NCBI RefSeq assembly: GCF_013426915.1
Contig: NZ_AP023183.1
Coordinates: forward strand, 1 to 64,000
Source of the DNA: Paraburkholderia sp. PGU19
GTDB taxonomy: Bacteria > Pseudomonadota > Gammaproteobacteria > Burkholderiales > Burkholderiaceae
DNA: 64,000 nucleotides
Reading direction: 5' to 3'
Shown here piece after piece: positions 1 through 64,000 of the stretch (the first letter of the stretch is position 1; the number at the start of each line of letters is the position of its first letter). The notes below the pieces were generated by a model that was not told where the DNA came from, searched no databases, and saw only the letters and a list, made by a program, of their open reading frames with translations. Made by a program: the position numbers and the translations under genes.

Positions 1-515
1 TACCCTGTGCGGCGTGATTTAAGCAGGTCGGCGGAAAGCAGTTCATTTGCTTTCCGATTGAATGCTCGAAGCGCGAAGAAAAGATCGCGCATTGAATCCA
101 GATCAATTAGCCTCACGAATTCAAACGTGTTCTGATAGGCCCGCAACCAGGGAACCATCGCGGAAGCGGCGGCTTTTCGCCCTTCGGTTGTCACGACGAG
201 CTGACGTTTCCGTCGATCTCCTTTGTGGTTGATCGATGAGATAAGCTTGCGACGGAACAATGGCGCCAGATTGGCCGACAGGTTCGACCGGTCCATTGCC
301 AGTTCTACTGCCATGTCGCCGAAAGTCAGTGGCTCGCGTTGATGCAGCAAGGCGAGCATACAAAACTGGGATGCGTTAACGTCGGTATCCCGTAGCTCTT
401 CATCAAAATAAGCCCAAAAAGCGCGCATTGCGCGCTGGGCGAAAAAGTGGTTCAGCGCGAGAGCGGAGATTTCTCCGATGGCGAGCATCGACGACTCGCA
501 ATTCTGAGTTTCCAT
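1..515 (-). CDS. MarR family transcriptional regulator, 3' end cut by window edge
   Basis: A continuous minus-strand frame of about 171 codons runs from ATG at 515 off the left edge of the window. It shows a MarR winged-helix core: a helix ending in QRAMRAFWAY, a recognition region with ELAMDRSNLSANL, and a wing with KGDRRKRQLVVT followed by EGRKAA. These match MarR/SlyA-type one-domain regulators that bind palindromic operators and often respond to small aromatic or lipophilic ligands. The last visible bases are 'ta', so the true stop may be one base outside. It lies downstream of the SDR and RND genes on the same strand and might be their last cistron. The ligand is unknown. Confidence 0.8.
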   Translation of the reverse strand, partial: METQNCESSMLAIGEISALALNHFFAQRAMRAFWAYFDEELRDTDVNASQFCMLALLHQREPLTFGDMAVELAMDRSNLSANLAPLFRRKLISSINHKGDRRKRQLVVTTEGRKAAASAMVPWLRAYQNTFEFVRLIDLDSMRDLFFALRAFNRKANELLSADLLKSRRTG

Positions 516-657
516 ATATCTGCGGTTCCGGGTGCGTACGGGCTCATTTGCCAACACTTTCGTGCTGCCGCGGAGGTCGTTGCAAGGCGCCGAAGTCGTC
601 ATGACCGTGGACGCCTGAAGCTAATCACTCGTCGGCAAGGCCGGGCCAAGTGAACGT

Positions 658-676
658 GCAGCGCAGGCCGCGCTGC
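658..676. terminator. Small hairpin downstream of the SDR gene
   Basis: A perfect 7-bp inverted repeat (GCAGCGC / GCGCTGC, 5-nt loop) lies 17 bp beyond the SDR stop on the minus strand. No U-run follows, so a terminator role is weak. It could instead be a processing or stability hairpin between the SDR and MarR genes. Confidence 0.3.
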
Positions 677-692
677 GGCGGGAAAGAGTAGT

Positions 693-1499
693 TCACACGA
701 GCCCGAATGATTTCCTCAAGCTTGCATCGACGGGGCCGGAGGGCATGAAGCGCCGCAATTTGCTCAACAGAGATGCCTCACCCGCCGGCGTACGACGCAT
801 ACGCCAGCGGCCAAGCGCCGCTTCAACAATTGTGTTCGCCACGCCGTCGGGAGCGGGGGCACCTTTGACACTATTGACGACTGCGCTCGATGCAAGGGCC
901 CGCTCGCGGTCATAGTCGGCGATTTTCGAGCTTGCCAGAGGGGCGTTGATGTCCAGATTTGTCTTCGTAAAAGATGGTTCGACCAGCGATACCCGGATGC
1001 CGAACTGGCGCACCTCATGATCCAGTGTCTCAGTCAGCCCCTCGACGGCATGCTTGGACGCCGCATAGAGACCCATATACGGGGCCGGGAGAAACCCCAG
1101 CACCGAACTGATATTGACGACCCGGCCGCTTCGTTGTGCCCGCATGTGGGGAAGTACCGCCTGTGTCGTGCGCAGAATGCTGAAGACGTTGGTGTCAAAC
1201 AGAGCCGCGGCTTCTGCGGTTGACGTTTCCTCCACGGCACCGATCAGGCTCGTGCCCGCGTTATTGACGAGCACTTCGATACGTCCGGCACGATCAATGA
1301 CAGTCTGGATTCCAGATTGAACGGAAGCATCGTTGCGCACGTCCATCTCGATCAGCTCGACTCCCGAGATAGGCGCCGCTTTTGCGATGCTGCGCACGGT
1401 GCCAAATGCCCGACATCCCCGCTTGGCAAACTTCTCGGCGGTGGCGCGTCCGATACCTGATGACACGCCGGTAACAACGACAACGGCGGATTTCGACAT
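693..1499 (-). CDS. Short-chain dehydrogenase/reductase (SDR)
   Basis: This 268-aa classical SDR is a predicted cytoplasmic NAD(P)(H)-dependent oxidoreductase. The nucleotide-binding glycine motif TGVSSGIG is near residue 10, NNAG is near residue 88, and the catalytic Ser followed by YAASK (Tyr-x3-Lys) is near residues 151-160. The start at 1499 follows a good ribosome site (AAGGA, 8-9 nt upstream). The gene begins 35 bp after the RND pump gene and is probably co-transcribed with the pump. The substrate cannot be read from sequence. The length and C-terminal extension resemble SDRs annotated as oxidoreductases of the 17-beta-HSD/retinol-DH-like type. Confidence 0.85.
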   Translation of the reverse strand: MSKSAVVVVTGVSSGIGRATAEKFAKRGCRAFGTVRSIAKAAPISGVELIEMDVRNDASVQSGIQTVIDRAGRIEVLVNNAGTSLIGAVEETSTAEAAALFDTNVFSILRTTQAVLPHMRAQRSGRVVNISSVLGFLPAPYMGLYAASKHAVEGLTETLDHEVRQFGIRVSLVEPSFTKTNLDINAPLASSKIADYDRERALASSAVVNSVKGAPAPDGVANTIVEAALGRWRMRRTPAGEASLLSKLRRFMPSGPVDASLRKSFGLV

Positions 1500-1534
1500 G
1501 GTGGTTTCCTTCTATGCGGTGGGTTGAGCTTGTT

Positions 1535-4500
1535 TTAACTGCGGGCGTCGAGCACGGCCTGCTGCCTTTGTTCGGAAGGCTGTGCCTGCTCGCCTCGGCC
1601 CCTGTGTGAACCAGGGGTAGTAGCGGGGCGGATCCTGAACCAGATGGAATACATGGCCGGCAGGAACACCAGCGTCAGGATTGTCCCGGCGAACGTGCCG
1701 CCGATCAGCGTGTAGGCGAGCGTTCCCCAGAACACCGAATGCGTCAGCGGGATGAACGCCAGGATCGCCGCCATGGCCGTCAGGATTACCGGGCGGGCAC
1801 GTTGCACGGTGGCTTCGACGACCGCATGGAACGGATCCAGTCCCGCGTGTTCGTTCTGATGGATCTGCCCGATCAGGATCAGCGTGTTGCGCATCAGAAT
1901 GCCCGACAGCGCAATGAGGCCGACCAGCGCGTTGATGCCAAACGGCTGCCGGAACAGGATCAGCGTCGGCACCACGCCAATCAGGCCGAGCGGACTCGTC
2001 AGGAACACCATAACCATCGCGGAGATCGAGCGGACCTGAAAGATGATGATGATCAGCGTGATCGCCAGCATGATCGGGAATAGCGGCAACATGGCGTTCG
2101 TCGCCTTGCCTGATTCCTCGATTGAACCCGCCTGCTCGATCCGATATCCGCCGGGCAGCTTTGCCATGATGGGCTGAAGCCGCTTCGTGATCGCGGTCGA
2201 GACGTCCGGCGGCTGCAAACCGTCGGCAATGTCGCCTCGCACCGTGATCGTCGGCACGCGATCGCGCCAGCGCATGATCGGCTCCTCCATCCTCACGTCG
2301 ATCTTACCGACCTGCGACAGCGGAACGCGCTGTCCATTCGCGCCAGCCAGCGTGAAGTCGCCGAGCCGCGCAGGGTCGAGCCGCACATCGCCAGCCGAGC
2401 GTGCGATGACCTGCACGGTTCGAATATCCTCGCGCACGGCGGTGATGGGCACGCCGGTGAGCAGGAACTGCAGTTGTTGTGCGACGGCGCTGGACGTCAA
2501 TCCCACCGCCTGCAGACGGTCCTGCTGCAACGTGAAGTGCAGCGTCGGCGAGCGCGTGCCCCAGTCGGCATTGACCGTGCGCATCATCGGGCTACCGTCC
2601 ATCACCCGCTGAACTTCGGCGGCGATATCGCGCAGCCTGTCGGGATAGGGGCCCGTGATCCGGTATGCCACCGGGAAAGGCGAATACGGCCCAAACACGA
2701 GTTGCGTCACGCGCACGCGCGCTTCGGGCGCAAGGCCGTCGGCGATCGCCCGCTGCAGTCGCTGCTTCAATGCATCGCGTTCCTCCTGACTGTCCGTACG
2801 GACCACGATTTTCGCGAACGACGGATCGGGTAGCTCCGGTCCCATCGCCAGATAGAAACGCGGCGCCCCCTGCCCGACGTACGCGGTGACGATTCGCGCT
2901 TCCTTCTGCTTTGCGAGCCACGCTTCGACTTTCGATGTGGCGGCGCTGGTCTGCGAGATCGACGTGCCATAGGGCATCTGCACCTCGACCAGGACTTCGG
3001 GACGATCGGAGGTCGGGAAGAACTGTTTCTTGACGATTGCCATGCCGAGAATGGCCAGTACGAAAAGGCCGACGACTGAACCGGCGACGAGCCATTTGCG
3101 CGCGATCACGCGCGTCAGCAACTGGCGGAAGCGGTTGTAGCGGGGCGTGTCGTAGATCGCGTCGTGACCGCCGTCGATCTTCCGGAAATCAGGCAACATC
3201 TTCACGCCGAGGTAGGGCGTGAAGACCACCGCGACCACCCATGACGCGATCAGCGCGATGCCGACAATCCAGAACATGTTGCTGGTGTATTCGCCGGCAG
3301 TAGAGCGCGCGAAGCCGTTCGGCATGAAGCCGACCGCCGTTACGAGCGTGCCCGCCAGCATCGGCGCGGCCGTATGGCTCCATGCATACGCGGAGGCGGT
3401 GATGCGGCTGTAGCCTTCCTCCATCTTCACCACCATCATTTCGATCGCGATGATCGCGTCGTCCACGAGCAGGCCGAGCGCGAGAATCAGCGAGCCGAGC
3501 GTAATGCGATCGAAGTTCTTGCCGGTCGCGGCCATCACAACGAACACAACCGCGAGCGTCAGCGGTACGGCCGCGGCAACGACGAGGCCCACGCGCCAGC
3601 CCATGCTGACAAAACTCACCAGCATGACCACCAGCAGCGCAGCGAAGAACTTGACCATGAACTCGTCGACCGCCGAGCTGATGTTCACGGCCTGATCCGT
3701 GACCTTGGTCAGGCTCATGCCGAGCGGCAGCTCGCGATTGATCGTGCCGACTTCGCTGTCCAGCGCCTTGCCGAGATCGAGCCCGTTCCAGCCGTCGCGC
3801 ATCACGATGCCGAGCAGCAGCGCGGGTTCGCCGTTGTTGCGGATCATGAACGTCGCCGGATCTTCATAGCCGCGTTCAACGGCGGCGATGTCCGACAGCT
3901 TCAGCGTGCGACCCTGTACGACGACTGGCGTGTCGCGGATCTTCTGCAACTTGTCGAACGCGCCGTCCAGGCGAATGAATACCTCCGGCCCGCGAGTCTC
4001 GACGGAGCCGGCAGGCGTGAGCGCATTCTGCCCATTGAGCGCGGCGAAGACGTCCTGCGGGCTGACGCCGAGCGTCGCCAGCCGGTCATGCGAGAACTGG
4101 ACATAGATGCGCTCGGCCTGCTCGCCGATGATGTTGACCTTCTTCACCCCCGGCACATTCAGCAGCCGTTGACGCAGCGTCTCCGCGTCGCGTACCAGCA
4201 GGCGTTGCGGTTCGCCCCTGGCCTTCAGCGCGAACAGTGCGAAGGTGACGTCGGCATATTCGTCGTTGACCATCGGCCCGATCACGCCGGCCGGCAGGTT
4301 GGCGGCCTCGTCGCCGATTTTTTTACGCGCCTGATAGAACTGCTCCGGCACCTCCGACGGCGGCGTGCTGTCGAGCAAGGTCAACGTCGTAATGGCGAGG
4401 CCCGGCCGAGTATAGGTTTCGGTCCGGTCGTACCAGCGCAGTTCCTGCATGCGCTTTTCGATCTTCTCGGCGACCTGATCATGCATTTCCTGCGCGGTAG

Positions 4501-4675
4501 CGCCCGGCCACGCTGTGATGACGGTCATCACCTTGATCGTGAACGCCGGGTCTTCGGCACGGCCCAGCTTGAAGAACGACAGAAGCCCCGCCAGCGAGAT
4601 CAGGCAGATCAGAAACACCGTGATGGCACGCTCGCGCACGGCGAGTGCCGACAGATTGAATCGAGCTTCGCTCAC
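1535..4675 (-). CDS. RND multidrug efflux permease (HAE1/AcrB-type)
   Basis: This is a 1046-aa inner-membrane proton/drug antiporter of the AcrB family, within the usual 1,030-1,050 aa. It shows the family architecture: TM1, a large periplasmic porter domain, TM2-6, TM7, a second porter domain and TM8-12. The TM4 proton-relay motif LALGLLVDDAI carries the paired Asp. The true start is GTG at 4675, which overlaps the adaptor stop as GTGA (4-nt coupling). An upstream in-frame extension to 4876 has no family homology and was dropped. It forms an operon with the adaptor gene, and the outer-membrane partner lies divergently across the tetR gene. The substrate range is unknown. Confidence 0.93.
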   Translation of the reverse strand: MSEARFNLSALAVRERAITVFLICLISLAGLLSFFKLGRAEDPAFTIKVMTVITAWPGATAQEMHDQVAEKIEKRMQELRWYDRTETYTRPGLAITTLTLLDSTPPSEVPEQFYQARKKIGDEAANLPAGVIGPMVNDEYADVTFALFALKARGEPQRLLVRDAETLRQRLLNVPGVKKVNIIGEQAERIYVQFSHDRLATLGVSPQDVFAALNGQNALTPAGSVETRGPEVFIRLDGAFDKLQKIRDTPVVVQGRTLKLSDIAAVERGYEDPATFMIRNNGEPALLLGIVMRDGWNGLDLGKALDSEVGTINRELPLGMSLTKVTDQAVNISSAVDEFMVKFFAALLVVMLVSFVSMGWRVGLVVAAAVPLTLAVVFVVMAATGKNFDRITLGSLILALGLLVDDAIIAIEMMVVKMEEGYSRITASAYAWSHTAAPMLAGTLVTAVGFMPNGFARSTAGEYTSNMFWIVGIALIASWVVAVVFTPYLGVKMLPDFRKIDGGHDAIYDTPRYNRFRQLLTRVIARKWLVAGSVVGLFVLAILGMAIVKKQFFPTSDRPEVLVEVQMPYGTSISQTSAATSKVEAWLAKQKEARIVTAYVGQGAPRFYLAMGPELPDPSFAKIVVRTDSQEERDALKQRLQRAIADGLAPEARVRVTQLVFGPYSPFPVAYRITGPYPDRLRDIAAEVQRVMDGSPMMRTVNADWGTRSPTLHFTLQQDRLQAVGLTSSAVAQQLQFLLTGVPITAVREDIRTVQVIARSAGDVRLDPARLGDFTLAGANGQRVPLSQVGKIDVRMEEPIMRWRDRVPTITVRGDIADGLQPPDVSTAITKRLQPIMAKLPGGYRIEQAGSIEESGKATNAMLPLFPIMLAITLIIIIFQVRSISAMVMVFLTSPLGLIGVVPTLILFRQPFGINALVGLIALSGILMRNTLILIGQIHQNEHAGLDPFHAVVEATVQRARPVILTAMAAILAFIPLTHSVFWGTLAYTLIGGTFAGTILTLVFLPAMYSIWFRIRPATTPGSHRGRGEQAQPSEQRQQAVLDARS

Positions 4676-5787
4676 GGATGTGCTCCCTCGCTCGCCATCG
4701 CGACGGCGAGGCCGGACACCCGGATCTGTTCGCCTTCGCGCAGCAACTGTGCACCGAGCGCAATGACGCGGTCGCCTTGCTTCAATGCGCCTGACACGCG
4801 AGCGCTGTCTTCGTCCAGATGCTCGACCGTGACCGGCCGCCATGCAACCGTGGCCGGTTCGCCGTTGACGACCCACACGCCGGACCCTTTGCCCGTGTCG
4901 AGCAGCGCGCCGATTGGCACCTGCAAGCCGCCTTGCAGCGACGCAGAGCCGTCCGGGATCTGGACCGTGACGGTCGCACCCAGCGGCGCGTCGGCCAGCG
5001 CGCCCTGCAGCACATAACGCGCTTCGAAAGTGCGGGTACGAACGTCCGCGGTGTCGGAAAGCTGACGCAGTTTGGCGGGAACGCTCACGCCCTCCTTGCT
5101 GAACAGCGCAGCCTGCGCGACCGATCCAACGGTGGGGCGCAGGGTTTCCGGCAGCTGGATCACCGCCTCCCGGCTGCCGGCGTGCGCGAGGCGCACCACA
5201 GGCTGTCCGGCGCTGACGACCGCGCCCGGTTCGGCCAGCGTTTCCATCACGACGCCATCGCCGTCCGCCACCAGTTCGGCGTAGCCGGTCGCATTGTGCG
5301 CGACCTCGGCGTCAGCCTCGGCCGCACTGAGCTGTGCTTTGGCGGCATCAGCCGCCGCCTTGATCTGGTCGTAGGCCGATGCCGATATGGCGCCGGTGCC
5401 GCGCAGGTCGCGGTAGCGCTCTTCATCCTGCGCCGTCTGCTGCGCGCGTGCGCGCGCGGCAGTGACCGCGTCCTGCCGGGCCTGCGCGGCAAGCCTCAGA
5501 TCAATGGGGTCGAGGCGCATCAGCGGCTGACCACGTTTGACGGTTTGCCCGGCATCCACCAGCCGCTCGAGCACCTTGCCGGAAACACGAAACCCCAGGT
5601 CACTCTGTACCCGCGCGGCGACGGTTCCGGTAAACGAACGGGATGCGGGGATCGCCGCCTGAACGATGGCGGTCCGCACCAGTGGCACCTCGGTGCGGGG
5701 ATCGGACGGTGCTTTAGCACCGCAAGCGGCTAGTGCAAGTGGCAGTGCACAGACGACTGCAGAGGTAGCGAGGCGACGCCGGAGCAT
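4672..5787 (-). CDS. RND efflux membrane-fusion (periplasmic adaptor) lipoprotein
   Basis: This 371-aa adaptor links the RND pump to the outer-membrane channel. The start at 5787 was chosen because it opens directly into a lipoprotein signal (MLRRR, hydrophobic stretch, lipobox LAAC). The frame is open back to 5871, but that extension would read through the palindromic operator at 5833-5856 and place 28 residues before the signal peptide. After the lipid Cys come the split lipoyl halves (GFRVSGKVLERLV..DAGQTVKRGQPL and VADGDGVVMETLAEPGAVVSAGQPV), an alpha-hairpin rich in Ala/Gln, and the beta-barrel and membrane-proximal domain. The stop overlaps the pump start by 4 nt. Confidence 0.9.
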   Translation of the reverse strand: MLRRRLATSAVVCALPLALAACGAKAPSDPRTEVPLVRTAIVQAAIPASRSFTGTVAARVQSDLGFRVSGKVLERLVDAGQTVKRGQPLMRLDPIDLRLAAQARQDAVTAARARAQQTAQDEERYRDLRGTGAISASAYDQIKAAADAAKAQLSAAEADAEVAHNATGYAELVADGDGVVMETLAEPGAVVSAGQPVVRLAHAGSREAVIQLPETLRPTVGSVAQAALFSKEGVSVPAKLRQLSDTADVRTRTFEARYVLQGALADAPLGATVTVQIPDGSASLQGGLQVPIGALLDTGKGSGVWVVNGEPATVAWRPVTVEHLDEDSARVSGALKQGDRVIALGAQLLREGEQIRVSGLAVAMASEGAHP

Positions 5788-5832
5788 GAAAGTCCCATTG
5801 ATGGAGGAATCGGAGCTTTCATTGTGGGTCAA

Positions 5833-5856
5833 GTGACCATATTCGTCAATGGTCAC
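5833..5856. promoter_or_regulatory. Palindromic operator upstream of the adaptor gene
   Basis: GTGACCAT and ATGGTCAC form a perfect 8-bp inverted repeat separated by 8 nt. The site sits 46 bp upstream of the adaptor start at 5787 and 14 bp beyond the TetR stop. It matches the second operator at 6517-6540 in arm sequence (one transition), arm length and spacing. It is a probable binding site for the TetR repressor encoded between the two sites. Confidence 0.75.
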
Positions 5857-5870
5857 AAAAGAACTTTCCA

Positions 5871-6488
5871 TCAGGGCGACAGACTGCGAAGCACGAGACT
5901 GGACAGCTGTGCAGGCGCGACGTCAGTGGTATCGCGGTTGTACTGCAGTAGCAGCGGGTTGAGGTAGGGACGCATCACCAGATAGATCGCCATCGCGGTT
6001 TCGTCCAGCGGCGTCTTGCGTTCGAAGTCTCCGCTTTGCCGGCCTTCCTGCAGAACTTCCTGCAGCAGCTTCTGCACGCGTGCTTCATAGGCTTGCACCG
6101 CCTGCCAGTTTTCTGTGGCGGCCGATGCGGCGATGTCGAAAAGCTTGCGGTCCCTGAAAAACAGCCGAAGGCTCGCATCGGTAAAGACCTTGAAGATCCG
6201 TCGCAGCTTCTCCGGCGGCAGATCGGTCTCCGCGACGGCTGTCCTGACCTCGCTTTCGATCTCGTGCAGGCAGTTGACGCAGATCATCTCGCCAATGGCC
6301 TGCTTGGATTCGAAGAACTTGTAGATGTAGGCCTTGGAAAACCCGATCGCCTTGGCGAGGTCCGAGACCGTCGTTTTATCGTAGCCATACCGGCTGAAGT
6401 GCTCGGTGGCGGCGGCAACGATCTGGTCGCGCACCTCGTGATCGGCTGGGCCGCGCGCGGGGACGGGGGGAGAGTTGGTGTTTTTCAT
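5871..6488 (-). CDS. TetR/AcrR family repressor of the efflux system
   Basis: This 205-aa TetR-type regulator has an N-terminal helix-turn-helix (TTVSDLAKAIGFSKAYIYKFF, about residues 41-61) and a C-terminal ligand/dimer domain. It lies between the adaptor/pump genes, which share its strand, and the divergent outer-membrane gene. Matching palindromes flank it on both sides, so it most likely represses both transcription units and itself. The start at 6488 lies 28 bp from the operator at 6517-6540. An inducer cannot be predicted, but pump-linked TetRs usually sense a pump substrate. Confidence 0.9.
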   Translation of the reverse strand: MKNTNSPPVPARGPADHEVRDQIVAAATEHFSRYGYDKTTVSDLAKAIGFSKAYIYKFFESKQAIGEMICVNCLHEIESEVRTAVAETDLPPEKLRRIFKVFTDASLRLFFRDRKLFDIAASAATENWQAVQAYEARVQKLLQEVLQEGRQSGDFERKTPLDETAMAIYLVMRPYLNPLLLQYNRDTTDVAPAQLSSLVLRSLSP

Positions 6489-6516
6489 GGGTATAGCATA
6501 CAGGAATGGACAACAT

Positions 6517-6540
6517 GTGACTATTTGGTATTATAGTCAC
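6517..6540. promoter_or_regulatory. Palindromic operator between tetR and the outer-membrane factor gene
   Basis: GTGACTAT and ATAGTCAC form a perfect 8-bp inverted repeat with an 8-nt spacer. It lies between the divergent TetR start (6488) and the outer-membrane factor start (6565). It shares layout and sequence with 5833-5856, giving the consensus GTGACYAT-N8-ATRGTCAC. It is placed to control both divergent promoters. Confidence 0.75.
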
Positions 6541-6564
6541 AACCGGAACCTTGCAAAGACGCTC

Positions 6565-8025
6565 ATGCTACCCAAACATCTCCTGGCCGCGGTCATCGTC
6601 GCAGGCCTCTCGGCAGGCTGCGCTGTAGGCCCCGACTATGTCCGGCCCGATGTAGCCATGCCGGACCATTTCCAGGCCCAGGCCGCGGTGGATCACCGGC
6701 ACGCGACGGCGAGTGCTGACCTGGTCACGTGGTGGACAGGTTTCGGGGATCCGCTACTTACACGATTCGTTACGCTCGCGCTGGAACAGAACCTGGACCT
6801 CGCCCAGGCCGCCGCGCGCGTCTCGCAGGCGCGCGCAGGACTCGGGGCGGCGAATGCCGCATTGCTGCCTTCTGGCAATGTCAGCGGCCAGGCGGCGCGC
6901 GTCTACCAATCTGTTGAAACCCCCTTGGGCCGAGTCCTGAAGTCGACGCCCGGTTTCGAGCGCTATGGCAACGACTACGAGGCCAATTTCAGTGCGAGCT
7001 GGGAACTGGACGTGTTCGGCGGGTTGCGTCGCGGGCGGGAAGCAGCACTGGCCGAATATCAGGCTTCGGAAGCCGGTGCGGTGGCCACGCGCCTCGCTGT
7101 GTCGGCGCAGACTGCGGATATCTACATCACCATCCGTGGATTGCAGGCCCGTCTGAACGTTGCCCGGCGGCAGGTGCAGACGCAGCAGGATCTGCTCTCC
7201 ACCATCAACCTCCTCTATGGCAAGGGGTTGGCGGCCGACCTCCAGGTGAGCCAGGCTGAAGGTGCGCTGGCCCAGGTTCGTGCATCCGTCCCAGTACTCG
7301 AGGCGGGTCTGGATGCAGCGATGAACGCGCTGGATGTGATGCTGGGTTCACAGCCCGGCACTCATCGAGCCGAGCTGGCCGATGCTGGCGACATCCCGGT
7401 TGCCCCGCGGATTGAGGCTACAGGATCACCGGGAGAGTTGCTCAGGCGCCGGCCCGACCTGATCGTGGCCGAGCGTCGCCTGGCTGCGTCCAACGCGCGC
7501 ATCGGCGTGGCGATTGCAGAGTATTACCCCAAGGTGTCGCTCAGTGGACTGATCGGAAGCGCCACGTCGGTGGCCAGCGGCAATCTGTTCAGTAGCGGCG
7601 CCAGTCAGGCCGCAGGCGTGCTGGGGCTGCGTTGGCGTCTGTTCGATTTCGGCCGCATCAACGCGCAGATCGTGCAGGCCAGGGGGCAGCAGGCGGAAAT
7701 ATTGGCCGCGTATCGGCTTGCCGCGCTTCACGCGACCGAAGATGTCGAAAACTCATTCTCGGCACTCGTCAAGCGGGAGGAGCAGGCCGCGGTGCTCGCC
7801 CAGGGAGTCGGCTCCCTCGGCCGCGCTCGAGCGGCCTCGTTTGCCGCCTATCAAAAAGGCGTCGTCAGCCTGATCGAAGTTCTGCAGGCCGATGAAAATT
7901 TGCTGCGTGCCTCCGATGAGCGAGTGCAGGCGCAAACGGAGTCGGCGCGCGCAGCCGTCGCTGCCTTCAAGGCACTTGGCGGTGGTTGGCAATCGAGCGA
8001 TCACGAGGCTGTGGCGAGTAGATAG
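6565..8025 (+). CDS. Outer-membrane factor lipoprotein of the RND pump (NodT/OprM family)
   Basis: This 486-aa TolC-like channel protein carries a lipoprotein signal with lipobox LSAGC followed by AVGPDYVRP, the hallmark N-terminus of the NodT/OprM family. Two outer-membrane efflux repeats follow, each with long Ala/Gln-rich helices (for example ALEQNLDLAQAAARVSQARA and the LRRRPDLIVAERRLAASNARIG segment). The ATG at 6565 was chosen because it starts the signal peptide; the longer open frame from 6475 overlaps the operator. It completes the tripartite pump with the adaptor and permease encoded leftwards. Confidence 0.92.
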   Translation: MLPKHLLAAVIVAGLSAGCAVGPDYVRPDVAMPDHFQAQAAVDHRHATASADLVTWWTGFGDPLLTRFVTLALEQNLDLAQAAARVSQARAGLGAANAALLPSGNVSGQAARVYQSVETPLGRVLKSTPGFERYGNDYEANFSASWELDVFGGLRRGREAALAEYQASEAGAVATRLAVSAQTADIYITIRGLQARLNVARRQVQTQQDLLSTINLLYGKGLAADLQVSQAEGALAQVRASVPVLEAGLDAAMNALDVMLGSQPGTHRAELADAGDIPVAPRIEATGSPGELLRRRPDLIVAERRLAASNARIGVAIAEYYPKVSLSGLIGSATSVASGNLFSSGASQAAGVLGLRWRLFDFGRINAQIVQARGQQAEILAAYRLAALHATEDVENSFSALVKREEQAAVLAQGVGSLGRARAASFAAYQKGVVSLIEVLQADENLLRASDERVQAQTESARAAVAAFKALGGGWQSSDHEAVASR

Positions 8026-8047
8026 CAACTGCAGACCCGATGGAGGA

Positions 8048-8166
8048 ATGCGGATAGAGCTTCGTCATCTCTGTTGCTTCATGGCTGTCGCCGAACGACT
8101 TACAGTAATTTCGCTCGCGCTGCGGAGCGATTGCGCATCAAACAGTCGCCGTTCTCGCAGGCGATC
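8048..8166 (+). pseudogene. LysR regulator N-terminal relic, frameshifted
   Basis: ATG at 8048, preceded by GGAGG, opens MRIELRHLCCFMAVAERL, which is the start of a LysR winged helix-turn-helix. From 8107 the homology continues in another frame (NFARAAERLRIKQSPFSQAI). After that no LysR effector domain follows. This is a truncated, frameshifted remnant of about 40 codons just downstream of the efflux outer-membrane gene. Confidence 0.6.
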
Positions 8167-8368
8167 GATGTTTTGCTACCGCTTCACGTCGGCCTGGTTT
8201 TCTCTGTGGAGGCAGCATGCCGACGATAGCAGGTTGGCGCGCAGGAATCTGCGACGTGAGCCGTGAGCAAGGAGGTGCGAAACCTTAATTTGCGCCGAGC
8301 CGAAAGTTGCCGAGTGAATGCAGCGGTGTTCCTGAATTCGAACGTTTCATTCACCGTATGAGGCGAAA

Positions 8369-8803
8369 ATGGAATGTGATCAACCAAGAATTTCGCAGCA
8401 GGAATTCCTGCTCGCCGCAATGAAGCAGTGCGGTATGTGCCGCTCTGAATTTGCCGCTCATATTTCAGCAGGGCGGAGCGCGCTCTACAAATGGCTTTTG
8501 CCCGATGACTCGACGGATTTCAGGGTGCTTCCCGAAACGGGGCGAGCATACATAGCTCAGGTCGTGCGTGGACATGAACTGAGCGACGATCCCGTCCTCT
8601 ACGGTGGCCCGGTTTTCGCCGGCCATCAAGCAGTGAGCTATTCAAAAAATTTCGCCTCCCAGCAGGTCGTGTGCAATTTCGACCACGCTTCAGGATCGGC
8701 TGACGATCTCGGCTGGCAGGGACCGGAAGGTGTCGCGGGGAAGGCGTTGGATCAGCGTGCGGAGTGGCCGCATTCTGTCCGGTATGTCGGTGCTTTGCCG
8801 TGA
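8369..8803 (+). CDS. Small HTH-like protein, C-terminal part probably degenerate
   Basis: This 144-aa ORF was not identified with certainty. Residues about 10-65 (QQEFLLAAMKQCGM, a helical turn, then GRSALYKWLLPDDS) resemble a compact helix-turn-helix of small DNA-binding proteins found in Burkholderia-type genomes. Residues 110-144 (LGWQGPEGVAGKALDQR) look like a zinc-ribbon-type segment that has lost its Cys residues, so the distal part may be decaying. No clear ribosome site precedes the ATG. It lies alone between the LysR relic and the catabolic island. Confidence 0.4.
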   Translation: MECDQPRISQQEFLLAAMKQCGMCRSEFAAHISAGRSALYKWLLPDDSTDFRVLPETGRAYIAQVVRGHELSDDPVLYGGPVFAGHQAVSYSKNFASQQVVCNFDHASGSADDLGWQGPEGVAGKALDQRAEWPHSVRYVGALP

Positions 8804-9216
8804 GCACCAACATTGCGTCGGTATCTCGGGCGCCGTAAGTCCAACGAGACGTATGCCCGGTTGATACCTCTGCGCGGTAAGCCGATGCCGTCGAGCGGCG
8901 CGGCAAGTGTCTGCTTTGGGATGGCGCTGCCTTCAAGGCGGTCGGTAGGGCAGGCGACCCAGCGTATCGGACGCGATCGCGATCAAGCGACGACGCGCAG
9001 ACGGCACTTCTGCCGGAAGATTGGACCGCACTCGACTGTGGGCGGTGGCCCCCGACTGGGCCGCGAACGACCTCCTTACGTTTGCGACAGCGTCTTGCCA
9101 CTGGTATGTCATTGATATAATATGCATGCGAACGACTTGCGCTGAGGTGGACTGCGCTGGAGCGGTCATCGTCCATTGATACAGAACATGGCGAACATTG
9201 CACAGAGGGCTTAGGC
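8804..9216. other. 413-bp intergenic region before the catabolic island
   Basis: I see no convincing gene. Several overlapping open frames on both strands lack start signals or family motifs. Near the right end an AT-rich patch (9104-9125) contains GTATG-TCATT-GATAT, a loose version of the 14-bp palindrome found before other operons of the island. It lies about 100 bp upstream of the MaoC gene and is the likely promoter area. Confidence 0.45.
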
Positions 9217-9678
9217 ATGGCCGGATTATGGTTTGAAGAGTTTGAAGTTGGTCAGGTGTTCAGGCACGACGTCCGCAGGACGGTCACGGAGACGGACAAC
9301 GTGATGTTCAGCGCAATGACCCACAACCCCGCGGCGATTCACCTGGACAGGGAGTACGCGAGTACCACCGAGTTCGGCCGCCCACTGATGAACAGCATTT
9401 TCACCTTGGGCCTTATGGTTGGCATTTCTGTGAGTGACACGACCTTGGGCACTACTGTTGGAAACCTCGGCTGGGATGAAGTCCGCTTTCCAAAACCTCT
9501 TTTCGAAGGTGATACTGTCCGTGTCGAAACCGAAGTACTTGATCTACGGAGAAGTAAGTCACGGCCAGACAACGGAATTGTCGTCTTTCAGCATGTGGCG
9601 TTCAATCAGCGAGGAGAGGTTGTGGCGACATGTAAGCGATCAGCGCTGATGTACTGTCTAAGCGCCAAAAAGCCGTGA
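9217..9678 (+). CDS. MaoC-like acyl-CoA hydratase/dehydratase
   Basis: This 153-aa single hot-dog domain is the usual length for MaoC-type (R)-specific enoyl-CoA or mesaconyl-CoA-like hydratases. The signature region [14 protein letters not shown] (about residues 31-44) carries the catalytic His but lacks the Asp of the common GD-x-NP-x-H form. This is also seen in hydratases of the mesaconyl-CoA type. [14 protein letters not shown] and [14 protein letters not shown] are typical. It is the first gene of a cassette with an acyl-CoA dehydrogenase (28 bp on) and a CitE-like lyase. Together these suggest oxidation, hydration and C-C cleavage of a short branched dicarboxyl- or hydroxyacyl-CoA (inference). 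Confidence 0.82.
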
Positions 9679-9706
9679 CTCCCGGAAAGTTCTGGAAGAG
9701 GCTGAC

Positions 9707-10864
9707 ATGATTGAAAGAACTTTATTCTCGGATGAGCATGAAATTTTCCGCGACTCAGTCCGCAGATTTATAGAGAATGAAATCACCCCGTTTCACATGG
9801 AGTGGGAACACCAAGGCGTTGTTCCTCGCAGCATCTGGGAGGCTGCTGGAAGGGCAGGGCTACTCGGATGTTCAATCCCTGAGGAATATGGGGGTGCTGG
9901 AGGCGATCACCTTTTTGATTTTGTGCTAGTCGAGGAACTTGCACGCGCGGGCATCACCGGCCCCGGCTTTGCCATACATAACGAAATGGTGATGCCTTAC
10001 ATCCAGGCATTTGGCACAGAGGAGCAAAAGCGCCATTGGTTGCCGAAGATGGTCAAAGGGGAAGTAATTGGTGCCTTGGGCCTTACGGAGCCGCATGCAG
10101 GAAGCGATTTGAAAAACATCCGGACGCGCGCTGTGCGCGACGGTGATTTCTACGTTATTTCAGGGCAGAAGGTTTTTATCTCAAACGGTCAATTGTGCGA
10201 CATGATCGTACTTGCGACAAAAACCGATCCTAGGGCCAGCAGTAACGGCGTCTCACTGTTCATCGTAGAGGCTTCCAGGCAAGGTTTCAAACGCGGTCGC
10301 CGATTGGAAAAAATCGGCCTGAAAGCTCAGGATACCTCAGAGCTATTCTTCGAAGACGTTCGTGTTCCTGCAAGCAACTTGCTTGGACCCGAAAACGGGG
10401 GCTTCAGGCTGCTGATGAAGAACCTGGCCCAGGAACGTCTTACCCAGGCGGTTCGTTCGGCTGCCGTGGTAGAGGCTGTTCTGGATTGGACCATCGAGTA
10501 TGTCGCGAATCGAGAGATGTTTGATCAGACTTTGGCGGACTTTCAAAACACCCAGTTCAAGCTCGCGGACTTGAAAACAGAAGTCACGATTGGGCGGGTT
10601 TTTGTCGACCGGTGCATCGAATCGTTTATGTCCGGCAAGCTGGACGGTACTGATGCCGCCATGGCCAAATTGTGGCTTTCCAATCTGCACGGACGAGTGG
10701 TTGACGAATGCCTTCAGTTCTTTGGTGGCTGGGGCTACATGTGGGAGTATCCGATCGCGCGCGCCTTCGTGGACGCACGGATCACGCGAATTGCTGGAGG
10801 CTCAATCGAGGTGATGAAGCAGATCATTGGTCGTAGCCTCTTCCCGCAGAAAAGCCCAAAGTGA
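9707..10864 (+). CDS. Acyl-CoA dehydrogenase
   Basis: This 385-aa FAD-dependent dehydrogenase matches the standard family length. It has the N-terminal helical domain, the middle beta-domain with LGLTEPHAGSDLKNIRT and QKVFISNG, and the C-terminal helical domain ending in RIAGGSIEVMKQIIGRSL. The partner is electron-transfer flavoprotein, which is not encoded in this window. The gene sits between a MaoC hydratase and a CitE-like lyase on the same strand. Codon use is somewhat more AT-rich than its right-hand neighbours. Substrate chain length cannot be inferred. Confidence 0.92.
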   Translation: MIERTLFSDEHEIFRDSVRRFIENEITPFHMEWEHQGVVPRSIWEAAGRAGLLGCSIPEEYGGAGGDHLFDFVLVEELARAGITGPGFAIHNEMVMPYIQAFGTEEQKRHWLPKMVKGEVIGALGLTEPHAGSDLKNIRTRAVRDGDFYVISGQKVFISNGQLCDMIVLATKTDPRASSNGVSLFIVEASRQGFKRGRRLEKIGLKAQDTSELFFEDVRVPASNLLGPENGGFRLLMKNLAQERLTQAVRSAAVVEAVLDWTIEYVANREMFDQTLADFQNTQFKLADLKTEVTIGRVFVDRCIESFMSGKLDGTDAAMAKLWLSNLHGRVVDECLQFFGGWGYMWEYPIARAFVDARITRIAGGSIEVMKQIIGRSLFPQKSPK

Positions 10865-10888
10865 ATTGACCTTACGAGCGAGGTAGAC

Positions 10889-11827
10889 ATGACGCAGGGG
10901 ACCGTGAGCGGGGGCATGGACAAGGTTGCGGTTCTGCGCTCAATGCTGTTTGTGCCAGGCGACAGCGAACGAAAGCTCGCCAAAGCGAGTTCGTCGCCTG
11001 CGGACGCGCTCATCCTCGACCTTGAAGATTCAGTCGCGCCCTCCAGGACTCACATCGCGCGAGCGATGGTGCTCGAGTATCTCAAGAGCAGACCTTTGCA
11101 GCAGCGCAAGCGGCAGCAGATTTGGGTTCGAATCAACGCACTGACAAGTCCGGCCGCGCTTCAAGATCTTGCCGTTGTTGCGGGATCTCCCGACGGTATC
11201 GTGCTGCCGAAGGTACGTTCGTCGCAGGATGTCACGTGCCTGGCGCATTACCTGGATGCGCTCGAACTGCGCGAAGGCGTCGCTACTGGATCGATTCGAA
11301 TACTGCCGGTAGCAACGGAGACTCCGCAGTCGCTGTTCACGCTGGGTGGGTACGAAGGTTGCGGTCCGCGGCTCATAGGCCTGACGTGGGGCGCCGAAGA
11401 CCTTGCTGCGGCACTTGGCGCGAGCACTAATCGGCGACCCGATGGCGAATACGACACGGTATATCAGTTGGCGCGTGCGCTTTGTCTCGTCGGCGCTGCC
11501 GCTGCGCATGTTCAGCCGATCGATACGATATTTGCCGACTTTGGTGATCCGGCGGCCTTGGCGATCGAGGCCAACGCTGCGCGACAAGCCGGGTTCACCG
11601 GCAAGCTGGCGGTTCATCCCAATCAGATTGACGTCATCAACCAGGCGTTCACGCCGAGCGACGAGGAGGTGGCCTGGTCACGTCGCGTTGTGGATGTGTT
11701 CGCGAGCAATCCAGATCTAGGCACTATTGGCTTGGACGGAAAGATGCTCGACATGCCGCACCTCAAGCGGGCACAGCAGATCCTGGGCCTTGCTGCCAGC
11801 CTGCATGGCATCGGCGGCGCGAGTTAG
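10889..11827 (+). CDS. HpcH/HpaI aldolase / citrate lyase beta-like protein (CitE family)
   Basis: This 312-aa TIM-barrel protein is of the CitE/malyl-CoA/citramalyl-CoA lyase superfamily. Motifs seen are LFVPGDSERKLAKA at the N-terminus, LDLEDSVAPSR (metal and CoA region), TWGAEDLAAALGA, and GFTGKLAVHPNQIDVIN. These enzymes make or cleave beta-hydroxyacyl-CoA compounds to acetyl-CoA, glyoxylate or pyruvate plus an acid. It is third in the MaoC/acyl-CoA dehydrogenase cassette, fitting the terminal cleavage. GAGGT precedes the ATG at 10889; a second Met at residue 10 is possible. Confidence 0.85.
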   Translation: MTQGTVSGGMDKVAVLRSMLFVPGDSERKLAKASSSPADALILDLEDSVAPSRTHIARAMVLEYLKSRPLQQRKRQQIWVRINALTSPAALQDLAVVAGSPDGIVLPKVRSSQDVTCLAHYLDALELREGVATGSIRILPVATETPQSLFTLGGYEGCGPRLIGLTWGAEDLAAALGASTNRRPDGEYDTVYQLARALCLVGAAAAHVQPIDTIFADFGDPAALAIEANAARQAGFTGKLAVHPNQIDVINQAFTPSDEEVAWSRRVVDVFASNPDLGTIGLDGKMLDMPHLKRAQQILGLAASLHGIGGAS

Positions 11828-11935
11828 GCTGCCACCGGCTATGGGCGGCCTCGGAATGTCAAAACTGGCCTACGAGGAGACCATGGGGTCTCGTGAGACG
11901 GCTACAAAAGGCACAGTCGCTCGCTATGGAACATC

Positions 11936-12499
11936 TCATTCAAAGTCGTCGGATGCAACATTGCCCTTTGCCTCGCTTTCGCGCTTTAGTGAGAGCAAAT
12001 TTTTCTTTACTTGCTGCAGTAACTCGGCGAGCTGCAGGCGGCGGTTGTGGTCAAGATCAGCAAGGATCCGCTCATTCATCTCGTGGCTCATGGCTCGCAT
12101 CTGATTCACGAGACTGTTGCCAGCGGTCGTCAGGTAGACGCGCTTGACTCGCCGATCCGTTCCATCGGGGCGCCTCTCGATGAATCCCGACGCTTCAAGC
12201 CGATCGACCAGTCCACCGAGCGCTGCCTTGCCCAGCTCGAGAACGTTCGCCAAATCGCTTTGCATCATGCCGTCATGCCGCGAGAGATGGGCGATGACCC
12301 ACCATTGGGAGCGCGTCACGCCAAGAGGCTCTACAAATGAGTCGAATACCAGACGTCTCAATCGAGAGACGTCGTGCATGAGGAATCCCAGGCGTTGATC
12401 CCAATTTTCCTCGTCCGGCAAGACCGAGCATCGTCGCACTGGATTGCGGGACGTTGCGGTATCGGTTGATGAGTTTCCTATGATCATATCGTGTTTCAT
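11936..12499 (-). CDS. MarR family transcriptional regulator
   Basis: This 187-aa MarR-type protein has the recognition helix region MQSDLANVLELGKAALGGLVDRL and the wing ERRPDGTDRRVKRVYLTTAG, flanked by dimer helices rich in Leu. It is convergent with the MaoC cassette and divergent from the DUF1302 gene. The 323-bp divergent region holds a 13-bp palindrome (12572-12584) 73 bp from its start. It is the best local candidate for controlling the catabolic island, possibly by sensing an acyl-CoA or aromatic acid. That is inference from position only. Confidence 0.9.
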   Translation of the reverse strand: MKHDMIIGNSSTDTATSRNPVRRCSVLPDEENWDQRLGFLMHDVSRLRRLVFDSFVEPLGVTRSQWWVIAHLSRHDGMMQSDLANVLELGKAALGGLVDRLEASGFIERRPDGTDRRVKRVYLTTAGNSLVNQMRAMSHEMNERILADLDHNRRLQLAELLQQVKKNLLSLKRESEAKGNVASDDFE

Positions 12500-12822
12500 T
12501 GGTTTGTCCCCGGCAAGTCATGGCTACAGGGTTAGTGAAACACCTACGTGTCTCACGTAGATTATATAGTACCATACGATATGGAAAACTAAGACATTCA
12601 TCCGCAATTCCTGTTGTGGGTCTGCAACCGTCAGATCTTTGGCGAGTCGTGCTGCATAGACGCAAGGGAAGTGTCGAAATTCGATATTGACATTAGCATA
12701 TCGTCTGCTAGCATACGTAATGGGCACTGGAGGAGACGTCAGCGCGCACCGCAAACATTGATGACGCGCGACCGATGTGCCGAAGAAACGGAAAAATACA
12801 ACTCGGTTGAGGAGACGGTGTC
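12500..12822. promoter_or_regulatory. Divergent promoter region marR / DUF1302 with palindromes
   Basis: This AT-rich region between divergent genes contains CCATA-CGA-TATGG (12572-12584), a 5-bp-arm palindrome on the marR side. On the DUF1302 side it has GCATATCGTC followed by TAGCATACG (about 12696-12716). Both contain the GTATG/CATAC half-site seen before other operons of the island. The DUF1302 gene has a strong ribosome site (GAGGAGACGG) before ATG 12823. No gene is seen within this region. Confidence 0.55.
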
Positions 12823-14532
12823 ATGATCAGGAAGGTCGCTCGGCGCTCCAGCAGACTATTAGGAGCTTTCGTCGCAGTGTTAGCGATTTCCGGCTCTATG
12901 TGGCCGGGGATCGCTCATGCGTATAAGTTCGACACAGGTATTCAAGACCTCAACGTCCAGTGGGATAACACTGTTAGCTACAACTTGGGGATTCGCGCCG
13001 AGGACTGCGATACCGACATCTGCGGAAACGGGAAGGGCGCTGGGGATGTCACGGCGCACCAATCGGATCGAAAGTTCGCGAAAGCCGGGGACATCGTTAC
13101 GAATCGGCTGAGCCTGTTATCGGAGCTCAGCGTCATCTACAAGGGTGATACAGGGTTCCGGATTAGCGGGGACGGCTGGTACGACGCCGCTTACACCGGC
13201 AGCCCGAAGGGTGACCCATTCTTCCTGTCGCAGGGTCTGAATGCGTTCCCGAACAATCAGTACACGGACTATATCAAGCGATGGAACCGTGGTCCGTCCG
13301 GCCAATTGCTGGATGCGTTCGCCTTTACCAGACTCAACCTAGGTTCGGTGCCGATCGACATCAAGGCCGGTCAGTACAACGTGTTTTGGGGCGAATCGAT
13401 CTTCTGCTTCGTCTGTGGCGTCGCATATAATCAAGGCCCGGTTGATATCCGCAAGGCGCTGACTGATCCCAGTGCGCAAGCCCAAGAGCTTTTCCTTCCC
13501 CGGCCCCAAGTTTCGTTCTCTGCGACCCTGACCCCTGAGCTGACGCTCGCCGGGCAATATTTTCTCGACTGGTCGGCCTCCCGACTCCCGGACGGCGGAA
13601 CGTACTTCGGTGCCGCAGATTTTCTTACCCTCGGCGGTGGCACTGTCGTGCCGTTCCTTGGTACGCCCGCCGTTTTTGACGGGCAGCAAAAACCGGCACA
13701 TCTGACAGGCGACTTTGGTGTGGGTGTGAAATGGCGTCCTGCATGGTTGGACGGGACCGCAGGATTCTATTATCGCCAATACACGACCACATTTCCTCAA
13801 CTCGTAATCGGCGGCGCTTCAAACGGAAATCTGAACGTCGACATCGACTACCGCGCACCTCGAGAGCGAATGTATGCATTCACCCTTTCAAAGCAAATTG
13901 CGGGGATTTCGTTTGCAACTGACCTGACGTATCGGAACAACGCTGAACTCGCCGCAACGCCGTTTTCAAACGTCATCGCTGCGAACGCGTCCGGTGCGGA
14001 CTGGATTCCGAGAGGGAACGTCTTTTCGGGCGTGGCGAACATGATCAGCTACTTTGGCAAAACGCCGCTGTTCGATTCGGCGACACTGATCGCGGAAGTC
14101 AATTATGCGTGGCTGGAAGGTGTTACGCACGACCCGTTCAATCTCTACTATGGGCTGAAGCAAAACTGTGGTTCGGACGGGGTCGCGACACATCACGGCT
14201 GCCCGACGCGAAACGCAGTAGGTATCTCCGCACAGTTCGAACCCATCTGGTACGAGGTTTGGTCGGGTGTGAATCTCAGTATGCCGATTTTCATCAGCAC
14301 GGGTCTTTCGGGAAATTCCCCGGTGCTTTTCGGGAGCAATCAGGGAGAGGGGTCGTATAGCGTCGGGCTCACCTTCGACATACAGTCAAAGTATAAAGTC
14401 TCGTTGAAGTACATCGGGTACCTTGCGCTGCACAGCAATGACAGCGCGGGTGTCGGATCGAACAGCAATTCGAGCCTTGGGAAATACTGGGACAGAAACT
14501 GGGTTTCGCTCACCTTCCAGTCGACATTTTAG
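12823..14532 (+). CDS. DUF1302 family outer-membrane protein
   Basis: This 569-aa predicted outer-membrane beta-barrel protein has a Sec signal peptide (MIRKVARRSSRLLGA, then a hydrophobic stretch ending IAHA before YKFD). Alternating amphipathic strands and a C-terminal aromatic residue (WVSLTFQSTF) are consistent with an outer-membrane barrel. Paired Cys occur at CDTDICG and FCFVCG, and again near CGSDG..HHGC. Family members of this size usually sit beside DUF1329, YCF48-like and MMPL genes, as here, and are linked to handling of hydrophobic substrates. No enzymatic function is known to me. Confidence 0.88.
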   Translation: MIRKVARRSSRLLGAFVAVLAISGSMWPGIAHAYKFDTGIQDLNVQWDNTVSYNLGIRAEDCDTDICGNGKGAGDVTAHQSDRKFAKAGDIVTNRLSLLSELSVIYKGDTGFRISGDGWYDAAYTGSPKGDPFFLSQGLNAFPNNQYTDYIKRWNRGPSGQLLDAFAFTRLNLGSVPIDIKAGQYNVFWGESIFCFVCGVAYNQGPVDIRKALTDPSAQAQELFLPRPQVSFSATLTPELTLAGQYFLDWSASRLPDGGTYFGAADFLTLGGGTVVPFLGTPAVFDGQQKPAHLTGDFGVGVKWRPAWLDGTAGFYYRQYTTTFPQLVIGGASNGNLNVDIDYRAPRERMYAFTLSKQIAGISFATDLTYRNNAELAATPFSNVIAANASGADWIPRGNVFSGVANMISYFGKTPLFDSATLIAEVNYAWLEGVTHDPFNLYYGLKQNCGSDGVATHHGCPTRNAVGISAQFEPIWYEVWSGVNLSMPIFISTGLSGNSPVLFGSNQGEGSYSVGLTFDIQSKYKVSLKYIGYLALHSNDSAGVGSNSNSSLGKYWDRNWVSLTFQSTF

Positions 14533-14544
14533 AGGTGCCGGCGT

Positions 14545-14580
14545 GGTGCGACCAGATTCCATTGGAAAGGAAGTCGCACC
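14545..14580. terminator. Intercistronic hairpin after DUF1302
   Basis: GGTGCGAC and GTCGCACC form a perfect 8-bp inverted repeat with a 20-nt loop, 12 bp beyond the DUF1302 stop. It lies in a 245-bp gap before the YCF48-like gene. No U-tract follows, so partial termination or 3'-end protection of a highly expressed upstream message is more likely than a strong terminator. The rest of the gap holds no recognised gene. Confidence 0.4.
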
Positions 14581-14777
14581 TACGTTTGAATTCCAACGTG
14601 CCGCCGATGAAGCGTGCAAAGAAGCGTCCGATGCGCTTTGGAAAGACAGGACCTGGTGGTGCGAGCGGTCTTCGCCGTCATGCCTTTGTATCTTGATAGG
14701 CGGTTTGAATTGGGTCAGCGGGGTCATGCAGCTATCAAAGCATCGCGATCCGGTAGCAATTGACGCAAGGATTATCA

Positions 14778-15917
14778 ATGTCAGTTTCTAGCAAAACCTT
14801 GTACGCCACCAAACGAAGCGCAAGCAGTCGCTTGATGCACGTTTGCTCGGCCATTGTCCTCGGTCTAATGATCTCATGCGCGATCGCGCGTACGTTTGAA
14901 AACCCGGTCGGCATTCCAGCGATGCCGAGCGCTCTGGCCGTACATATCCCGCTTATTGGTGTGGCAAGTGCTGGGCACCGAATTGTCGCAGTTGGACTTC
15001 GGGGAGTCATCATCTACTCGGATGACGCGGGGCGGACGTGGGTGCAAGCCAAAGTCCCTGTGGGTACAGACCTCGTTGCAGTCTCGTTTCCGGACGCGAA
15101 GCAAGGGTGGGCCGTCGGTCACGGCGGCGTTGTGATTCACACCGATGACGGCGGAGCGAACTGGGTCAAGCAGACAGACGGTAAGCGTCTCTCGGGACTG
15201 GCGGTGGACTACTACACGCGGATGGCCGCGGACAAGCCATCCATCGAAGTAAAGCGAGCCTTCGACGATGCTAAGGCTTCTGCTTCTGACGGTAGCTCTC
15301 AGGCTCTGCTCGATGTTTTTTTCGAGAATGAAAAGAGCGGGTTCATTGTCGGTACATTCAATCGCGTGTTTCACACGGAAGACGGCGGAAAGAGCTGGAT
15401 TCCATGGATGGAGCGCACGAATAATCCCGACGATTTCCATTTTTATTCCGTTCACGGAGACGGCAGCCGAATTCTCCTGACTGGCGAGCACGGCATGGTT
15501 TGGGAGCTCAACCGCGACAAGCAATCGTTCGAACGGAAGCCGACACCGTATAAAGGAACGTTATTCGGTTCGCTCGGATCGGGAGGCGATATCGTCGTGT
15601 ACGGCATGCGAGGCAGCCTCTTCCGGAGTTCCGACGGATGCGCGACGTGGGAGAAGGTCGACGTACCTAGCCGAGCCGGAATTACTGGCGGTGTGGTGCT
15701 TGCCGATGGATCCTTCCTCTTGGTCGATCAGGGCGGAATTGCACTACTCAGTCGGGACGGTGGCAAATCGTTCCAGTCGGTGAAGCTTAGGCGGTCGATG
15801 CCCTACTTTGGAGTCAGCAGAGTTGGGAATGGCAAGGTTGCGCTCGTGGGCGTGGACGGCGTCGTCGTCGAGGACGTTCCTGGGTCTTCGGGCACTGCGG
15901 CACGCAACCTGAATTGA
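14778..15917 (+). CDS. YCF48-like / BNR-repeat periplasmic protein
   Basis: This 379-aa protein has a signal peptide (hydrophobic VCSAIVLGLMISCAIAR) followed by a beta-propeller of YCF48/BNR type. Recurring units of the form SDDAGRTW, TDDGGANW, TEDGGKSW and SRDGGKSF are visible. The start at 14778 has AAGGA 7 nt upstream; a TTG at 14760 is less likely. YCF48-like proteins next to DUF1302 and MMPL genes are a recurring arrangement in proteobacteria, and the propeller probably scaffolds the envelope complex. Role inferred from context. Confidence 0.82.
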   Translation: MSVSSKTLYATKRSASSRLMHVCSAIVLGLMISCAIARTFENPVGIPAMPSALAVHIPLIGVASAGHRIVAVGLRGVIIYSDDAGRTWVQAKVPVGTDLVAVSFPDAKQGWAVGHGGVVIHTDDGGANWVKQTDGKRLSGLAVDYYTRMAADKPSIEVKRAFDDAKASASDGSSQALLDVFFENEKSGFIVGTFNRVFHTEDGGKSWIPWMERTNNPDDFHFYSVHGDGSRILLTGEHGMVWELNRDKQSFERKPTPYKGTLFGSLGSGGDIVVYGMRGSLFRSSDGCATWEKVDVPSRAGITGGVVLADGSFLLVDQGGIALLSRDGGKSFQSVKLRRSMPYFGVSRVGNGKVALVGVDGVVVEDVPGSSGTAARNLN

Positions 15918-15955
15918 GCGCAGGCCAGCATAGTTTGAACAGAAAGGCTCTAGAT

Positions 15956-18397
15956 ATGGTCGCAATGTCAAAGTCTGAAGCAATGGCAGTGGTCGCGGAT
16001 CCGAGCGACTTCAACAAGAAGTCTGGAAACTTTCTGGAGAGGTTGATATTCAACCACAGAGGGTGGGTGATGTTGGGGAGCGCATTGCTGATGGCGTTCT
16101 TTGCGCTTCAGTTGCGCGGCCTGGATATTAGCGCGAGCTACGACAAAATGCTGCCTTTGTCGCAGCCATACATCAAGAATTTCATTGCCAACCGTGTCGA
16201 GTTGCGGGGGCTGGGTGACAACGTGCGTGTTGCGGTGGAGAACCCCCGCGGCGACATTTTCGACCCCGCTTACCTGGCGACGTTGGGCAAAATCAACGAC
16301 GAACTGTTCCTGTTGCCGGGCGTGGACCGGGCGTGGATGAAATCGATCTTTACGCCGGTTGTGCGCTGGACGGAGGTGACAGAGGAGGGGTTCGTCGGGG
16401 GCCCAGTGTTGCCCGATACCTTCAATGGTTCCCCGCAGTCCATCGCACAGTTGCGCATGAACATCGTGCGCGCCGGCGTAGTGGGCAGCCTGGTCTCCAA
16501 TGACTACCGGTCGAGCATGATCGTCGTTCCGCTTCTCGCGAAAGACGCAGAAGGCAAGCCTCTCGACTATCACGCCTTATCCTCCAAGCTGGACGAAATC
16601 CGCAAACGGTACAGTCAGGTAGAGGGTGACGCTCAGCCACGCGTGAAAATTCACGTCACCGGCTTCGCGAAACTGGTTGGCGATCTCATCGATGGTCTCG
16701 GGAAAGTCATGTACTTTTTCCTGGCCGCCGCATTCGTTGCAAGCGTCATCATCTATCTGTTCACCCGTTGCATCCGCAGCACACTGCTGGTGGTGGCCTG
16801 CTCGCTGATCGCGGTTGTCTGGCAGCTTGGTATCGTCGCTTTACTAGGCCGCAGCATCGACCCGTTCTCTGTTCTCGTCCCTTTTCTGGTGTTCGCTATT
16901 GGTGTCTCTCACGGTGCCCAGAAAATGAACGGCATCATGCTCGACGTCGGACGGGGGACGCACAAGTGGGTCGCCGCGCGCTACACATACCGTCGTTTGT
17001 TTCTCCCCGGTGTGACGGCATTGCTCGCCGACGCGGTTGGCTTCGGCGTGCTGATGATCATTGACATTCCGGTGATCCGTGAGTTGGCTATGACCGCGAG
17101 CCTTGGTGTGGCGGTGCTTATCTTCACCAACCTGATTCTCCTGCCGGTCCTGCTGTCCTATGTGGGCGTCAGCCGCTCCGCGGCCAAGCGGGCAGTGACG
17201 CAGAGTCAGGAGGAGAACCGCGGTCAGGGGTTCGGGAAGATCTGGACTCTGTTGGACCGGTTCACTGAGCGTCGCTGGGCAACTGCAGCGTTAGTCGGCG
17301 CGGTGGGGCTTGGGATCGTGGGTTATGTCGGCGGCCTTGGCCTTCAGGTAGGCGACCTCGATGCCGGCGCTCCCGAACTGAGGCCTAACTCCCGCTACAA
17401 CCTGGACGACGCCTTCATCACGTCTCACTACAGCATTTCCAGCGACGCCTTCGCTGTGATGGTCAAAACACCACCTGGTCAGTGCCGCTCGTTTGCCACG
17501 CTAGTAGAAGCCGATCGGCTCGGATGGACGCTCGACCAGTTGCCTGGCGTGCTGCGTACCGCGTCGCTGGCCGATACGGTTCGTCTCTATACCATGGGTG
17601 ATTTCGAGGGGAATCCCAAATGGATGACGATCAGCGAAAGCCAGGGTTTGATCGATCCCCAGGTCACCAATGCATTGCTGTGGAACTCGGAATACCTGAA
17701 CAACGATTGCTCAGTATTGCCCGTGGTCGCGTACCTCTCAGACCACAAAGCCGCAACGCTGGATCGCGTCACCGAAGCCGTGAAAAATTTTGCAGCTGCT
17801 CACGATACCCCTGAGCGACAGTTTTTGCTCGCTGCCGGCAATTCGGGCGTTGAGGCAGCGACCAATATCGTCGTGAGGAACGCAAATCGTGCCATGTTGT
17901 TCTACGTCTACGGTGCCGTCGTTTTGCTGTGCCTTATTACTTTTAGAAATTGGCGGGCGGTCGTCGTTGCGATACTTCCGTTGGCCCTCACATCGATTCT
18001 GGCGGAGGCCGTGATGGTGGGGCTCGGCATTGGCGTGAAGGTAGCAACGCTGCCGGTGGTCGCGCTGGGTGTCGGCATCGGCGTGGACTACGCACTCTAT
18101 CTCCTCAGCGTGCAACTGGCGCAGCAGCGTCAAGGGCTGAGCTTGCAGGAGGCGTACAAGAACGCCGTTGCATTCACAGGAAAGGTTGTCGGTCTTGTCG
18201 GTGTGACGCTTGCGGCCGGTGTGGTTACATGGGTCTGGTCGCCAATCAAGTTCCAGGCCGACATGGGCATCATGCTTACCTTCATGTTCCTCTGGAACAT
18301 GCTCGGCGCACTCATTCTCATCCCGGCACTCTCTCACTTTCTCCTCAAGGATGTTCGAGTGACCGCTACTGTTCACGCCAATTCATCTGAAGCATAA
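15956..18397 (+). CDS. MMPL/RND-superfamily exporter
   Basis: This 813-aa inner-membrane protein has two repeats, each with one TM helix, a large periplasmic domain and a bundle of five TM helices (first bundle about residues 245-415, second about 640-790). The motif LGVGIGVDYALYLL in the second half matches the MMPL/hydrophobe-exporter family. ATG 15956 was chosen for the AGAAAGG site upstream; earlier in-frame codons overlap the previous gene. It is likely to move a lipid-like substrate or intermediate across the inner membrane together with the DUF1302 and YCF48-like proteins. Direction and substrate are not known. Confidence 0.88.
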   Translation: MVAMSKSEAMAVVADPSDFNKKSGNFLERLIFNHRGWVMLGSALLMAFFALQLRGLDISASYDKMLPLSQPYIKNFIANRVELRGLGDNVRVAVENPRGDIFDPAYLATLGKINDELFLLPGVDRAWMKSIFTPVVRWTEVTEEGFVGGPVLPDTFNGSPQSIAQLRMNIVRAGVVGSLVSNDYRSSMIVVPLLAKDAEGKPLDYHALSSKLDEIRKRYSQVEGDAQPRVKIHVTGFAKLVGDLIDGLGKVMYFFLAAAFVASVIIYLFTRCIRSTLLVVACSLIAVVWQLGIVALLGRSIDPFSVLVPFLVFAIGVSHGAQKMNGIMLDVGRGTHKWVAARYTYRRLFLPGVTALLADAVGFGVLMIIDIPVIRELAMTASLGVAVLIFTNLILLPVLLSYVGVSRSAAKRAVTQSQEENRGQGFGKIWTLLDRFTERRWATAALVGAVGLGIVGYVGGLGLQVGDLDAGAPELRPNSRYNLDDAFITSHYSISSDAFAVMVKTPPGQCRSFATLVEADRLGWTLDQLPGVLRTASLADTVRLYTMGDFEGNPKWMTISESQGLIDPQVTNALLWNSEYLNNDCSVLPVVAYLSDHKAATLDRVTEAVKNFAAAHDTPERQFLLAAGNSGVEAATNIVVRNANRAMLFYVYGAVVLLCLITFRNWRAVVVAILPLALTSILAEAVMVGLGIGVKVATLPVVALGVGIGVDYALYLLSVQLAQQRQGLSLQEAYKNAVAFTGKVVGLVGVTLAAGVVTWVWSPIKFQADMGIMLTFMFLWNMLGALILIPALSHFLLKDVRVTATVHANSSEA

Positions 18398-18407
18398 GGA
18401 CATCACC

Positions 18408-19397
18408 ATGAACCACGCTCGACTTCAACCCGACCGGAGCACGCTGGTCGAAATTTATCGGCGAATGGTGCTCATCAAGCTCAACGATGAGCGATTTCGC
18501 GCGGTCATCAAGTCCGGGAAACTGGCCATGACCTACTACTCGCCGAGAGGTCAGGAAGTTATCCCGTCGGCATTGTCTGTACACCTGACGAATGACGATT
18601 ACCTTTGCACGATATACCGCGGGATCCACGACATGCTGGCCAAGGGCGTTCCCTCGAAGCTGCTGTGGGCCGAACTGGCCGGCCGTGAAACGGGTACCTG
18701 CAAAGGGAAGGGCGGACCGATGCACGTGACTCATCCGGCCAGCGGTGTCATGGTGACGACCGGCATTGTAGGCAGCAGCATGCCGATCGCCAACGGCTTG
18801 GCCCTTGCCGCGCAGATTCGTGGCGAAGAGCGGATCGCCGTCGCGACGTTCGGCGACGGGGCGAGCAATATCGGCGCATTCCACGAGGCGCTCAATCTGG
18901 CTTCGCTATGGAAGCTACCGGTGATCTTCCTCTGCCAGAACAACCGCTACGCGGAACACACGCCTTACTCCACGGGCACTTCGATTGGCCGCATCTCCGA
19001 TCGGGGCGCCGCCTACGCGATGCCGGCGATCCATGTTGACGGCAACGATCCGGTCGCGATGTGGCAGGCCGCTGGCGAAGCCGTTGCGCGGGCCCGCGAA
19101 GGAGGCGGACCGACCCTCATCGAGGCTATGACGTTCCGCTTCCATGGTCATGTGTTCGGCGACGCCGATGCTTACATGGACCCGGCAGAAAAGGCTGCCG
19201 CCATCGAAGACGACCCCGTCCCGCGCTACAGGTCCTGGCTACTCGCGCAGGAACACGCTAGCGAGAGCGAACTGGCCGGCATCGAACAGGCCATCGAAAG
19301 CGAAATTGACGCAGCCGTTGAATACGCGCTTGCCAGTCCGTATCCCGATGTCGCCGAATTGCGTCGCGATGTCTACGCTCAGGAGATCGAAGTATGA
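18408..19397 (+). CDS. Thiamine-diphosphate-dependent dehydrogenase E1 alpha subunit
   Basis: This 329-aa E1 alpha of a 2-oxoacid/acetoin dehydrogenase-type complex catalyses decarboxylation with TPP. The TPP-binding motif is visible as GDGASNIGAFHEALNLA, closing with CQNNRYAEHTPYS about 30 residues later. FRFHGHVFGDADAY marks the C-terminal part. The ATG at 18408 has AAGGA upstream and follows the MMPL gene by only 10 bp, so they are co-transcribed. The stop overlaps the E1 beta start (ATGA). It resembles acetoin-dehydrogenase AcoA-type subunits, but no acetoin gene context is present. Confidence 0.9.
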   Translation: MNHARLQPDRSTLVEIYRRMVLIKLNDERFRAVIKSGKLAMTYYSPRGQEVIPSALSVHLTNDDYLCTIYRGIHDMLAKGVPSKLLWAELAGRETGTCKGKGGPMHVTHPASGVMVTTGIVGSSMPIANGLALAAQIRGEERIAVATFGDGASNIGAFHEALNLASLWKLPVIFLCQNNRYAEHTPYSTGTSIGRISDRGAAYAMPAIHVDGNDPVAMWQAAGEAVARAREGGGPTLIEAMTFRFHGHVFGDADAYMDPAEKAAAIEDDPVPRYRSWLLAQEHASESELAGIEQAIESEIDAAVEYALASPYPDVAELRRDVYAQEIEV

Positions 19398-20380
19398 ACG
19401 CTCCAAAAATGAATCTGGTTCAGGCGGTAAACCTGGCGCTTGACGACGCACTCTCGTCGGACCAGAACGTGATCGTCTTCGGCGAAGACGTCGCGGATCG
19501 TCAAGAGGGCGGTGTGATGGGTGTTACCAAGGGCTTGTCGACGAAGCATGGCGACGTTCGTGTGCGGTCGACGCCGATTTCGGAGCAGGCGATCATCGGT
19601 GCCGCGATCGGCGCTTCGCTTGCTGGCATGCGTCCGGTCGCGGAAATCATGCTGATGAATTTCACTACCGTGGCGATGGACATGATCGTCAATCATGCGG
19701 CGAAGTTGCGGTTCATGTCCGGTGGGCAGACGCACGTCCCCATCACCATCCGCACGATGACGGGTGCCGGGTTCGGCGTCGGAGGTCAGCATTCCGATTT
19801 CCTCGAAGCGTGGTTTGCCCACACGGCTGGATTGAAAGTGGTGGCGCCCGCAACGCCAGCGGATGCTTATGGTCTTCTCTTGTCGTGCATCGAAGACGAC
19901 GATCCGTGTATTTTTATCGAGAACATGGTCACCTACTGGAGTGACGGGCCGGCTCCCGATCGTGGGGTTCGTATTCCGCTCGGCAAGGCCAAGGTTGTTC
20001 GCGAGGGCACAGACGCGACGATCATCGCCTACAGCCGCCAGGTTCTGGATGCTTGCGCAGTTGCCGACAAGTTGCAGAAGGAAGGGATCTCTGTAGAAGT
20101 CGTCGACCTTCGGACAGTGGCGCCATTCGATGTGGTAACCATACTCGAATCGGTTGCGAAGACGCGCCGGGCGATTGTCGTGCATGAGGCCGTAAAGCCC
20201 TTCGGTGTGGGCGCTGAAATATCCTCGCGCATTCACGAAGAGCTGTTCGGCCAGTTGAAGGCACCCGTGCAGCGCGTCGCGTCGGCCTTCTGTCCAGTGC
20301 CGTTCACCAAACCGCTCGAAAACGCATTTGTTCCCAGCATCGGCCAGATCGAGGCTGCCGTTCGCAAGACACTTGGATAA
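19394..20380 (+). CDS. Thiamine-diphosphate-dependent dehydrogenase E1 beta subunit
   Basis: This 328-aa E1 beta is the usual size for the AcoB/PdhB/BkdB family. The N-terminal pyrimidine-binding domain shows VIVFGEDVADRQEGGVMGVTKGL and STPISEQAIIGAAIGASLAG. The C-terminal transketolase-like domain shows VVDLRTVAPFDVVTILESV and VVHEAVKPFGVGAEI. The 4-nt overlap with E1 alpha indicates coupled translation of the heterotetramer. The E2 parts follow on separate small genes. No E3 (dihydrolipoamide dehydrogenase) gene is present in the window, so one must be shared from elsewhere. Confidence 0.92.
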   Translation: MNAPKMNLVQAVNLALDDALSSDQNVIVFGEDVADRQEGGVMGVTKGLSTKHGDVRVRSTPISEQAIIGAAIGASLAGMRPVAEIMLMNFTTVAMDMIVNHAAKLRFMSGGQTHVPITIRTMTGAGFGVGGQHSDFLEAWFAHTAGLKVVAPATPADAYGLLLSCIEDDDPCIFIENMVTYWSDGPAPDRGVRIPLGKAKVVREGTDATIIAYSRQVLDACAVADKLQKEGISVEVVDLRTVAPFDVVTILESVAKTRRAIVVHEAVKPFGVGAEISSRIHEELFGQLKAPVQRVASAFCPVPFTKPLENAFVPSIGQIEAAVRKTLG

Positions 20381-20417
20381 CCCGAATTCAACTCGCTCCT
20401 AGGGAGGGTGACTGTCT

Positions 20418-20648
20418 ATGAGTACCGATGTTCTTATGCCAAAGCTGGGTTTCTCGATGAATGAGGGAACTCTGGTCGAATGGCTGGCGGCCGATGGTGC
20501 AACAATCAACGAGGGGCAACCGTTGTACGCGCTTGAGAGCGACAAGTCGGTGCAGGAGGTGGAGGCACCGGCCTCCGGGACGCTGAAAATCATCGCCAGC
20601 GTCGGGGAGGTCTATCCGGTTGGCGAACTGCTCGCGCAGATCGGCTGA
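20418..20648 (+). CDS. Free-standing lipoyl-domain protein
   Basis: This 76-aa protein is a single biotinyl/lipoyl-attachment domain. The lipoyl-lysine lies in ESDKSVQEVEAP (Lys about residue 44), and GTLVEWLAADG and VGEVYPVGELLAQIG complete the fold. In most 2-oxoacid dehydrogenases this domain is fused to E2. Here it is encoded alone, 17 bp before the E2 core gene, so the swinging arm would act as a separate carrier. A strong ribosome site (GGGAGG) precedes the ATG. It needs lipoylation by LipA/LipB or LplA encoded elsewhere. Confidence 0.9.
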   Translation: MSTDVLMPKLGFSMNEGTLVEWLAADGATINEGQPLYALESDKSVQEVEAPASGTLKIIASVGEVYPVGELLAQIG

Positions 20649-20665
20649 GAAGGGGTATTGAAGCC

Positions 20666-21418
20666 ATGAACCATCCATCTGCACTTCACGCCGATTTGCC
20701 GCCTTGGCCCGAGGTGGATTTCGCGGCCTTCGGGGAAACTGAGACCCTGCCTTTGTCGCGGATCCAGAAATTGACCGCTGGGTATCTCACTCGCAATTGG
20801 CTGGCGATTCCACAAGTGACGCACCACGACGAGGCCGACATTACGTCGCTGGACGCTTGTCGATCACGGCTAGCGCAGGACACGGGGACGCGAGTGACGC
20901 CTTTGGCGTTCGTCGTCAAGGCGCTCGAGGAAGGGTTACGGGAATTCCCGCGTTTCAATGCGTCCCTCGATGCAGGCGGCCAGAACCTGATCGTCAAGAA
21001 ATATTTTCACATCGGCGTTGCCGTGGACACGCCGTCAGGTCTTCTGGTTGCCGTGATACGCGACTGTGACAAGAAGGGTGTCGTGGAACTCGCCGACGAG
21101 ATTGGTTCCGTCTCTGCGCGTGCACGGCAGAAGGGGCTGCCTATGAGCGACATGGTGGGCGGTTGCATGACCATCAGTTCTTTGGGCAACATCGGTGGGA
21201 CGGCATTTTCTCCGATTATCAACGCGCCCGAAGTGGCGATCCTGGGTGTGACCAAGGCCCAATGGAAGCCGCATCGCGACGGTGATGCGACCGATTGGCG
21301 GTTGATGCTACCGCTGTCGCTGACTTACGACCATCGCGTCATCAACGGAGCAGACGCGGCACGATTCGCGGTACATGTGGCCGATGCACTGAGCCGACCG
21401 GAGTCATTAATCGAATAG
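20666..21418 (+). CDS. 2-oxoacid dehydrogenase E2 acyltransferase core without lipoyl domain
   Basis: This 250-aa CAT-like acyltransferase core moves the acyl group from lipoamide to CoA. It starts with PLSRIQKLTAGYLTRNW and continues through IPQVTHHDEADIT, TPSGLLVAVIRD and SSLGNIGGTAFSPIINAPEVAILGV. The active-site motif is YDHRVINGADAARF; Asn in place of the Asp of HRxxDG is a variant I recall from AceF-type E2 proteins, so it need not mean loss of activity. The lipoyl domain is on a separate gene, and no peripheral-subunit-binding domain is visible in the short N-terminus. Confidence 0.88.
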   Translation: MNHPSALHADLPPWPEVDFAAFGETETLPLSRIQKLTAGYLTRNWLAIPQVTHHDEADITSLDACRSRLAQDTGTRVTPLAFVVKALEEGLREFPRFNASLDAGGQNLIVKKYFHIGVAVDTPSGLLVAVIRDCDKKGVVELADEIGSVSARARQKGLPMSDMVGGCMTISSLGNIGGTAFSPIINAPEVAILGVTKAQWKPHRDGDATDWRLMLPLSLTYDHRVINGADAARFAVHVADALSRPESLIE

Positions 21419-21487
21419 ACGAACCGAAAGAGCCTACGTGCAATCGTTCGGCGTTTATCAATTCAAATGCTTTGTCAGGAGTATTTT

Positions 21488-21886
21488 ATGTCTTCCAAAT
21501 GGGTGCGCGACGCTAACTGTTTTATTTCCAGATTTACGGTCGATCCTGAGCGACGGGCCGAGTTTCTTTCTGCACTGGATGAGCTGGCCGGAAATGCGTC
21601 GAACTGGTATGACGAAGGCTGCAATTTCGCATTTCATGGATGGGGCCGCAATCCTAATGAATGGGTAGCGATCGCGTCATGGAAATCGGAGGATTACGTG
21701 AACAAGATGCGTCAGACGGCATGGTACAAAGATACTCAGCAGCGGATGCTCGAGTGCAGTTCTCATCCAATGATCATGGAGCAGTTCAGCGGCATGAACG
21801 TCGATCGCTCGGTGTTTGACCGGTACCCGGCTGGAAGCTCCCAGGTGCATATGAAGACGAAGACGCTCGATGTAATTTTTCGGTAG
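21488..21886 (+). CDS. Antibiotic-biosynthesis-monooxygenase-like (ABM) ferredoxin-like-fold protein
   Basis: This 132-aa small dimeric alpha/beta-barrel type protein has the pattern NCFISRFTVDPERRAEF, then WVAIASWKSEDYV. The start at 21488 is preceded by AGGAG. A clear paralogue of identical length is encoded at 43152-43550, sharing FHGW, MIMEQFSGM / MIIEQFSGM and VDRSVFD. ABM-fold proteins are cofactor-free oxygenases or heme/quinol-binding proteins; the specific function here is unknown. It is followed by an SRPBCC gene, a pairing repeated in the second arm of the island. Confidence 0.75.
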   Translation: MSSKWVRDANCFISRFTVDPERRAEFLSALDELAGNASNWYDEGCNFAFHGWGRNPNEWVAIASWKSEDYVNKMRQTAWYKDTQQRMLECSSHPMIMEQFSGMNVDRSVFDRYPAGSSQVHMKTKTLDVIFR

Positions 21887-21979
21887 CAGTCCCACGCCCT
21901 TCGACTCACGCCCGGACATTGGCGAGGGCGATGTTAGTGGTTGCATCACCACATAGGAATTGCACTCGGAGGAGATAGC

Positions 21980-22492
21980 ATGCGTACGTTCAAACGCGGT
22001 CATGCTGAGGTACGAGGCGTCGTCGATGCCTCCGCAGAACAAGTTTGGGAATTGCTAACGGACTGGGCTGGCCTGCTTAAATGGTGGGTCAAGCCCGACG
22101 AGGGCGGCCGTCCGGGCCCTGACCTCGCAAGCGTTGAGTTGGTGGGTGAGCCGCGTGACGTGCCACGGACGCGCATCGTTCGCCATGTAACGGGATCTGC
22201 CGTCGATGAGACTTTGCTCGTTCAAAACGATGAGACACGACGCATTTACTACAACATGGTGTACCGCCACAACCCCGGTGGTGCTGTCTTGCGTAGCGAA
22301 TTTGAAAACTACCTGGCGACCACTATGGTGGATACCTTGCCGGACGGCAAGACATTGATGACGTTCAAGGCCGAGTTTGACATTGTGGAACCTGCCGATC
22401 TCGACCTCATGCGTTCGCTCATCGAGAGAACCTGGACAGACGCAATATTACAAGGTTTTCGACGTTATTTTTCAAGGGCGAAAGCGCTGTAG
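21980..22492 (+). CDS. SRPBCC (START/Bet v 1-like) family protein
   Basis: This 170-aa helix-grip-fold protein is likely to bind a hydrophobic ligand. The N-terminus HAEVRGVVDASAEQVWELLTDW and the C-terminal helix RSLIERTWTDAILQGFRRYF are typical of the polyketide-cyclase/dehydrase-like branch. The start at 21980 has GGAGGAG upstream; a longer frame from 21941 lacks one. It has a paralogue at 38941-39441 (shared VWELLTDW / LWELLTDWGNL, VPRTR / VPRTK, LYYN / IYYN). It may be a carrier or a cyclase/isomerase for the island's substrate (inference). Confidence 0.8.
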   Translation: MRTFKRGHAEVRGVVDASAEQVWELLTDWAGLLKWWVKPDEGGRPGPDLASVELVGEPRDVPRTRIVRHVTGSAVDETLLVQNDETRRIYYNMVYRHNPGGAVLRSEFENYLATTMVDTLPDGKTLMTFKAEFDIVEPADLDLMRSLIERTWTDAILQGFRRYFSRAKAL

Positions 22493-22581
22493 CGTAGCGT
22501 GTTGAACCCTGTTGGGCAAGTTCATCCATATCAGAAGGCGTGCAGCTTTAAAAAAGGCCACAGCCTTGGAGGAGGCATAGA

Positions 22582-23970
22582 ATGATCCGCAAGACAACCC
22601 ATATCGTCCCTGCTTTGCTCGCCGTGATCATTTCCGGCCAGTGCATGGCTGCCGTTAGCGCAGCAGAAGCGCAGAAACTGAAGGGCCCTGAGCTCACACC
22701 GATTGGTGCGGAGGCCGCCGGAAACAAGGAGGGTACCATTCCGGCGTACAAGGGCGAAGGTCTGAATGCACCTGCGGGATTCGGTAGCGACAAATCCGAC
22801 CCGTACAAACGTCCCGATCCGTTTGCCGACGAGAAGCCGCTATACACCATCACCGCGCAAAACGCTGCGCAATACGCGGATAAGCTCGATGGTATGATCG
22901 AGATGTTCAAGCGATATCCCGATTTCCGGATGGACATCTATCCCACGCATCGCACCATCGTATATAACAAGACCGTTATCGCTAACACGATGAAGAACGC
23001 GACTGAGTGCAAGGGAGAGGACGGTGATCTTCGGCTGGAGGGTTGCTGGGGCGGATTTGCCTTCCCGATTCCCGCCAACGGTACCCAGGCCATGTGGAAC
23101 CACCTCACGAGCTACCGCGGTTATGCATGGGGTGGGTATACGAATTCCTATGTGGTGTCCGCGAATGGCTCGTCGTACCTTGTGCAAGGCAACAAGCTTT
23201 CGGAGCAATCTCCATTTTACGACCCGAAGGCAACATCGCCGGCGACGGGCAAAACCATCTATTGGTCTTTTCGAGACGATACGGACGCGCCGTCGAGCCA
23301 GTCCGGACAGAAGCTGGTGTTGATCGATCCGCTCGATCCGCTCAATGCTGGCCGTCGGGCCTACCAGTACATTCCTGGACTGCGCCGGGTCAAGCTTGCA
23401 CCCACTTTGGCCTATGACACTCCAAGCCCTGCCGCGGGCGGAGCGGCAACGATGGATGATGCCCAGGTCTTCCAGGGCGCCCTCGATCGCTATGACTGGA
23501 AGCTGATCGGCAAGAAAGAAAAGTACATCATGTACAACAACTTCAAGCTCGCTGACCATACGAGTTGTGACGATAAGAAACTCTTGACCAAGAACTTCGC
23601 CAATCCAGATTGTGTGCGCTGGGAGTTGCACAGAGTTTGGGTCGTGGAAGGAAAGCTCAAGCCGGGATTCCGTCACATCTATGCACGCAGGATGATGTAC
23701 TGGGACGAAGATAGCTACAACGCTGGCTTGGCAGAAAATTACGATGCGGCCGGTAAACTGTATCGTGTCGTTACCGCCCTCGATATTCCGTTCTACGTGA
23801 GTGAAGGGGGCGGCGCGCTGGGTGACGATACTTTCAATTACGATCTTCAGACCGGCGTTTGGTCAGCGCAGGGGGCATTAGGTAACGTCGGCGCAGGCAT
23901 CGTGCAGCAGCAGCCAAAGGACATGAACTTCTTCTCGCCGGACACCATGGCCGGCGAGGGTGTCCGGTAG
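22582..23970 (+). CDS. DUF1329 family periplasmic/outer-membrane protein
   Basis: This 462-aa protein has a Sec signal (MIRKTTHIVPALLAVIISG, cleavage near AVSA). The family is related to lipoprotein-localisation (LolA/LolB-like) folds and usually accompanies DUF1302 proteins, as here (DUF1302 at 12823). Visible landmarks are LTPIGAEAAGNKEGTIPAYKG at the N-terminus, YVLVDPLDP-like VLIDPLDPLNAGRRAYQY in the middle, and ARRMMYWDEDSY. GGAGG precedes the ATG. It probably carries a hydrophobic compound between membranes together with DUF1302 (inference from the recurring pair). Confidence 0.88.
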   Translation: MIRKTTHIVPALLAVIISGQCMAAVSAAEAQKLKGPELTPIGAEAAGNKEGTIPAYKGEGLNAPAGFGSDKSDPYKRPDPFADEKPLYTITAQNAAQYADKLDGMIEMFKRYPDFRMDIYPTHRTIVYNKTVIANTMKNATECKGEDGDLRLEGCWGGFAFPIPANGTQAMWNHLTSYRGYAWGGYTNSYVVSANGSSYLVQGNKLSEQSPFYDPKATSPATGKTIYWSFRDDTDAPSSQSGQKLVLIDPLDPLNAGRRAYQYIPGLRRVKLAPTLAYDTPSPAAGGAATMDDAQVFQGALDRYDWKLIGKKEKYIMYNNFKLADHTSCDDKKLLTKNFANPDCVRWELHRVWVVEGKLKPGFRHIYARRMMYWDEDSYNAGLAENYDAAGKLYRVVTALDIPFYVSEGGGALGDDTFNYDLQTGVWSAQGALGNVGAGIVQQQPKDMNFFSPDTMAGEGVR

Positions 23971-23994
23971 GTCGATGCGTGTTTTACAGGCCCT

Positions 23995-24016
23995 CCCGCA
24001 GATCTTCTGCTGCGGG
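23995..24016. terminator. Probable terminator hairpin after DUF1329
   Basis: CCCGCAG and CTGCGGG form a perfect 7-bp stem with an 8-nt loop, 24 bp after the DUF1329 stop, followed by the T-containing stretch TTGGGTCTTGTT. It is the likely 3' end of the operon that starts at 12823 or at an internal promoter. The next gene starts at 24166. Confidence 0.5.
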
Positions 24017-24165
24017 TTGGGTCTTGTTCGACCGGTCTTTTGTCGATGTGCTTCGCACGAGCGCCTGGCCTCGAGCGTGAAGCGTCGGTTGCTTTCAGTC
24101 CGGTGCGATTCAAAACCGATTGAGTAAGTTGGCGCCCGTCAGAACGGATAAACGAGGAGGAAGGG

Positions 24166-25574
24166 ATGTCGTTTGATTATGATGTCGTCGTCATCGGCGG
24201 CGGAGGGGCTGGACTGTCTGCGGCTTGCCACGCGGCGCAGCAGGGTGCCTCGGTCATGCTGCTGGAGGCGGACAAGGCCCTCGGTGGGGCAACCGCGCTT
24301 TCCAGCGGCGTCGTGTATGCGGCGGGCACCAGCGTCCAACGATCCGCTGGGATTCAGGACTCTCCGGATGCAATGTACCAGTACATGATGTCGTTGAACC
24401 AATGGTCGATCCGGCCAGCGCTTGCGCGGATCATGGCAGAAAGCGGTGCCTCGATTATCGACTGGCTGCTGGAGCTCGGTAACGACTTTCCACCGGAACT
24501 GATCGTGGAGTCGGGGGTTGGCGGGTGTCCTCGAGGTCACCAGTGTGTTGGCGCGGGGGCGGTATCGTTCAATCGCTGATCAACGCGGCCGGCGCGCATG
24601 GCGTGGAAGTTGCGCTGGGATCGCGCGTCTCGGGTCTCATTGTCGAAGACGGCGGCGTTTGCGGCGTTCGTGCGGCCGGCGTTGATCTGCGAGCGAAGGC
24701 GGTGATCGTGACAACCGGAGGCTTCGGCAACAATCCTGACATGATCAGGAGGCTTTGGCCCACCGCGGCGGCCCATGGCAGCCGCGTCTTTTCAATCTAC
24801 GCTGCGGTGCCATTCAACATGGGTGATGGGATTTTGCTCGGTGAGAGCGCCGGCGCCCATGTCACCGGGATCGATAATGGTCTTCTGGTGCCGAATCCCA
24901 ATTTCGCGCCGGGTCTTGATGCGTTTCTCCCGGAATGGGCGATGGTCGTCAATCGCGATGGTCGTCGTTTCATCGCTGAAGATGCGCCCTACGCGGTTTC
25001 CGGCTATCTGCTCAATGAGCAGCCGGAGATGCGTTGCTTCGCCATCTTTGACGAACCGGCGATGCTCGAGGCCTGCGCCGATGAGAATGTGGTCAAGCAC
25101 TACGTCAACGATCCGGGATCCGATAGCTGGCGCGTAGCCGTACTTCGCAAGAATATCGCCAACGGCAGGGTGAAAACGGCCGATTCTATCGAGGAACTGG
25201 CGAAGCGCGCGGACGTCTCTGCGCGTGCGCTTGCGGCCTCCGTGGCGCGTTACAACAAGTTCGCCGACCAGGGGGAGGATCCCGAGTACTTCAAGAAGGC
25301 AAAGAAAATTTATCCGATCAGAACGGCGCCCTTTTATGCTGTCGAGATTCGTGCTTCGGCGATCGTGTCTTGTCACGCCGGCCTCGAAATCGACAATTTC
25401 GGCCGAGCGATAGACCGATTCGGTGAAGTCATCCCAGGGCTTTATGCCGGCGGCGAAGTTCTCGGCTGCACGATGGGGCGCAGGTATATCGGAGGCGGAA
25501 TGGGCATCGCTAATGCGTTGACGTTTGGGCGCCTTGCCGGTGTGAACGCTGCGCGGGACTGCTCGGCATTGTAG
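24166..25574 (+). pseudogene. FAD-dependent oxidoreductase (fumarate-reductase/ketosteroid-dehydrogenase-like), one frameshift
   Basis: This flavoprotein is split by one frameshift. The first part (24166 onward) has the FAD-binding motif VVVIGGGGAGLSAACHAA and GGATALSSGVV. The second, in another frame to 25574, has VIVTTGGFGNNPDMI and the C-terminal FAD-binding GLYAGGEVLGCTMGRRYIGGG. Frames join within the G5 run at 24555-24559; one extra G gives VGAGGGIVQSLINAAG and a continuous 469-aa protein. The total length plus one base is a multiple of three. The family reduces or desaturates C=C bonds next to a carbonyl. Sequencing error versus real pseudogene cannot be told from sequence. Confidence 0.75.
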
Positions 25575-25582
25575 AGTCATAT

Positions 25583-26257
25583 ATGGACCGCGTACCGTTG
25601 ATTGACCTGCCGGATGCTGCGGCGGCTGCAGCTCTTTCGTTCGTTGGCTCCGGTCGACGTTCCGTGAGGCGATACAAGCCAGATGCCGTTAGCCCGGACA
25701 TGATCGAGTGTCTTCTCCGGGCGGCGATCGCAGCGCCGTCTGCGCACAACCGGCAACCCTGGCGATTCGCGGTGATCGATTCGTTCGACCGAAAAGCTAC
25801 CCTGGCGACGTCAATGGGCGATCGTTTGCGAAGCGACCGTCTACGAGATGGCGATAGCGAGAGCGACGTCGAGCGTGACGTCGGGCGATCCTATGCCCGA
25901 ATCACTTCTGCTCCGGTAATCATCGTCGTTTGCCTGACGATGGAACACATGGACATCTACCCGGACCCGGTTCGCAGCCGTTGCGAACACTTGATGGCCG
26001 TGCAAAGCACAGCGATGGCCGGCGCCAACCTTCTGTTAGCTGCCCATGCCGTGGGCCTGGGCGCGTGCTGGCTATGCGCTCCATTGTTCTGCCCTGACGT
26101 CATTGGTCAGGTCCTTGGCCTTCCGGCGCACTGGCAAGCACAAGGATTGATCACGCTAGGGTACCCCTCGGCACCCGCGAAGCCGTTTCTGCGGAACCCG
26201 ATCCACGAGGTTGCTGTATTTGTTCGCAGCGACGAGGACGAAAGCCGCAGTAGTTGA
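25583..26257 (+). CDS. Nitroreductase family flavoprotein (FbiB C-terminal-domain-like)
   Basis: This 224-aa FMN-binding protein has RRSVRRYKPDAVSPDMIECLL (FMN phosphate-binding Arg/Ser) and AAPSAHNRQPWRFAVI. NLLLAAHAVGLGACWLCAPLF and LITLGYPSAPAK occur in the C-terminal half. This combination is closest to the nitroreductase domain of FbiB/BluB-like proteins rather than NfsB-type. It begins 8 bp after the flavoprotein gene, so the two are co-transcribed, and it is convergent with the CoA-transferase gene 12 bp away. A role in reducing an enone or a quinone-like intermediate is possible but unproven. Confidence 0.8.
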   Translation: MDRVPLIDLPDAAAAAALSFVGSGRRSVRRYKPDAVSPDMIECLLRAAIAAPSAHNRQPWRFAVIDSFDRKATLATSMGDRLRSDRLRDGDSESDVERDVGRSYARITSAPVIIVVCLTMEHMDIYPDPVRSRCEHLMAVQSTAMAGANLLLAAHAVGLGACWLCAPLFCPDVIGQVLGLPAHWQAQGLITLGYPSAPAKPFLRNPIHEVAVFVRSDEDESRSS

Positions 26258-26269
26258 ACGAACGCAAAG

Positions 26270-27523
26270 CTAAAGGCAGGCGGCAATTTCCCGCCATGAG
26301 CGCGATAACCCCTCACGGAACTCGGGGGCCGCAATGTCGATCAGGACCTTGGCGCGTTCGTGGACGCTTGCGCCGACCAGGCGCGCGACCCCGAATTCTG
26401 TGACGATGTAGTCGACGTCGACGCGCGAGAGAGTCCCGATTGACCGCTCGCTCAGCCGCGGTACCACGCGCGATCCCTTGCCGGCACTATGAGTGGCAGA
26501 AAGCGCGACGATGCTCCGCCCGCCATTGGAAAGGCGTGCTCCGCGCGCAAAGTCGGGTGCGCCGCCGGGCCCGCTGATGGAGCGGCCGTCCGCATGCTCG
26601 AGATTACATTGTCCGAATAAATCCACTTCCAGTGCCGAATTGACCGAGATGAAACGGTCTTTGCCGGCCAACGTCTGGACGTTGTGCGTAAGATCGCAAC
26701 CAACGACGCGAAGTGCTTCGAATTCGGCTGCCCATCGGTAGAGCGATTCGGATCCTACTAGCACACAGCAGGTGTGGATAGCACTTTCATCAATTGCGCC
26801 CGCCGCGACCAGATCGGTGAAACCGTCGGAGAGCATGCCCGAATGAAACCGGAGTTTGCGACGTTCCTTGAGCTGAAGGGAGAGCGCGGCCGGAACTCGA
26901 CCAAGCCCAACCTGAACTGTTGATCCGTCGTCGATTAGAGAGGCGACGTGGCGCGCTACCGATATCGAGCTGTCGTCGAGTGCCGTGACGTACTGTGGCA
27001 GCGCCGAATCCACTTCGCAAACGTAATCGAACCGCGAATATGGAATGCTCGCGGCTCCACGCACCCGCGGCGTGCGTCGGTTCACCAGCGCGAGGATACG
27101 CCGGCTTTTCCCGATCGCAGTCGGGGCAAATTCCACTGCCGGCCCGAGGGAGCACAACCCCTGGTCATCCGGTGGCGAGACCTGGACGACAGTCAAGTCC
27201 AGCTCGACGTTTTCCCTGAGGTGGCGCACGAACCCCGCATACGTGACCGGAAGGAAGCGATAGCGCCCGTCGCGTTGTGCATCGTGCAACCCTGGCTGCA
27301 TGAACAAACCACTAACGCTTGCGGTGGGCTCGAATCTGTCAATCGCGAGCTTGTTGATTCCGGGAACGTAGCTCGTGAGAATACGCAGGTGCTGCGTACA
27401 GTTGCGCTCGCGCAGCAACGCCGACATGAATGCCGACGGTTCGCCGCTCGAACCGGGAATGAATATGTGATCATGCGGCTTGACCAGTTGGGCAAGCTCG
27501 GCTTCCGCGATGTACTCAGCCAT
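26270..27523 (-). CDS. Acetyl-CoA hydrolase/CoA-transferase family protein
   Basis: This 417-aa family I-type CoA-transferase is of the acetyl-CoA hydrolase/4-hydroxybutyrate CoA-transferase group. The N-terminal domain has VVQVSPPDDQGLCSLG. The C-terminal domain has VQVGLGRVPAALSLQL, FHSGMLSDGF, the catalytic-Glu segment VNSALEVDLFGQCNLE, and DYIVTEFGVARLVG. It would move CoA between acetyl-CoA or succinyl-CoA and a carboxylic acid substrate or product. It is the last gene of the HMGS-thiolase operon, separated from the thiolase gene by a strong hairpin. Confidence 0.87.
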   Translation of the reverse strand: MAEYIAEAELAQLVKPHDHIFIPGSSGEPSAFMSALLRERNCTQHLRILTSYVPGINKLAIDRFEPTASVSGLFMQPGLHDAQRDGRYRFLPVTYAGFVRHLRENVELDLTVVQVSPPDDQGLCSLGPAVEFAPTAIGKSRRILALVNRRTPRVRGAASIPYSRFDYVCEVDSALPQYVTALDDSSISVARHVASLIDDGSTVQVGLGRVPAALSLQLKERRKLRFHSGMLSDGFTDLVAAGAIDESAIHTCCVLVGSESLYRWAAEFEALRVVGCDLTHNVQTLAGKDRFISVNSALEVDLFGQCNLEHADGRSISGPGGAPDFARGARLSNGGRSIVALSATHSAGKGSRVVPRLSERSIGTLSRVDVDYIVTEFGVARLVGASVHERAKVLIDIAAPEFREGLSRSWREIAACL

Positions 27524-27544
27524 AGTTATCCTGCTTGCCCGCGC

Positions 27545-27576
27545 ACCGGCCTGCCGTTAGCCAGCGGCAGGCCGGT
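27545..27576. terminator. 12-bp perfect hairpin between thiolase and CoA-transferase genes
   Basis: ACCGGCCTGCCG and CGGCAGGCCGGT are perfectly complementary with an 8-nt loop (27557-27564). The stem lies 11 bp past the thiolase stop and 21 bp before the CoA-transferase start on the same strand. It lacks a U-run. It may attenuate the CoA-transferase or stabilise the upstream mRNA. Confidence 0.5.
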
Positions 27577-27587
27577 CACGCAGGTCT

Positions 27588-28783
27588 TTAGAGAAGACCG
27601 AGAATAGAGATCGCTGCGACCCCGAGGTAGGGAACGCCTCCCAGGTTATGCGTTAGTCCGACAGTCGGATTGTCCAACTGCCGTTCGCCAGCGCGATGCA
27701 ACAACTGATTGTAGATCTCGTAGGCCATGCGCAATCCCGATGCGGCGATCGGATGGCCAAAGCACTTCAGCCCCCCGTCGATCTGACAAGGCAGACCTCC
27801 ATCAGCATCGTAAAAGCCATCGAGGACGTCGGTGACAGCCCGGCCTTCACCCGAGACGAACAGATCTTCCATCGTGACCAGTTCGGTAATCGAGAAACAG
27901 TCGTGAACCTCCATCAAGCTCAGTTGCTCCCGGGGGTCGTAATACCCGCTTCCTCATAAGCACGTCGAGCTGCATGCCGCGTTGTTCTGACGTAGCTGCC
28001 GTCCCACTGCGTTGTGTGCGACTCGATACCGGAACTGCTGGCGAGCTGGATTGCCTTGATCGTCACCAGATCGTGCTTTCCCAGCGACCGGGCGACCTCC
28101 GGTGTAGTGACGATTGCGCAGGCGGCCCCATCACTCACGCCGCAGCAGTCGAACAGGCCGAGTGGTTCGGCGATCATCGGCGCGCTGAGGATCTGGTCCA
28201 TCGTTACCTTCTTGCGGATGTGCGCCTTGGGGCTTTTGACGCCGTTTTCGTGGCTCTTCCACGAGACGTGGCCGATCGCTCTCTTCAGATCTTCGTGAGA
28301 TACCCCGTGCTTCGCGCGGTATCCGGCCGCCAACTGGGCGAAGCCGGCCGGCGCCGAACCCAGCGGCAGCCAGAGGTCATTCAGCGTTCCTTTGTAGGGC
28401 GCAGGAAGGCCGCCATAGCCGGTATCCTTCAGCTTTTCCGCGCCAATCGCCAGCGCGATATCGACCGCGCCGGACGCCACCGCATAAACAGCACCGCGCA
28501 ATGCCTCCGTCCCCGTAGCACACATGTTTTCCATGCGGCTTACCGGCACACCTTCGAGACGCAGGGCCAGGGACGCGGGAATCGACGAATTGCCTACATT
28601 GATCTCGTCAAGACAGGATCCGTACCACGCGGCGTCGATCTGCTTCCGTTCAATGCCGGCGTCGACCAGGGCTTCCTCGAAAGCTTCCGCCATTAGCTGA
28701 TGCGTGCCTACATCCCAGCGCTCGCCAAATTGCGTACATCCCATGCCGAGAATGGCGACCTTGTCCTTGATGCCAGATGCCAT
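27588..28783 (-). pseudogene. SCP2/thiolase-like acetyl-CoA acyltransferase, one frameshift
   Basis: This is a thiolase-superfamily protein. The start at 28783 (MASGIKDKVAILGMGCTQFG) is 10 bp after the HMGS-like gene. The nucleophilic Cys lies in MENMCATGTEALRGAV, and the C-terminal GGLKCFGHPIAASGLRMAYE carries the His. The frame breaks at AYEEAGITTPG; the rest (LMEVHDCFSITELVTMEDL onward) is in another frame. One base lost near the five-C run (plus-strand G5, 27932-27936) explains it, and restoration gives 398 aa. The protein resembles thiolases that need a DUF35 partner, such as BbsB. The DUF35 domain here is fused to the upstream HMGS-like protein. Confidence 0.78.
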
Positions 28784-28793
28784 GATTCGCCCC

Positions 28794-30245
28794 TTATGCT
28801 TGTACCGGTGAAGTTTTCCAGAAATAACGCGGATATCCGCGGTCTTTGTCCACGTCTTTGATCCGGAATACGACCTTGAGCGGTGTTCCCACCTCGAGTC
28901 CCGCGGTGCCAACGTCGACCGTCTCGGTCAGCAGGCGAGCGCCGTTATCGAACTGCGTAAAACCGACGTAGAGCGGCGGTGCCGGATGATATGAGAGCCA
29001 ATCGGCGGTATAAGTGAGCACGCTGCACTTCTCATCCACCAGCGATAGCTGTTCGAAGTTTTCGCTCGATGCTCCGCACGAAGCGTTGACGCAGTAAGCC
29101 AGTTGAGGGAACTGGATTGATTTGCATTTGGCGCATTTGCCCGCCATAAAGTGGGCCAGTTGAAATTTCGAGCGATATTGCTCGGTGAGGGCTGTCTTGA
29201 GCACCTTCTCGCCACGCATGCCCCACTCCAGTTCGATGGCTTCATCGTAGGAAAGCATACGCAGATAGGCATCGTGAGACTGTGCGTCGGCCAGCGCGCC
29301 GCTAATGCCGCGGCGGGGCGAAAAGGACTTTAACGCGTCCGTTGTCCTGAGAACCAGCACATCCACGCCTTGGCCAAAGCTGGCCAATACGATGACTTCG
29401 CCGGGGTTGGCGCGCTCCAGCACATGGGCAAGCATGAGCAACCCGTGGGCAGTGCCGGTGAAACCGCAGTTTTCGCTAAGGTTGTCGACTTCTGCTTCAG
29501 CGGGAATGCCGAGGCTCTTCACGACCATGGCAGCGATGCCTTTCATTGGCGTTGCCAAAATAAAATGGTCGACCTCCGCTGCAGGGACGCCCGCTTGCGC
29601 CAGCGCGGTGCGTACGGTTTCAGGAACCAGCTTCGCGTAGCCTTCGTCACGAATCCAGCGCTCCTCCCACACGTAATCGTATTTGGCATTCGCCGCGCGG
29701 AAGTGATCGACGAACATTGCGTTGCGACTAGAAGAGCCGATCACGTGCGCCACAACGTTTTCGCTGCCCAGTGTGAAGGCTGCGGCACCGGCTCCGTAGC
29801 CAATCTCCTGAGTGCTGGCTGGCTTGCCGCGAGGGCGGTCGCTTGCAACAAAAAGCGCTGGCCCCGGTGTTGACTGCAGGGCCGCAAGAAGACCAGAAGT
29901 GCCAGCGCGCTGCGAGTAACCTACATCCATCGTCCTCGCGTCGGCAGGCAAACCGAGGGCGCCCGCGACGATGGCCGAGTTTTGTAAATCGGCGAACGGC
30001 ATGGTGGTCGACGCCATCGATACGGCGACAATGTGGGACGTTGGCTTCGTATCGAGCGTATCTCTCGCGGCTTCGACTGCCATCGTGACGGCGTCTTCGT
30101 CCCAACTGCAGAATGCCCGCTGGCCCTTGCTCAGGGAGCGAAGGCTGGGTGCCATCCATTTATGCGCGGCAGCGATGGCGGCCCGCTGCATCCGGAGCCG
30201 CGGTATGTAGCCCCCGAAGCCCGTTATTCCATAGATGTTGTTCAT
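28794..30245 (-). CDS. HMG-CoA-synthase-like protein fused to a DUF35 zinc-ribbon/OB-fold domain
   Basis: In this 483-aa fusion, residues 1-330 are a ketoacyl-synthase-III/HMG-CoA synthase-like domain (ITGFGGYIPRLRMQR at the start, LSENCGFTGTAHGLLML, LASFGQGVDVLVL). Residues about 365-480 are a DUF35 rubredoxin-like zinc ribbon (CAKC..16-residue gap..CVNASC) plus OB fold (YVGFTQFDNGARLLTETVD). At the place where HMG-CoA synthases carry the nucleophilic Cys, the sequence reads SQRAGTSGLL, so the Cys appears absent. Catalysis may therefore be non-covalent, or the domain may be a scaffold. It leads an operon with a thiolase and a CoA-transferase. Confidence 0.82.
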   Translation of the reverse strand: MNNIYGITGFGGYIPRLRMQRAAIAAAHKWMAPSLRSLSKGQRAFCSWDEDAVTMAVEAARDTLDTKPTSHIVAVSMASTTMPFADLQNSAIVAGALGLPADARTMDVGYSQRAGTSGLLAALQSTPGPALFVASDRPRGKPASTQEIGYGAGAAAFTLGSENVVAHVIGSSSRNAMFVDHFRAANAKYDYVWEERWIRDEGYAKLVPETVRTALAQAGVPAAEVDHFILATPMKGIAAMVVKSLGIPAEAEVDNLSENCGFTGTAHGLLMLAHVLERANPGEVIVLASFGQGVDVLVLRTTDALKSFSPRRGISGALADAQSHDAYLRMLSYDEAIELEWGMRGEKVLKTALTEQYRSKFQLAHFMAGKCAKCKSIQFPQLAYCVNASCGASSENFEQLSLVDEKCSVLTYTADWLSYHPAPPLYVGFTQFDNGARLLTETVDVGTAGLEVGTPLKVVFRIKDVDKDRGYPRYFWKTSPVQA

Positions 30246-30731
30246 CGGTACTTGTCGCCCTTCCCGTTGGTCGCTCGATTCTGTGAGGTAGGAGAAAAAA
30301 CGTATGCATGGATACGATACACTACGAAATTAGATGGGTCAACTCGGTCCAAGGTGGGCGGCCCACCGGTCGAGGCGTGGCATCGACGTTGGCGGGAATG
30401 TCTCCGTCTGACGTCTGTTAAGGAATACAAGCACCGGCGTCGTAGGTGATGCGGAGGTAACCTCGCCTAACGCGCAATGTCTGTGCGCCAGTCGAGCCGG
30501 TGAGCATCAGCATGGTGGTGCTTGATGCGGATGTCATGCCGACGGCGGCATCTTGACAGCGCCGTCCCGTGGATTAACCTTTACAATATTCGCGACGCCC
30601 GATAAAGTATGTGAGCACACGATATTCATGTATATCTAATGTTTGACGCTAGGCGTCGGAGACAAAAGTAGGTCCAGTCGCAGCGTCGATTCAAATCGCA
30701 CGCCGTTCAGGTGTTGTTTCCCGAGGTGGTT
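30246..30731. other. 486-bp divergent intergenic region, HMGS-like / acyl-CoA dehydrogenase operons
   Basis: No gene was seen. The left part holds the palindrome at 30302-30315. The right part has an AT-rich stretch with GTATG (30607-30611) and ACGATATTC, about 100-125 bp before the acyl-CoA dehydrogenase start. It is likely to contain two divergent promoters. Confidence 0.5.
30302..30315. promoter_or_regulatory. Candidate operator GTATGCATGGATAC, copy 1
   Basis: This is a near-palindromic 14-mer (GTATS-CATG-SATAC) 57 bp upstream of the HMGS-like start. The identical 14-mer recurs at 48561-48574 upstream of another operon, and a 12/14 match is at 48305-48318. It is a candidate binding site for a shared regulator of the island. 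Confidence 0.5.
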
Positions 30732-31833
30732 ATGAGTTCTCCGTTGGACCGCGAATCGAAGAGCATTATCGAAAATACCTTGCTCCGCTTCATCGCAGAG
30801 TCTTATGAGCCCGCCGTACGGCATCAGCGCGTGAAACAAGGCGAGGTGAATTGCTTACTGCACTGGCGGCTGTTGGCGGAGCTCGGCGTGCTTGGTCTAC
30901 CTTTTGAAGAAGCTGTTGGCGGCTTGGGGGGAGCCAGTGTCGACGTCGCCGATGCTGTGACAGTGCTAGCTAGAGGCTTGATCCTGGAGCCATTCATCGA
31001 GGCCGCGGTGATTTCTGGAGGCGTTCTTGCGCTTGGCCGCAATCCAGAGCAGCGGGGGCAAGCTGTCGCCCAAGCGATCGAGGGGGCCAGCGTAACGGCA
31101 ATGCTTGGTGGCCGGCCAGGTGTGCCGGATAAGCTCTCTTACAGAAAGACCCTCGAGGGTTACCGATTGTCCGGCAGCCTGTCGCTCATTCCCTTCGCCG
31201 AGCAAGCCGATTTCTGGCTGCTGGCGGCGGTTGCCGACGATGGCGCGCAGGCGATTTTCCGGGTTCCCCGGTCCGAGACGCGAGCGTCCGTCGCCGGCTA
31301 TCGGCTCATGGACGGTAGGCCGGCGGCAGATATTGGTTTCGACGACACGACCATTCCTTCATCAGCCGCATGGCTTGAAGGGGATGCTGCTCGTGGAGCC
31401 ATCGACCTCACATGCCGGCGCGCCGTCAGCGCTTACTGCGCAGACGCGGTTGGCGTCATGGCGTTGCTTCTGGAAGTGACAGGGGAGTATCTACGTACTC
31501 GAGTGCAGTTCGGCGTCACCATCGGACGTTTCAGGCAATACAGCACCGTTACGCAGATATGCATATGGGTTTCGTCCAGGCACAGGCAATTGCACTCGAG
31601 CTTGCCGGCCGTCTCGATGCCGCGACTCCCGAGGAGCAAGCCTGGCTTTGTTTTGCCGCGGCCTCGGTGGTCGAGCGGGCAGCGAGACTGGTTGGTCAGG
31701 AGGCCATTCAGATGCACGGGGCATGGGGGTGACCGACGAACTGATCGTCAGTCACTGCAACGCAAGGCTAGTGGTCCTGACGCGGCTGATACGCGCTTGG
31801 GTCGACCAAAGCGTGGCCTCGCGAGGCGAGTAG
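30732..31833 (+). pseudogene. Acyl-CoA dehydrogenase, two single-base frameshifts
   Basis: This acyl-CoA dehydrogenase is broken twice. ATG 30732 follows GAGGTGG. The first frame runs to RVQFGVTIGRF. After a lost T in the TTT at 31529-31531 homology continues in frame two (QAIQHRYADMHMGFVQAQA to EAIQMHGAWG). After a lost G in the G5 at 31725-31729 it ends in frame three (VTDELIVSHCNARLVVLTRL). Restoring both bases gives 367 aa, typical for the short FadE-like class that pairs with a second dehydrogenase, here the next gene. Such pairs can form heteromers, as known for actinobacterial steroid FadEs. Confidence 0.75.
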
Positions 31834-31886
31834 AGTAGTTCGCTTTGCAGTGACCAGGACGAACGCAGAAACATCAGGAGACAACG

Positions 31887-33086
31887 ATGGAGAGTGGCGC
31901 AGATCCGGGATTCGACGAGGCCGCGTTTCGGCAAGAGGTCAGCACGTTCGTGCGTTCCGAACTCGCAGTCGAAACCAGGGATAAAGTAGAAAACGGCCTT
32001 TACCTCGAAAAATCCGACTACGTTGGCTGGCAAAAAGCGCTGTACCGTCGCGGTTGGTTCGCGGCGACCTGGCCCGTCGAGTTCGGCGGACAAGGGTGGT
32101 CAATGCGAAAGGAACACGCCTTTTTGCAAGAGTGTGCTCTCAATGCAGCGCCCATGATCATCCCTTATGGCGTCAGCATGGTCGGTCCCGTGCTCTATAC
32201 CTACGGCAATGAAGACCAGAAGCATCGGTACCTGCCAGGTATCCTGAGCAGCGACACCTGGTGGTGCCAAGGATACTCGGAGCCGAATGCTGGCTCGGAT
32301 TTGGCCTCGTTGTCGACATCGGCGGTGCGCGATGGCGAATACTACATCGTCAACGGCACAAAGATGTGGACGACCGAAGCGCATTGGGCCGACATGATGC
32401 ATTGTCTTGTTCGCACCGACAGTTCCGGCAAGAAGCAGCAAGGCATCAGCTTCCTTTTGATTGACATGCGCACGCCTGGCATTACGGTCGAGCCGATTGT
32501 GACGCTGGACGGGGAGCACCATACGAATCAGGTGTTTTTCGACAACGTCCGTGTGCCCGCGGAGAACCTGGTCGGTGCCGAAGGCGAAGGCTGGAAGATT
32601 GCGAAGTTCCTGTTATCGCGCGAGAGAACCTCGATCGCGGATACCGGAAGCAGGATCCGACAAATGCGTCAGATCAAGGACACGTTTGCCCACTATGTCG
32701 CTCGAATGCCGGGTGTGGAGCGAACGCTCATGCAGGCACGGATGGCGGAAATCGAAGCGAGTCTCACCGCGCTGGTCGCCTTGGAGCGTCATTACTTCGA
32801 TGAATGGGAGGCTGGACGCGATGACGGTGTCGCCGCGTCTGTTCTGAAAGTGCTCAGCACGGAACTGCTGCAGCGGATGACCGAGTTCTGGCGAGATGCG
32901 CTTGGCGTGTACGGGGCATGCTATGACACGACCTGTCGCAGAGAAGGTGGGCTCGGCGCGTCGGAGCCATGGCGGCAAGCCGCGGCGATCAACTACGCAT
33001 ACCTCTACGGCCGATGCTGGAGCATATTCGGCGGTTCCAACGAAATTCAGCGCAATATCATCGCTGGCGCATTGTTGCGTCGGTGA
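31887..33086 (+). CDS. Acyl-CoA dehydrogenase
   Basis: This 399-aa FAD enzyme has the N-terminal alpha-domain with WPVEFGGQGWSMRKEHAFLQE, the beta-domain with CQGYSEPNAGSDLASL and VNGTKMWTTEAHWADMMHCLVRT, and the C-terminal signature RCWSIFGGSNEIQRNIIAGALL. ATG 31887 is preceded by AGGAGA. It lies 53 bp after the frameshifted dehydrogenase, so the two may act as an alpha/beta pair (inference). It is upstream of an enoyl-CoA hydratase and the mutase genes. Confidence 0.92.
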   Translation: MESGADPGFDEAAFRQEVSTFVRSELAVETRDKVENGLYLEKSDYVGWQKALYRRGWFAATWPVEFGGQGWSMRKEHAFLQECALNAAPMIIPYGVSMVGPVLYTYGNEDQKHRYLPGILSSDTWWCQGYSEPNAGSDLASLSTSAVRDGEYYIVNGTKMWTTEAHWADMMHCLVRTDSSGKKQQGISFLLIDMRTPGITVEPIVTLDGEHHTNQVFFDNVRVPAENLVGAEGEGWKIAKFLLSRERTSIADTGSRIRQMRQIKDTFAHYVARMPGVERTLMQARMAEIEASLTALVALERHYFDEWEAGRDDGVAASVLKVLSTELLQRMTEFWRDALGVYGACYDTTCRREGGLGASEPWRQAAAINYAYLYGRCWSIFGGSNEIQRNIIAGALLRR

Positions 33087-33107
33087 CCTTTGCAACAGGA
33101 TATCAAT

Positions 33108-33911
33108 ATGAGCGAACCTCTTTTGCTGGTTTCGGAATCCGATTCGATATTGGAACTGGTATTCAACCGCGCATCCAAGCTCAACGCGATTAACGGCGAG
33201 ATGTACGATGCGCTAATCGCGCAGACGGAGCGGTTCGCCACCGAACCTTCACTGCGCGTGATGCTGATTCGCGCCCGCGGCAAGTACTTCAGTGCAGGCG
33301 TCGATCTCAACAGCGAACTTGGCCCCGATCCGCAGTTGGCCAGTCCTGCGGCGTTCCGCCAATGGTATCGCGAAGGCCGTGGCAGCTTGCATCCGTTGCT
33401 CGACCGCTTCGAAGTCATCGAAAAGCCTATCGTCGTTGCGCATCATGGTCCATGCCTTGGAGGCGCGCTGGAGATGTCACTGTCCTGTGATTTCCGCCTT
33501 GCGGCGCACAGCGCCCGCTATGGCCTGCCGGAGACTGCCTTCGGCAATATTCCAGGGTCCGGTGGCACGAGCCGGATGGCACGGCTCGTGGGGCCTCAGT
33601 GGGCACGCTGGTTCATCATGGCGAATCTGCAGATGGATGCTGCCAAGGCCGAGCGCATCGGCCTGATTCACGATGTCTATCCCGACGACGAATTTGAGGC
33701 AAGAGTCCGCGACTTCTGCCTTAATCTGGCGAAGCAGCCTGCCGAAGCCATCGGGGCCGCGAAGCTTGCCATCGAACTCTGTGCCGACCTCGACCGGGCT
33801 CAGGCGCGCAATGTGGAGCGCATTGTGGCCAGCGGCCTGTTTTTCGGCGATGAATTCCGCAGCTTGTTCGCGGCGCTGCGCGAAAAGCTGGGCAAGCGGT
33901 CCCCGGCGTAG
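33108..33911 (+). CDS. Enoyl-CoA hydratase/isomerase (crotonase) family protein
   Basis: This 267-aa crotonase-fold enzyme has LVFNRASKLNAINGEMYDAL at the N-terminus and the oxyanion-hole strand RGKYFSAGVDLNSELG. CLGGALEMSLSCDFRLAA follows, then PETAFGNIPGSGGTSRMARLVG. The E. coli-type catalytic Glu positions fall at LGGALEMS and LPETAFG; the latter keeps Glu. The start at 33108 has AGGA upstream. It probably hydrates the enoyl-CoA made by the preceding dehydrogenases. Confidence 0.88.
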   Translation: MSEPLLLVSESDSILELVFNRASKLNAINGEMYDALIAQTERFATEPSLRVMLIRARGKYFSAGVDLNSELGPDPQLASPAAFRQWYREGRGSLHPLLDRFEVIEKPIVVAHHGPCLGGALEMSLSCDFRLAAHSARYGLPETAFGNIPGSGGTSRMARLVGPQWARWFIMANLQMDAAKAERIGLIHDVYPDDEFEARVRDFCLNLAKQPAEAIGAAKLAIELCADLDRAQARNVERIVASGLFFGDEFRSLFAALREKLGKRSPA

Positions 33912-34013
33912 CTCGCTGCATGGAACTGATTGGCGAGGGCCCAACAACTGTGCGCTTCCGTCATTTTGGGAACTCAGAAATGAAGCGCTTCTTTTGGAGG
34001 CGACAGGAGGGAC

Positions 34014-35678
34014 ATGAAAGCGAACAACGGTGATGCGCCCCTCGCGGACAGTATCGCGAACGTTGAGGTCAAGCTGTCGCGGACCGCCACGTGGAGTGGT
34101 ATTGAAACGAACGCCAGCTACGGCCCGGTGGACGTCGGGAACGTTGATTACGAGCGCGATCTCGGTGATCCGGGACGATACCCGTATACGCGTGGCGCAT
34201 ATCCTCAGATGTACCGAAGCCGCATGTGGACGTTGCGTAATATCGTTGGCTTCGGAGCGCCGGAGGACACGCGCGGCGGAATCGAACGCGCCTTGCAGAT
34301 GGGCACGGCGGGCATCAATATCGTCGTCGATACGCTCGGACAGGAGGCGATCGACGCGGACCACCCCGCGCTTAGCAACGACGCCGGCCAGGAGGGCTGC
34401 TCGATCTCTTGCGTGCGAGATATGGAGGTGCTCCTTAGGGGTATCGATGTAACTCAGCAGGATGTCGCATGGCACAGCACCATGATGACGTACCCGCTTG
34501 TCGCAGCGTTGGCGCAGAAGCAGGGCAAGGACATGGCGAAGCTGGAAGGTTCGCACATGCCGGACCATCTGCAGCTAAGGCTTGCTGGCTGGAGTGAAAA
34601 GATCGTTCCCGCGGAGCTAGGCCATCGCACGACTGTGGACTGCATCGAGTACAGCGCGAGGAACAGTCCTCGCTGGGCATTAGGATGTCCGCAGGCCTAC
34701 GACATGCGCGAGCGAGGCCTCGGTGCCGCCGGCGAAATCGCCGTAGGCATGGCGATCGTCAACCAGACACTTACGGACCTCGCGGCACGCGGCATGACGG
34801 CGGATCAAGTCTGCCCGAGTATGGCCTGGGTGTCGCCGTCGGACATCGACTTTTTTGAGGAAATAGCGAAGTTCCGTGCCCTGCGACGCATTTGGGCTCG
34901 CACAATGAAGGAACGTTTCGGAGCAAACGATCCCCGTGCGCAACGGCTGCGAATTGCATGTCATACCTCCGGTCGCTCCCTTGTGTACCAGCAGCCGCTC
35001 AACAATCTGTCCCGTGCTGCCGTCCAGACGCTGGCAGCGCTGCTCGGCGGGGTGCAATCAGTCGAAACCTGCACTTACGACGAGCCCGTCTGTATCCCGA
35101 CTGAAGAAGCCCGGGAACTGGCTACGCGGACTCAGCAAATTCTGGCGCACGAAATAGGGGCGGCGCGCGTCGCCGATCCGCTCGGCGGAAGCTATTACAT
35201 AGAGAGCCTCACGAATCAGGTTGAAGCCGATGCGTTGACGATGCTTGCAAAGATTGAGGAAATCGGGCTGGTCAAGGCTGTGGAGGGCGGTTACATCGAG
35301 GGGTTGATGGATGAGTTCAACTACAACCAGAAGCAGGAACTCGACAGCAAAAAGCGGATACAGGTTGGGGTAAACGCGTTCGTCCCCAAGGACGAGCCGC
35401 CTCCCAAGCGCTTTTCGTTCGACCAGAAGATGATGGCCAGCCATCTGCAGCGCTTCAAGGAAATGAAGGCGGCCCGCGACCCGCGGCGACTCGCCGAGAA
35501 AATCGGAGCGCTCTACCGCGTGGCGAAGCGCCGCGAAAATTCACACCAGGCCATGATTGATGCGTTGATCGCGGACGCTTCCATCGGCGAGGTTTGGGGC
35601 ACGGTGCGTGTGGCGAATGGGCTACCGTACGATCCCTTCAGGGTGATTGAATCACCTTTTACCTATACCGAGAGCTGA
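34014..35678 (+). CDS. B12-dependent acyl-CoA mutase, large (catalytic) subunit, divergent active site
   Basis: This 554-aa protein matches the TIM-barrel subunit of methylmalonyl-CoA-mutase-family enzymes that use a separate B12 subunit. Landmarks: YPYTRGAYPQMYRSRMWTLR (about 56-75), DFFEEIAKFRALRRIWAR, and RVADPLGGSYYIESLTNQVE. The substrate Tyr of methylmalonyl-CoA mutase aligns with Ile77, as in 2-hydroxyisobutyryl-CoA mutase. The usual DLPTHRG is replaced by DTLGQEA, the TIQND Gln by Met182, and the conserved catalytic His of GYHMQEAG by Asp230 (AYDMRERG). Arg205 is kept. The reaction is probably a carbon-skeleton rearrangement of an acyl-CoA; the substrate is unknown. Confidence 0.85.
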   Translation: MKANNGDAPLADSIANVEVKLSRTATWSGIETNASYGPVDVGNVDYERDLGDPGRYPYTRGAYPQMYRSRMWTLRNIVGFGAPEDTRGGIERALQMGTAGINIVVDTLGQEAIDADHPALSNDAGQEGCSISCVRDMEVLLRGIDVTQQDVAWHSTMMTYPLVAALAQKQGKDMAKLEGSHMPDHLQLRLAGWSEKIVPAELGHRTTVDCIEYSARNSPRWALGCPQAYDMRERGLGAAGEIAVGMAIVNQTLTDLAARGMTADQVCPSMAWVSPSDIDFFEEIAKFRALRRIWARTMKERFGANDPRAQRLRIACHTSGRSLVYQQPLNNLSRAAVQTLAALLGGVQSVETCTYDEPVCIPTEEARELATRTQQILAHEIGAARVADPLGGSYYIESLTNQVEADALTMLAKIEEIGLVKAVEGGYIEGLMDEFNYNQKQELDSKKRIQVGVNAFVPKDEPPPKRFSFDQKMMASHLQRFKEMKAARDPRRLAEKIGALYRVAKRRENSHQAMIDALIADASIGEVWGTVRVANGLPYDPFRVIESPFTYTES

Positions 35679-35685
35679 GAGAAAT

Positions 35686-36096
35686 ATGACCGGTGAAAGG
35701 AAAATTCGCTGCCTGCTTGGAATGCTTGGCACAGACGTGCATACCAAGGGAATCCGTACGTTGGCGCAGTTGTTTCGGGACAACGGCATCGAGGTCGTGT
35801 ACCTGGGCGAGCACAATACTGTCGATGGTATGGTAAATGCGGTGATTCAGGAGGACGTCGATCTTGTCGGCATCAGTTTCTCGATCGCTACCTATCTTCA
35901 CTATGCGAAAGAGCTCATTGACACAATGAACGCCCGCGGCGTCGGCCACGTGCCAGTAATGGTAGGAGGTCTCGTGCATCCTGATGATCATGAGCCGCTG
36001 AGGAAAATCGGCGTATCAGGAATATTCGGTCCTGGCTCGACTACGTCGGAGATATTGGCCTTTGTTCACGGCGTTTGCCTGCCTCCTGTGCAATGA
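35686..36096 (+). CDS. Cobalamin-binding small subunit of the acyl-CoA mutase
   Basis: This 136-aa Rossmann-like B12-binding domain has the lower-ligand motif D17-V-H19-T-K-G22 (DxHxxG). VGISFSIATYLHY and the GG of VPVMVGGLVHP complete the B12-tail pocket. Size and split arrangement equal those of HcmB (2-hydroxyisobutyryl-CoA mutase) and the free-standing MutB C-domain. The start at 35686 lies 7 bp after the large-subunit stop. An open frame back to 35647 was not used because it overlaps the large subunit. The stop overlaps the MeaB start as ATGA. Confidence 0.92.
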   Translation: MTGERKIRCLLGMLGTDVHTKGIRTLAQLFRDNGIEVVYLGEHNTVDGMVNAVIQEDVDLVGISFSIATYLHYAKELIDTMNARGVGHVPVMVGGLVHPDDHEPLRKIGVSGIFGPGSTTSEILAFVHGVCLPPVQ

Positions 36097-37091
36097 GTCA
36101 ACTCGAACAGATGTCAGGCGCTCAACAGGTCGATGCCGTCCTGTCGGGAAATCTGCGTGTCGCTGCACGGCTGATCACGAGAGCTGAAAACGGAGATCCA
36201 GTTATCCGTGACGCCGTGAAGCAGCTTTACCGCCATGGGGGGCGAGCGCAGACCATCGGCATCACTGGTCCTCCAGGCGCAGGCAAGAGCACCATGCTAG
36301 ACCAGCTCGTTGCGAAGTATCGACGACACGGAAAGCGAGTCGCAGTCCTCGCCGTAGACCCGTCGAGCCCGTATTCGGGGGGGGCGCTATTGGGCGATCG
36401 GCTTCGCATGAATCGTCACGATTCCGATCCTGACGTGTTCATTCGGAGTATGGCGACGCGCGGAGCACTTGGCGGCCTCGCGACTGCCGTAGGTGACGCT
36501 CTCACTATCATGGACGCGATGGGTTGGGATGTCATCTTCGTCGAGACCGTCGGCATCGGCCAGAGCGAAATGGACGTAATGCGCTACGCGTCATGTATCG
36601 TCCTTTTGCAAACAGCGTTAAGCGGCGACGAGACCCAGTTGTCCAAGGCTGGCATTCTTGAAGTCGGGGATATCTTCGTTGTCAACAAGGCCGACGTTGC
36701 TGGGAGCCATCGGATGGTCAACGCTCTCAGGGAGATGCTCCACTCCCGCAATGACCAGAACACTTTGAGAGGCTGGTATCCCGATGTCGTCGCGACCGAA
36801 GCGACCACAGGGCGCGGAATCGATGAGTTGTATGAAAAGATTCAGCGTCGCTTTGACTTTCTGAGCACGCATCCCGCGGCGGCGCAAGAATTATCGTTGA
36901 CGCAATTACGAGCCCGCGCGTTCGAGATCGCAAAGGACGTGATAGGTCGTCGCATCGAACATGAACTGGACGGGCGTGGAACCGATCCTCAGCTGCTCTT
37001 GGACGCGTTGAGTCGCAAGATCGATCCCTATGATCTCTCGGACTTCCTGTTTGGCAAAGCCTCTGCTTCATGCGATTTCAGCGCGGATTGA
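36093..37091 (+). CDS. MeaB/ArgK-type G3E GTPase, mutase chaperone
   Basis: This 332-aa P-loop GTPase loads and protects adenosylcobalamin in acyl-CoA mutases. Walker A is ITGPPGAGKSTMLDQL; the Mg/switch regions include AVDPSSPYSGGALLGDRLRM and VIFVETVGIGQSE; the base-recognition motif is VVNKAD. The C-terminal helix (RIEHELDGRG) is the dimerisation arm. The start overlaps the small-subunit stop by 4 nt (ATGA), which ties it to this mutase. It implies that the mutase is a working AdoCbl enzyme and not a relic. Confidence 0.93.
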   Translation: MSQLEQMSGAQQVDAVLSGNLRVAARLITRAENGDPVIRDAVKQLYRHGGRAQTIGITGPPGAGKSTMLDQLVAKYRRHGKRVAVLAVDPSSPYSGGALLGDRLRMNRHDSDPDVFIRSMATRGALGGLATAVGDALTIMDAMGWDVIFVETVGIGQSEMDVMRYASCIVLLQTALSGDETQLSKAGILEVGDIFVVNKADVAGSHRMVNALREMLHSRNDQNTLRGWYPDVVATEATTGRGIDELYEKIQRRFDFLSTHPAAAQELSLTQLRARAFEIAKDVIGRRIEHELDGRGTDPQLLLDALSRKIDPYDLSDFLFGKASASCDFSAD

Positions 37092-37248
37092 TTGGTCGCC
37101 ACTGACGCGGAAGCCCGGAAGGCGTCGCCGTTTGCAGGACAACTGGTTCGAAAGCCCACACGGCGTGTGACAGGAGGCGCTGGCCTCCTCGACGCCGGCT
37201 AACGGTTTTGGTTGAAGATCTTTGAGTACTCAATAGATGGGGCGGAAT

Positions 37249-38040
37249 ATGGAAGCGGGACAGAGCTGGCTTGCCGAAGAGCCAAGATTCATGGAAGGAG
37301 TGGCAATCGTTACCGGAGGGAGTGGCGGTATCGGTCGCGAAATTGCGCTCACACTGGCACGTGCGGGGAGCGACGTCGTGCTGACGTACGGTCGGAATAG
37401 AAAGGCAGCGGAAGAGGTGGCGGGACAGATCACAGCCATGGGTCGAAAGGCGGAGATCGCGGGACTGATGATTCAGGATGCGGCAGACGTATCCAGGTTC
37501 ATCGACGACGTGACGTCGCGCCATTCAGCTTTGCACTCTGTCGTCTATGCTTCGGGGCCCGGCCTGCACATGGACCTGATTGGCGACATCGATCCGAGCA
37601 AGTGGGCAAATGTCATGGCAGTCGATGTCAACGGTTGCTTCAACCTTGTTCATGCGACACTGCCACACATACGCAAAGCTCGCGGGGCTTATCTTGCCGT
37701 CATCACCGCGGCGGTGGAACGTGTGCCGGCCAGAGATATTCAATCGGCAGCACCAAAGGCAGCGATCGAAATGCTCATGCGCGGCGTTGCGAAGGAGGAG
37801 GGGCGCAATGGCGTGCGCGCGAACTGTGTTGGGCCCGGTTGGATCAGAGCCGGCTTGGGGCAGCAAGTTATCGAACAGGAGTTGACGCCTGAAGCGGTGG
37901 CGTTGATCACGAAGAGTATTCCCCTGCGGACCATGGGCGAGGCCTGCGATATCGCGGACGCCGCGCTGTTCCTGCTCTCTTCGCGTGCCCGCTATATCAC
38001 TGGCCAGTCACTCGCTGTCGACGGCGGCATGCAAACCTGA
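37249..38040 (+). CDS. SDR family protein with altered catalytic Tyr
   Basis: This 263-aa Rossmann SDR has VTGGSGGIGREIAL at the N-terminus and VDVNGCFNLVHATLPHI mid-domain. VRANCVGPGWIRAG and ITGQSLAVDGGMQT lie near the end. The expected Tyr-x3-Lys reads SAAPK (Ser in place of Tyr), and the NNAG motif reads YASGPG. Either it is catalytically altered or it acts with a different acid. ATG 37249 has GGGGCGGA upstream; ATG 37237 or 37291 are alternatives. It closes the mutase operon after a 157-bp gap and is convergent with the next SDR. Confidence 0.8.
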   Translation: MEAGQSWLAEEPRFMEGVAIVTGGSGGIGREIALTLARAGSDVVLTYGRNRKAAEEVAGQITAMGRKAEIAGLMIQDAADVSRFIDDVTSRHSALHSVVYASGPGLHMDLIGDIDPSKWANVMAVDVNGCFNLVHATLPHIRKARGAYLAVITAAVERVPARDIQSAAPKAAIEMLMRGVAKEEGRNGVRANCVGPGWIRAGLGQQVIEQELTPEAVALITKSIPLRTMGEACDIADAALFLLSSRARYITGQSLAVDGGMQT

Positions 38041-38054
38041 TCGAAACAGGCCCT

Positions 38055-38074
38055 CCGCGATCGGCGAATCGCGG
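38055..38074. terminator. Hairpin between convergent SDR genes
   Basis: CCGCGAT and ATCGCGG form a perfect 7-bp stem with a 6-nt loop in the 43-bp gap between the stops of the two convergent operons. Its position suggests a bidirectional terminator. There is no strong U-run on either side. Confidence 0.5.
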
Positions 38075-38083
38075 CGGCTCCCG

Positions 38084-38827
38084 TTACTGACAACTGATCC
38101 CGCCATCCACGACAAATTCAGCGCCCGTCGAAAAACGCGATTCGTCACTGGCCAGAAGAAGCACGACATTTGCCACCTCATCAGGTTCGCCCCACCTGGC
38201 AGCGGGCGTTGCCGCGATAAATTGAGCGATACTCGCTTCGGATTCCGGTGTCGGTGCGGTCATCGGCGTACTGATCATACCGGGATGAACTGAGTTGACC
38301 CTGATGTTATACGGGGCGAGCTCGATAGCAGCTGATTTACTCATGCCACGCACCGCGAATTTCGACGCTGTGTATGGTAGAACGTGACTCGCACCGAACA
38401 GACCCGCGACCGAGGAAATGTTGATGATGGATCCTCCGCCGGCGCGTTTCATTGATGGAATGACGGACTTCATGCCGAGGAACACAGAGACCTGATTGAC
38501 GTCGATGACGCGTCGATAGTCGCTTTCTTCCATCCGTTCGATGGCACCATACACGACGATGCCGGCGTTGTTGACGAGTACCGAGACGGGGCCGAATGTT
38601 TCCTCTGTCGCACGGATAACGCGCTGCCATTCGTCTTCCTTGGTTACGTCCTGATGAAGGTAGCGCGCGTTTTCCCCCAAGGAAGATGCGGTCGCTTCTC
38701 CGATCGAATCGAGCACATCGGTTAGTACGACCTTTGCGCCCTCCTCAACCAATCGGCGCGCGTGAGCGGCGCCCATCCCCTGCGCCGCGCCCGTCACGAT
38801 AGCGACTTTTCCACTCACTCGACCCAT
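38084..38827 (-). CDS. SDR oxidoreductase (20-beta/3-alpha-HSD-like)
   Basis: This 247-aa SDR is intact in all motifs: TGAAQGMGAAHARRL, NNAGIVVYG, SSVAGLFG, YTASKFAVRG and VHPGMISTPM. The C-terminus GAEFVVDGGISCQ is typical of the FabG/20-beta-HSD-like group. It is the last gene of the left-facing operon that starts with the CoA ligase. GGAGA precedes the ATG. It probably oxidises a hydroxyacyl-CoA or alicyclic alcohol to a ketone (inference). Confidence 0.88.
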   Translation of the reverse strand: MGRVSGKVAIVTGAAQGMGAAHARRLVEEGAKVVLTDVLDSIGEATASSLGENARYLHQDVTKEDEWQRVIRATEETFGPVSVLVNNAGIVVYGAIERMEESDYRRVIDVNQVSVFLGMKSVIPSMKRAGGGSIINISSVAGLFGASHVLPYTASKFAVRGMSKSAAIELAPYNIRVNSVHPGMISTPMTAPTPESEASIAQFIAATPAARWGEPDEVANVVLLLASDESRFSTGAEFVVDGGISCQ

Positions 38828-38940
38828 TTCAGTCTCCTTTAGATATAGGCGTTGGCCACGGGGCCGGCGAGACTGCAGCCGCCGCGGGGGCAGCCGCCGA
38901 TGTGCCCGTCAGCTCGTTGTGGCGGGAATCAGTTAGCTAT

Positions 38941-39441
38941 TTACGCCGCCGTGCGACGCTTTGCCAGGTATTTGTTGAGTCCGTCAAAAATCGCATCGTA
39001 GACCGCTTCGACGGTGTCGCGAACCACGTCTACATTGCCGGGGTCAAGAACGTCAAAGGTGGACGTAATCGTCATGCGACAGCGGTCTTCAGCGATAGGA
39101 TCCACATGCCATGAGGCGAGATAGTTTCGCACCCCCACGAGAAAGCCATCGCTAGCGTTGTAGTAGAGCCGGTGCGCCAGATGATCTTCGTGAATCAGCG
39201 TCTCGCGATTCACGACGGGAAGACCGGCGCCATCGGCGTTCGATCGCTCGATTACCTTCGTACGTGGCACTTTGCCCTTCTCGCCCTCGAGGTACGCTCT
39301 GCCGGCCTTCATGCCTTCCTTTTCGACATCGTTGCCCCACCAATCCAGGTTTCCCCAATCGGTGAGCAATTCCCAGAGCGGCTCCACATTGCTTTCGATG
39401 ATTCCCTCGCGCATGCCGGAGCCTCGTTGCACCTTAGACAT
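38941..39441 (-). CDS. SRPBCC family protein, paralogue of 21980-22492
   Basis: This 166-aa helix-grip protein contains EPLWELLTDWGNLDWWGNDV, VPRTKVIERS, HRLYYNASDGF and DTVEAVYDAIFDGLNKYLAKR. The start at 39441 has AAGGAGG upstream. It matches its counterpart in the other arm in the LWELLTDW and YYN landmarks and in C-terminal helix design. It is likely to bind a hydrophobic ligand or act as a cyclase/isomerase; the function is not known. It lies between a SnoaL-like protein and an SDR. Confidence 0.82.
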   Translation of the reverse strand: MSKVQRGSGMREGIIESNVEPLWELLTDWGNLDWWGNDVEKEGMKAGRAYLEGEKGKVPRTKVIERSNADGAGLPVVNRETLIHEDHLAHRLYYNASDGFLVGVRNYLASWHVDPIAEDRCRMTITSTFDVLDPGNVDVVRDTVEAVYDAIFDGLNKYLAKRRTAA

Positions 39442-39551
39442 TTGAAATCCTCCTTGTTGAGACCACTTCAGACTGGAATAGACAGCCGACACGGATATCG
39501 CACGGCCGCTTGTTGCCCATTTCTCTCTTGATCGCTCTGCCCGGAATCGAC

Positions 39552-39968
39552 CTAAGCGCCGACCGCTTCGGGCGGAAGAGTCGGTCGAACTTTCCGCCTC
39601 GCGATCTTCCAGGAACCACTGACCTTGAGATACTCATCCTCGTACTTGATCTGATAGCGCGTGCGCTCGCCACTTTTGCTGATTGCGTCAACGAGACTGA
39701 AGACAGTCCCGCGAGCGGCATCGCCCTCGAGCGACCAAATGATGTGATTGCTCATCAGATGCACCACGTGCTGTGTAGTGTCGACGATTTCTCGACCGTA
39801 GCGGCGGATAGCCTCATGGCCCTCGAGGAGACCGGTGCCCAGCTCAGTCTCATCGAGGATCGCAGCTGGAGTGAATACGCTTACCCAGTTATCGATATCA
39901 AAACAATCTACGAAATAGGCGTAACGGTGGCTCAATTCCTGAATGGCCAAGCGATCTTCTACATTCAT
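39552..39968 (-). CDS. SnoaL-like / NTF2-fold protein
   Basis: This 138-aa cone-fold protein contains IQELSHRYAYFVDCFDIDNWVSVFTPAAILD, HLMSNHIIWSLEGDAARGTV and YEDEYLKVSGSWKIARRKV. The layout is that of nuclear-transport-factor-2-like proteins, often annotated as hydroxylating-dioxygenase small-subunit-like or SnoaL-like. It could be an isomerase or dehydratase, or a pseudo-beta subunit for the Rieske oxygenase of the same operon. The latter is possible but weak, because the oxygenase is four genes upstream. Confidence 0.78.
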   Translation of the reverse strand: MNVEDRLAIQELSHRYAYFVDCFDIDNWVSVFTPAAILDETELGTGLLEGHEAIRRYGREIVDTTQHVVHLMSNHIIWSLEGDAARGTVFSLVDAISKSGERTRYQIKYEDEYLKVSGSWKIARRKVRPTLPPEAVGA

Positions 39969-40051
39969 CAGGACCTCGCGGAAACGTTGAACTAGTTCCA
40001 GGAAAAGCTGCCGTATTCGGCAAACAGCAACGATCTTGAGGTGCAGCGTGG

Positions 40052-40798
40052 CTATGGGCGGCCACCATCAACGCGGATCAGCGCTCCTGTCGTGAAACTC
40101 GCGTGTGTGGACGCAAGATACATGACGGTCGATACGATCTCCTCGGGTTCGCCGTACCGCTTGATTGCCGACTTGATGTTCTTCTCCTTGTCTGGCGACC
40201 ACGACTTTGCAATGTCGGTCCGAAAGCTTCCGGGAAGAACCGCGTTGACGCGAACCTTCGGAGCATATTCGAACGCATGCGCGATGGTGATCGCATTCAA
40301 TGCAGCTTTGGCGCCCGCGTAAGGCGCGTATTCAGGCTGTGGCCGGATCGCGCCGATGGACGAAATATTGATGATGCTTCCGCCATCACCTTGCAGCATG
40401 CGGCTTCCAACCAGTGCGGTCATTCGGAACGGACCTTTTAAATTGACACCGATCACCTTGTCGAACAGCGCCTCCGAGGTTTCAAGTGAACTGTCGGAGA
40501 GGGGGGACATTCCGGCGTTGTTGATCAAGATATCGATCTTGCCGAAGCGCTCGTAAGCGGTGTTGACGAGCTGCTCGCAATCATCCCAATGACCCAGGTG
40601 CGCACCGATGCCCACCGCGCGCCGGCCGAATTCCGCCTCGAGCTGCGCGGCCAGCCGCTCGCAATTTTCGGCGTTACGGCTTGCGATCACCACGTCGGCG
40701 CCTTGCTCGGCAAACGACCGCGCGATGGCCGCACCCAACCCCCGGCTGCCACCTGTAACGAGAGCGACCTTGCCGCTGAAATCGAAATATTGCTTCAT
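40052..40798 (-). CDS. SDR oxidoreductase (FabG-like)
   Basis: This 248-aa SDR has VTGGSRGLGAAIARSF, NNAGMSP, ISSIGAIRPQPEYAPYAGAKAALNA (Tyr-x3-Lys present) and VLPGSFRTDIAKSW. GGRP closes the protein. The start lies 10 bp after the kinase gene stop, indicating an operon. It is a candidate beta-hydroxyacyl-CoA dehydrogenase or alcohol dehydrogenase in the pathway. Confidence 0.88.
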   Translation of the reverse strand: MKQYFDFSGKVALVTGGSRGLGAAIARSFAEQGADVVIASRNAENCERLAAQLEAEFGRRAVGIGAHLGHWDDCEQLVNTAYERFGKIDILINNAGMSPLSDSSLETSEALFDKVIGVNLKGPFRMTALVGSRMLQGDGGSIINISSIGAIRPQPEYAPYAGAKAALNAITIAHAFEYAPKVRVNAVLPGSFRTDIAKSWSPDKEKNIKSAIKRYGEPEEIVSTVMYLASTHASFTTGALIRVDGGRP

Positions 40799-40807
40799 GT
40801 TTAGGTC

Positions 40808-41881
40808 CTATTCTGGAGCGGTGAGCGTCTTTCGCGCGAGGGCTGCAATGGCGGCCACCCGATCCTGGGTGTGTACGATGCGCCGGTTCGCGTTCGTTCC
40901 TTCGTGTGCACGCTTCAAAATCCCCTGGATCATGACGGCATATCTGAATTGAACGAAGCTCAAATAGAACTTCAGGTTGGGTATAGCGCTGATGCCCGAG
41001 CGACGACAGTAGCTCTCGATATAGCTTTCCATACTGGGAATGCCGAGCTTTTTCAAGTCGAGTCCGACCAATGTCGTTGCGGTGCCTTCGACGTAGCCTG
41101 TCGGCTCCCACCACGCGCGTGTGTTATGTGCCAGATCGACATACGGATTCCCAAGGGTCGAGAGCTCCCAGTCGAGAACAGACTGTACCTTGGCCTCAGT
41201 CGGGTGGATCATTGCGTTGTAAAGGCCAAAGTCACCGTGCAGAATTGCCGTCGGTTCATTGTCTGGAAGTCGCTCCTGGAGCGCCCTCATCAACCAGTCG
41301 ATATCGGGCAGTTCGTTGAGCTTGGACTGCTCGTAAATGGTGCACCAGCGCTTCAGGTTGCGAGCGGTGAAGCCACTTTCCCTTCCGAATGTCTCCAAAC
41401 CGAGCGCCCTATAGTCGAGCTGATGAAGATTGGCCAGAAAGCCGTTCAACGAGTCGTAGATGAGAGCTCGGTCCGCCTCATCTACATCTGGCAGATCGGC
41501 ATTCCAGAATACCCGTCCCGCGACGAATTCGGTGACATAAAAGGTCGAGCCGATGACAGATTCGTCCTCACAATACAGCGCGGGGCGAGGGACTGGAAAT
41601 CCAATCTCCGACAGCGCTTTCGTGATTCTGTATTCGCGATCGATCGCATGAGCGGACGGCAGCAGTGGGCCCGGAGGCCGACGGCGCAGCACATAGCTCT
41701 TGTCTCGTCCGCTCAGCTTGTACGTGGGGTTCGACTGGCCGCCCTTGAACTTTTCGACGTGAAAGTCTTTCCCCAGCTCCTCCAGTCGCGGAACCAGGAA
41801 CGCCCCGAGCCTTTCCGCATCAAGCGCAAGGTGTTCGGGAGGTGCTTCAGTGCCGCTCAACATTTCCTGGCGATCATTCAT
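40808..41881 (-). CDS. APH-type kinase associated with acyl-CoA dehydrogenase (ACAD10/11-, LvaA-like)
   Basis: This 357-aa aminoglycoside-phosphotransferase-fold kinase has the nucleotide-binding start KFKGGQSNPTYKLSGRDKSYVLRRRP, the catalytic loop LHGDFGLYNAMI, the metal Asp in VLDWELSTLGNPYVDLAHN, and EYRITKAL. The start at 41881 overlaps the acyl-CoA dehydrogenase stop by 8 nt, so the two are translationally coupled. Homologous pairs (LvaA with LvaC in levulinate catabolism; the fused human ACAD10/11) phosphorylate 4-hydroxyacyl-CoA and eliminate phosphate. The same chemistry is a reasonable inference here. Confidence 0.87.
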   Translation of the reverse strand: MNDRQEMLSGTEAPPEHLALDAERLGAFLVPRLEELGKDFHVEKFKGGQSNPTYKLSGRDKSYVLRRRPPGPLLPSAHAIDREYRITKALSEIGFPVPRPALYCEDESVIGSTFYVTEFVAGRVFWNADLPDVDEADRALIYDSLNGFLANLHQLDYRALGLETFGRESGFTARNLKRWCTIYEQSKLNELPDIDWLMRALQERLPDNEPTAILHGDFGLYNAMIHPTEAKVQSVLDWELSTLGNPYVDLAHNTRAWWEPTGYVEGTATTLVGLDLKKLGIPSMESYIESYCRRSGISAIPNLKFYLSFVQFRYAVMIQGILKRAHEGTNANRRIVHTQDRVAAIAALARKTLTAPE

Positions 41882-43115
41882 GCGCGCGAACCTCATTTGT
41901 GTTCGGCGATGCGTACTTCTTTAATTCGTTCAGCGCGATAACCCGGTTATGGACCTCGTCGGGACCATCGCCGATCCGCATGACCCGGAGACGCGCGAAG
42001 GTATACGCCAAGCCGAAATCGTCGCACATGCCGGCAGCACCAAACGCCTGCTGGACAACGTCACACAGACGCTGGGCCAATTCTGGAACGATCACCTTAA
42101 TCTGGGAGATTTCGCTGCGGGCATTCTTCACGCCGACTTTATCCATGAGCCAGGCTGTCTTATAGACAAGAAGCCTGCTCATTTCGATATTAATGCGGGC
42201 TCGAGCGATGCGTTCCTGCCAGACTCCTTCGTCCGAAAGGCGCTTGCCGAATGCGACCCGCGAAGATAGCCGCGTACACAATTTTTCGAGGAGGCGTTCC
42301 GAAACACCGATGATCCGCATGGCGTGGTGTATTCGGCCGGGCCCCAAACGGCCTTGCGCGATTTCGAAGCCACGGCCTTCACCAAGTATGACGTTTTCGG
42401 CAGGCACTCGAACATTCTCGAAGAGAATCTCGCCGTGCCCGTGCGGGCGGTCATAGTAGCCGAAGATCGGCAGCGGCCGGACGAACTTCACGCCGGGCGT
42501 GTCGGGCTCCACCAGGACTTGTGTCTGTTGCAGATGACGTGGGGCGTTCGGGTCGCTCTTACCCATCACGATCATGATTTTCATTCGCGGGTTGAAAGCG
42601 TTGGTGATCCACCACTTCCTGCCATTGATGACGTATTCATCACCATCGCGTTCGATCCGGGTCTCGACATTGGTTGCATCGGAAGACGCCACCGCCGGCT
42701 CGGTCATCGCAAAGCAGGATTTGATCTCGCCGGCCAGCATGGGCTTCAGCCATTTCTCTTGCTGCTCCGGGCTACCAAACAGCGAAAGGACATCCATGTT
42801 GCCGCTGTCCGGTGCGTTGCAGTTGAACACTTCCGATGCCCAATGGACCCGACCTAACGCTTCGGCAACGGGCGCATAGTCGAGATTGCTCAGGCCCGGC
42901 CCGTGGCGCGGATCGTGGATGTGCATGTTCCATAGCCCGGCTTCTCTTGCCTTCTGCTGAAGTTCCAGCATGATGGGCGGAACGCGCCAAGGATCGTCGC
43001 ACTCATGCCCGAGCTGTTCCTCGTAGAGCGCCTCGTTCGGATAAATGTGTTCGCTGAGAAACGTCTGTACTCGCGCGAGCCACTCTTGCCCGCGCGGACT
43101 AAAGTCGAAATCCAT
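41874..43115 (-). CDS. Acyl-CoA dehydrogenase (ACAD10/11-like)
   Basis: This 413-aa FAD enzyme has MTEPAVASSDATNVETRIERDGDEYVI with NGRKWWITNAFNPRMKIMIVMG, ARARINIEMSRLLVYKTAWLMD, and the C-terminal RVMRIGDGPDEVHNRVIALNELKKY. The GPDEVHNR ending is typical of the ACAD11-like branch that pairs with an APH-type kinase, which is the next gene with an overlapping start. It belongs to the CoA ligase/Rieske operon. It may eliminate phosphate from a 4-phosphoacyl-CoA or simply desaturate an acyl-CoA. Confidence 0.92.
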   Translation of the reverse strand: MDFDFSPRGQEWLARVQTFLSEHIYPNEALYEEQLGHECDDPWRVPPIMLELQQKAREAGLWNMHIHDPRHGPGLSNLDYAPVAEALGRVHWASEVFNCNAPDSGNMDVLSLFGSPEQQEKWLKPMLAGEIKSCFAMTEPAVASSDATNVETRIERDGDEYVINGRKWWITNAFNPRMKIMIVMGKSDPNAPRHLQQTQVLVEPDTPGVKFVRPLPIFGYYDRPHGHGEILFENVRVPAENVILGEGRGFEIAQGRLGPGRIHHAMRIIGVSERLLEKLCTRLSSRVAFGKRLSDEGVWQERIARARINIEMSRLLVYKTAWLMDKVGVKNARSEISQIKVIVPELAQRLCDVVQQAFGAAGMCDDFGLAYTFARLRVMRIGDGPDEVHNRVIALNELKKYASPNTNEVRAHE

Positions 43116-43151
43116 CTAGGGCCCCTTCGTCGACCTGTGCGGAAGAGCGAG

Positions 43152-43550
43152 TTAAACGAATTCCACTCCAAGGGACTGGGTCGGAAGGTGAACCTCAGAC
43201 TTCCCAGCCGGATAGAGATCGAAGACGCTCCTATCCACCTTCATGCCGCTGAATTGCTCAATGATCATCGGCCCGGTACAACATTCGAGCATGCGGACGC
43301 TGTGCTTTTGAAACTCCGGCTCTTTGCGCAGCCGCTCAAGGATCTCCTCGCTCTTCCACGCAGCAATCACCACCCAAGTGTTTGGATCACGAGCCCATCC
43401 GTGGAATGCAAAATGCGCATGTTCTTCATACCATGGTTCGGCGAACGCGAACATATCGTTAAGCGCCGACAAGAACTCTTCGCGGCGCGCCGGATCTACC
43501 GGGTACCTTGCCAGAAAGCAATTCGAATTATGGAACCATCCTTTCGCCAT
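43152..43550 (-). CDS. ABM-like ferredoxin-fold protein, paralogue of 21488-21886
   Basis: This 132-aa protein is the same length as its counterpart at 21488. It contains NCFLARYPVDPARREEFLSAL, FHGWARDPNTWVVIAAWKSEE, MIIEQFSGMKVDRSVFDLYPAG. The start at 43550 has GGAGAC 7 nt upstream; the frame is open further upstream but without family similarity. Its position directly downstream of the Rieske oxygenase suggests an accessory role in ring or side-chain oxidation. Biochemical function unknown. Confidence 0.8.
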   Translation of the reverse strand: MAKGWFHNSNCFLARYPVDPARREEFLSALNDMFAFAEPWYEEHAHFAFHGWARDPNTWVVIAAWKSEEILERLRKEPEFQKHSVRMLECCTGPMIIEQFSGMKVDRSVFDLYPAGKSEVHLPTQSLGVEFV

Positions 43551-43716
43551 TTTTTGTCTCCTGAAAATGCGGGTACCCAGAGGTGCAGTACCTACGTTTG
43601 CGAAACCCATATCTGTCGGTTCACCAGATTCTGTTGCGGCTGCCTGCGCGCCAATTTTCGGATCGGGGTTCATCACGCTCGCTAACCACATTGCCCGGCT
43701 TGCGAGCCTTGGGAAT

Positions 43717-45102
43717 TCACCCGCGGCCAATGAGCCGGTCGATCTCGGCATGGTAGTGCCGGATACGACACTCCGATTCTGATAGAACGTAACCGTCAAA
43801 CGCCATGGATTCGATACCTTTTTGCACTTCCGGCACTCGCGCGGCGTCTTGCGCCAATACGGAACCGAAATCGGCAAGGGTTTGCGGGATGATTTTCGCT
43901 GGCCGCTCCGATCCATCCCAGCCCGGCGGCGACATAGCCTCGGGCCCGAATTGGCCGGGGTCCATCACCATGTCCTGCGTTCCCCCCACCGGCAGGCACA
44001 GTGAGATCGCCCGGTAATAACTCTTGCTAGGATCACTTTCGTGCGGCGAAAAAATCTGGATCAGAAGTGCGTCGCTGAATGCGTTGACCGTAATGTTCGG
44101 GAACACAAAATAGTTCCAGTCATCGTTGATCTGTGCGTCACTTAGACGGTCGAAATGCGTGTATCCGTGGCGCTGCGCCCATTTTCTCCGAACATCGACG
44201 AGCGCCTTGTAGTATTCATGGCCTTTCAGATCGGCGTAGTCGTCCGGATTGCCACCATAGAACTGCAGGAAACCCTTGAGCGCATCGGTCACTGTTTCCC
44301 GATCCTCATTCCTGCTTGTAACGTAGCCGACGGGGATGATCATCCGGCTATTGCCATTAGAGTAAAGGTCGTACTGGCACTCGAGAGTCTCGGTGAACGT
44401 GAGCAGCTGAGGATGCACGTCGTCGGCGTGATAAAACTCAATGAAGGCATCGAGGGCCGTTTTCCAGTTCGCGTTCCAGCACGTTTCGATGTCGCGGATC
44501 ACCCGATACTTTTCGAAGGGGTAGGGCGCCAGGTGCTTCGGGATAATATCCAGATGTTCTGCCAGCGACTTGCCTGAAGGGGCGACACTGATGAACACCA
44601 GGCTGTTCCAGACGCCGCAGCGGATGGGTTTTAAGCCCGGGCGATGTGTGACGGCTTCCTTTCGGAAGAGGAATTCGTCTCGGATTTCTACATTCTTGCC
44701 ATCGAGACCGAACTTCCAGCCATGAAAGTCGCATTGAAAGCAGCTTCCGTTTCCTGCGTTGCCGAAGTCGGCATGAACGATACGGTTGCCGCGATGCGGG
44801 CAGAGGTTGAAGTATGCCGCAATACCGTCATCGCCCTCGGCGTTACGGACGACGATGAACGATTCCTTGCCCAATTCAACCTTGAACCAGTCACCGATGT
44901 TCGGGATGTCATGTGCGAGCCCTGCAAATACCCAGCTCCTGGTCCACATGTGCTCCCATTCGAGTGCCGCTTCCTCATGCGTGTAATAACGCCGCGGGTC
45001 GATGCGTGCCTTGCCATTGTCGACATAAGGCGCCTTGGCTGCGGGGCTGCCGGGTTCAGCGTCTGGATAGGCCACAAAGCCCGTTTTGTAGTCGTAATTC
45101 AT
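43717..45102 (-). CDS. Rieske non-heme iron oxygenase, alpha subunit
   Basis: This 461-aa ring-hydroxylating-type oxygenase has a Rieske [2Fe-2S] domain with C-P-H (LCPHRGNRIVH) and C-x2-H (CDFHGWKFG). The mononuclear iron site is in NWKTALDAFIEFYHADDVHPQLLTF, where two His are visible, with a later Asp/Asn region (QINDDWNYFVFPN). The start at 45102 has GAGGAGAC upstream; a GTG at 45108 is possible. No beta subunit, ferredoxin or reductase gene is adjacent, so it may be an alpha-only (O-demethylase or alicyclic hydroxylase-like) enzyme using shared electron carriers. The substrate is unknown. Confidence 0.9.
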   Translation of the reverse strand: MNYDYKTGFVAYPDAEPGSPAAKAPYVDNGKARIDPRRYYTHEEAALEWEHMWTRSWVFAGLAHDIPNIGDWFKVELGKESFIVVRNAEGDDGIAAYFNLCPHRGNRIVHADFGNAGNGSCFQCDFHGWKFGLDGKNVEIRDEFLFRKEAVTHRPGLKPIRCGVWNSLVFISVAPSGKSLAEHLDIIPKHLAPYPFEKYRVIRDIETCWNANWKTALDAFIEFYHADDVHPQLLTFTETLECQYDLYSNGNSRMIIPVGYVTSRNEDRETVTDALKGFLQFYGGNPDDYADLKGHEYYKALVDVRRKWAQRHGYTHFDRLSDAQINDDWNYFVFPNITVNAFSDALLIQIFSPHESDPSKSYYRAISLCLPVGGTQDMVMDPGQFGPEAMSPPGWDGSERPAKIIPQTLADFGSVLAQDAARVPEVQKGIESMAFDGYVLSESECRIRHYHAEIDRLIGRG

Positions 45103-45166
45103 TGCCACCGTCTCCTCGCAAAAGCAGATTACAGGCTGCCGGCAAATTCCAGCGATGCCGTGAAGT

Positions 45167-46261
45167 TCATGTCCGCGTTTCTTCTTGGGCTACAAGCCCG
45201 GGAAAGGTGCGGAGGTAAGCGATAAACTCTTGACTCACACCCTGATCCTGCAGGTGTTGCACCGCTATTGGCTGTGGCGGAGAATCGTAGTTCGAATCGC
45301 GCCGCACTCGCTCAGGGAAGTCGTGGCGCAGAATGCCTGCGCGGCCGATCGTGACAAAATCGCAGCCAGCTTCAATCACGCTCGCCGCCAGTGCGGCACT
45401 CATCACCTTGCCTGCGGCGCCCAACCGGACGTTCCCACGCGGGAGCTCCGTGAAGTAACTCAATAGCGTCCGCCCATGGAATTCCTCTTCGTGGGGTTGT
45501 TTCGTCACGTCCCACAGCGACAGGTCCAGATAATCGATCTGTTCCTTCCGCATGATTTCCGCTGCCAGCTCCCGTGCCTCGGCAAGGCGCATTCCGAAGC
45601 GCTCCGGCGAGAGGCGAAGTCCAATCTGAAAGTCGTCGCCGCACTGACCACGGATTCCGTCAATGACCTCCAACATGAGTCGCGAGCGATTTTCGAAGCT
45701 TCCACCGTAGCGGTCATCGCGCTGGTTAATGATCGGCGACAGGAATTGCGCGAGGATGTAACCGTGAGCGCCATGTATTTCGACTCCATCGAAACCTGCT
45801 TTTTTCGCACGAAGTGCTGCCGCGACAAAGTCGTCCCGCAACTCTTCCACCTCACTCAAGCTCAGCGCTCTGGCGCCGTTACGTGTATTGTGCGAGGGAG
45901 AGACGGGGGTGCCGATCAGTTCAGGAGAAGCGCGATCACCACCATGATAGAGCTGCACGGCAGAAACGCAGTCGTGCGCGCGAATGGTGCTCGCGAGGCG
46001 GACGAGTCCCTCAATGTGCTGATCACTGAAAACTCCGAGTTGGCCAGGATACCCCTGTCCGACGGGTTGGACGGGGGCAGCCGCGGTCATTACCAGTGCA
46101 AAACCTCCCTCTGCACGCATCTCCAGCCAACGGATTTCGTCGTCGGATAGACGACCGTCGGCAAAACTTTGCTGGTTGGTAAGCGGTGCAAGCATGAATC
46201 GATTCTTCATTGCTGGGCCCCGCGCCAGCGACAGTGGCTCAAAGAGTCTGTCATGCGACAT
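45167..46261 (-). CDS. Old yellow enzyme / NADH:flavin oxidoreductase
   Basis: This 364-aa FMN-binding TIM-barrel enzyme has FEPLSLARGPAMKNRFMLAPLTN at the N-terminus and VSAVQLYHGGDRAS. The catalytic region is GFDGVEIHGAHGYILAQFLSP with NQRDDRYGGSFENR, and GCDFVTIGRAGILRHDFPERV closes the phosphate site. It lacks the C-terminal FeS/NADH domains of dienoyl-CoA reductase, so it is a classical-length OYE that reduces activated C=C bonds. GGAG precedes ATG 46261; earlier Mets are possible. It is cotranscribed with the Rieske oxygenase (64-bp gap). Confidence 0.9.
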   Translation of the reverse strand: MSHDRLFEPLSLARGPAMKNRFMLAPLTNQQSFADGRLSDDEIRWLEMRAEGGFALVMTAAAPVQPVGQGYPGQLGVFSDQHIEGLVRLASTIRAHDCVSAVQLYHGGDRASPELIGTPVSPSHNTRNGARALSLSEVEELRDDFVAAALRAKKAGFDGVEIHGAHGYILAQFLSPIINQRDDRYGGSFENRSRLMLEVIDGIRGQCGDDFQIGLRLSPERFGMRLAEARELAAEIMRKEQIDYLDLSLWDVTKQPHEEEFHGRTLLSYFTELPRGNVRLGAAGKVMSAALAASVIEAGCDFVTIGRAGILRHDFPERVRRDSNYDSPPQPIAVQHLQDQGVSQEFIAYLRTFPGLVAQEETRT

Positions 46262-46666
46262 CATCGTCTCCAATCAGAGCCAACTCACTGCGTTCAGTCG
46301 CTTGCCCGGCGCCGATGGACGGCGTCCGCACCGGGAACAACAACGCGTTGTCCATATTGCAATCCCTCGTGATCAGATCAAAATCAAGCAACGTCGATTC
46401 GCCGTTGCAGGAGTCCCCGACTTTCTTGCAGGCAGCCACAATGGAGGGCCGCGGAGAAGGGCATGTTGTCCTTTCTTTTGATACCGTAGCATACGATATA
46501 GCTATACACAATATCGCTTCTCATCGACCGCTTCCTCTGCATCAGCGCTGTACGTGCGTGACTTTTCAACCCGTTCCATCCCATTGTGTCCGGCAGCCGA
46601 AAAAGAGTAGCGTCGCGGTTTGCCTGGATGTCGTCGGGACAGCGACGCGCTAATAGAGCGCGTCGT
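46262..46666. promoter_or_regulatory. 405-bp gap upstream of the OYE gene with AT-rich promoter-like patch
   Basis: No convincing gene. An AT-rich segment (46471-46520) contains GATACCGTAGCATAC (46480-46494), whose reverse complement starts GTATGC like the island's 14-mer palindrome. ATATAGCTATAC follows. It suggests a separate promoter for the OYE-Rieske part of the operon, about 220 bp from the OYE start. Confidence 0.4.
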
Positions 46667-48244
46667 TCATTGTGCGTGAGTCCGCAGCAAGTCGCGCAGA
46701 ACGAACTTTTGAACCTTGCCTGTGGCCGTGACCGGCATCGCATCTACAAAGCGCCAGATGCGGGGTATTTTGTGGCGTGCGATCCGGCCGTCCAGAAAAG
46801 CGTTCAACGCTTCAGCATCGCAGCTATGCCCCTGCTTGAGGACAACTGCGGCGGCTACCTGCTCGCCCCATTTCTCGTCGGGCACGCCAAACACAGCCGA
46901 CTGGAGCACTGCCGGATGTTGCGCCAGCAGGTCTTCAATCTCGCGCGGATAGATGTTTTCGCCGCCGCGGATGATCATGTCTTTCAGGCGGCCGGTGAGC
47001 TGCACGTAGCCATCCGGGCGCAGGATGCCGAGGTCTCCCGTGTGCACCCAGCCGTCACCATCGATCGCCTCGCGCGTTTTTTCTGGCATGCGAAAGTATT
47101 CCAGCATGCGACAAGGCGTTTTCACGCAAATCTCGCCGGCTTCTCCGACTGCCACGGCGGCGCCGTCGGGCCCCAGGATTTTCACTTCCGACTGCGATAG
47201 CGGCGCGCCGACGCTCTGCGTCAGCAACTCAATGCTGTCGCCGCGGCGGGAAAGACACATCGCGCCGCCGGCCTCGGTCTGACCGAACACGACCATCGGT
47301 TCACATCCAAAGCGTTCATGGACCAGGCGGATCAATTCGGGCACCACAACGGTGCCTCCAGTAATCAGTACCTCTAACTGAGAAAGGTCAGTTTGATCGA
47401 ACTGCTCGCTTTCGATCGCGGCGAGAATCATCGTCGGCACTGCCATTGTCATTCGCACGCGGTAACGCTCGAGCGCATCTAGCATCGCCTCGGGATTGAA
47501 CTCGGGCAAGAGTACCTGTGTCCCGAGGCTTGCCATACAGCCGAGCGTCATGGTCACACTTCCGCCGACGTGGAACATCGGCATTACTGTGAGCCAGGCG
47601 GAGCCCTCGGCCATGCCGATGCGCGCCTGCGTGAAGCGGGCATTGTTCACGACACCGGCGTGGCTGAGGACGGCGCCCTTTGGTTTCCCCGTCGTGCCAG
47701 AGGTGAAAATGATCAATGCTGGCGCTTCGGGCTGTACCGTCGGAAGTGACGGTGGCGTGTCGGCCGCACTGGCGACGAAGCCCTGCCACGCGTCAAGGTA
47801 GAACACCGATTCGAGCATGGGCAATTCCGGCCGCACCGCCTCCAGCACAGCGACGTTGTCCATCTTTCGGAACACGCGTTCAAGAAAGATGCCGCGCACC
47901 TCGGCCTGCTCGAGAAGGTACTTCAGTTCCTCGCCGCGGCACGCCGGATTAAGCGTCACGAGGACGATGCCGGCTAGAGCGCCACCCAGGTGCAACATTA
48001 GCAGGTTGGAACTCGCGCCCGCCCAAGTGGCGACGCGGTCGCCAGGGGCGAAGTGGGCGAGCAGCGCGGCGGCCGCTCGTTCGGCCTCGGCCTGCAGGTC
48101 GCGATATGTCCAGCGCTGTTCCTCGTGCCCTTCCGTGCGCGCCGGGACGATCAGAGCCGTAAGATCAGGTCGCTGCCGGCTAGCCGTGCGCAGCAGGTCG
48201 CCAATCGACCAAGGGAGGAAATCCATATCGGGCTCGCCGATCAT
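46667..48244 (-). CDS. AMP-forming acyl-CoA synthetase/ligase
   Basis: This 525-aa ANL-superfamily ligase activates a carboxylic acid to acyl-CoA through acyl-AMP. The P-loop-like motif is IIFTSGTTGKPKGAVLSH (about residues 170-187). VVFGQTEAGGAMCLS (A5), DGWVHTGDLGILRPDGYVQLTGR (A7-A8) and KDMIIRGGENIYPREIE follow, with the C-terminal Lys in ATGKVQKFVLRD. Length and motifs match medium/long-chain or steroid/terpenoid-acid CoA ligases. It is the first gene of the left-facing operon and a likely entry step. A palindrome lies 61 bp upstream. Confidence 0.92.
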   Translation of the reverse strand: MIGEPDMDFLPWSIGDLLRTASRQRPDLTALIVPARTEGHEEQRWTYRDLQAEAERAAAALLAHFAPGDRVATWAGASSNLLMLHLGGALAGIVLVTLNPACRGEELKYLLEQAEVRGIFLERVFRKMDNVAVLEAVRPELPMLESVFYLDAWQGFVASAADTPPSLPTVQPEAPALIIFTSGTTGKPKGAVLSHAGVVNNARFTQARIGMAEGSAWLTVMPMFHVGGSVTMTLGCMASLGTQVLLPEFNPEAMLDALERYRVRMTMAVPTMILAAIESEQFDQTDLSQLEVLITGGTVVVPELIRLVHERFGCEPMVVFGQTEAGGAMCLSRRGDSIELLTQSVGAPLSQSEVKILGPDGAAVAVGEAGEICVKTPCRMLEYFRMPEKTREAIDGDGWVHTGDLGILRPDGYVQLTGRLKDMIIRGGENIYPREIEDLLAQHPAVLQSAVFGVPDEKWGEQVAAAVVLKQGHSCDAEALNAFLDGRIARHKIPRIWRFVDAMPVTATGKVQKFVLRDLLRTHAQ

Positions 48245-48304
48245 GTAAGAGCGTCTCCGTGTCTTGTTTGTTGGACTGCATCGTCAATGGTACTGTACAA
48301 CACG

Positions 48305-48318
48305 GTATGGTGGGATAC
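48305..48318. promoter_or_regulatory. Candidate operator GTATGGTGGGATAC, copy 2
   Basis: It matches GTATGCATGGATAC in 12 of 14 positions and lies 61 bp upstream of the CoA ligase start, in the 418-bp divergent region 48245-48662. That region otherwise contains no gene that I can support. Confidence 0.45.
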
Positions 48319-48560
48319 AATAAATTAATGATGATTTGATCGCGCGGTGCTGGAGGCAAAATGCTCACTGCGGATTCCCTCCGGGAAAGTCAGTCTGTGT
48401 TGTGCAGAAGGTTTGGCGCCGCGCCACGATCTTTTTGCGCAAACCCCTTTGCATCTGCCGCTCGGCTTGTTGAGCGACAGACTGACCGTCGCATCGAGCG
48501 CAGGGCGCTTGGGGCAGTCGGGGTAGCGATCGATTGACATGGCCATACAGCATCTATATG

Positions 48561-48574
48561 GTATGCATGGATAC
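48561..48574. promoter_or_regulatory. Candidate operator GTATGCATGGATAC, copy 3
   Basis: Identical to 30302-30315 and extended here to a 16-bp near-palindrome (G-GTAT..ATAC-C). It lies 89 bp upstream of the next gene's start on the plus strand. With copies 1 and 2 it points to one regulator acting on several units of the island. Confidence 0.5.
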
Positions 48575-48662
48575 CAAGTGACCGGACGTATCGGCACTCG
48601 GCGCGCGTGCGGTGAAGTACCCGTCGTTTGATAAAGCTTCAGATTACCAGGAGATCGAATTC

Positions 48663-49409
48663 ATGAAAATCGGCGTTATCGGCACAGGTCACATAGGGAA
48701 GACCCTAGTCCAAAGGTTGAGCGCAGCCGGGCATGAGGTGAAGGTTGCTAACTCACGAGGACCGGACAGTATCGGGGCCGACGTGCTGGCCTTCGGGGGG
48801 CGTGCAGTCTTGTCTGCCGAAGCGTTAGTCGACGTTGACGTTGTGATCCTCTCGATTCCCCTGAATCGCATTCCTGAGATCGCGTCGCTGACCGCTGGCG
48901 TCCCACCGGAAGCAGTAATCGTTGATACTTCGAACTACTATCCCGTGCGTGACGGCAGCATCGGCGCGATCGATGCCGGGCAGGTCGAGAGTCTTTGGGT
49001 CACGGAGCAGTTGGGACGTCCGGTCGTCAAGGCATGGAACGCCATCGGCTCGGACTCTTTCGCGAAGAAAGGCAAGCCCGCAGGCAGTCCTGGTCGTATC
49101 GCTATCCCCGTTGCGGCCGACCGCGAAGCGGACCGCAAGGTCGGAATGGCTCTGGTGGAGGACACCGGGTTCGACGGATTCGATGCCGGTCCACTGGCTC
49201 AATCGTGGCGACAGCAGCCTGGTGCGCCTAGCTATTGCACTGACCTCACCCGCGAGGAGATGCCTGCGGCACTGGCCGCCGCCGAAAAAGCGCGATTGCC
49301 TAAGCGGCGCGATCTGTCATTTGCGGCAGTCATGGAACGGATCGAGGGAGTCGCATCGAATCCGGATGCCGAATACCTCGTCCGACTTAATCGGACGTTA
49401 TTTATGTGA
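48663..49409 (+). CDS. NAD(P)-binding reductase, COG2085 / F420H2:NADP-oxidoreductase-like
   Basis: This 248-aa Rossmann protein has MKIGVIGTGHIGKTLVQRLSAAGHEV at the N-terminus and VVILSIPLNRIPEI at the end of the fold. VVKAWNAIGSDSFAKKG is typical of the COG2085 family (Fno-like). The start at 48663 has AGGAGA upstream; a frame from 48612 lacks a site. Family members reduce NADP or other small carriers, but many occur in genomes without F420, so a cofactor cannot be assigned. It precedes an LLM flavoenzyme gene. Confidence 0.82.
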   Translation: MKIGVIGTGHIGKTLVQRLSAAGHEVKVANSRGPDSIGADVLAFGGRAVLSAEALVDVDVVILSIPLNRIPEIASLTAGVPPEAVIVDTSNYYPVRDGSIGAIDAGQVESLWVTEQLGRPVVKAWNAIGSDSFAKKGKPAGSPGRIAIPVAADREADRKVGMALVEDTGFDGFDAGPLAQSWRQQPGAPSYCTDLTREEMPAALAAAEKARLPKRRDLSFAAVMERIEGVASNPDAEYLVRLNRTLFM

Positions 49410-49576
49410 TTCCGCATTGCAATCCCTCATCAGGGGTTGCGACATGCATTCGTCCGATGGTTGGGCAATCCCGACAGCGAATTCCGGGTTTGTTATGACC
49501 TACGATGCAAATAAGACGCAGGTTGCTTTCTGAAGCGAGCATTCCGCGCCGGGACTAAATTCTGAACGGAGTTACC

Positions 49577-50488
49577 ATGCCATTAATCGGCCTTACCCTT
49601 GATCGCACGACCCATCAGTTGCCTGCGGAACAGCTTTCCAACCTGGTGACGAAGATAGAGCGACTTGGTTTTGAAAGCGTATGGCTGCTCGACTCGTTCG
49701 GGCGTGAACCGTTCTTGGCATGCGGATTCATGCTTTCGCGCACAAGCACATTGAAGGTGGCGACAGGGGTCGCGACCGTCTATGGCCGGGATCCGACAGG
49801 AGCTGTCCAAGCACTTCAAACGTTATCCGAGTTTTACCCTGGCCGATTTATCATGGGCCTCGGCGCCTCCAACCCAATTGTGATCGCCAAGCGCAAGGGC
49901 GAGTGGGTGGCACCACTGCCGAAGATGACCTCGTATCTCGAAGAGATGGCGGATGTGAAACTCATTTCCGCAATGCCCGAGCGTATGGCGCCCTTGTATA
50001 TTGCGGCCCACGCGCCCGGGCTGCAAAATCTGGCAACGAAGCATGCTCAGGGTATGGTCACATGGATGATGCCCAACCCCGTCATCAAGGAGGCGCGCGA
50101 ACGCGTAGGGGCGGCCCTGAACATTACGTCCCAGATCCTGTGTGTAATGACTTCCGATGCGAACGAGGCCCGATCCGTTGCTCGCGCGTATCTGGCGATG
50201 TACCTCGCGCTTCCGTACTATCAGACCGCCTTTGCCAAGGCTGGCTTCGACCCCAGTGATTGGAGCGAGGGCGGTAGTGACCGGCTTATCGACTCCATCA
50301 CCGCTTGGGGAAGTACTTCTGACATTCTTGCACGGGTAGAGGAATTCGGAAACGCCGGCGCCGACCGAGTGGTGCTCAATGTGGTTCACGAAGATGAAAC
50401 GCAACGCGTGGTCGGGAAGCCACCCGTCATCATCGGGGATTGGGAAGGTATTGAGGCCCTGTCCGCCATTATTCGTGAGAAACAGTAG
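49577..50488 (+). CDS. LLM-class (luciferase-like) flavin or F420-dependent oxidoreductase
   Basis: This 303-aa bacterial-luciferase-like TIM barrel has IERLGFESVWLLDSFGREPFLACG, TLKVATGVATVYGRDPTGAVQALQTL and FYPGRFIMGLGAS, with APLYIAAHAPGLQNLATKHAQGMVTW later on. The size and motifs fit the F420- or FMN-dependent branch (methylene-H4MPT-reductase/LLM family). GGAG precedes the ATG. Within the island it may oxidise an alcohol or reduce an enoyl/ketone intermediate. A link to the Fno-like and FbiB-like genes is noted but unproven. Confidence 0.87.
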   Translation: MPLIGLTLDRTTHQLPAEQLSNLVTKIERLGFESVWLLDSFGREPFLACGFMLSRTSTLKVATGVATVYGRDPTGAVQALQTLSEFYPGRFIMGLGASNPIVIAKRKGEWVAPLPKMTSYLEEMADVKLISAMPERMAPLYIAAHAPGLQNLATKHAQGMVTWMMPNPVIKEARERVGAALNITSQILCVMTSDANEARSVARAYLAMYLALPYYQTAFAKAGFDPSDWSEGGSDRLIDSITAWGSTSDILARVEEFGNAGADRVVLNVVHEDETQRVVGKPPVIIGDWEGIEALSAIIREKQ

Positions 50489-50612
50489 GGATGGTCAGCT
50501 TGCCATTTGCAAGACCGACATCCACCAAAGGCGACACTATCTGTCTGGACTGTTTGGGCCGGCCTCAAGACATGACGCCGGTAGCATCATGCCTCGATAG
50601 GGGGGAACACGA

Positions 50613-51482
50613 ATGGGACGTTTGTCTGGAAAGGTTGCGGTCATTACGGGTGGCGCATCGGGGATAGCTTACGGCGCGGTCGAAATGTATGTAGACGAGG
50701 GTGCAAAGATCGTCGTTGCGGATATACAGGCGCAGAAGGGCGCGCAATTGGAGCGACGTTTTCCTGGGTCGGTCTATTTTAGCGCCTGTGATATACGCAA
50801 CGAAGCGGACATTGCTCGGACGATGGCGATGGCCGACGAGAAGTTCGGCGGCCTTGATATCGTCCTCCATGCAGCGGCCTCGGTGGATCACAAGCAAAAG
50901 ATCGCCGACCTTACGGCTGAGGATTGGGATGATGGACAGGCCAATCTTTTGCGTAGCCATGTGATGTGTATTAAGCACGCGATAGGCCCAATGCAAAGGC
51001 GCGGAGGAGGATCCGTAATACTAGTTTCGTCTGCTGCTGCCGAGAATTTCTCTCCGGCTGCAAGTATGGTGTACGTTGTTTGCAAGGGCGGCGTGCTTTA
51101 CTTGGCGCGCTGGGCCGCATTTGAGCTTGCCGGCAGCAATATCCGGGTGAATGCGATCGTTCCAGGCGCATTTGCGACCTCGATGTGGGGGCAACTTGTC
51201 GGGGCAAGCAGGGAGGTGGCCGATATCATGCCGGCGCATCTCGATGAAATGATGGCCGGATCGCAGCCGCTGCCAAGACCGGGGAAACCGTTGGATATCG
51301 CCTATGCGGCGACCTACCTGGGTTCGGATGAGGCCGGGTTTGTGACTGGGGCGCAGTTTGCAGTGGATGGGGGCCTCTCGATCTTCCGGCCGGCCGTGCC
51401 GAAAGAAAAGGTCATGGATTACCTCCAACAAGCAAAGACGCAAGCTGAAGAGGAATTGCGGTCCATGGGGAAGGCGACTTAG
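50613..51482 (+). CDS. SDR oxidoreductase with C-terminal extension
   Basis: This 289-aa SDR has ITGGASGIAYGAVEMY (the last motif Gly replaced by Ala), LHAAAS at the NNAG position, the catalytic Ser, and YVVCKGGVLYLARWA (Tyr-x3-Lys present). VNAIVPGAFATSMWG and GAQFAVDGGLS follow. Beyond the standard fold there is an approximately 30-residue charged helix at the C-terminus (KEKVMDYLQQAKTQAEEEL). GGGGG precedes the ATG. Substrate unknown; it is a predicted dehydrogenase of the catabolic pathway. Confidence 0.87.
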   Translation: MGRLSGKVAVITGGASGIAYGAVEMYVDEGAKIVVADIQAQKGAQLERRFPGSVYFSACDIRNEADIARTMAMADEKFGGLDIVLHAAASVDHKQKIADLTAEDWDDGQANLLRSHVMCIKHAIGPMQRRGGGSVILVSSAAAENFSPAASMVYVVCKGGVLYLARWAAFELAGSNIRVNAIVPGAFATSMWGQLVGASREVADIMPAHLDEMMAGSQPLPRPGKPLDIAYAATYLGSDEAGFVTGAQFAVDGGLSIFRPAVPKEKVMDYLQQAKTQAEEELRSMGKAT

Positions 51483-51621
51483 AGCATTCGTGAATTGAGG
51501 TCGCTATTGAACTTGCTGGGGGAAGGGCGCATGCATTCGGGCCGGTGATGAGAGCTGGTGTCGAAGTATATTGATGGCATAACGAAGTGCCCCGCGTTGG
51601 GGGAATCGGTGGACATTTCTC

Positions 51622-51933
51622 ATGTCGAGACAACAGGTGCGCGATATGAAGCGCGAGATCAAGCTGGGAATGAATTCTGATCACGCACCGGAAGCAGATG
51701 CGGCAGCCAGGACTGCCGCATTCAAGCTGCTAGATCGGAGCATAACGTTTGGTCATCGGCGCCTCGCCATTATCCGGTTTGTGATGGCCGCGGAGATCGG
51801 CGCTGCCGTCACACCCGATCAAGTCAGGTACTGCGAAGACGCGTTGACGATATGTAACGATGCTTCGCTCAGTCAGTCGTTTGCGGCGGCTTTGAAAAAG
51901 CTTTTCGTTCTTGCCCCGTCAGATCTGTTGTGA
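51622..51933 (+). CDS. Small protein of unknown function
   Basis: This 103-aa ORF was not recognised. It is highly helical by composition (KLLDRSITFGHRRLAIIRFVMAAEIG and LTICNDASLSQSFAAALKKLF) with two Cys and no TM segment. The ribosome site is weak; ATG 51646 is an alternative start. It lies between an SDR and the cobalamin adenosyltransferase gene on the same strand. Confidence 0.45.
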   Translation: MSRQQVRDMKREIKLGMNSDHAPEADAAARTAAFKLLDRSITFGHRRLAIIRFVMAAEIGAAVTPDQVRYCEDALTICNDASLSQSFAAALKKLFVLAPSDLL

Positions 51934-52073
51934 ACAGGAATGACCAATGCGCAGGCCGGTTCATCGGTAGGGGCCTGAGTCCGATGAGCAGTTGCAGGCG
52001 ATCGATGTCGCGCATATACCGAACCGCCTTGATCGGACTCGCATCATGTCCGGTCCACCATGATGAGGTAGAT

Positions 52074-52634
52074 ATGGGTAACCGTCTCAGCAAGGTCACA
52101 ACGCGCACAGGTGACGATGGGACTACCGGGTTGGGTGACGGTAGCCGGGTTCGAAAAGACAATGCGCGCGTTGTCGCGATCGGAGAAGTTGACGAACTGA
52201 ACTCACACCTTGGTGTTTTGTTGTGCGAGGGCATGTCCAATGATGTGCGGGAGGCGCTCATCGCTATTCAACATGACCTGTTCGACCTTGGTGGTGAGCT
52301 GTGCATACCCGGTCACGCCATGATATCGGATGAGCATCTGGAGAGGCTCGACGGCTGGGTGATGCAGTACAACGCCACCATACCACCGCTTCAAGAATTC
52401 ATTCTGCCGGCAGGTTCTCGGCCCGCAGCGCTCGCTCACGTGTGCCGAACGGTATGCCGGCGAGTCGAGCGTTCTATCGTGGCGCTCGGGCATTTTGAGC
52501 CAATTAACACGGCGCCGCGGCGGTACGTGAACCGTCTGTCGGATTTGCTCTTTGTGCTGGCGCGCGTGCTCAATCGCGCTGACGGAGGAGGTGACGTGCT
52601 GTGGCACCATCATCGGGTGGTCAGTCGAACATGA
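52074..52634 (+). CDS. ATP:cob(I)alamin adenosyltransferase (PduO type)
   Basis: This 186-aa enzyme makes adenosylcobalamin from cob(I)alamin and ATP. The N-terminal ATP motif TTRTGDDGTTGLGDGSRV is canonical. VDELNSHLGVLL follows, then FILPAGSRPAALAHVCRTVCRRVER and the C-terminal RYVNRLSDLLFVLARVLN. The start at 52074 has GAGG upstream; an open frame back to 51930 lacks similarity. It supplies the cofactor of the acyl-CoA mutase encoded at 34014-36096, so the island carries its own B12 maturation functions. Confidence 0.93.
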   Translation: MGNRLSKVTTRTGDDGTTGLGDGSRVRKDNARVVAIGEVDELNSHLGVLLCEGMSNDVREALIAIQHDLFDLGGELCIPGHAMISDEHLERLDGWVMQYNATIPPLQEFILPAGSRPAALAHVCRTVCRRVERSIVALGHFEPINTAPRRYVNRLSDLLFVLARVLNRADGGGDVLWHHHRVVSRT

Positions 52635-53237
52635 TCGATCGCCTGCTTTTCGATGTGGGGCAGATCGACGATGGCGCCGGACTTCTGGGCCATGTTCCAT
52701 ATCGTCGCGCTGTCACGAGCGTGACGGTCGGCGGACAATTTCGTCATTCGACCGACTGAACTGTGCGATTCACGGACATCATTTCACTTTTTTAGAGCGC
52801 CGTTTTCGTGGCGCGTTGGGAGATGTTCGGCGAGGATCTTGTCCACGGGCCATTCGCCGTGCAGAATTCGTTCTTTCGTTTCGTCTCATAAGCGACCGGG
52901 CAACTCATCTTCGGCGCGAATTGGCTGGACAGCGCCGATGTCCCTGACCGTCGGCCAAATGACGGTCATACGCGTTAGCGCATCACACACGTAATCTGGG
53001 GGCACGTTGACGGGCGAGCTAGCCACGCGCTGTTTCAACTCGTACAGCCCGTGGCCCTCGCAGTGATACGTGTGTCGGCCTTGAGCTCCGCATTAAATCT
53101 GCGCACTCCAGGGTTCGCCACTCACTCTTTCGCTGTCAGTCGCGTATCATCGAACTGGTCGCAACGCTTTAAGCTCAGACCGAGTGGGCGTATTAGTCAG
53201 TGTAACTTTCGGAAGGTTATTGCCAAAGGAGACAAAA
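52635..53237. other. 603-bp intergenic region without recognised gene
   Basis: On the minus strand some short open stretches (roughly 53030-52790) could be the remains of a coding sequence, but I do not recognise the family. On the plus strand nothing is convincing. The last 30 bp hold the ribosome site of the cupin gene (AAAGGAG). Confidence 0.35.
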
Positions 53238-53786
53238 ATGGACGATGAGACGACAACATCACCAATGAAATCCCGTTACGGCATTGTAGTTTTCCGCGAA
53301 GAAAAGGCCGAGTCGCTGGATGAGGCAGGTGTAATGGTCAACCATAGCTCAAGTGTGGCAAATGCGGGCATTCGGAAGGTGGTGGAGGCGGGACTTGAAG
53401 AGGGTTACGTGGCGAAGTGCCTGTTTCGATCACCTGATCCCGATGGGTTCACATTGATCTATCTTTGGTTCAAAGGCAATTACGTCCTTCCGACCCACAC
53501 CCACAATACCGATTGTCTGTACTACGTGATAGCGGGAGAAATTCATCTTGGCAAACAGGTGCTAACCGCGGGGGACGGCTTCTTTTTGGGAGCAGATACA
53601 CCGTACGGCTACACCGCGGGACCGCAGGGAGTGGAAGTTCTCGAATTTCGCAATTCGACTGCGTTCGACATTACGGTTCGTGACGGGATGGAAAAGGCTT
53701 GGGAGAAGCTCGTCGGAATCTGCGAAGCGAATCGCGAACTCTGGAAAACGCAGAAGCCACCTTTACGACAACCCAAGGTTGTCTAA
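53238..53786 (+). CDS. Cupin-domain protein
   Basis: This 182-aa single-domain beta-barrel cupin has motif 1 as PTHTHNTDCLYYVIAGEIHLG and motif 2 as GADTPYGYTAGPQGVEVLEFR. The metal-binding set is HTH-N-T-D and a later Tyr in place of the usual His, so metal binding may be atypical. The start at 53238 has AAAGGAG upstream; a longer frame from 53184 has no site. It is probably an isomerase, dioxygenase-like or sensor protein for a polar intermediate. It is the last gene of the island before the IS region. Confidence 0.8.
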   Translation: MDDETTTSPMKSRYGIVVFREEKAESLDEAGVMVNHSSSVANAGIRKVVEAGLEEGYVAKCLFRSPDPDGFTLIYLWFKGNYVLPTHTHNTDCLYYVIAGEIHLGKQVLTAGDGFFLGADTPYGYTAGPQGVEVLEFRNSTAFDITVRDGMEKAWEKLVGICEANRELWKTQKPPLRQPKVV

Positions 53787-54137
53787 ATAAGCACGCGCTG
53801 GCGGCGATGAGAGAATCCCGTTGCTCTGGGTAAAAGCGGCGGTCGACGCGTAAGCGCCGTCGCGTGATCGGTAAGGAAAAGTATTTAGCAGCAGCCCGGG
53901 CGTCGCTTGACCGGCCCAGGTTTCGCTTGACCTTTGACGCACATGTGTGGAGGGTAGAGAGCGGATTAATCAAAAAAGATGTCCGTTGACAATTTATTGG
54001 GCATAGCAGCTGTGCGATGTCGGGTTCGTTCACGGGCCTCAGAGCTAAGAGGCGGACCCTCGCGGGGCCGACGGCATCAAATTGCCCAAATGGGAAGATC
54101 ATTGAAGTCTTCACAGGTTTTAACCGGGGGGGGCCGA

Positions 54138-54594
54138 AATGAAGTATGCGACGGTCGGGGTGGACAACGGAAGCGCGCCGCATTCCTCGAGAATTTCGCG
54201 AATCGCGAGCCTTGCCTCGTCGGAATGGAGGCCTGCGGCGGCGCCCAGCATTGGGCACGGCAATTGATGGAGATGAACCATCGTATCGAGCTGATGCCGG
54301 CGAAGTTCGTTAAGGCTTGCCGAGCGTTTACCGGCGATGCTGATCGACTCGTTACGCGAACTTTGGATGACTTTGATCGACTCGGCAAACAGATCGCTGA
54401 CATGGAGTGGCGTTGCACACGTGGATGACGGAGGACAAGGCATGCAAGGCAATCGCCGCGATCCCCGCTGTTGGCCTGCTGACGGCGCCGGCCACTGTTG
54501 GGATTCATGCAAGCTCCGAAGTAAAGGCAGGGCGCCTGTTGTGCCTCTTTTGTGCCTCTTACGCCCAATACGTACTCGACAGACTATGAAATAA
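54138..54594 (+). pseudogene. IS110-family transposase relic
   Basis: Pieces of an IS110 transposase appear in different frames. MKYATVGVDN is the N-terminus. After an internal deletion comes RKRAAFLENFANREPCLVGMEACGGAQHWARQL, then PAKFVKACRAF. After another deletion comes WMTEDKACKAIAAIPAVGLLTAPATVG from the C-terminal helix-hairpin region. It is too broken to function. It differs in sequence from the intact IS110/IS1111-type element at 56974. The flank 53787-54137 shows no gene. Confidence 0.65.
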
Positions 54595-54679
54595 TCAAAG
54601 ACACCGCCGGGGCCGCAGCGCCAAAAAGCACTTTGACTCTCGTGCGTGATTCATCGAACGTAACCGAGGTGTGAATTGC

Positions 54680-54910
54680 TTAGATGTCCGAATCAAAGTC
54701 AGTAGAAAAAGTACGGCTTGGAAATTCAATACGTGAAGTATTGACTTCGACGTGCGTTCGCGTCTCTTTGATGGCCGACCGTAATAGCGCATCGGCAAAC
54801 CGCTGCAGAGCCTGCAATGACCCGGTCACACTGCGATATTCTATACGACCGATGCGCCCGTCGAGGAGAACTTGCAGCCCCGCGTCTGCCGCAAGCTTCA
54901 AAATGTCCAT
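54680..54910 (-). CDS. Small conserved-looking protein of unknown function
   Basis: This 76-aa protein starts at ATG 54910 with an excellent ribosome site (GGAGGG, 5 nt upstream). It begins MDILKLAADAGLQVLLDGRIG and continues YRSVTGSLQALQRFADALL. It resembles short hypothetical proteins I associate with Burkholderia-type genomic islands. It is soluble, mostly helical and without recognised catalytic residues. It lies between IS remnants and may be island cargo. Confidence 0.6.
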   Translation of the reverse strand: MDILKLAADAGLQVLLDGRIGRIEYRSVTGSLQALQRFADALLRSAIKETRTHVEVNTSRIEFPSRTFSTDFDSDI

Positions 54911-55012
54911 AGTCCCTCCGAAAAACATATATGACCGGCGCGCTGAGATCTTCAAGAATCAGCGTTTCCAGGGGTGCCTTGTCCCCGACAGCACCCCAAC
55001 TGAAACAACAAC

Positions 55013-55195
55013 CTACGGGAATATCCGAAGGCTGCCAACAGGAAGCGCAACAATAAACGTACAATTCCCGGGGTAGTATGCGCATCGTGTTTGGGATATT
55101 TCCTCATCGGAAATGCTCCGCGCGCGCCAAGCGACAGCGAGAATAAAGATGAACAATGCTGCTACGACTCCCAACACACGCGCCCGTCGTCTCAT
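55013..55195 (-). CDS. Small membrane protein of unknown function
   Basis: A 60-aa ORF from ATG 55195 with AGGAG 8 nt upstream. It has an Arg-rich N-terminus, one TM helix (VLGVVAALFIFILAVAW), then a short tail with two Cys (TRCAYYPGNC). It could be an inner-membrane anchor or a signal-anchored peptide. It is in the same direction as 54680-54910 (102-bp gap) and could be co-transcribed. Confidence 0.5.
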   Translation of the reverse strand: MRRRARVLGVVAALFIFILAVAWRARSISDEEISQTRCAYYPGNCTFIVALPVGSLRIFP

Positions 55196-55330
55196 GGCAC
55201 CACTCCTACTCGGAAATCGGTCGATACCCGCCTCGGCGTAACCTTGCAATCTGGCATATCTATTGCCCGCAGCCCGCGCCGTTGGATATACACCCCGTCC
55301 ACACATACTCCTCCGCTTGTCGGCGACCTT

Positions 55331-55582
55331 TTATTCGAATCGTGGGCATTCGCGCATTACTGGTCCTTCCGACGTCGGCGGAAACACGTGCCACGCGCCG
55401 TCATCGTGACGAAAAAAGTAAATCGCCAACCACTCGTCCTTTCCTGACTTGTGAGCGCGTACGCACCGATTTGCGGGCCATAGCGAACGATTTAGTCGCG
55501 TTACCCGGATGGAATTCGCTGTCGCGGGCGCTAGCCACTTGTCAATCGCTGAACGTAAAGATGTCTGCCGAGATGACAACAT
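55331..55582 (-). CDS. Doubtful ORF, possibly degenerate
   Basis: This 83-aa ORF has no good ribosome site. Only the C-terminal half (KDEWLAIYFFRHDDGAWHVFPP) looks like real protein. The N-terminal half looks random, so the reading frame may have been damaged upstream. Not recognised. Confidence 0.25.
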   Translation of the reverse strand: MLSSRQTSLRSAIDKWLAPATANSIRVTRLNRSLWPANRCVRAHKSGKDEWLAIYFFRHDDGAWHVFPPTSEGPVMRECPRFE

Positions 55583-55948
55583 TGCTGCCTCCTTGGGGAC
55601 TTTCGACCACGCGATCGCTATCGAGGGGCGCGCCGAATAATAAGTCCGTTGACTAAATACTAGTAGTCGGTTGACCCAATATCAAGTGTTTGGATGGTCA
55701 GGATAAACACCTACCCTTGTGAGTTCTGGCGGGCACCGGCTCGCCTTTGATCCCGTTTTGCACGGTTAATTAGTCTTTTGACGTATAATGGGCGGCGAGA
55801 AGCAGCTAGTCGCTCCGACCCGGAAGTTGCGAGGAGCGGCTCGCCCGGGCACGGCGAAAGCCATTACGGCTTTTGACAGAACCCAAAGGCGACGTGGTCA
55901 AGTCTCACGTGAACTGGAATATTTGCTGGAAGGGGAGAACTGCCGCAG
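55583..55948 (+). promoter_or_regulatory. Region upstream of the orphan TetR, with a TATAAT box
   Basis: No gene was found in these 366 bp. A perfect TATAAT (55784-55789) in TTGACG-TATAAT context lies 160 bp before the TetR ATG. No well-spaced -35 hexamer was identified. Two partial repeats of GTCGGTTGAC / GTCCGTTGAC occur near 55646-55671, resembling 53981-53990. Confidence 0.35.
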
Positions 55949-56605
55949 ATGAGAGACATGACGATTACTTCGGCAGACGTCGTCGGCGCCACACAGCCTT
56001 CGCCGAAACAGCGGGGTAACAGGGCGACCCGCGTGCCAGCAATCCTCGAGGTGGCCATCAACGTGTTTGCGACGCTAGGTAATGCCGGTTTCACCCAACG
56101 TCGGATCGCGAACGATGCCGGAATTCGCCTGAGAACCCTGCAGCATTACTTCGGTACTCGGGAAGAACTGTTGCGCGCGACAATCGAAGAAAATTCCCAG
56201 CGTCATTTACGACGCTATATGGCGCTTGCCACGGACAAGCGCTTGTCACCCGAGCGCCGTCTTGACGCTATTGTTGATCAAGCAGTCGCTGTGTTGACCT
56301 CGCCAGAATCAAATGTCAGCGCCTTCACTATAGAGTGCTGGAGTCTTGCGGCGCACGAAGAATTCGCGCGCGCTTTGATAGAAAAGTTAACGGGGGAATA
56401 TCAGGGTTTGCTGGTCCGGCTTGTAGGAGAGATCAATCCGACCTTGACCGTCGCAGAATGCACCCTACGCGGTGCCCAATTACTCTCGCATCTGTGCGGC
56501 CTATTTATTTATATCCGGCAAGCCGGTGTTAACCGCCCGGACATGGACGCGTTTCAACGGGTTACGAAAGTCGTATGGAAGGCTATCAGCAAAGCACCTC
56601 AGTAG
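55949..56605 (+). CDS. TetR family transcriptional regulator, orphan
   Basis: This 218-aa regulator has an N-terminal helix-turn-helix (NAGFTQRRIANDAGIRLRTLQHYFGTREELL, about residues 47-77) and a TetR C-terminal domain with ERRLDAIVDQAVAVL and SAFTIECWSLAAHEEFARAL. GGGGAG lies upstream of the ATG. Neighbours are IS debris, so its target is unclear; it may have controlled the catabolic island before the IS insertions separated them. Confidence 0.88.
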   Translation: MRDMTITSADVVGATQPSPKQRGNRATRVPAILEVAINVFATLGNAGFTQRRIANDAGIRLRTLQHYFGTREELLRATIEENSQRHLRRYMALATDKRLSPERRLDAIVDQAVAVLTSPESNVSAFTIECWSLAAHEEFARALIEKLTGEYQGLLVRLVGEINPTLTVAECTLRGAQLLSHLCGLFIYIRQAGVNRPDMDAFQRVTKVVWKAISKAPQ

Positions 56606-56671
56606 CGTTTTTCACTTTTCGCTGTGTCTGGTGTTTTTGTTGCGAACCGTGTACGTGTTCCTAGAGAATGA

Positions 56672-56778
56672 AAGGGACTTCGCCTCTCGCTGGTTTCGAT
56701 GAACGTTCGCAACTTCATCCTGGCACATTGATGCCGACTCGCGGCTTCCGCCGCAGCCTCGGGACGGGGAAGTCCCTT
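56672..56778. repeat. Inverted repeat left of the IS110/IS1111-type element
   Basis: AAGGGACTTC (56672-56681) and GAAGTCCCTT (56769-56778) form a perfect 10-bp inverted repeat 87 bp apart, just downstream of the TetR gene. It may be a terminator-like or target-site structure near the left end of the IS110-type element. The interval contains no gene. Confidence 0.45.
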
Positions 56779-56973
56779 CTATGAGCGGAAAGTTGTCAAG
56801 GTTTTTAAGGGCTACTCATAAATTAATCGACGACGCTGACCAACCTTGCCCCGGGGTTGGTCTCCCGTGCGCAGAAGGACGAGGGCTGGGGGTCAAGATG
56901 CTATGAGCATGGGCCCGCCGAGAGACTGATGCCTACAATCAGCATCGCGGAGCCTACTGGACAGGAGGTGATC

Positions 56974-58128
56974 ATGGGCAACGACCTCAGATATCAGTCG
57001 GGTATTGGAGCGGTGGTGCCGGCTGTCTCGCTCGAGCTCGCGGCCAGCAAATGGAAGGTCGCGCTCCACGATGGCCGGCGCGAGCGGCCCGCCGTCCATA
57101 CGGTGGAGCAGCCGCAGGCCGCAGCGCGCCTGCAGGCTGTGCTCGCGCTGATTGACGAGCACAGGGACAGGTGGTCCCTGCCAGCGGACGTTCGGATCGT
57201 CGTGTGCTACGAGGCCGGCCAGGACGCGTTCTGGATCTGCCGTGCGCTCCAGGCACGCGGCATTGAATGTTACGTCGTCGATGCGGCGAGCATCCCGGTC
57301 GAGCGTCACAGGCGGCGTGCAAAGACCGACCGGCTTGATGCGATCAAGCTGGTGATCAACCTGCGGGCGTGGCTGCACGGCGAGCGCGACCGCATGCATG
57401 TGGTGCACGTGCCGTCCGCTCAGGATGAAGCGTCGCGCCACCTGATGCGCGAACGCGGGCAGCTGCAGAAGGAAGTGCTGCAGCACCTCGACCGCATGCG
57501 CAAGCTGCTGGTCACGCTGGGTTGCTGGGATGAGGTCGATCACCGGGACTTTGCCGGGCGGCTCGCCCGTAACGAGGTGCGGTGTCACGACGGCACGCCT
57601 CTGCCGCCGGAACTGCGCGAGCGGCTGCTGCACGAGTGTGAACGGCTCGCGCTCGCCACCCAGCAGTTCGCCGCACTCGAGAAGACCCGCCAGGCGAGCG
57701 TGCCGGCACCCTCGCGCGCGCGCAGCGATGCCCTGACACACCTGAAGGGCATTGGCGAAGTCAGCGCCTCACGCCTCGCGCTCGAACTCTACTGGCGCGA
57801 GTTCCACAACCGGCGCCAGGTCGGGGCCTGTGTCGGACTGGTGCCCCAACCGTTTGACAGCGGCGAGAGCCAGACCGACCAGGGCATCAGCAAGCAAGGC
57901 AACCGGCGGGTACGCGCCTTACTGGTCGAGATCGCGTGGTGCTGGCTTCGCTACCAGCCGGGCAGTGCGCTGACCCAGTGGTTCCACCGGCGCACGCAGG
58001 GCACCGGCCCCAACCGCCGGGCGCGACGCATTGCCATCGTCGCGGTGGCACGACGTCTCGCGATCGCGCTTTGGCGCTATCTTAAGGATGGCGTAATACC
58101 CGAAGGCGCACAGCTGAAGCCGGCTTAA
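56974..58128 (+). CDS. IS110/IS1111-type DEDD transposase
   Basis: This 384-aa recombinase has an N-terminal RuvC-like DEDD domain (SLELAASKWKVALHDG, VVCYEAGQDAFWI, then RRRAKTDRLDAIKLVINLR with the paired Asp). A coiled-coil linker (MRERGQLQKEVLQHLDRMRKL) and a C-terminal transposase_20 domain (LTHLKGIGEVSASRLALELYWREFHNRRQVGACVGLVPQPFDSG, with the catalytic Ser region GNRRVRALLVE) follow. ATG 56974 was chosen for AGGAGGTGAT upstream; a frame back to 56857 lacks family sequence. A disrupted relative lies at 59081-62286. Confidence 0.9.
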   Translation: MGNDLRYQSGIGAVVPAVSLELAASKWKVALHDGRRERPAVHTVEQPQAAARLQAVLALIDEHRDRWSLPADVRIVVCYEAGQDAFWICRALQARGIECYVVDAASIPVERHRRRAKTDRLDAIKLVINLRAWLHGERDRMHVVHVPSAQDEASRHLMRERGQLQKEVLQHLDRMRKLLVTLGCWDEVDHRDFAGRLARNEVRCHDGTPLPPELRERLLHECERLALATQQFAALEKTRQASVPAPSRARSDALTHLKGIGEVSASRLALELYWREFHNRRQVGACVGLVPQPFDSGESQTDQGISKQGNRRVRALLVEIAWCWLRYQPGSALTQWFHRRTQGTGPNRRARRIAIVAVARRLAIALWRYLKDGVIPEGAQLKPA

Positions 58129-58189
58129 GTCGTCGACGGGTCTGGTCCCGGCAAGAAAGATGCGCGGGCAACATGATACGCCTGCATAC

Positions 58190-58381
58190 GGTCCTGAAGT
58201 GAACATGCCCGTGCCTGCCCTGGGTTGCCACAGCAACCGATGTTTCAAGATTGGGCGTGTTCCCGGACACCATTCCGGCGCAATGCGCATGCAGAATAAG
58301 GCTGGCTACCACGCCAGCGGATAGAAGGTAGTAAGACGTTGGGACGTTGGAGTCTTACGCGCGCGATGATCGGCTTCAGAC
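58190..58381 (+). ncRNA. Candidate bridge-RNA region of the intact IS110 element
   Basis: This non-coding 3' end of the element is conserved in the second copy. Predicted stems are GGTTGC/GCAACC (58223-58238), CCCGG..CCGG, GCTGGC/GCCAGC, and GTAAGAC/GTCTTAC (58331-58337 with 58352-58358). In the other copy two of these stems have changed on both sides while keeping pairing. IS110-family elements are known to encode a bridge RNA in a non-coding end, downstream of the recombinase in the IS1111 group. Assigning it here is inference. Confidence 0.5.
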
Positions 58382-58434
58382 ACGAAACATGATCGCTGCA
58401 ACACGTGCCAGGAGGACCTGCCTCATGATGATCC

Positions 58435-58503
58435 GGAGTTATCCACGGCCGGCCGGCGTCGCGGTCTTAAGGAGCGACCCGCCGGCCGGCCGTGGATAAC
58501 TCC
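58435..58503. repeat. Long perfect palindrome (23-bp arms) with DnaA-box-like ends
   Basis: Arms at 58435-58457 and 58481-58503 are exact reverse complements over 23 bp, with a 23-nt loop. The loop itself has GTCGC/GCGAC that extends the stem. The outer part of each arm reads GAGTTATCCACGG, close to a DnaA box (TTATCCACA, last base differs); the inner part is a GGCC repeat. It lies about 55 bp past the right end of the IS110 element. It may be a REP-like target hairpin or part of another mobile unit. Confidence 0.7.
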
Positions 58504-58720
58504 TGCACAGCAGTTCACGACGGCGTGACTTGCTTCCCACAGGGCTGCGCCTCCCCTCAGCCAGCTGCGACTCTACCGTATGCAGGCCAGGAGGCAGTTG
58601 TGCCAACGCCAGCCACACACGTCTTCAAAACAATCCCTTGACAATTTGATGCTCATAGAAGGGCAGGCGGGAGCCTGGCGGAGCGAACCCTTGACGCCGC
58701 GAGGGGGGACATGCTGGTGT

Positions 58721-58757
58721 AGGCTGGCGAGCGCAATGTCTGGCCGCTCGCCAGCCT
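58721..58757. repeat. 13-bp perfect hairpin
   Basis: AGGCTGGCGAGCG (58721-58733) and CGCTCGCCAGCCT (58745-58757) are perfectly complementary with an 11-nt loop. It is in a 460-bp non-coding stretch between the two IS110 copies. It could be a REP-type element or an attachment hairpin. The stretch 58504-58838 shows no gene. Confidence 0.6.
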
Positions 58758-58838
58758 TACCTGCGTATTCAGTGCCTGGCGTTCCCACGGATTCTAACCT
58801 CCGTCAACCCCATTGCTGGGGATCCGGTCTACGTCCTG

Positions 58839-59030
58839 GTCTGAAGTGGTCATCGCGCGCGTCGGACCTGAGGTCCGACCTCCTTCTATCCGCTGGCCGT
58901 GGGCCAGCCTCATCCTATGCGCATTACGCCGGAATCTTTTCCGGGAGCATGCCCCATCTGTAAAATCGGTTACGTCAGTAACCCGGAGACCCGACGGGCA
59001 TGTTCACTTCAAGCCGGTCCATACGTCAGT
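58839..59030 (-). ncRNA. Candidate bridge-RNA region of the second IS110 copy
   Basis: Reverse-orientation counterpart of 58190-58381. Stems are GGTTAC/GTAACC (58968-58983), CCGG pairs, GCTGGCC/GGCCAGC, and GTCGGAC/GTCCGAC within the 19-bp palindrome 58861-58879. Compared with the intact copy, paired positions co-vary (G-C to A-T in one stem; two A-T pairs to C-G/G-C in the other), while loops differ. This supports a selected RNA structure. Confidence 0.5.
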
Positions 59031-59479
59031 TTCCGCCTCTTTGCATGATTGCCCTTGTTGCGCGGTTGCCTTCGCCGGGCTCAGATCGACTTCATCTGCG
59101 CCCCTTCGGGGATGACGCCGTCCTTCAGGTAACGCCACAGGGCAATCGCCAGTCGCCGTGCCACCGCGACGATGGCAATGCGTCGGGCACGGCGGTTGGG
59201 GCCGGTGCCCTGGGTGCGCCGGTTGAACCACTGGGTGAGTGCGCTGCCGGGCTGATAGCGCAGCCAGGTCCACGCCATCTCGACCAGCAGCGCGCGTACG
59301 CGCCGGTTACCTTGCCTGCTGATGCCCTGGTCGGTCTGGCTCTCGCCGCTGTCATACGGTTGGGGCACCAGCCCGACACAGGCCCCGACCTGGCGCCGGT
59401 TGCTGAACTCACTGTCAATGTCGACCGTAATTTCCCCAGAAGTGTCGAAGTAAAAATCCCCACCCTGTGTAGTCGGTGA

Positions 59480-60346
59480 TCAGCCGGCGTTGTGATCAGG
59501 TGAGTTCCTTCGAGGGCGTCCTGGCCGTCGACGGACGGGTTCGGCGGGTGCGGGATTGAGTGAAGACGGCCGGTTACGCAAATGCTCGGGAAGCAGGTCG
59601 GCGTGCTCGCGTAGGCGATATGACGAGCCCTCGATGTGAATGACGACTGCGTGATGCAACAGACGGTCGAGCAGCGCCGCCGCAACCACGCTGTCGCCGA
59701 ACACCTCGCCCCATTCACCGAAGCTGCGGTTCGACGTCAGGATGATCGCGCACCGTTCATAGCAGGCGTTGATGAGCTGGAAGAACAGGTTGCCGCCGTT
59801 GAGGCCGACAGGGAGGTATCCAATCTCGTCAACGATGAGCAGACTGTTGCGCGCAAGGAAGCGCACACGCTGTGCGAGGTTGCCTTCACGCTCAGCCTTG
59901 ATCATCGACGCGACGATCTCGGCAAGCGTACCGAAGTAGACGCTCTTGCCCGCGCGTACGGCCTCGACGCCAAGTGCTATGCACAAGTGCGATTTCCCGG
60001 TTCCAGGCGGACCGAGGAAGTGAACGGCCTGACGTCGTTCGATGAAGTCGAGTTGTGCCAGTGCCATGACGCGATCACGATCCAGGCCCGGCTGGAAGCT
60101 GAAGTCATAGCCAGCCAGTGTCTTGATCGTGCCAAGGCGCGCTGTCTGCAGCGCCATTTTGATGCGGCGGGTTTCCCGCGTCGTGAACTCCTCGCCCAGC
60201 AGTGTTTCGAGCACCTCCAGCATGGAACTGTCGCCCTGTTCGAACCGCGCCAGTGTTGCGTCCAGCGCCTCCAGTGCGCGTGGCATACGCAGACCGACCA
60301 TGTACCTGCGGATCCGCTCAAGTGTTGATGCCGGCATGATGTTCAT
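59480..60346 (-). CDS. istB: IS21-family helper ATPase IstB
   Basis: This 288-aa AAA+ ATPase assists strand transfer by IstA. Walker A is FLGPPGTGKSHLCIALG and Walker B is NSLLIVDEIGYLP; LTSNRSFGEWGEVFGD is the sensor region. It starts inside the istA stop (ATGA overlap). An extended, Pro/Arg-rich C-terminus (PVRRRPGRPRRNS) is present, about 40 aa longer than the shortest IstB proteins. It appears intact. Confidence 0.93.
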   Translation of the reverse strand: MNIMPASTLERIRRYMVGLRMPRALEALDATLARFEQGDSSMLEVLETLLGEEFTTRETRRIKMALQTARLGTIKTLAGYDFSFQPGLDRDRVMALAQLDFIERRQAVHFLGPPGTGKSHLCIALGVEAVRAGKSVYFGTLAEIVASMIKAEREGNLAQRVRFLARNSLLIVDEIGYLPVGLNGGNLFFQLINACYERCAIILTSNRSFGEWGEVFGDSVVAAALLDRLLHHAVVIHIEGSSYRLREHADLLPEHLRNRPSSLNPAPAEPVRRRPGRPRRNSPDHNAG

Positions 60347-61590
60347 GCGGACCTCCCGGCATTCGCCAGGCGCCGCGCCACCTGGTCATAAAACGACAGC
60401 GGGCGACGGCTCACGACCGGCGAAGCTGGCGGCACAGTGTGCTGCGCCGCCGACTGCTGCCGGTGATGCGAGCGTCGATGACCCGGCAGCAGCGAGGTTC
60501 GTCGTCTGCCTTCGAGTACGGGATGAACAGCCAGCAGTTCGCCATCCTCATAGATGCGAACCTCATGTGCCAGGCTGTGAACCTCGAGTGTGCGTCTGCG
60601 TGTTCGGTCAGGCACGCTGTAATAGTTTCCGCCGACGGAGACGAGACCCTCGTGACTGACACGCCGTTCGAGGCGGATCACACCATTGAACAGGCCAGCG
60701 GGCAACGCCTGGAGCGCGGCGCGTTCCTCGCTGAAGTGCTGGGCCACGACGCGCTGCGTGGTGCCATGCACGCGGACATTGGCGACGGTATCGAGCCATT
60801 CGCGCAGTTGCCGGTTTAGATCGCCGAGATTCTGGAAACGGCGTGCGAGGAAGAAATCCTGCCGGATATAGCGGTATGGACGCTCGATCTTGCCCTTGGT
60901 CTTGGCGCGATATGCCTTGCACGCACGCGGCGTAAAACTGTAATGCTGGGCGAATGCAATCATCTTTGCGTTGTACACGACGTGCCGCTCGAGTTCGCCG
61001 AGCACAGCGGTCTTCATCCGGTCATAGAGAATCTCGCACGGCACGCCACCCAGATGGGCGAACGCTTCCATGTGACAGCGCAGCACAGTCTGCAGATCCT
61101 GATGTTCAACGAACCGGCCCCATAGATACCGGCTGTGTCCCAGCACGATCGAGAACAGCCAGATCGAGCGGCGCTGGCCGGGTGTGTCGTCGAATTCAAC
61201 GTTGAAATGGGCGAAGTCCACCTGCGCCTGCTGACCGATCGGCGTCTCGAAACGCACTTCAAAGCCGCGTTGGCGCGGTGGCCGTACCTCGCGCACCAGA
61301 TCGCCCAACGCGGTGCGACTGCCCGGATAACCCATCGCCCGGATCTCCCGTAGCAACCGCTCGTTACTCAGTTCAGGGAAGGCACGCACCCGCTCGGTCA
61401 CATAGCTGACGAACGGGTCGACCACGCAAGGTCGCGGCGCACGCGGACCGTACCGTGGCGCCTGAACCCCGTCCTTGATGTACTTGCGAACCGTCTTTCG
61501 ATCCATACCAAGCCGGGCGGCAATGGCTGAGACGTTCAGTCCCTGCCGATGCAGTTCCAAGATCGTCATCACATCTCCCAGATCGGTCAT
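60343..61590 (-). CDS. istA: IS21-family transposase IstA
   Basis: This 415-aa DDE transposase has an N-terminal helix-turn-helix (HRQGLNVSAIAARLGMDRKTVRKYI). The catalytic core has QVDFAHFNVEF (first Asp), LYDRMKTAV (second Asp) and KGKIERPYRYIRQDFF (Glu). A C-terminal beta-barrel has SVGGNYYSVPDRTRRRTLEVH. The start lies 144 bp inside the right end of the element. It appears intact, so the element may still move. Confidence 0.93.
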   Translation of the reverse strand: MTDLGDVMTILELHRQGLNVSAIAARLGMDRKTVRKYIKDGVQAPRYGPRAPRPCVVDPFVSYVTERVRAFPELSNERLLREIRAMGYPGSRTALGDLVREVRPPRQRGFEVRFETPIGQQAQVDFAHFNVEFDDTPGQRRSIWLFSIVLGHSRYLWGRFVEHQDLQTVLRCHMEAFAHLGGVPCEILYDRMKTAVLGELERHVVYNAKMIAFAQHYSFTPRACKAYRAKTKGKIERPYRYIRQDFFLARRFQNLGDLNRQLREWLDTVANVRVHGTTQRVVAQHFSEERAALQALPAGLFNGVIRLERRVSHEGLVSVGGNYYSVPDRTRRRTLEVHSLAHEVRIYEDGELLAVHPVLEGRRRTSLLPGHRRSHHRQQSAAQHTVPPASPVVSRRPLSFYDQVARRLANAGRSA

Positions 61591-61965
61591 CGACGTCCCC
61601 GTCAGCGTGGGTCTGAACGGGCTATCGTCGGTGATCAGGCGATGAGGCGCGCGGCTACGCCGCGCACCTCATCCTCGAAACAACTGGGGATTTTTACTTC
61701 GACGAAAGTGGGGATTATTCATCCGACAGCGACACTCACGCCAGAAGAGCTCGAGCGCAAGGCGCGACGCGCCCACCTCGCCAATGCCTTTCAGGCGCGC
61801 CAGGGCATTGCTGCGTGCACGCGCGGGTGCGGGCACACTGGCCTGGCGGGTCTTCTCGAGGACGGCGAGCTGCTGCGCGGCGAACGCGCGCCGTTCGCAC
61901 TCGCGCAGCAGCCGCTCGCGCAGTTCCGGCGGCAGGGACGTGCCGTCGTGACACCGGACCTCGTC

Positions 61966-62019
61966 TGTCAGCGTCGGATAGATACTCCCCTTCTGGTGAA
62001 ATTACGCCCGACGTTGACA
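61966..62019. mobile_element. 54-bp mini-element made of IS21-like ends
   Basis: A 54-bp insertion in the second IS110 copy begins TGTCAGCGTCGG and ends CCGACGTTGACA (11/12 inverted repeat). It is flanked by a 6-bp duplication CTCGTC (61960-61965 and 62020-62025). One half resembles the left end of the nearby IS21-type element (CGTAATTTC and CCAGAAG blocks), the other the right end (TCGGAT, CTCCCC). It has no interior, so it was probably mobilised in trans or is a deletion product. Confidence 0.8.
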
Positions 62020-62380
62020 CTCGTCGCGCGCCAGCCGCTCGGCAAAGGGGCGATGCGCGACGTCTTCCCAGCAGCCGAGCGTGGCCAGCAGCTTGCGCAT
62101 GCGGTCGAGGTGCTGCAGCACTTCTTTCTGCAGCTGCCCGCGTTCGCGCATCAGGTGGCGCGACGCTTCATCCTGCGCGGACGGCACGTGAACCACGTGC
62201 ATGCGGTCCCGCTCGCCACGCAGCCACGCGCGCAGGTTGATCACCAGCCTGATGGCATCGAGCCGGTCGGTCTTCGCGCGACAACTGTGCGCATGATCCT
62301 CTCTCCTTTCAGTAAGGCTCAACAGGCTGATTTTAAGGATTGGCCTGTGTGCCCCCTGCATAGGATCTTTCATTCTCTAG

Positions 62381-63881
62381 TCTCACTGTGTCACAAAATC
62401 TATTTGCAGTGAAGCGATACCTGGTAGTATTGAATAATACAGACTTCGGGCGATCGCGATGAGAGAAGATGTCGACGAATTTGACGCGTATCTGAATCAT
62501 CTGGCGCTGGCGTTAGGGCACGCCGATCGCCATGCCGGCCTCAAGGGTTACTGTTCGGGCTTGGTAATGCCGTTGTCACGCAAGAGCGTCGAGCCGATGG
62601 CCGCGCATATTGACCCACTTCACGCGAGTGCGAAACACCAGTCACTTCACCATTTTGTGGCCAAGGCAGAATGGTCTGACCGGGCGGTCCTGCAGCGGGT
62701 ACGCGAATGGGTGATGCCCGCGTTAGGCCTGCACGCTGCTGAAGAGGCTGGCTATTACTGGATTATTGACGATACGGGCTTCCCGAAGAAGGGCAAGCAT
62801 TCGGTCGGCGTAGCGCGACAATACTGTGGGCAACTGGGCAAACAGGATAACTGCCAGATCGCCGTGAGCCTGTCGATCGCGACGCAACGGGGCAGTTTGC
62901 CGATTGCCTGGCAATTGTATATCCCCAAGGAATGGATTGACGACCGGGAACGTGCCCGTCGCGCTGGCATTCCCGACGAACTAGTTTTCCAGACCAAGCC
63001 ACAGATTGCGCTGGCCCAGCTTCGCGAGGCCATAGCATCCGGCGTTGCGCCGGGCATCGTGCTGGCCGACGCTGGGTATGGCGACGAAACCGCATTCCGG
63101 GAGGGCATAACTGAACTGGGTTTGTTGTACGCGGTAGGGATCCGGCCGGTCACCTCTGTGTGGGCGCCAGGTACGGAGCCGCTTCCACCCAAGCCCTGGA
63201 GCGGGCGCGGTCAGCCACCGAAGTTGTTGCGCCGTGCGCCCGGCCATAAACCGCTCGCGGTGAAGGAACTGGCCATGCAATTACCCGTGAACGCCTGGCA
63301 AACCGTAACCTGGCGGGAAGGTAGCAACGCAGCACTTTCCTCACGCTTTGCCGCCGTACGGGTTCGTCCCGCACATCACGACTATTGGCGAAGTACGGTT
63401 CGCGACGAAGAATGGCTGCTTATTGAATGGCCTGATGGCGATACGGAGCCGCTCAAATACTTTCTCGCTACTGCCCCCGAGGAGGCGACACTTGAGCAGC
63501 TTGTGTTCGTGACCAAGATGCGCTGGCGCATCGAGCGCGACTATCAGGACCTGAAACAGGAGTTCGGGCTCGGTCATTATGAAGGGCGAGGCTGGCGTGG
63601 CTTTCACCACCACGCCACATTGAGTATCGCTGCGTATGGGTTTCTGATGGCTCAGCGACTGCGAATGCAATCAGGTGGACGCGATAAAAAAAACTTCCTT
63701 GAACGGGCGCTGCCTGCCCTTCCCTCGGATTACATCCCCCGGGGCAGTCCAGCGCGCTCAACGCCACGTTCCTGATTCCATTACCACGTTGCGCATCCTG
63801 CTTGGACTAAGGCTCATGCAACGATGGCTCGCTCCCTAGTACAGCAATCGAGCGCGCAATTATTTATATGACACAGTAGTA
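62381..63881 (+). mobile_element. IS701-family element with CTAG target duplication
   Basis: The ends share the inverted repeat containing ACTGTGTCA (left 62385-62393; right as TGACACAGT). CTAG flanks both sides (62377-62380 and 63882-63885), fitting the YTAR target preference and 4-bp duplication of this family. It encodes one transposase. It lies just outside the truncated end of the second IS110 copy, separated by about 90 bp of unassigned sequence. Confidence 0.85.
62459..63775 (+). CDS. IS701-family transposase
   Basis: This 438-aa DDE transposase has the first Asp in YYWIIDDTGFPKKGKHSVGVARQYCGQLGK and the second in GIVLADAGYGDETAFREGI. The Glu lies in the region KMRWRIERDYQDLKQEFGLGHYEGRGWRGFHHH. 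N-terminal and C-terminal segments match family length (about 400-450 aa). It appears intact. Confidence 0.92.
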   Translation: MREDVDEFDAYLNHLALALGHADRHAGLKGYCSGLVMPLSRKSVEPMAAHIDPLHASAKHQSLHHFVAKAEWSDRAVLQRVREWVMPALGLHAAEEAGYYWIIDDTGFPKKGKHSVGVARQYCGQLGKQDNCQIAVSLSIATQRGSLPIAWQLYIPKEWIDDRERARRAGIPDELVFQTKPQIALAQLREAIASGVAPGIVLADAGYGDETAFREGITELGLLYAVGIRPVTSVWAPGTEPLPPKPWSGRGQPPKLLRRAPGHKPLAVKELAMQLPVNAWQTVTWREGSNAALSSRFAAVRVRPAHHDYWRSTVRDEEWLLIEWPDGDTEPLKYFLATAPEEATLEQLVFVTKMRWRIERDYQDLKQEFGLGHYEGRGWRGFHHHATLSIAAYGFLMAQRLRMQSGGRDKKNFLERALPALPSDYIPRGSPARSTPRS

Positions 63882-63885
63882 CTAG

Positions 63886-64000
63886 CAGGTTGCTGAAATA
63901 CCGCCGACGCGCGTCATCGCGGCGGGCCGTAGATGCGTTGATATGAGGACCTTACCCGCCCCCTTGGAGATCATGCGCGGCGCTGACACGTTTACCGAGA
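63886..64000. other. Right edge of the window, no gene seen
   Basis: These 115 bp beyond the IS701 element show no supported open frame. GC-rich CGCCGACGCGCGTCATCGCGG is part of a possible weak hairpin. The sequence may belong to the host locus or to another mobile element that continues outside. Confidence 0.3.

Follow-up and report, generated by a model that had tools for sequence, protein, structure and literature searches.

An Asp-type member of the methylmalonyl-CoA mutase family with a rewritten active site in Paraburkholderia sp. PGU19

The window analysed here is a stretch of 64,000 nucleotides from Paraburkholderia sp. PGU19 (contig NZ_AP023183.1, positions 1 to 64,000), which encodes a mutase large subunit, MutL, together with a B12-binding small subunit (MutS), a MeaB-type chaperone and a set of catabolic genes (Table 1). 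The MutL reading frame opens with ATG, and its coordinates, strand and frame are correct. It has a single Pfam domain, MM_CoA_mutase (E 3.5e-132, 442 bits), over residues 26-532, a complete large subunit of the mutase family, in keeping with the framework motifs pointed out in an earlier note on this DNA. The predicted TIM-barrel fold matches solved mutases, 2-hydroxyisobutyryl-CoA mutase (HCM) being the best-scoring solved structure; with a domain score above the Pfam cut-off, a B12-binding partner carrying DxHxxG and a MeaB-type chaperone, MutL falls within the PF01642 superfamily. It scores below both equivalog models compared: 309 bits against a cut-off of 876 for methylmalonyl-CoA mutase (NCBIfam NF006944), a model that also spans the fused B12 domain, so that its cut-off favours one-chain forms, and 124.9 bits against 1500 for IcmF, MeaB being here a separate gene and no G-protein domain being fused. 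The dN/dS of MutL is 0.054 against a relative of 95% identity (L007), and 0.032, 0.12 and 0.14 against L004, L005 and L008 respectively, these three ratios being rough as dS exceeds 1.

Table 1. Features of the window around MutL and its associated catabolic genes.
Feature	Position	Strand	Basis or remark
MutL, mutase large subunit, 554 aa, TIM-barrel substrate domain	34014..35678	+	Pfam, alignments
MutS, B12-binding small subunit	35686..36096	+	Pfam B12-binding, E 2.4e-20
MeaB-type G-protein chaperone	36075..37091	+	NCBIfam TIGR00750, 312 bits vs cut-off 240.75
PduO-type cobalamin adenosyltransferase	51930..52634	+	Pfam Cob_adeno_trans, E 1.2e-56
Rieske oxygenase alpha subunit	43717..45108	-	relative near MutL in 7/13 loci
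Acyl-CoA ligase (AMP-binding)	46667..48244	-	relative near MutL in 8/13 loci
Enoyl-CoA hydratase family protein, immediately upstream of MutL	33090..33911	+	Pfam ECH_1
Acyl-CoA dehydrogenase, pimeloyl-CoA-dehydrogenase-large-like (below model cut-off)	31887..33086	+	
Acyl-CoA dehydrogenase, small-type subunit	30711..31838	+	frame shifts within gene vs L004/L007
SDR oxidoreductase	37237..38040	+	relative near MutL in 5/13 loci, plus contig L027
MaoC-like hydratase (mesaconyl/itaconyl-CoA hydratase type)	9166..9651	+	64% to L008 MaoC protein
Acyl-CoA dehydrogenase beside MaoC gene	9707..10864	+	
HpcH/CitE-type lyase (RipC-like, below model cut-off)	10889..11827	+	

MutS likely starts at the ATG at 35686, within an ORF of 35647-36096, as judged from alignment. 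It keeps the DxHxxG motif (as DVHTKG) and has Met at the site of Lys604 in methylmalonyl-CoA mutase (MCM), defined as the residue four before the Asp of that motif. A motif scan found Met at this site in 20 of 20 loci whose large subunit lacks the catalytic His of MCM (non-His loci) and Lys in six of six loci that have it (His loci); a small-subunit alignment adds L014 (Met) and L033 (Lys), bringing the counts, which are without L021 and L026 (non-His) and L031, L036 and L046 (His), to 21 of 21 and seven of seven. The part of PMC3205055 dealing with 1REQ names Tyr89, His244, Lys604, Asp608 and His610 as active-site residues, and three of the five named there differ here (I77, D230 and the Met of MutS). 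The MeaB-type gene is the sole stand-alone MeaB match in the host genome, the other match sitting inside an IcmF fusion, and the PduO-type adenosyltransferase is one of two matches in that genome. The partners had been described as intact: the B12 subunit, MeaB and adenosyltransferase are indeed open frames, but the B12 subunit is altered at the Lys604 site.

Gene neighbourhoods were compared across 13 loci (L004-L015 and the window) by clustering at an identity of at least 38%, several of the loci ending at contig edges. A B12 subunit lies near MutL in all 13, an acyl-CoA ligase in eight, and a Rieske alpha subunit and MeaB in seven each; a ligase is also found near L027, which comes from the same MAG as L010, and a relative of the upstream enoyl-CoA hydratase (ECH) in L004, L007 and L008. 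The Rieske proteins counted share 53-97% identity with the window copy, the 27-28% matches of L012 and L013 being left out. No Rieske match at E<=1e-15 was found in 22 control loci (the host's own MCM and IcmF, nine plasmid His-type mutases and eleven relatives at 36-38% identity), a weak control given that most plasmid flanks are 4 kb (longer only in L028) and several relatives are short. In the PDB the Rieske alpha subunit matches phthalate, phenylpropionate and biphenyl dioxygenases best, with E values no better than 1.7e-21, and these point to no substrate. MaoC relatives of at least 50% identity occur in three of the 13 loci. At E<=1e-15 a CitE lyase is matched in just two, the window and L008, the latter a 21.6 kb locus that brings together a MaoC hydratase, a CitE-type lyase, a CoA transferase, an ECH, a ligase, a Rieske protein and the mutase; the MaoC/CitE genes as a fixed part of the system are unsupported beyond these three and two loci.

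Several other features of the window accompany these genes. The block at 12823-23970 comprises DUF1302, YCF48/BNR-repeat, MMPL, 2-oxoacid dehydrogenase E1alpha/E1beta/E2 and DUF1329 genes; sets of DUF1302, DUF1329 and MMPL genes we take to serve the uptake of hydrophobic substrates, and relatives of E1alpha/E1beta lie near the mutase also in L006 and L013. A putatively F420-linked cluster consists of an FbiB-like nitroreductase (25583-26257), an F420_oxidored gene (48612-49409) and an LLM-class F420-type oxidoreductase (49577-50488). At 40808-43115 an APH-family kinase gene adjoins an acyl-CoA dehydrogenase (ACAD) gene, an arrangement that presumably resembles ACAD10/11 or LvaA/LvaC for 4-hydroxyacyl-CoA. 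Relative to open relatives in L007 and L004, the small ACAD subunit (30684-31824) changes frame near 31.53 and 31.72 kb and a thiolase gene (27590-28800) near 27.94 kb, which would make them either pseudogenes or assembly errors. At 56857-63775, past the adenosyltransferase gene, the catabolic genes give way to transposase genes of the IS110, IS21 and DDE types, and the catabolic region looks like a mobile catabolic island.

The key residues of MutL are I77, V104, H154, M182, G192-W193, Y229, D230, A315, H317 and C353, with E357 kept. Counting offsets by hand along a pairwise alignment with P. shermanii MCM, we found that I77 corresponds to Tyr89, D106-TLGQEA to DLPTHRG, M182 to Gln197, Y229 to Tyr243, D230 to His244, A315 to His328, H317 to Gln330, C353 to Asn366 and E357 to Glu370. 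The earlier note had set I77, DTLGQEA, M182 and D230 against the Tyr, the DLPTHRG motif, the Gln and the His of the family, the first of these sites being Tyr, Phe or Ile in known mutases; all were verified in place, and the place at which a catalytic His was looked for is occupied by D230. Its comparison with HCM also holds, as I77 aligns with Ile90 of HcmA and V104 with Asp117, a pair which we take to be important in that enzyme. Its remark that Arg205 is kept is accurate as to the residue, but this Arg aligns with Arg219 of MCM and not with Arg207, which is lost; a carboxylate substrate argued from the retained Arg was rejected on this ground. Arg207 presumably binds the substrate carboxylate, at a site we take to be shared with Tyr89.

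Arg207 lies in the MCM stretch EFMVRNTYI, and its column holds Arg or Gln in all 84 His-type rows (15 R, 69 Q). In the clade of the window (132 rows, described below) the residue is Gly in 130 rows, with Trp as the next residue in 126; the remaining 59 non-His rows aligned with them mostly have Met (39) or Leu (7) there. A nearby gap means that the partner of Arg207 is Gly192 or Trp193, and all 132 rows lack Arg, Lys and Gln in both columns; as MAFFT sets the Arg207 column differently in the 387-row alignment at this gap, the statement rests on the pairwise comparison with MCM and on this separate alignment of clade, His-type and other non-His rows. With Gly-Trp at this site, the clade gives no sequence sign of a carboxylate-bearing substrate, which would speak against a malonyl- or succinyl-type substrate.

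A first homologue search yielded, as the best 120 of 8000 scored candidates, proteins of 63-100% identity, query included. A scan of genome contigs yielded 24 loci, comprising 12 clade members (55-95% identity), 11 relatives at 36-38% and one fragment (L027). The clade loci come from Paraburkholderia, Trinickia, Hydrocarboniphaga, Sinobacteraceae, one betaproteobacterial MAG (two loci), an Erythrobacteraceae MAG, a Hyphomonadaceae MAG (another contig of which carries L027), Rhizorhapis, Amycolatopsis, Sporichthya and Parafrankia. The 120 homologues and 12 loci make up the clade set of 132 rows, in which two locus rows duplicate listed proteins. Position 230 is Asp in 126 and Asn in six, and so Asp or Asn throughout; the Asn rows include three actinobacterial loci (L012-L014). 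M182 is found in 130 rows, I77 in 127 and Glu at the Glu370 site in all 132. The gene is rare: a match at E<=1e-150 occurs in two of 299 genomes of the host's family and in one of 398 genomes of the phylum, the host's own genome being counted in each, and in the 424 plasmid records with a mutase match the best place in each has less than 60% identity.

Further searches with the relatives at 37% identity and with a third group, described below, led to a wider alignment of 387 rows (384 distinct). It draws on the loci and on three homologue searches in all: the seeds of two were exclusively non-His sequences, and those of the other were eight sequences including a single His row (L025). Position 230 divides it into 303 non-His rows (286 D, 13 N, 3 G, 1 T) and 84 His rows, proportions that are biased because rows were sampled unevenly, mostly by similarity to the non-His branch. 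Position 317 is His in 302 of the 303 non-His rows and Gln in 83 of the 84 His rows, a pairing with position 230 that holds whatever the row proportions, and in the non-His rows the barrel thus keeps a His on another strand. Position 315 is His in 83 of the 84 His rows and Ala, Gly, Ser or Thr in non-His rows, and position 353 is Asn in 82 of the 84 and mostly Cys (258) or Ala (40) among the non-His rows. L036 is the exception among the His rows, with Val at 317, and L057, from outside the 387, has His at 230 with Ala at 317; Gln is thus not universal among His-type enzymes. L036 adjoins genes for a CoA-transferase, an enoyl-CoA hydratase and a solute-binding protein, possibly an IaaGH-like locus.

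A tree of 80 rows (quick search, SH-aLRT only) separates the 22 His rows from all the others at a branch supported at 100. As the tree is unrooted, it leaves a His-first or Asp-first order undecided; the earlier note's Asp at the His244 site therefore stands, but not its wording that the His was replaced. Judged from these alignments, the residue change marks a whole branch and is not private to the host protein. Of the earlier interpretation overall, the rewritten pocket and the Asp at the His244 site hold up, but the meaning given to the kept Arg does not.

The branch includes a third Asp-type group of 120 rows, with 118 D and two N at position 230, H317 in 119, Gln at 182 in 103 and Val or Leu at 77 in 110. 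Its members come from Deltaproteobacteria/Thermodesulfobacteriota, Dehalococcoidia and Neomarinimicrobiota and, where named, are mostly called methylmalonyl-CoA mutase, with one 'hypothetical protein'. In two deltaproteobacterial MAGs (L016:6892-10871 and L024:833-4809), two distinct Asp-type large-subunit genes flank one B12-subunit gene, an arrangement that suggests a two-large-subunit enzyme. In a Desulfobacterales MAG (L017:1890-9902), an Asp-type mutase lies downstream of a cysteine-rich CCG protein gene and two HGD-D genes of the 2-hydroxyacyl-CoA dehydratase type. Sister-group neighbours, namely the two HGD-D proteins of L017 and a CoA transferase III and ECH in L023, settled no substrate.

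We lean, with modest confidence, towards reading MutL and MutS as an acyl-CoA mutase that depends on AdoCbl and belongs to an undescribed 'Asp-type' branch, acting on a bulky hydrophobic, perhaps alpha-quaternary, acyl-CoA. The support comes from sequence, conservation, co-occurring residues, linkage and predicted fold; we know of no activity for any member of the branch. The suggestion of the earlier note that the substrate is unlike those of known mutases appears likely given the rewritten pocket, and a substrate with a quaternary or branched carbon would suit the neighbouring genes. From the fold, the B12 subunit, MeaB and the adenosyltransferase in the window, we infer that AdoCbl would form a 5'-deoxyadenosyl radical, the thioester group then shifting between adjacent carbons as in relatives. 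His317, perhaps held by Asp230, may take on a polar contact to the thioester or radical, part of the job of His244 in MCM, and Ile77 and Trp193 would shape a hydrophobic space for the bulky group. The Rieske oxygenase and ligase would produce an oxidised acyl-CoA, in which the mutase would shift the thioester away from a carbon that is alpha-branched or quaternary (R-C(CH3)2-CO-SCoA -> R-CH(CH3)-CH2-CO-SCoA), and the ACAD, ECH/MaoC and CitE-type lyase would dehydrogenate, hydrate and cleave the beta-methyl product to R-CO-CH3 and acetyl-CoA. We infer this degradation route from the kinds of gene present, and with it the activity, the residue roles, the order of the steps and the substrate. Against it, the pocket varies within the branch (Gln182 in the third group; 13 Asn, three Gly and one Thr at position 230), and the Rieske gene is absent from six and the ligase from five of the 13 loci, several of which are cut by contig ends; both proteins may work at points of the pathway remote from the mutase reaction. 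The MaoC and CitE-lyase genes are confined to the few loci given above, and two neighbouring genes of the window change frame. A change of His244 to Ala reportedly damages the P. shermanii enzyme, and a changed site could therefore also mean weak activity here.

An ordinary mutase of short-chain branched acyl-CoA (2-hydroxyisobutyryl-, pivalyl- or isobutyryl-CoA) whose pocket has drifted would account for HCM as the best-scoring solved structure, for the Ile shared at positions 77 and 90, and for a gene set reminiscent of the one around HCM in Methylibium PM1 (a B12 subunit, an AMP ligase, MeaB and the mutase, plus a Rieske gene roughly 10 kb away). We consider it unlikely, as Asp117 of HCM is Val104 here and its Gln at the Arg207 site is Gly192-Trp193, the Rieske protein and ligase are not orthologous to those of PM1, the split between His and non-His rows is deep, and genes with the full HCM pattern I-D-Q-Q-H-Q-N occur separately in the host's order (seven of eight short loci, read at key residues only, from 18 matches in 399 genomes). 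A plain copy of HCM was rejected on these residues and on the HCM-pattern genes elsewhere.

Citramalyl-type lyases cleave a tertiary beta-hydroxyacyl-CoA, the very reaction required if MutL were instead a dicarboxylyl-CoA mutase, for example from 2,2-dimethylmalonyl-CoA to methylsuccinyl-CoA, feeding a MaoC/CitE (itaconyl/citramalyl-CoA) module. The window contains genes for MaoC, ACAD and a CitE lyase (9166-11827) as well as one for a CoA transferase, and their relatives stand together in L008, but the Arg207 site, Arg or Gln in every His row, is Gly in 130 of the 132 clade rows with Trp next in 126, and we give this possibility little chance. We judge it very unlikely, too, that MutL is a degenerate or regulatory relative without mutase chemistry, or catalyses another radical reaction such as an elimination. 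Changes at three of the five catalytic residues named for MCM in PMC3205055 would favour such a reading. Against it stand dN/dS ratios of 0.03-0.14 over four comparisons, strict conservation of the new residues, the Glu present in all 132 clade rows at the Glu370 site, a kept DxHxxG motif, and the enzyme's own MeaB and adenosyltransferase in the window.

The Asp-type acyl-CoA mutase that we favour also allows a bolder, and in our view doubtful, proposal: that the branch represents an ancient second active-site design for mutases, in which the His that handles the thioester is His317, on barrel strand 313-318, and forms a pair with Asp at the classical position, the B12 subunit having no Lys at the 604 site. 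In the window's clade this design would take the thioester from the alpha-quaternary carbon of acids that bear a ring or aryl group and derive from terpenoids or aromatics, a general way round the block that a quaternary carbon sets to beta-oxidation. We recognised no description of an Asp-type mutase in the open-licence literature, which is weak evidence of absence, and some of its members may already have been described under a different name (RcmA, alkylsuccinyl-CoA mutases and IaaGH being unplaced). If the favoured reading is true, a sizeable branch of the mutase family has another active-site plan and acts on substrates outside those of known mutases. Its members, met in beta-, gamma- and alphaproteobacteria, actinobacteria, Desulfobacterota-type MAGs and Dehalococcoidia, are mostly labelled 'methylmalonyl-CoA mutase' where named, and would call for wide correction of annotation; the branch would also offer a natural experiment on the residues that control B12 radicals and a testable bacterial route for breaking down quaternary-carbon compounds.

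IaaGH, which we take to be a B12 mutase, offers a parallel in the handling of an aryl group. As described in PMC8360864, it is a phenylsuccinyl-CoA/benzylmalonyl-CoA mutase of an aromatic-acid pathway, and its aryl substrate carries a carboxylate, unlike anything signalled for MutL; the comparison is by description alone. HcmAB (PDB 4r3u; Methylibium PM1 locus L028) has 36-37% identity to MutL, but its His245, Asp117 and Gln (Arg207 site) correspond to Asp, Val and Gly-Trp in MutL, and its Gln, Gln and Asn at the sites of MCM 197, 330 and 366 to Met, His and Cys. The PM1 locus has the same kinds of gene as the window, with a non-orthologous Rieske protein and ligase: a likeness of the window's Rieske protein to that of PM1, presumably MdpJ, was rejected at 22% identity over 179 aa. 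Methylmalonyl-CoA mutase itself (1req, 4req; L001 in the host genome) shares with MutL the TIM barrel with a B12 domain, the Tyr243 and Glu370 sites and a MeaB-type partner, but has about 28-32% identity to it and differs at the sites of Tyr89, Gln197, Arg207, His244, Gln330, Asn366 and Lys604. IcmF (4xc6, 5cjw; L003 in the host genome) is one fused chain with His, whereas the system described here consists of three separate proteins with Asp.
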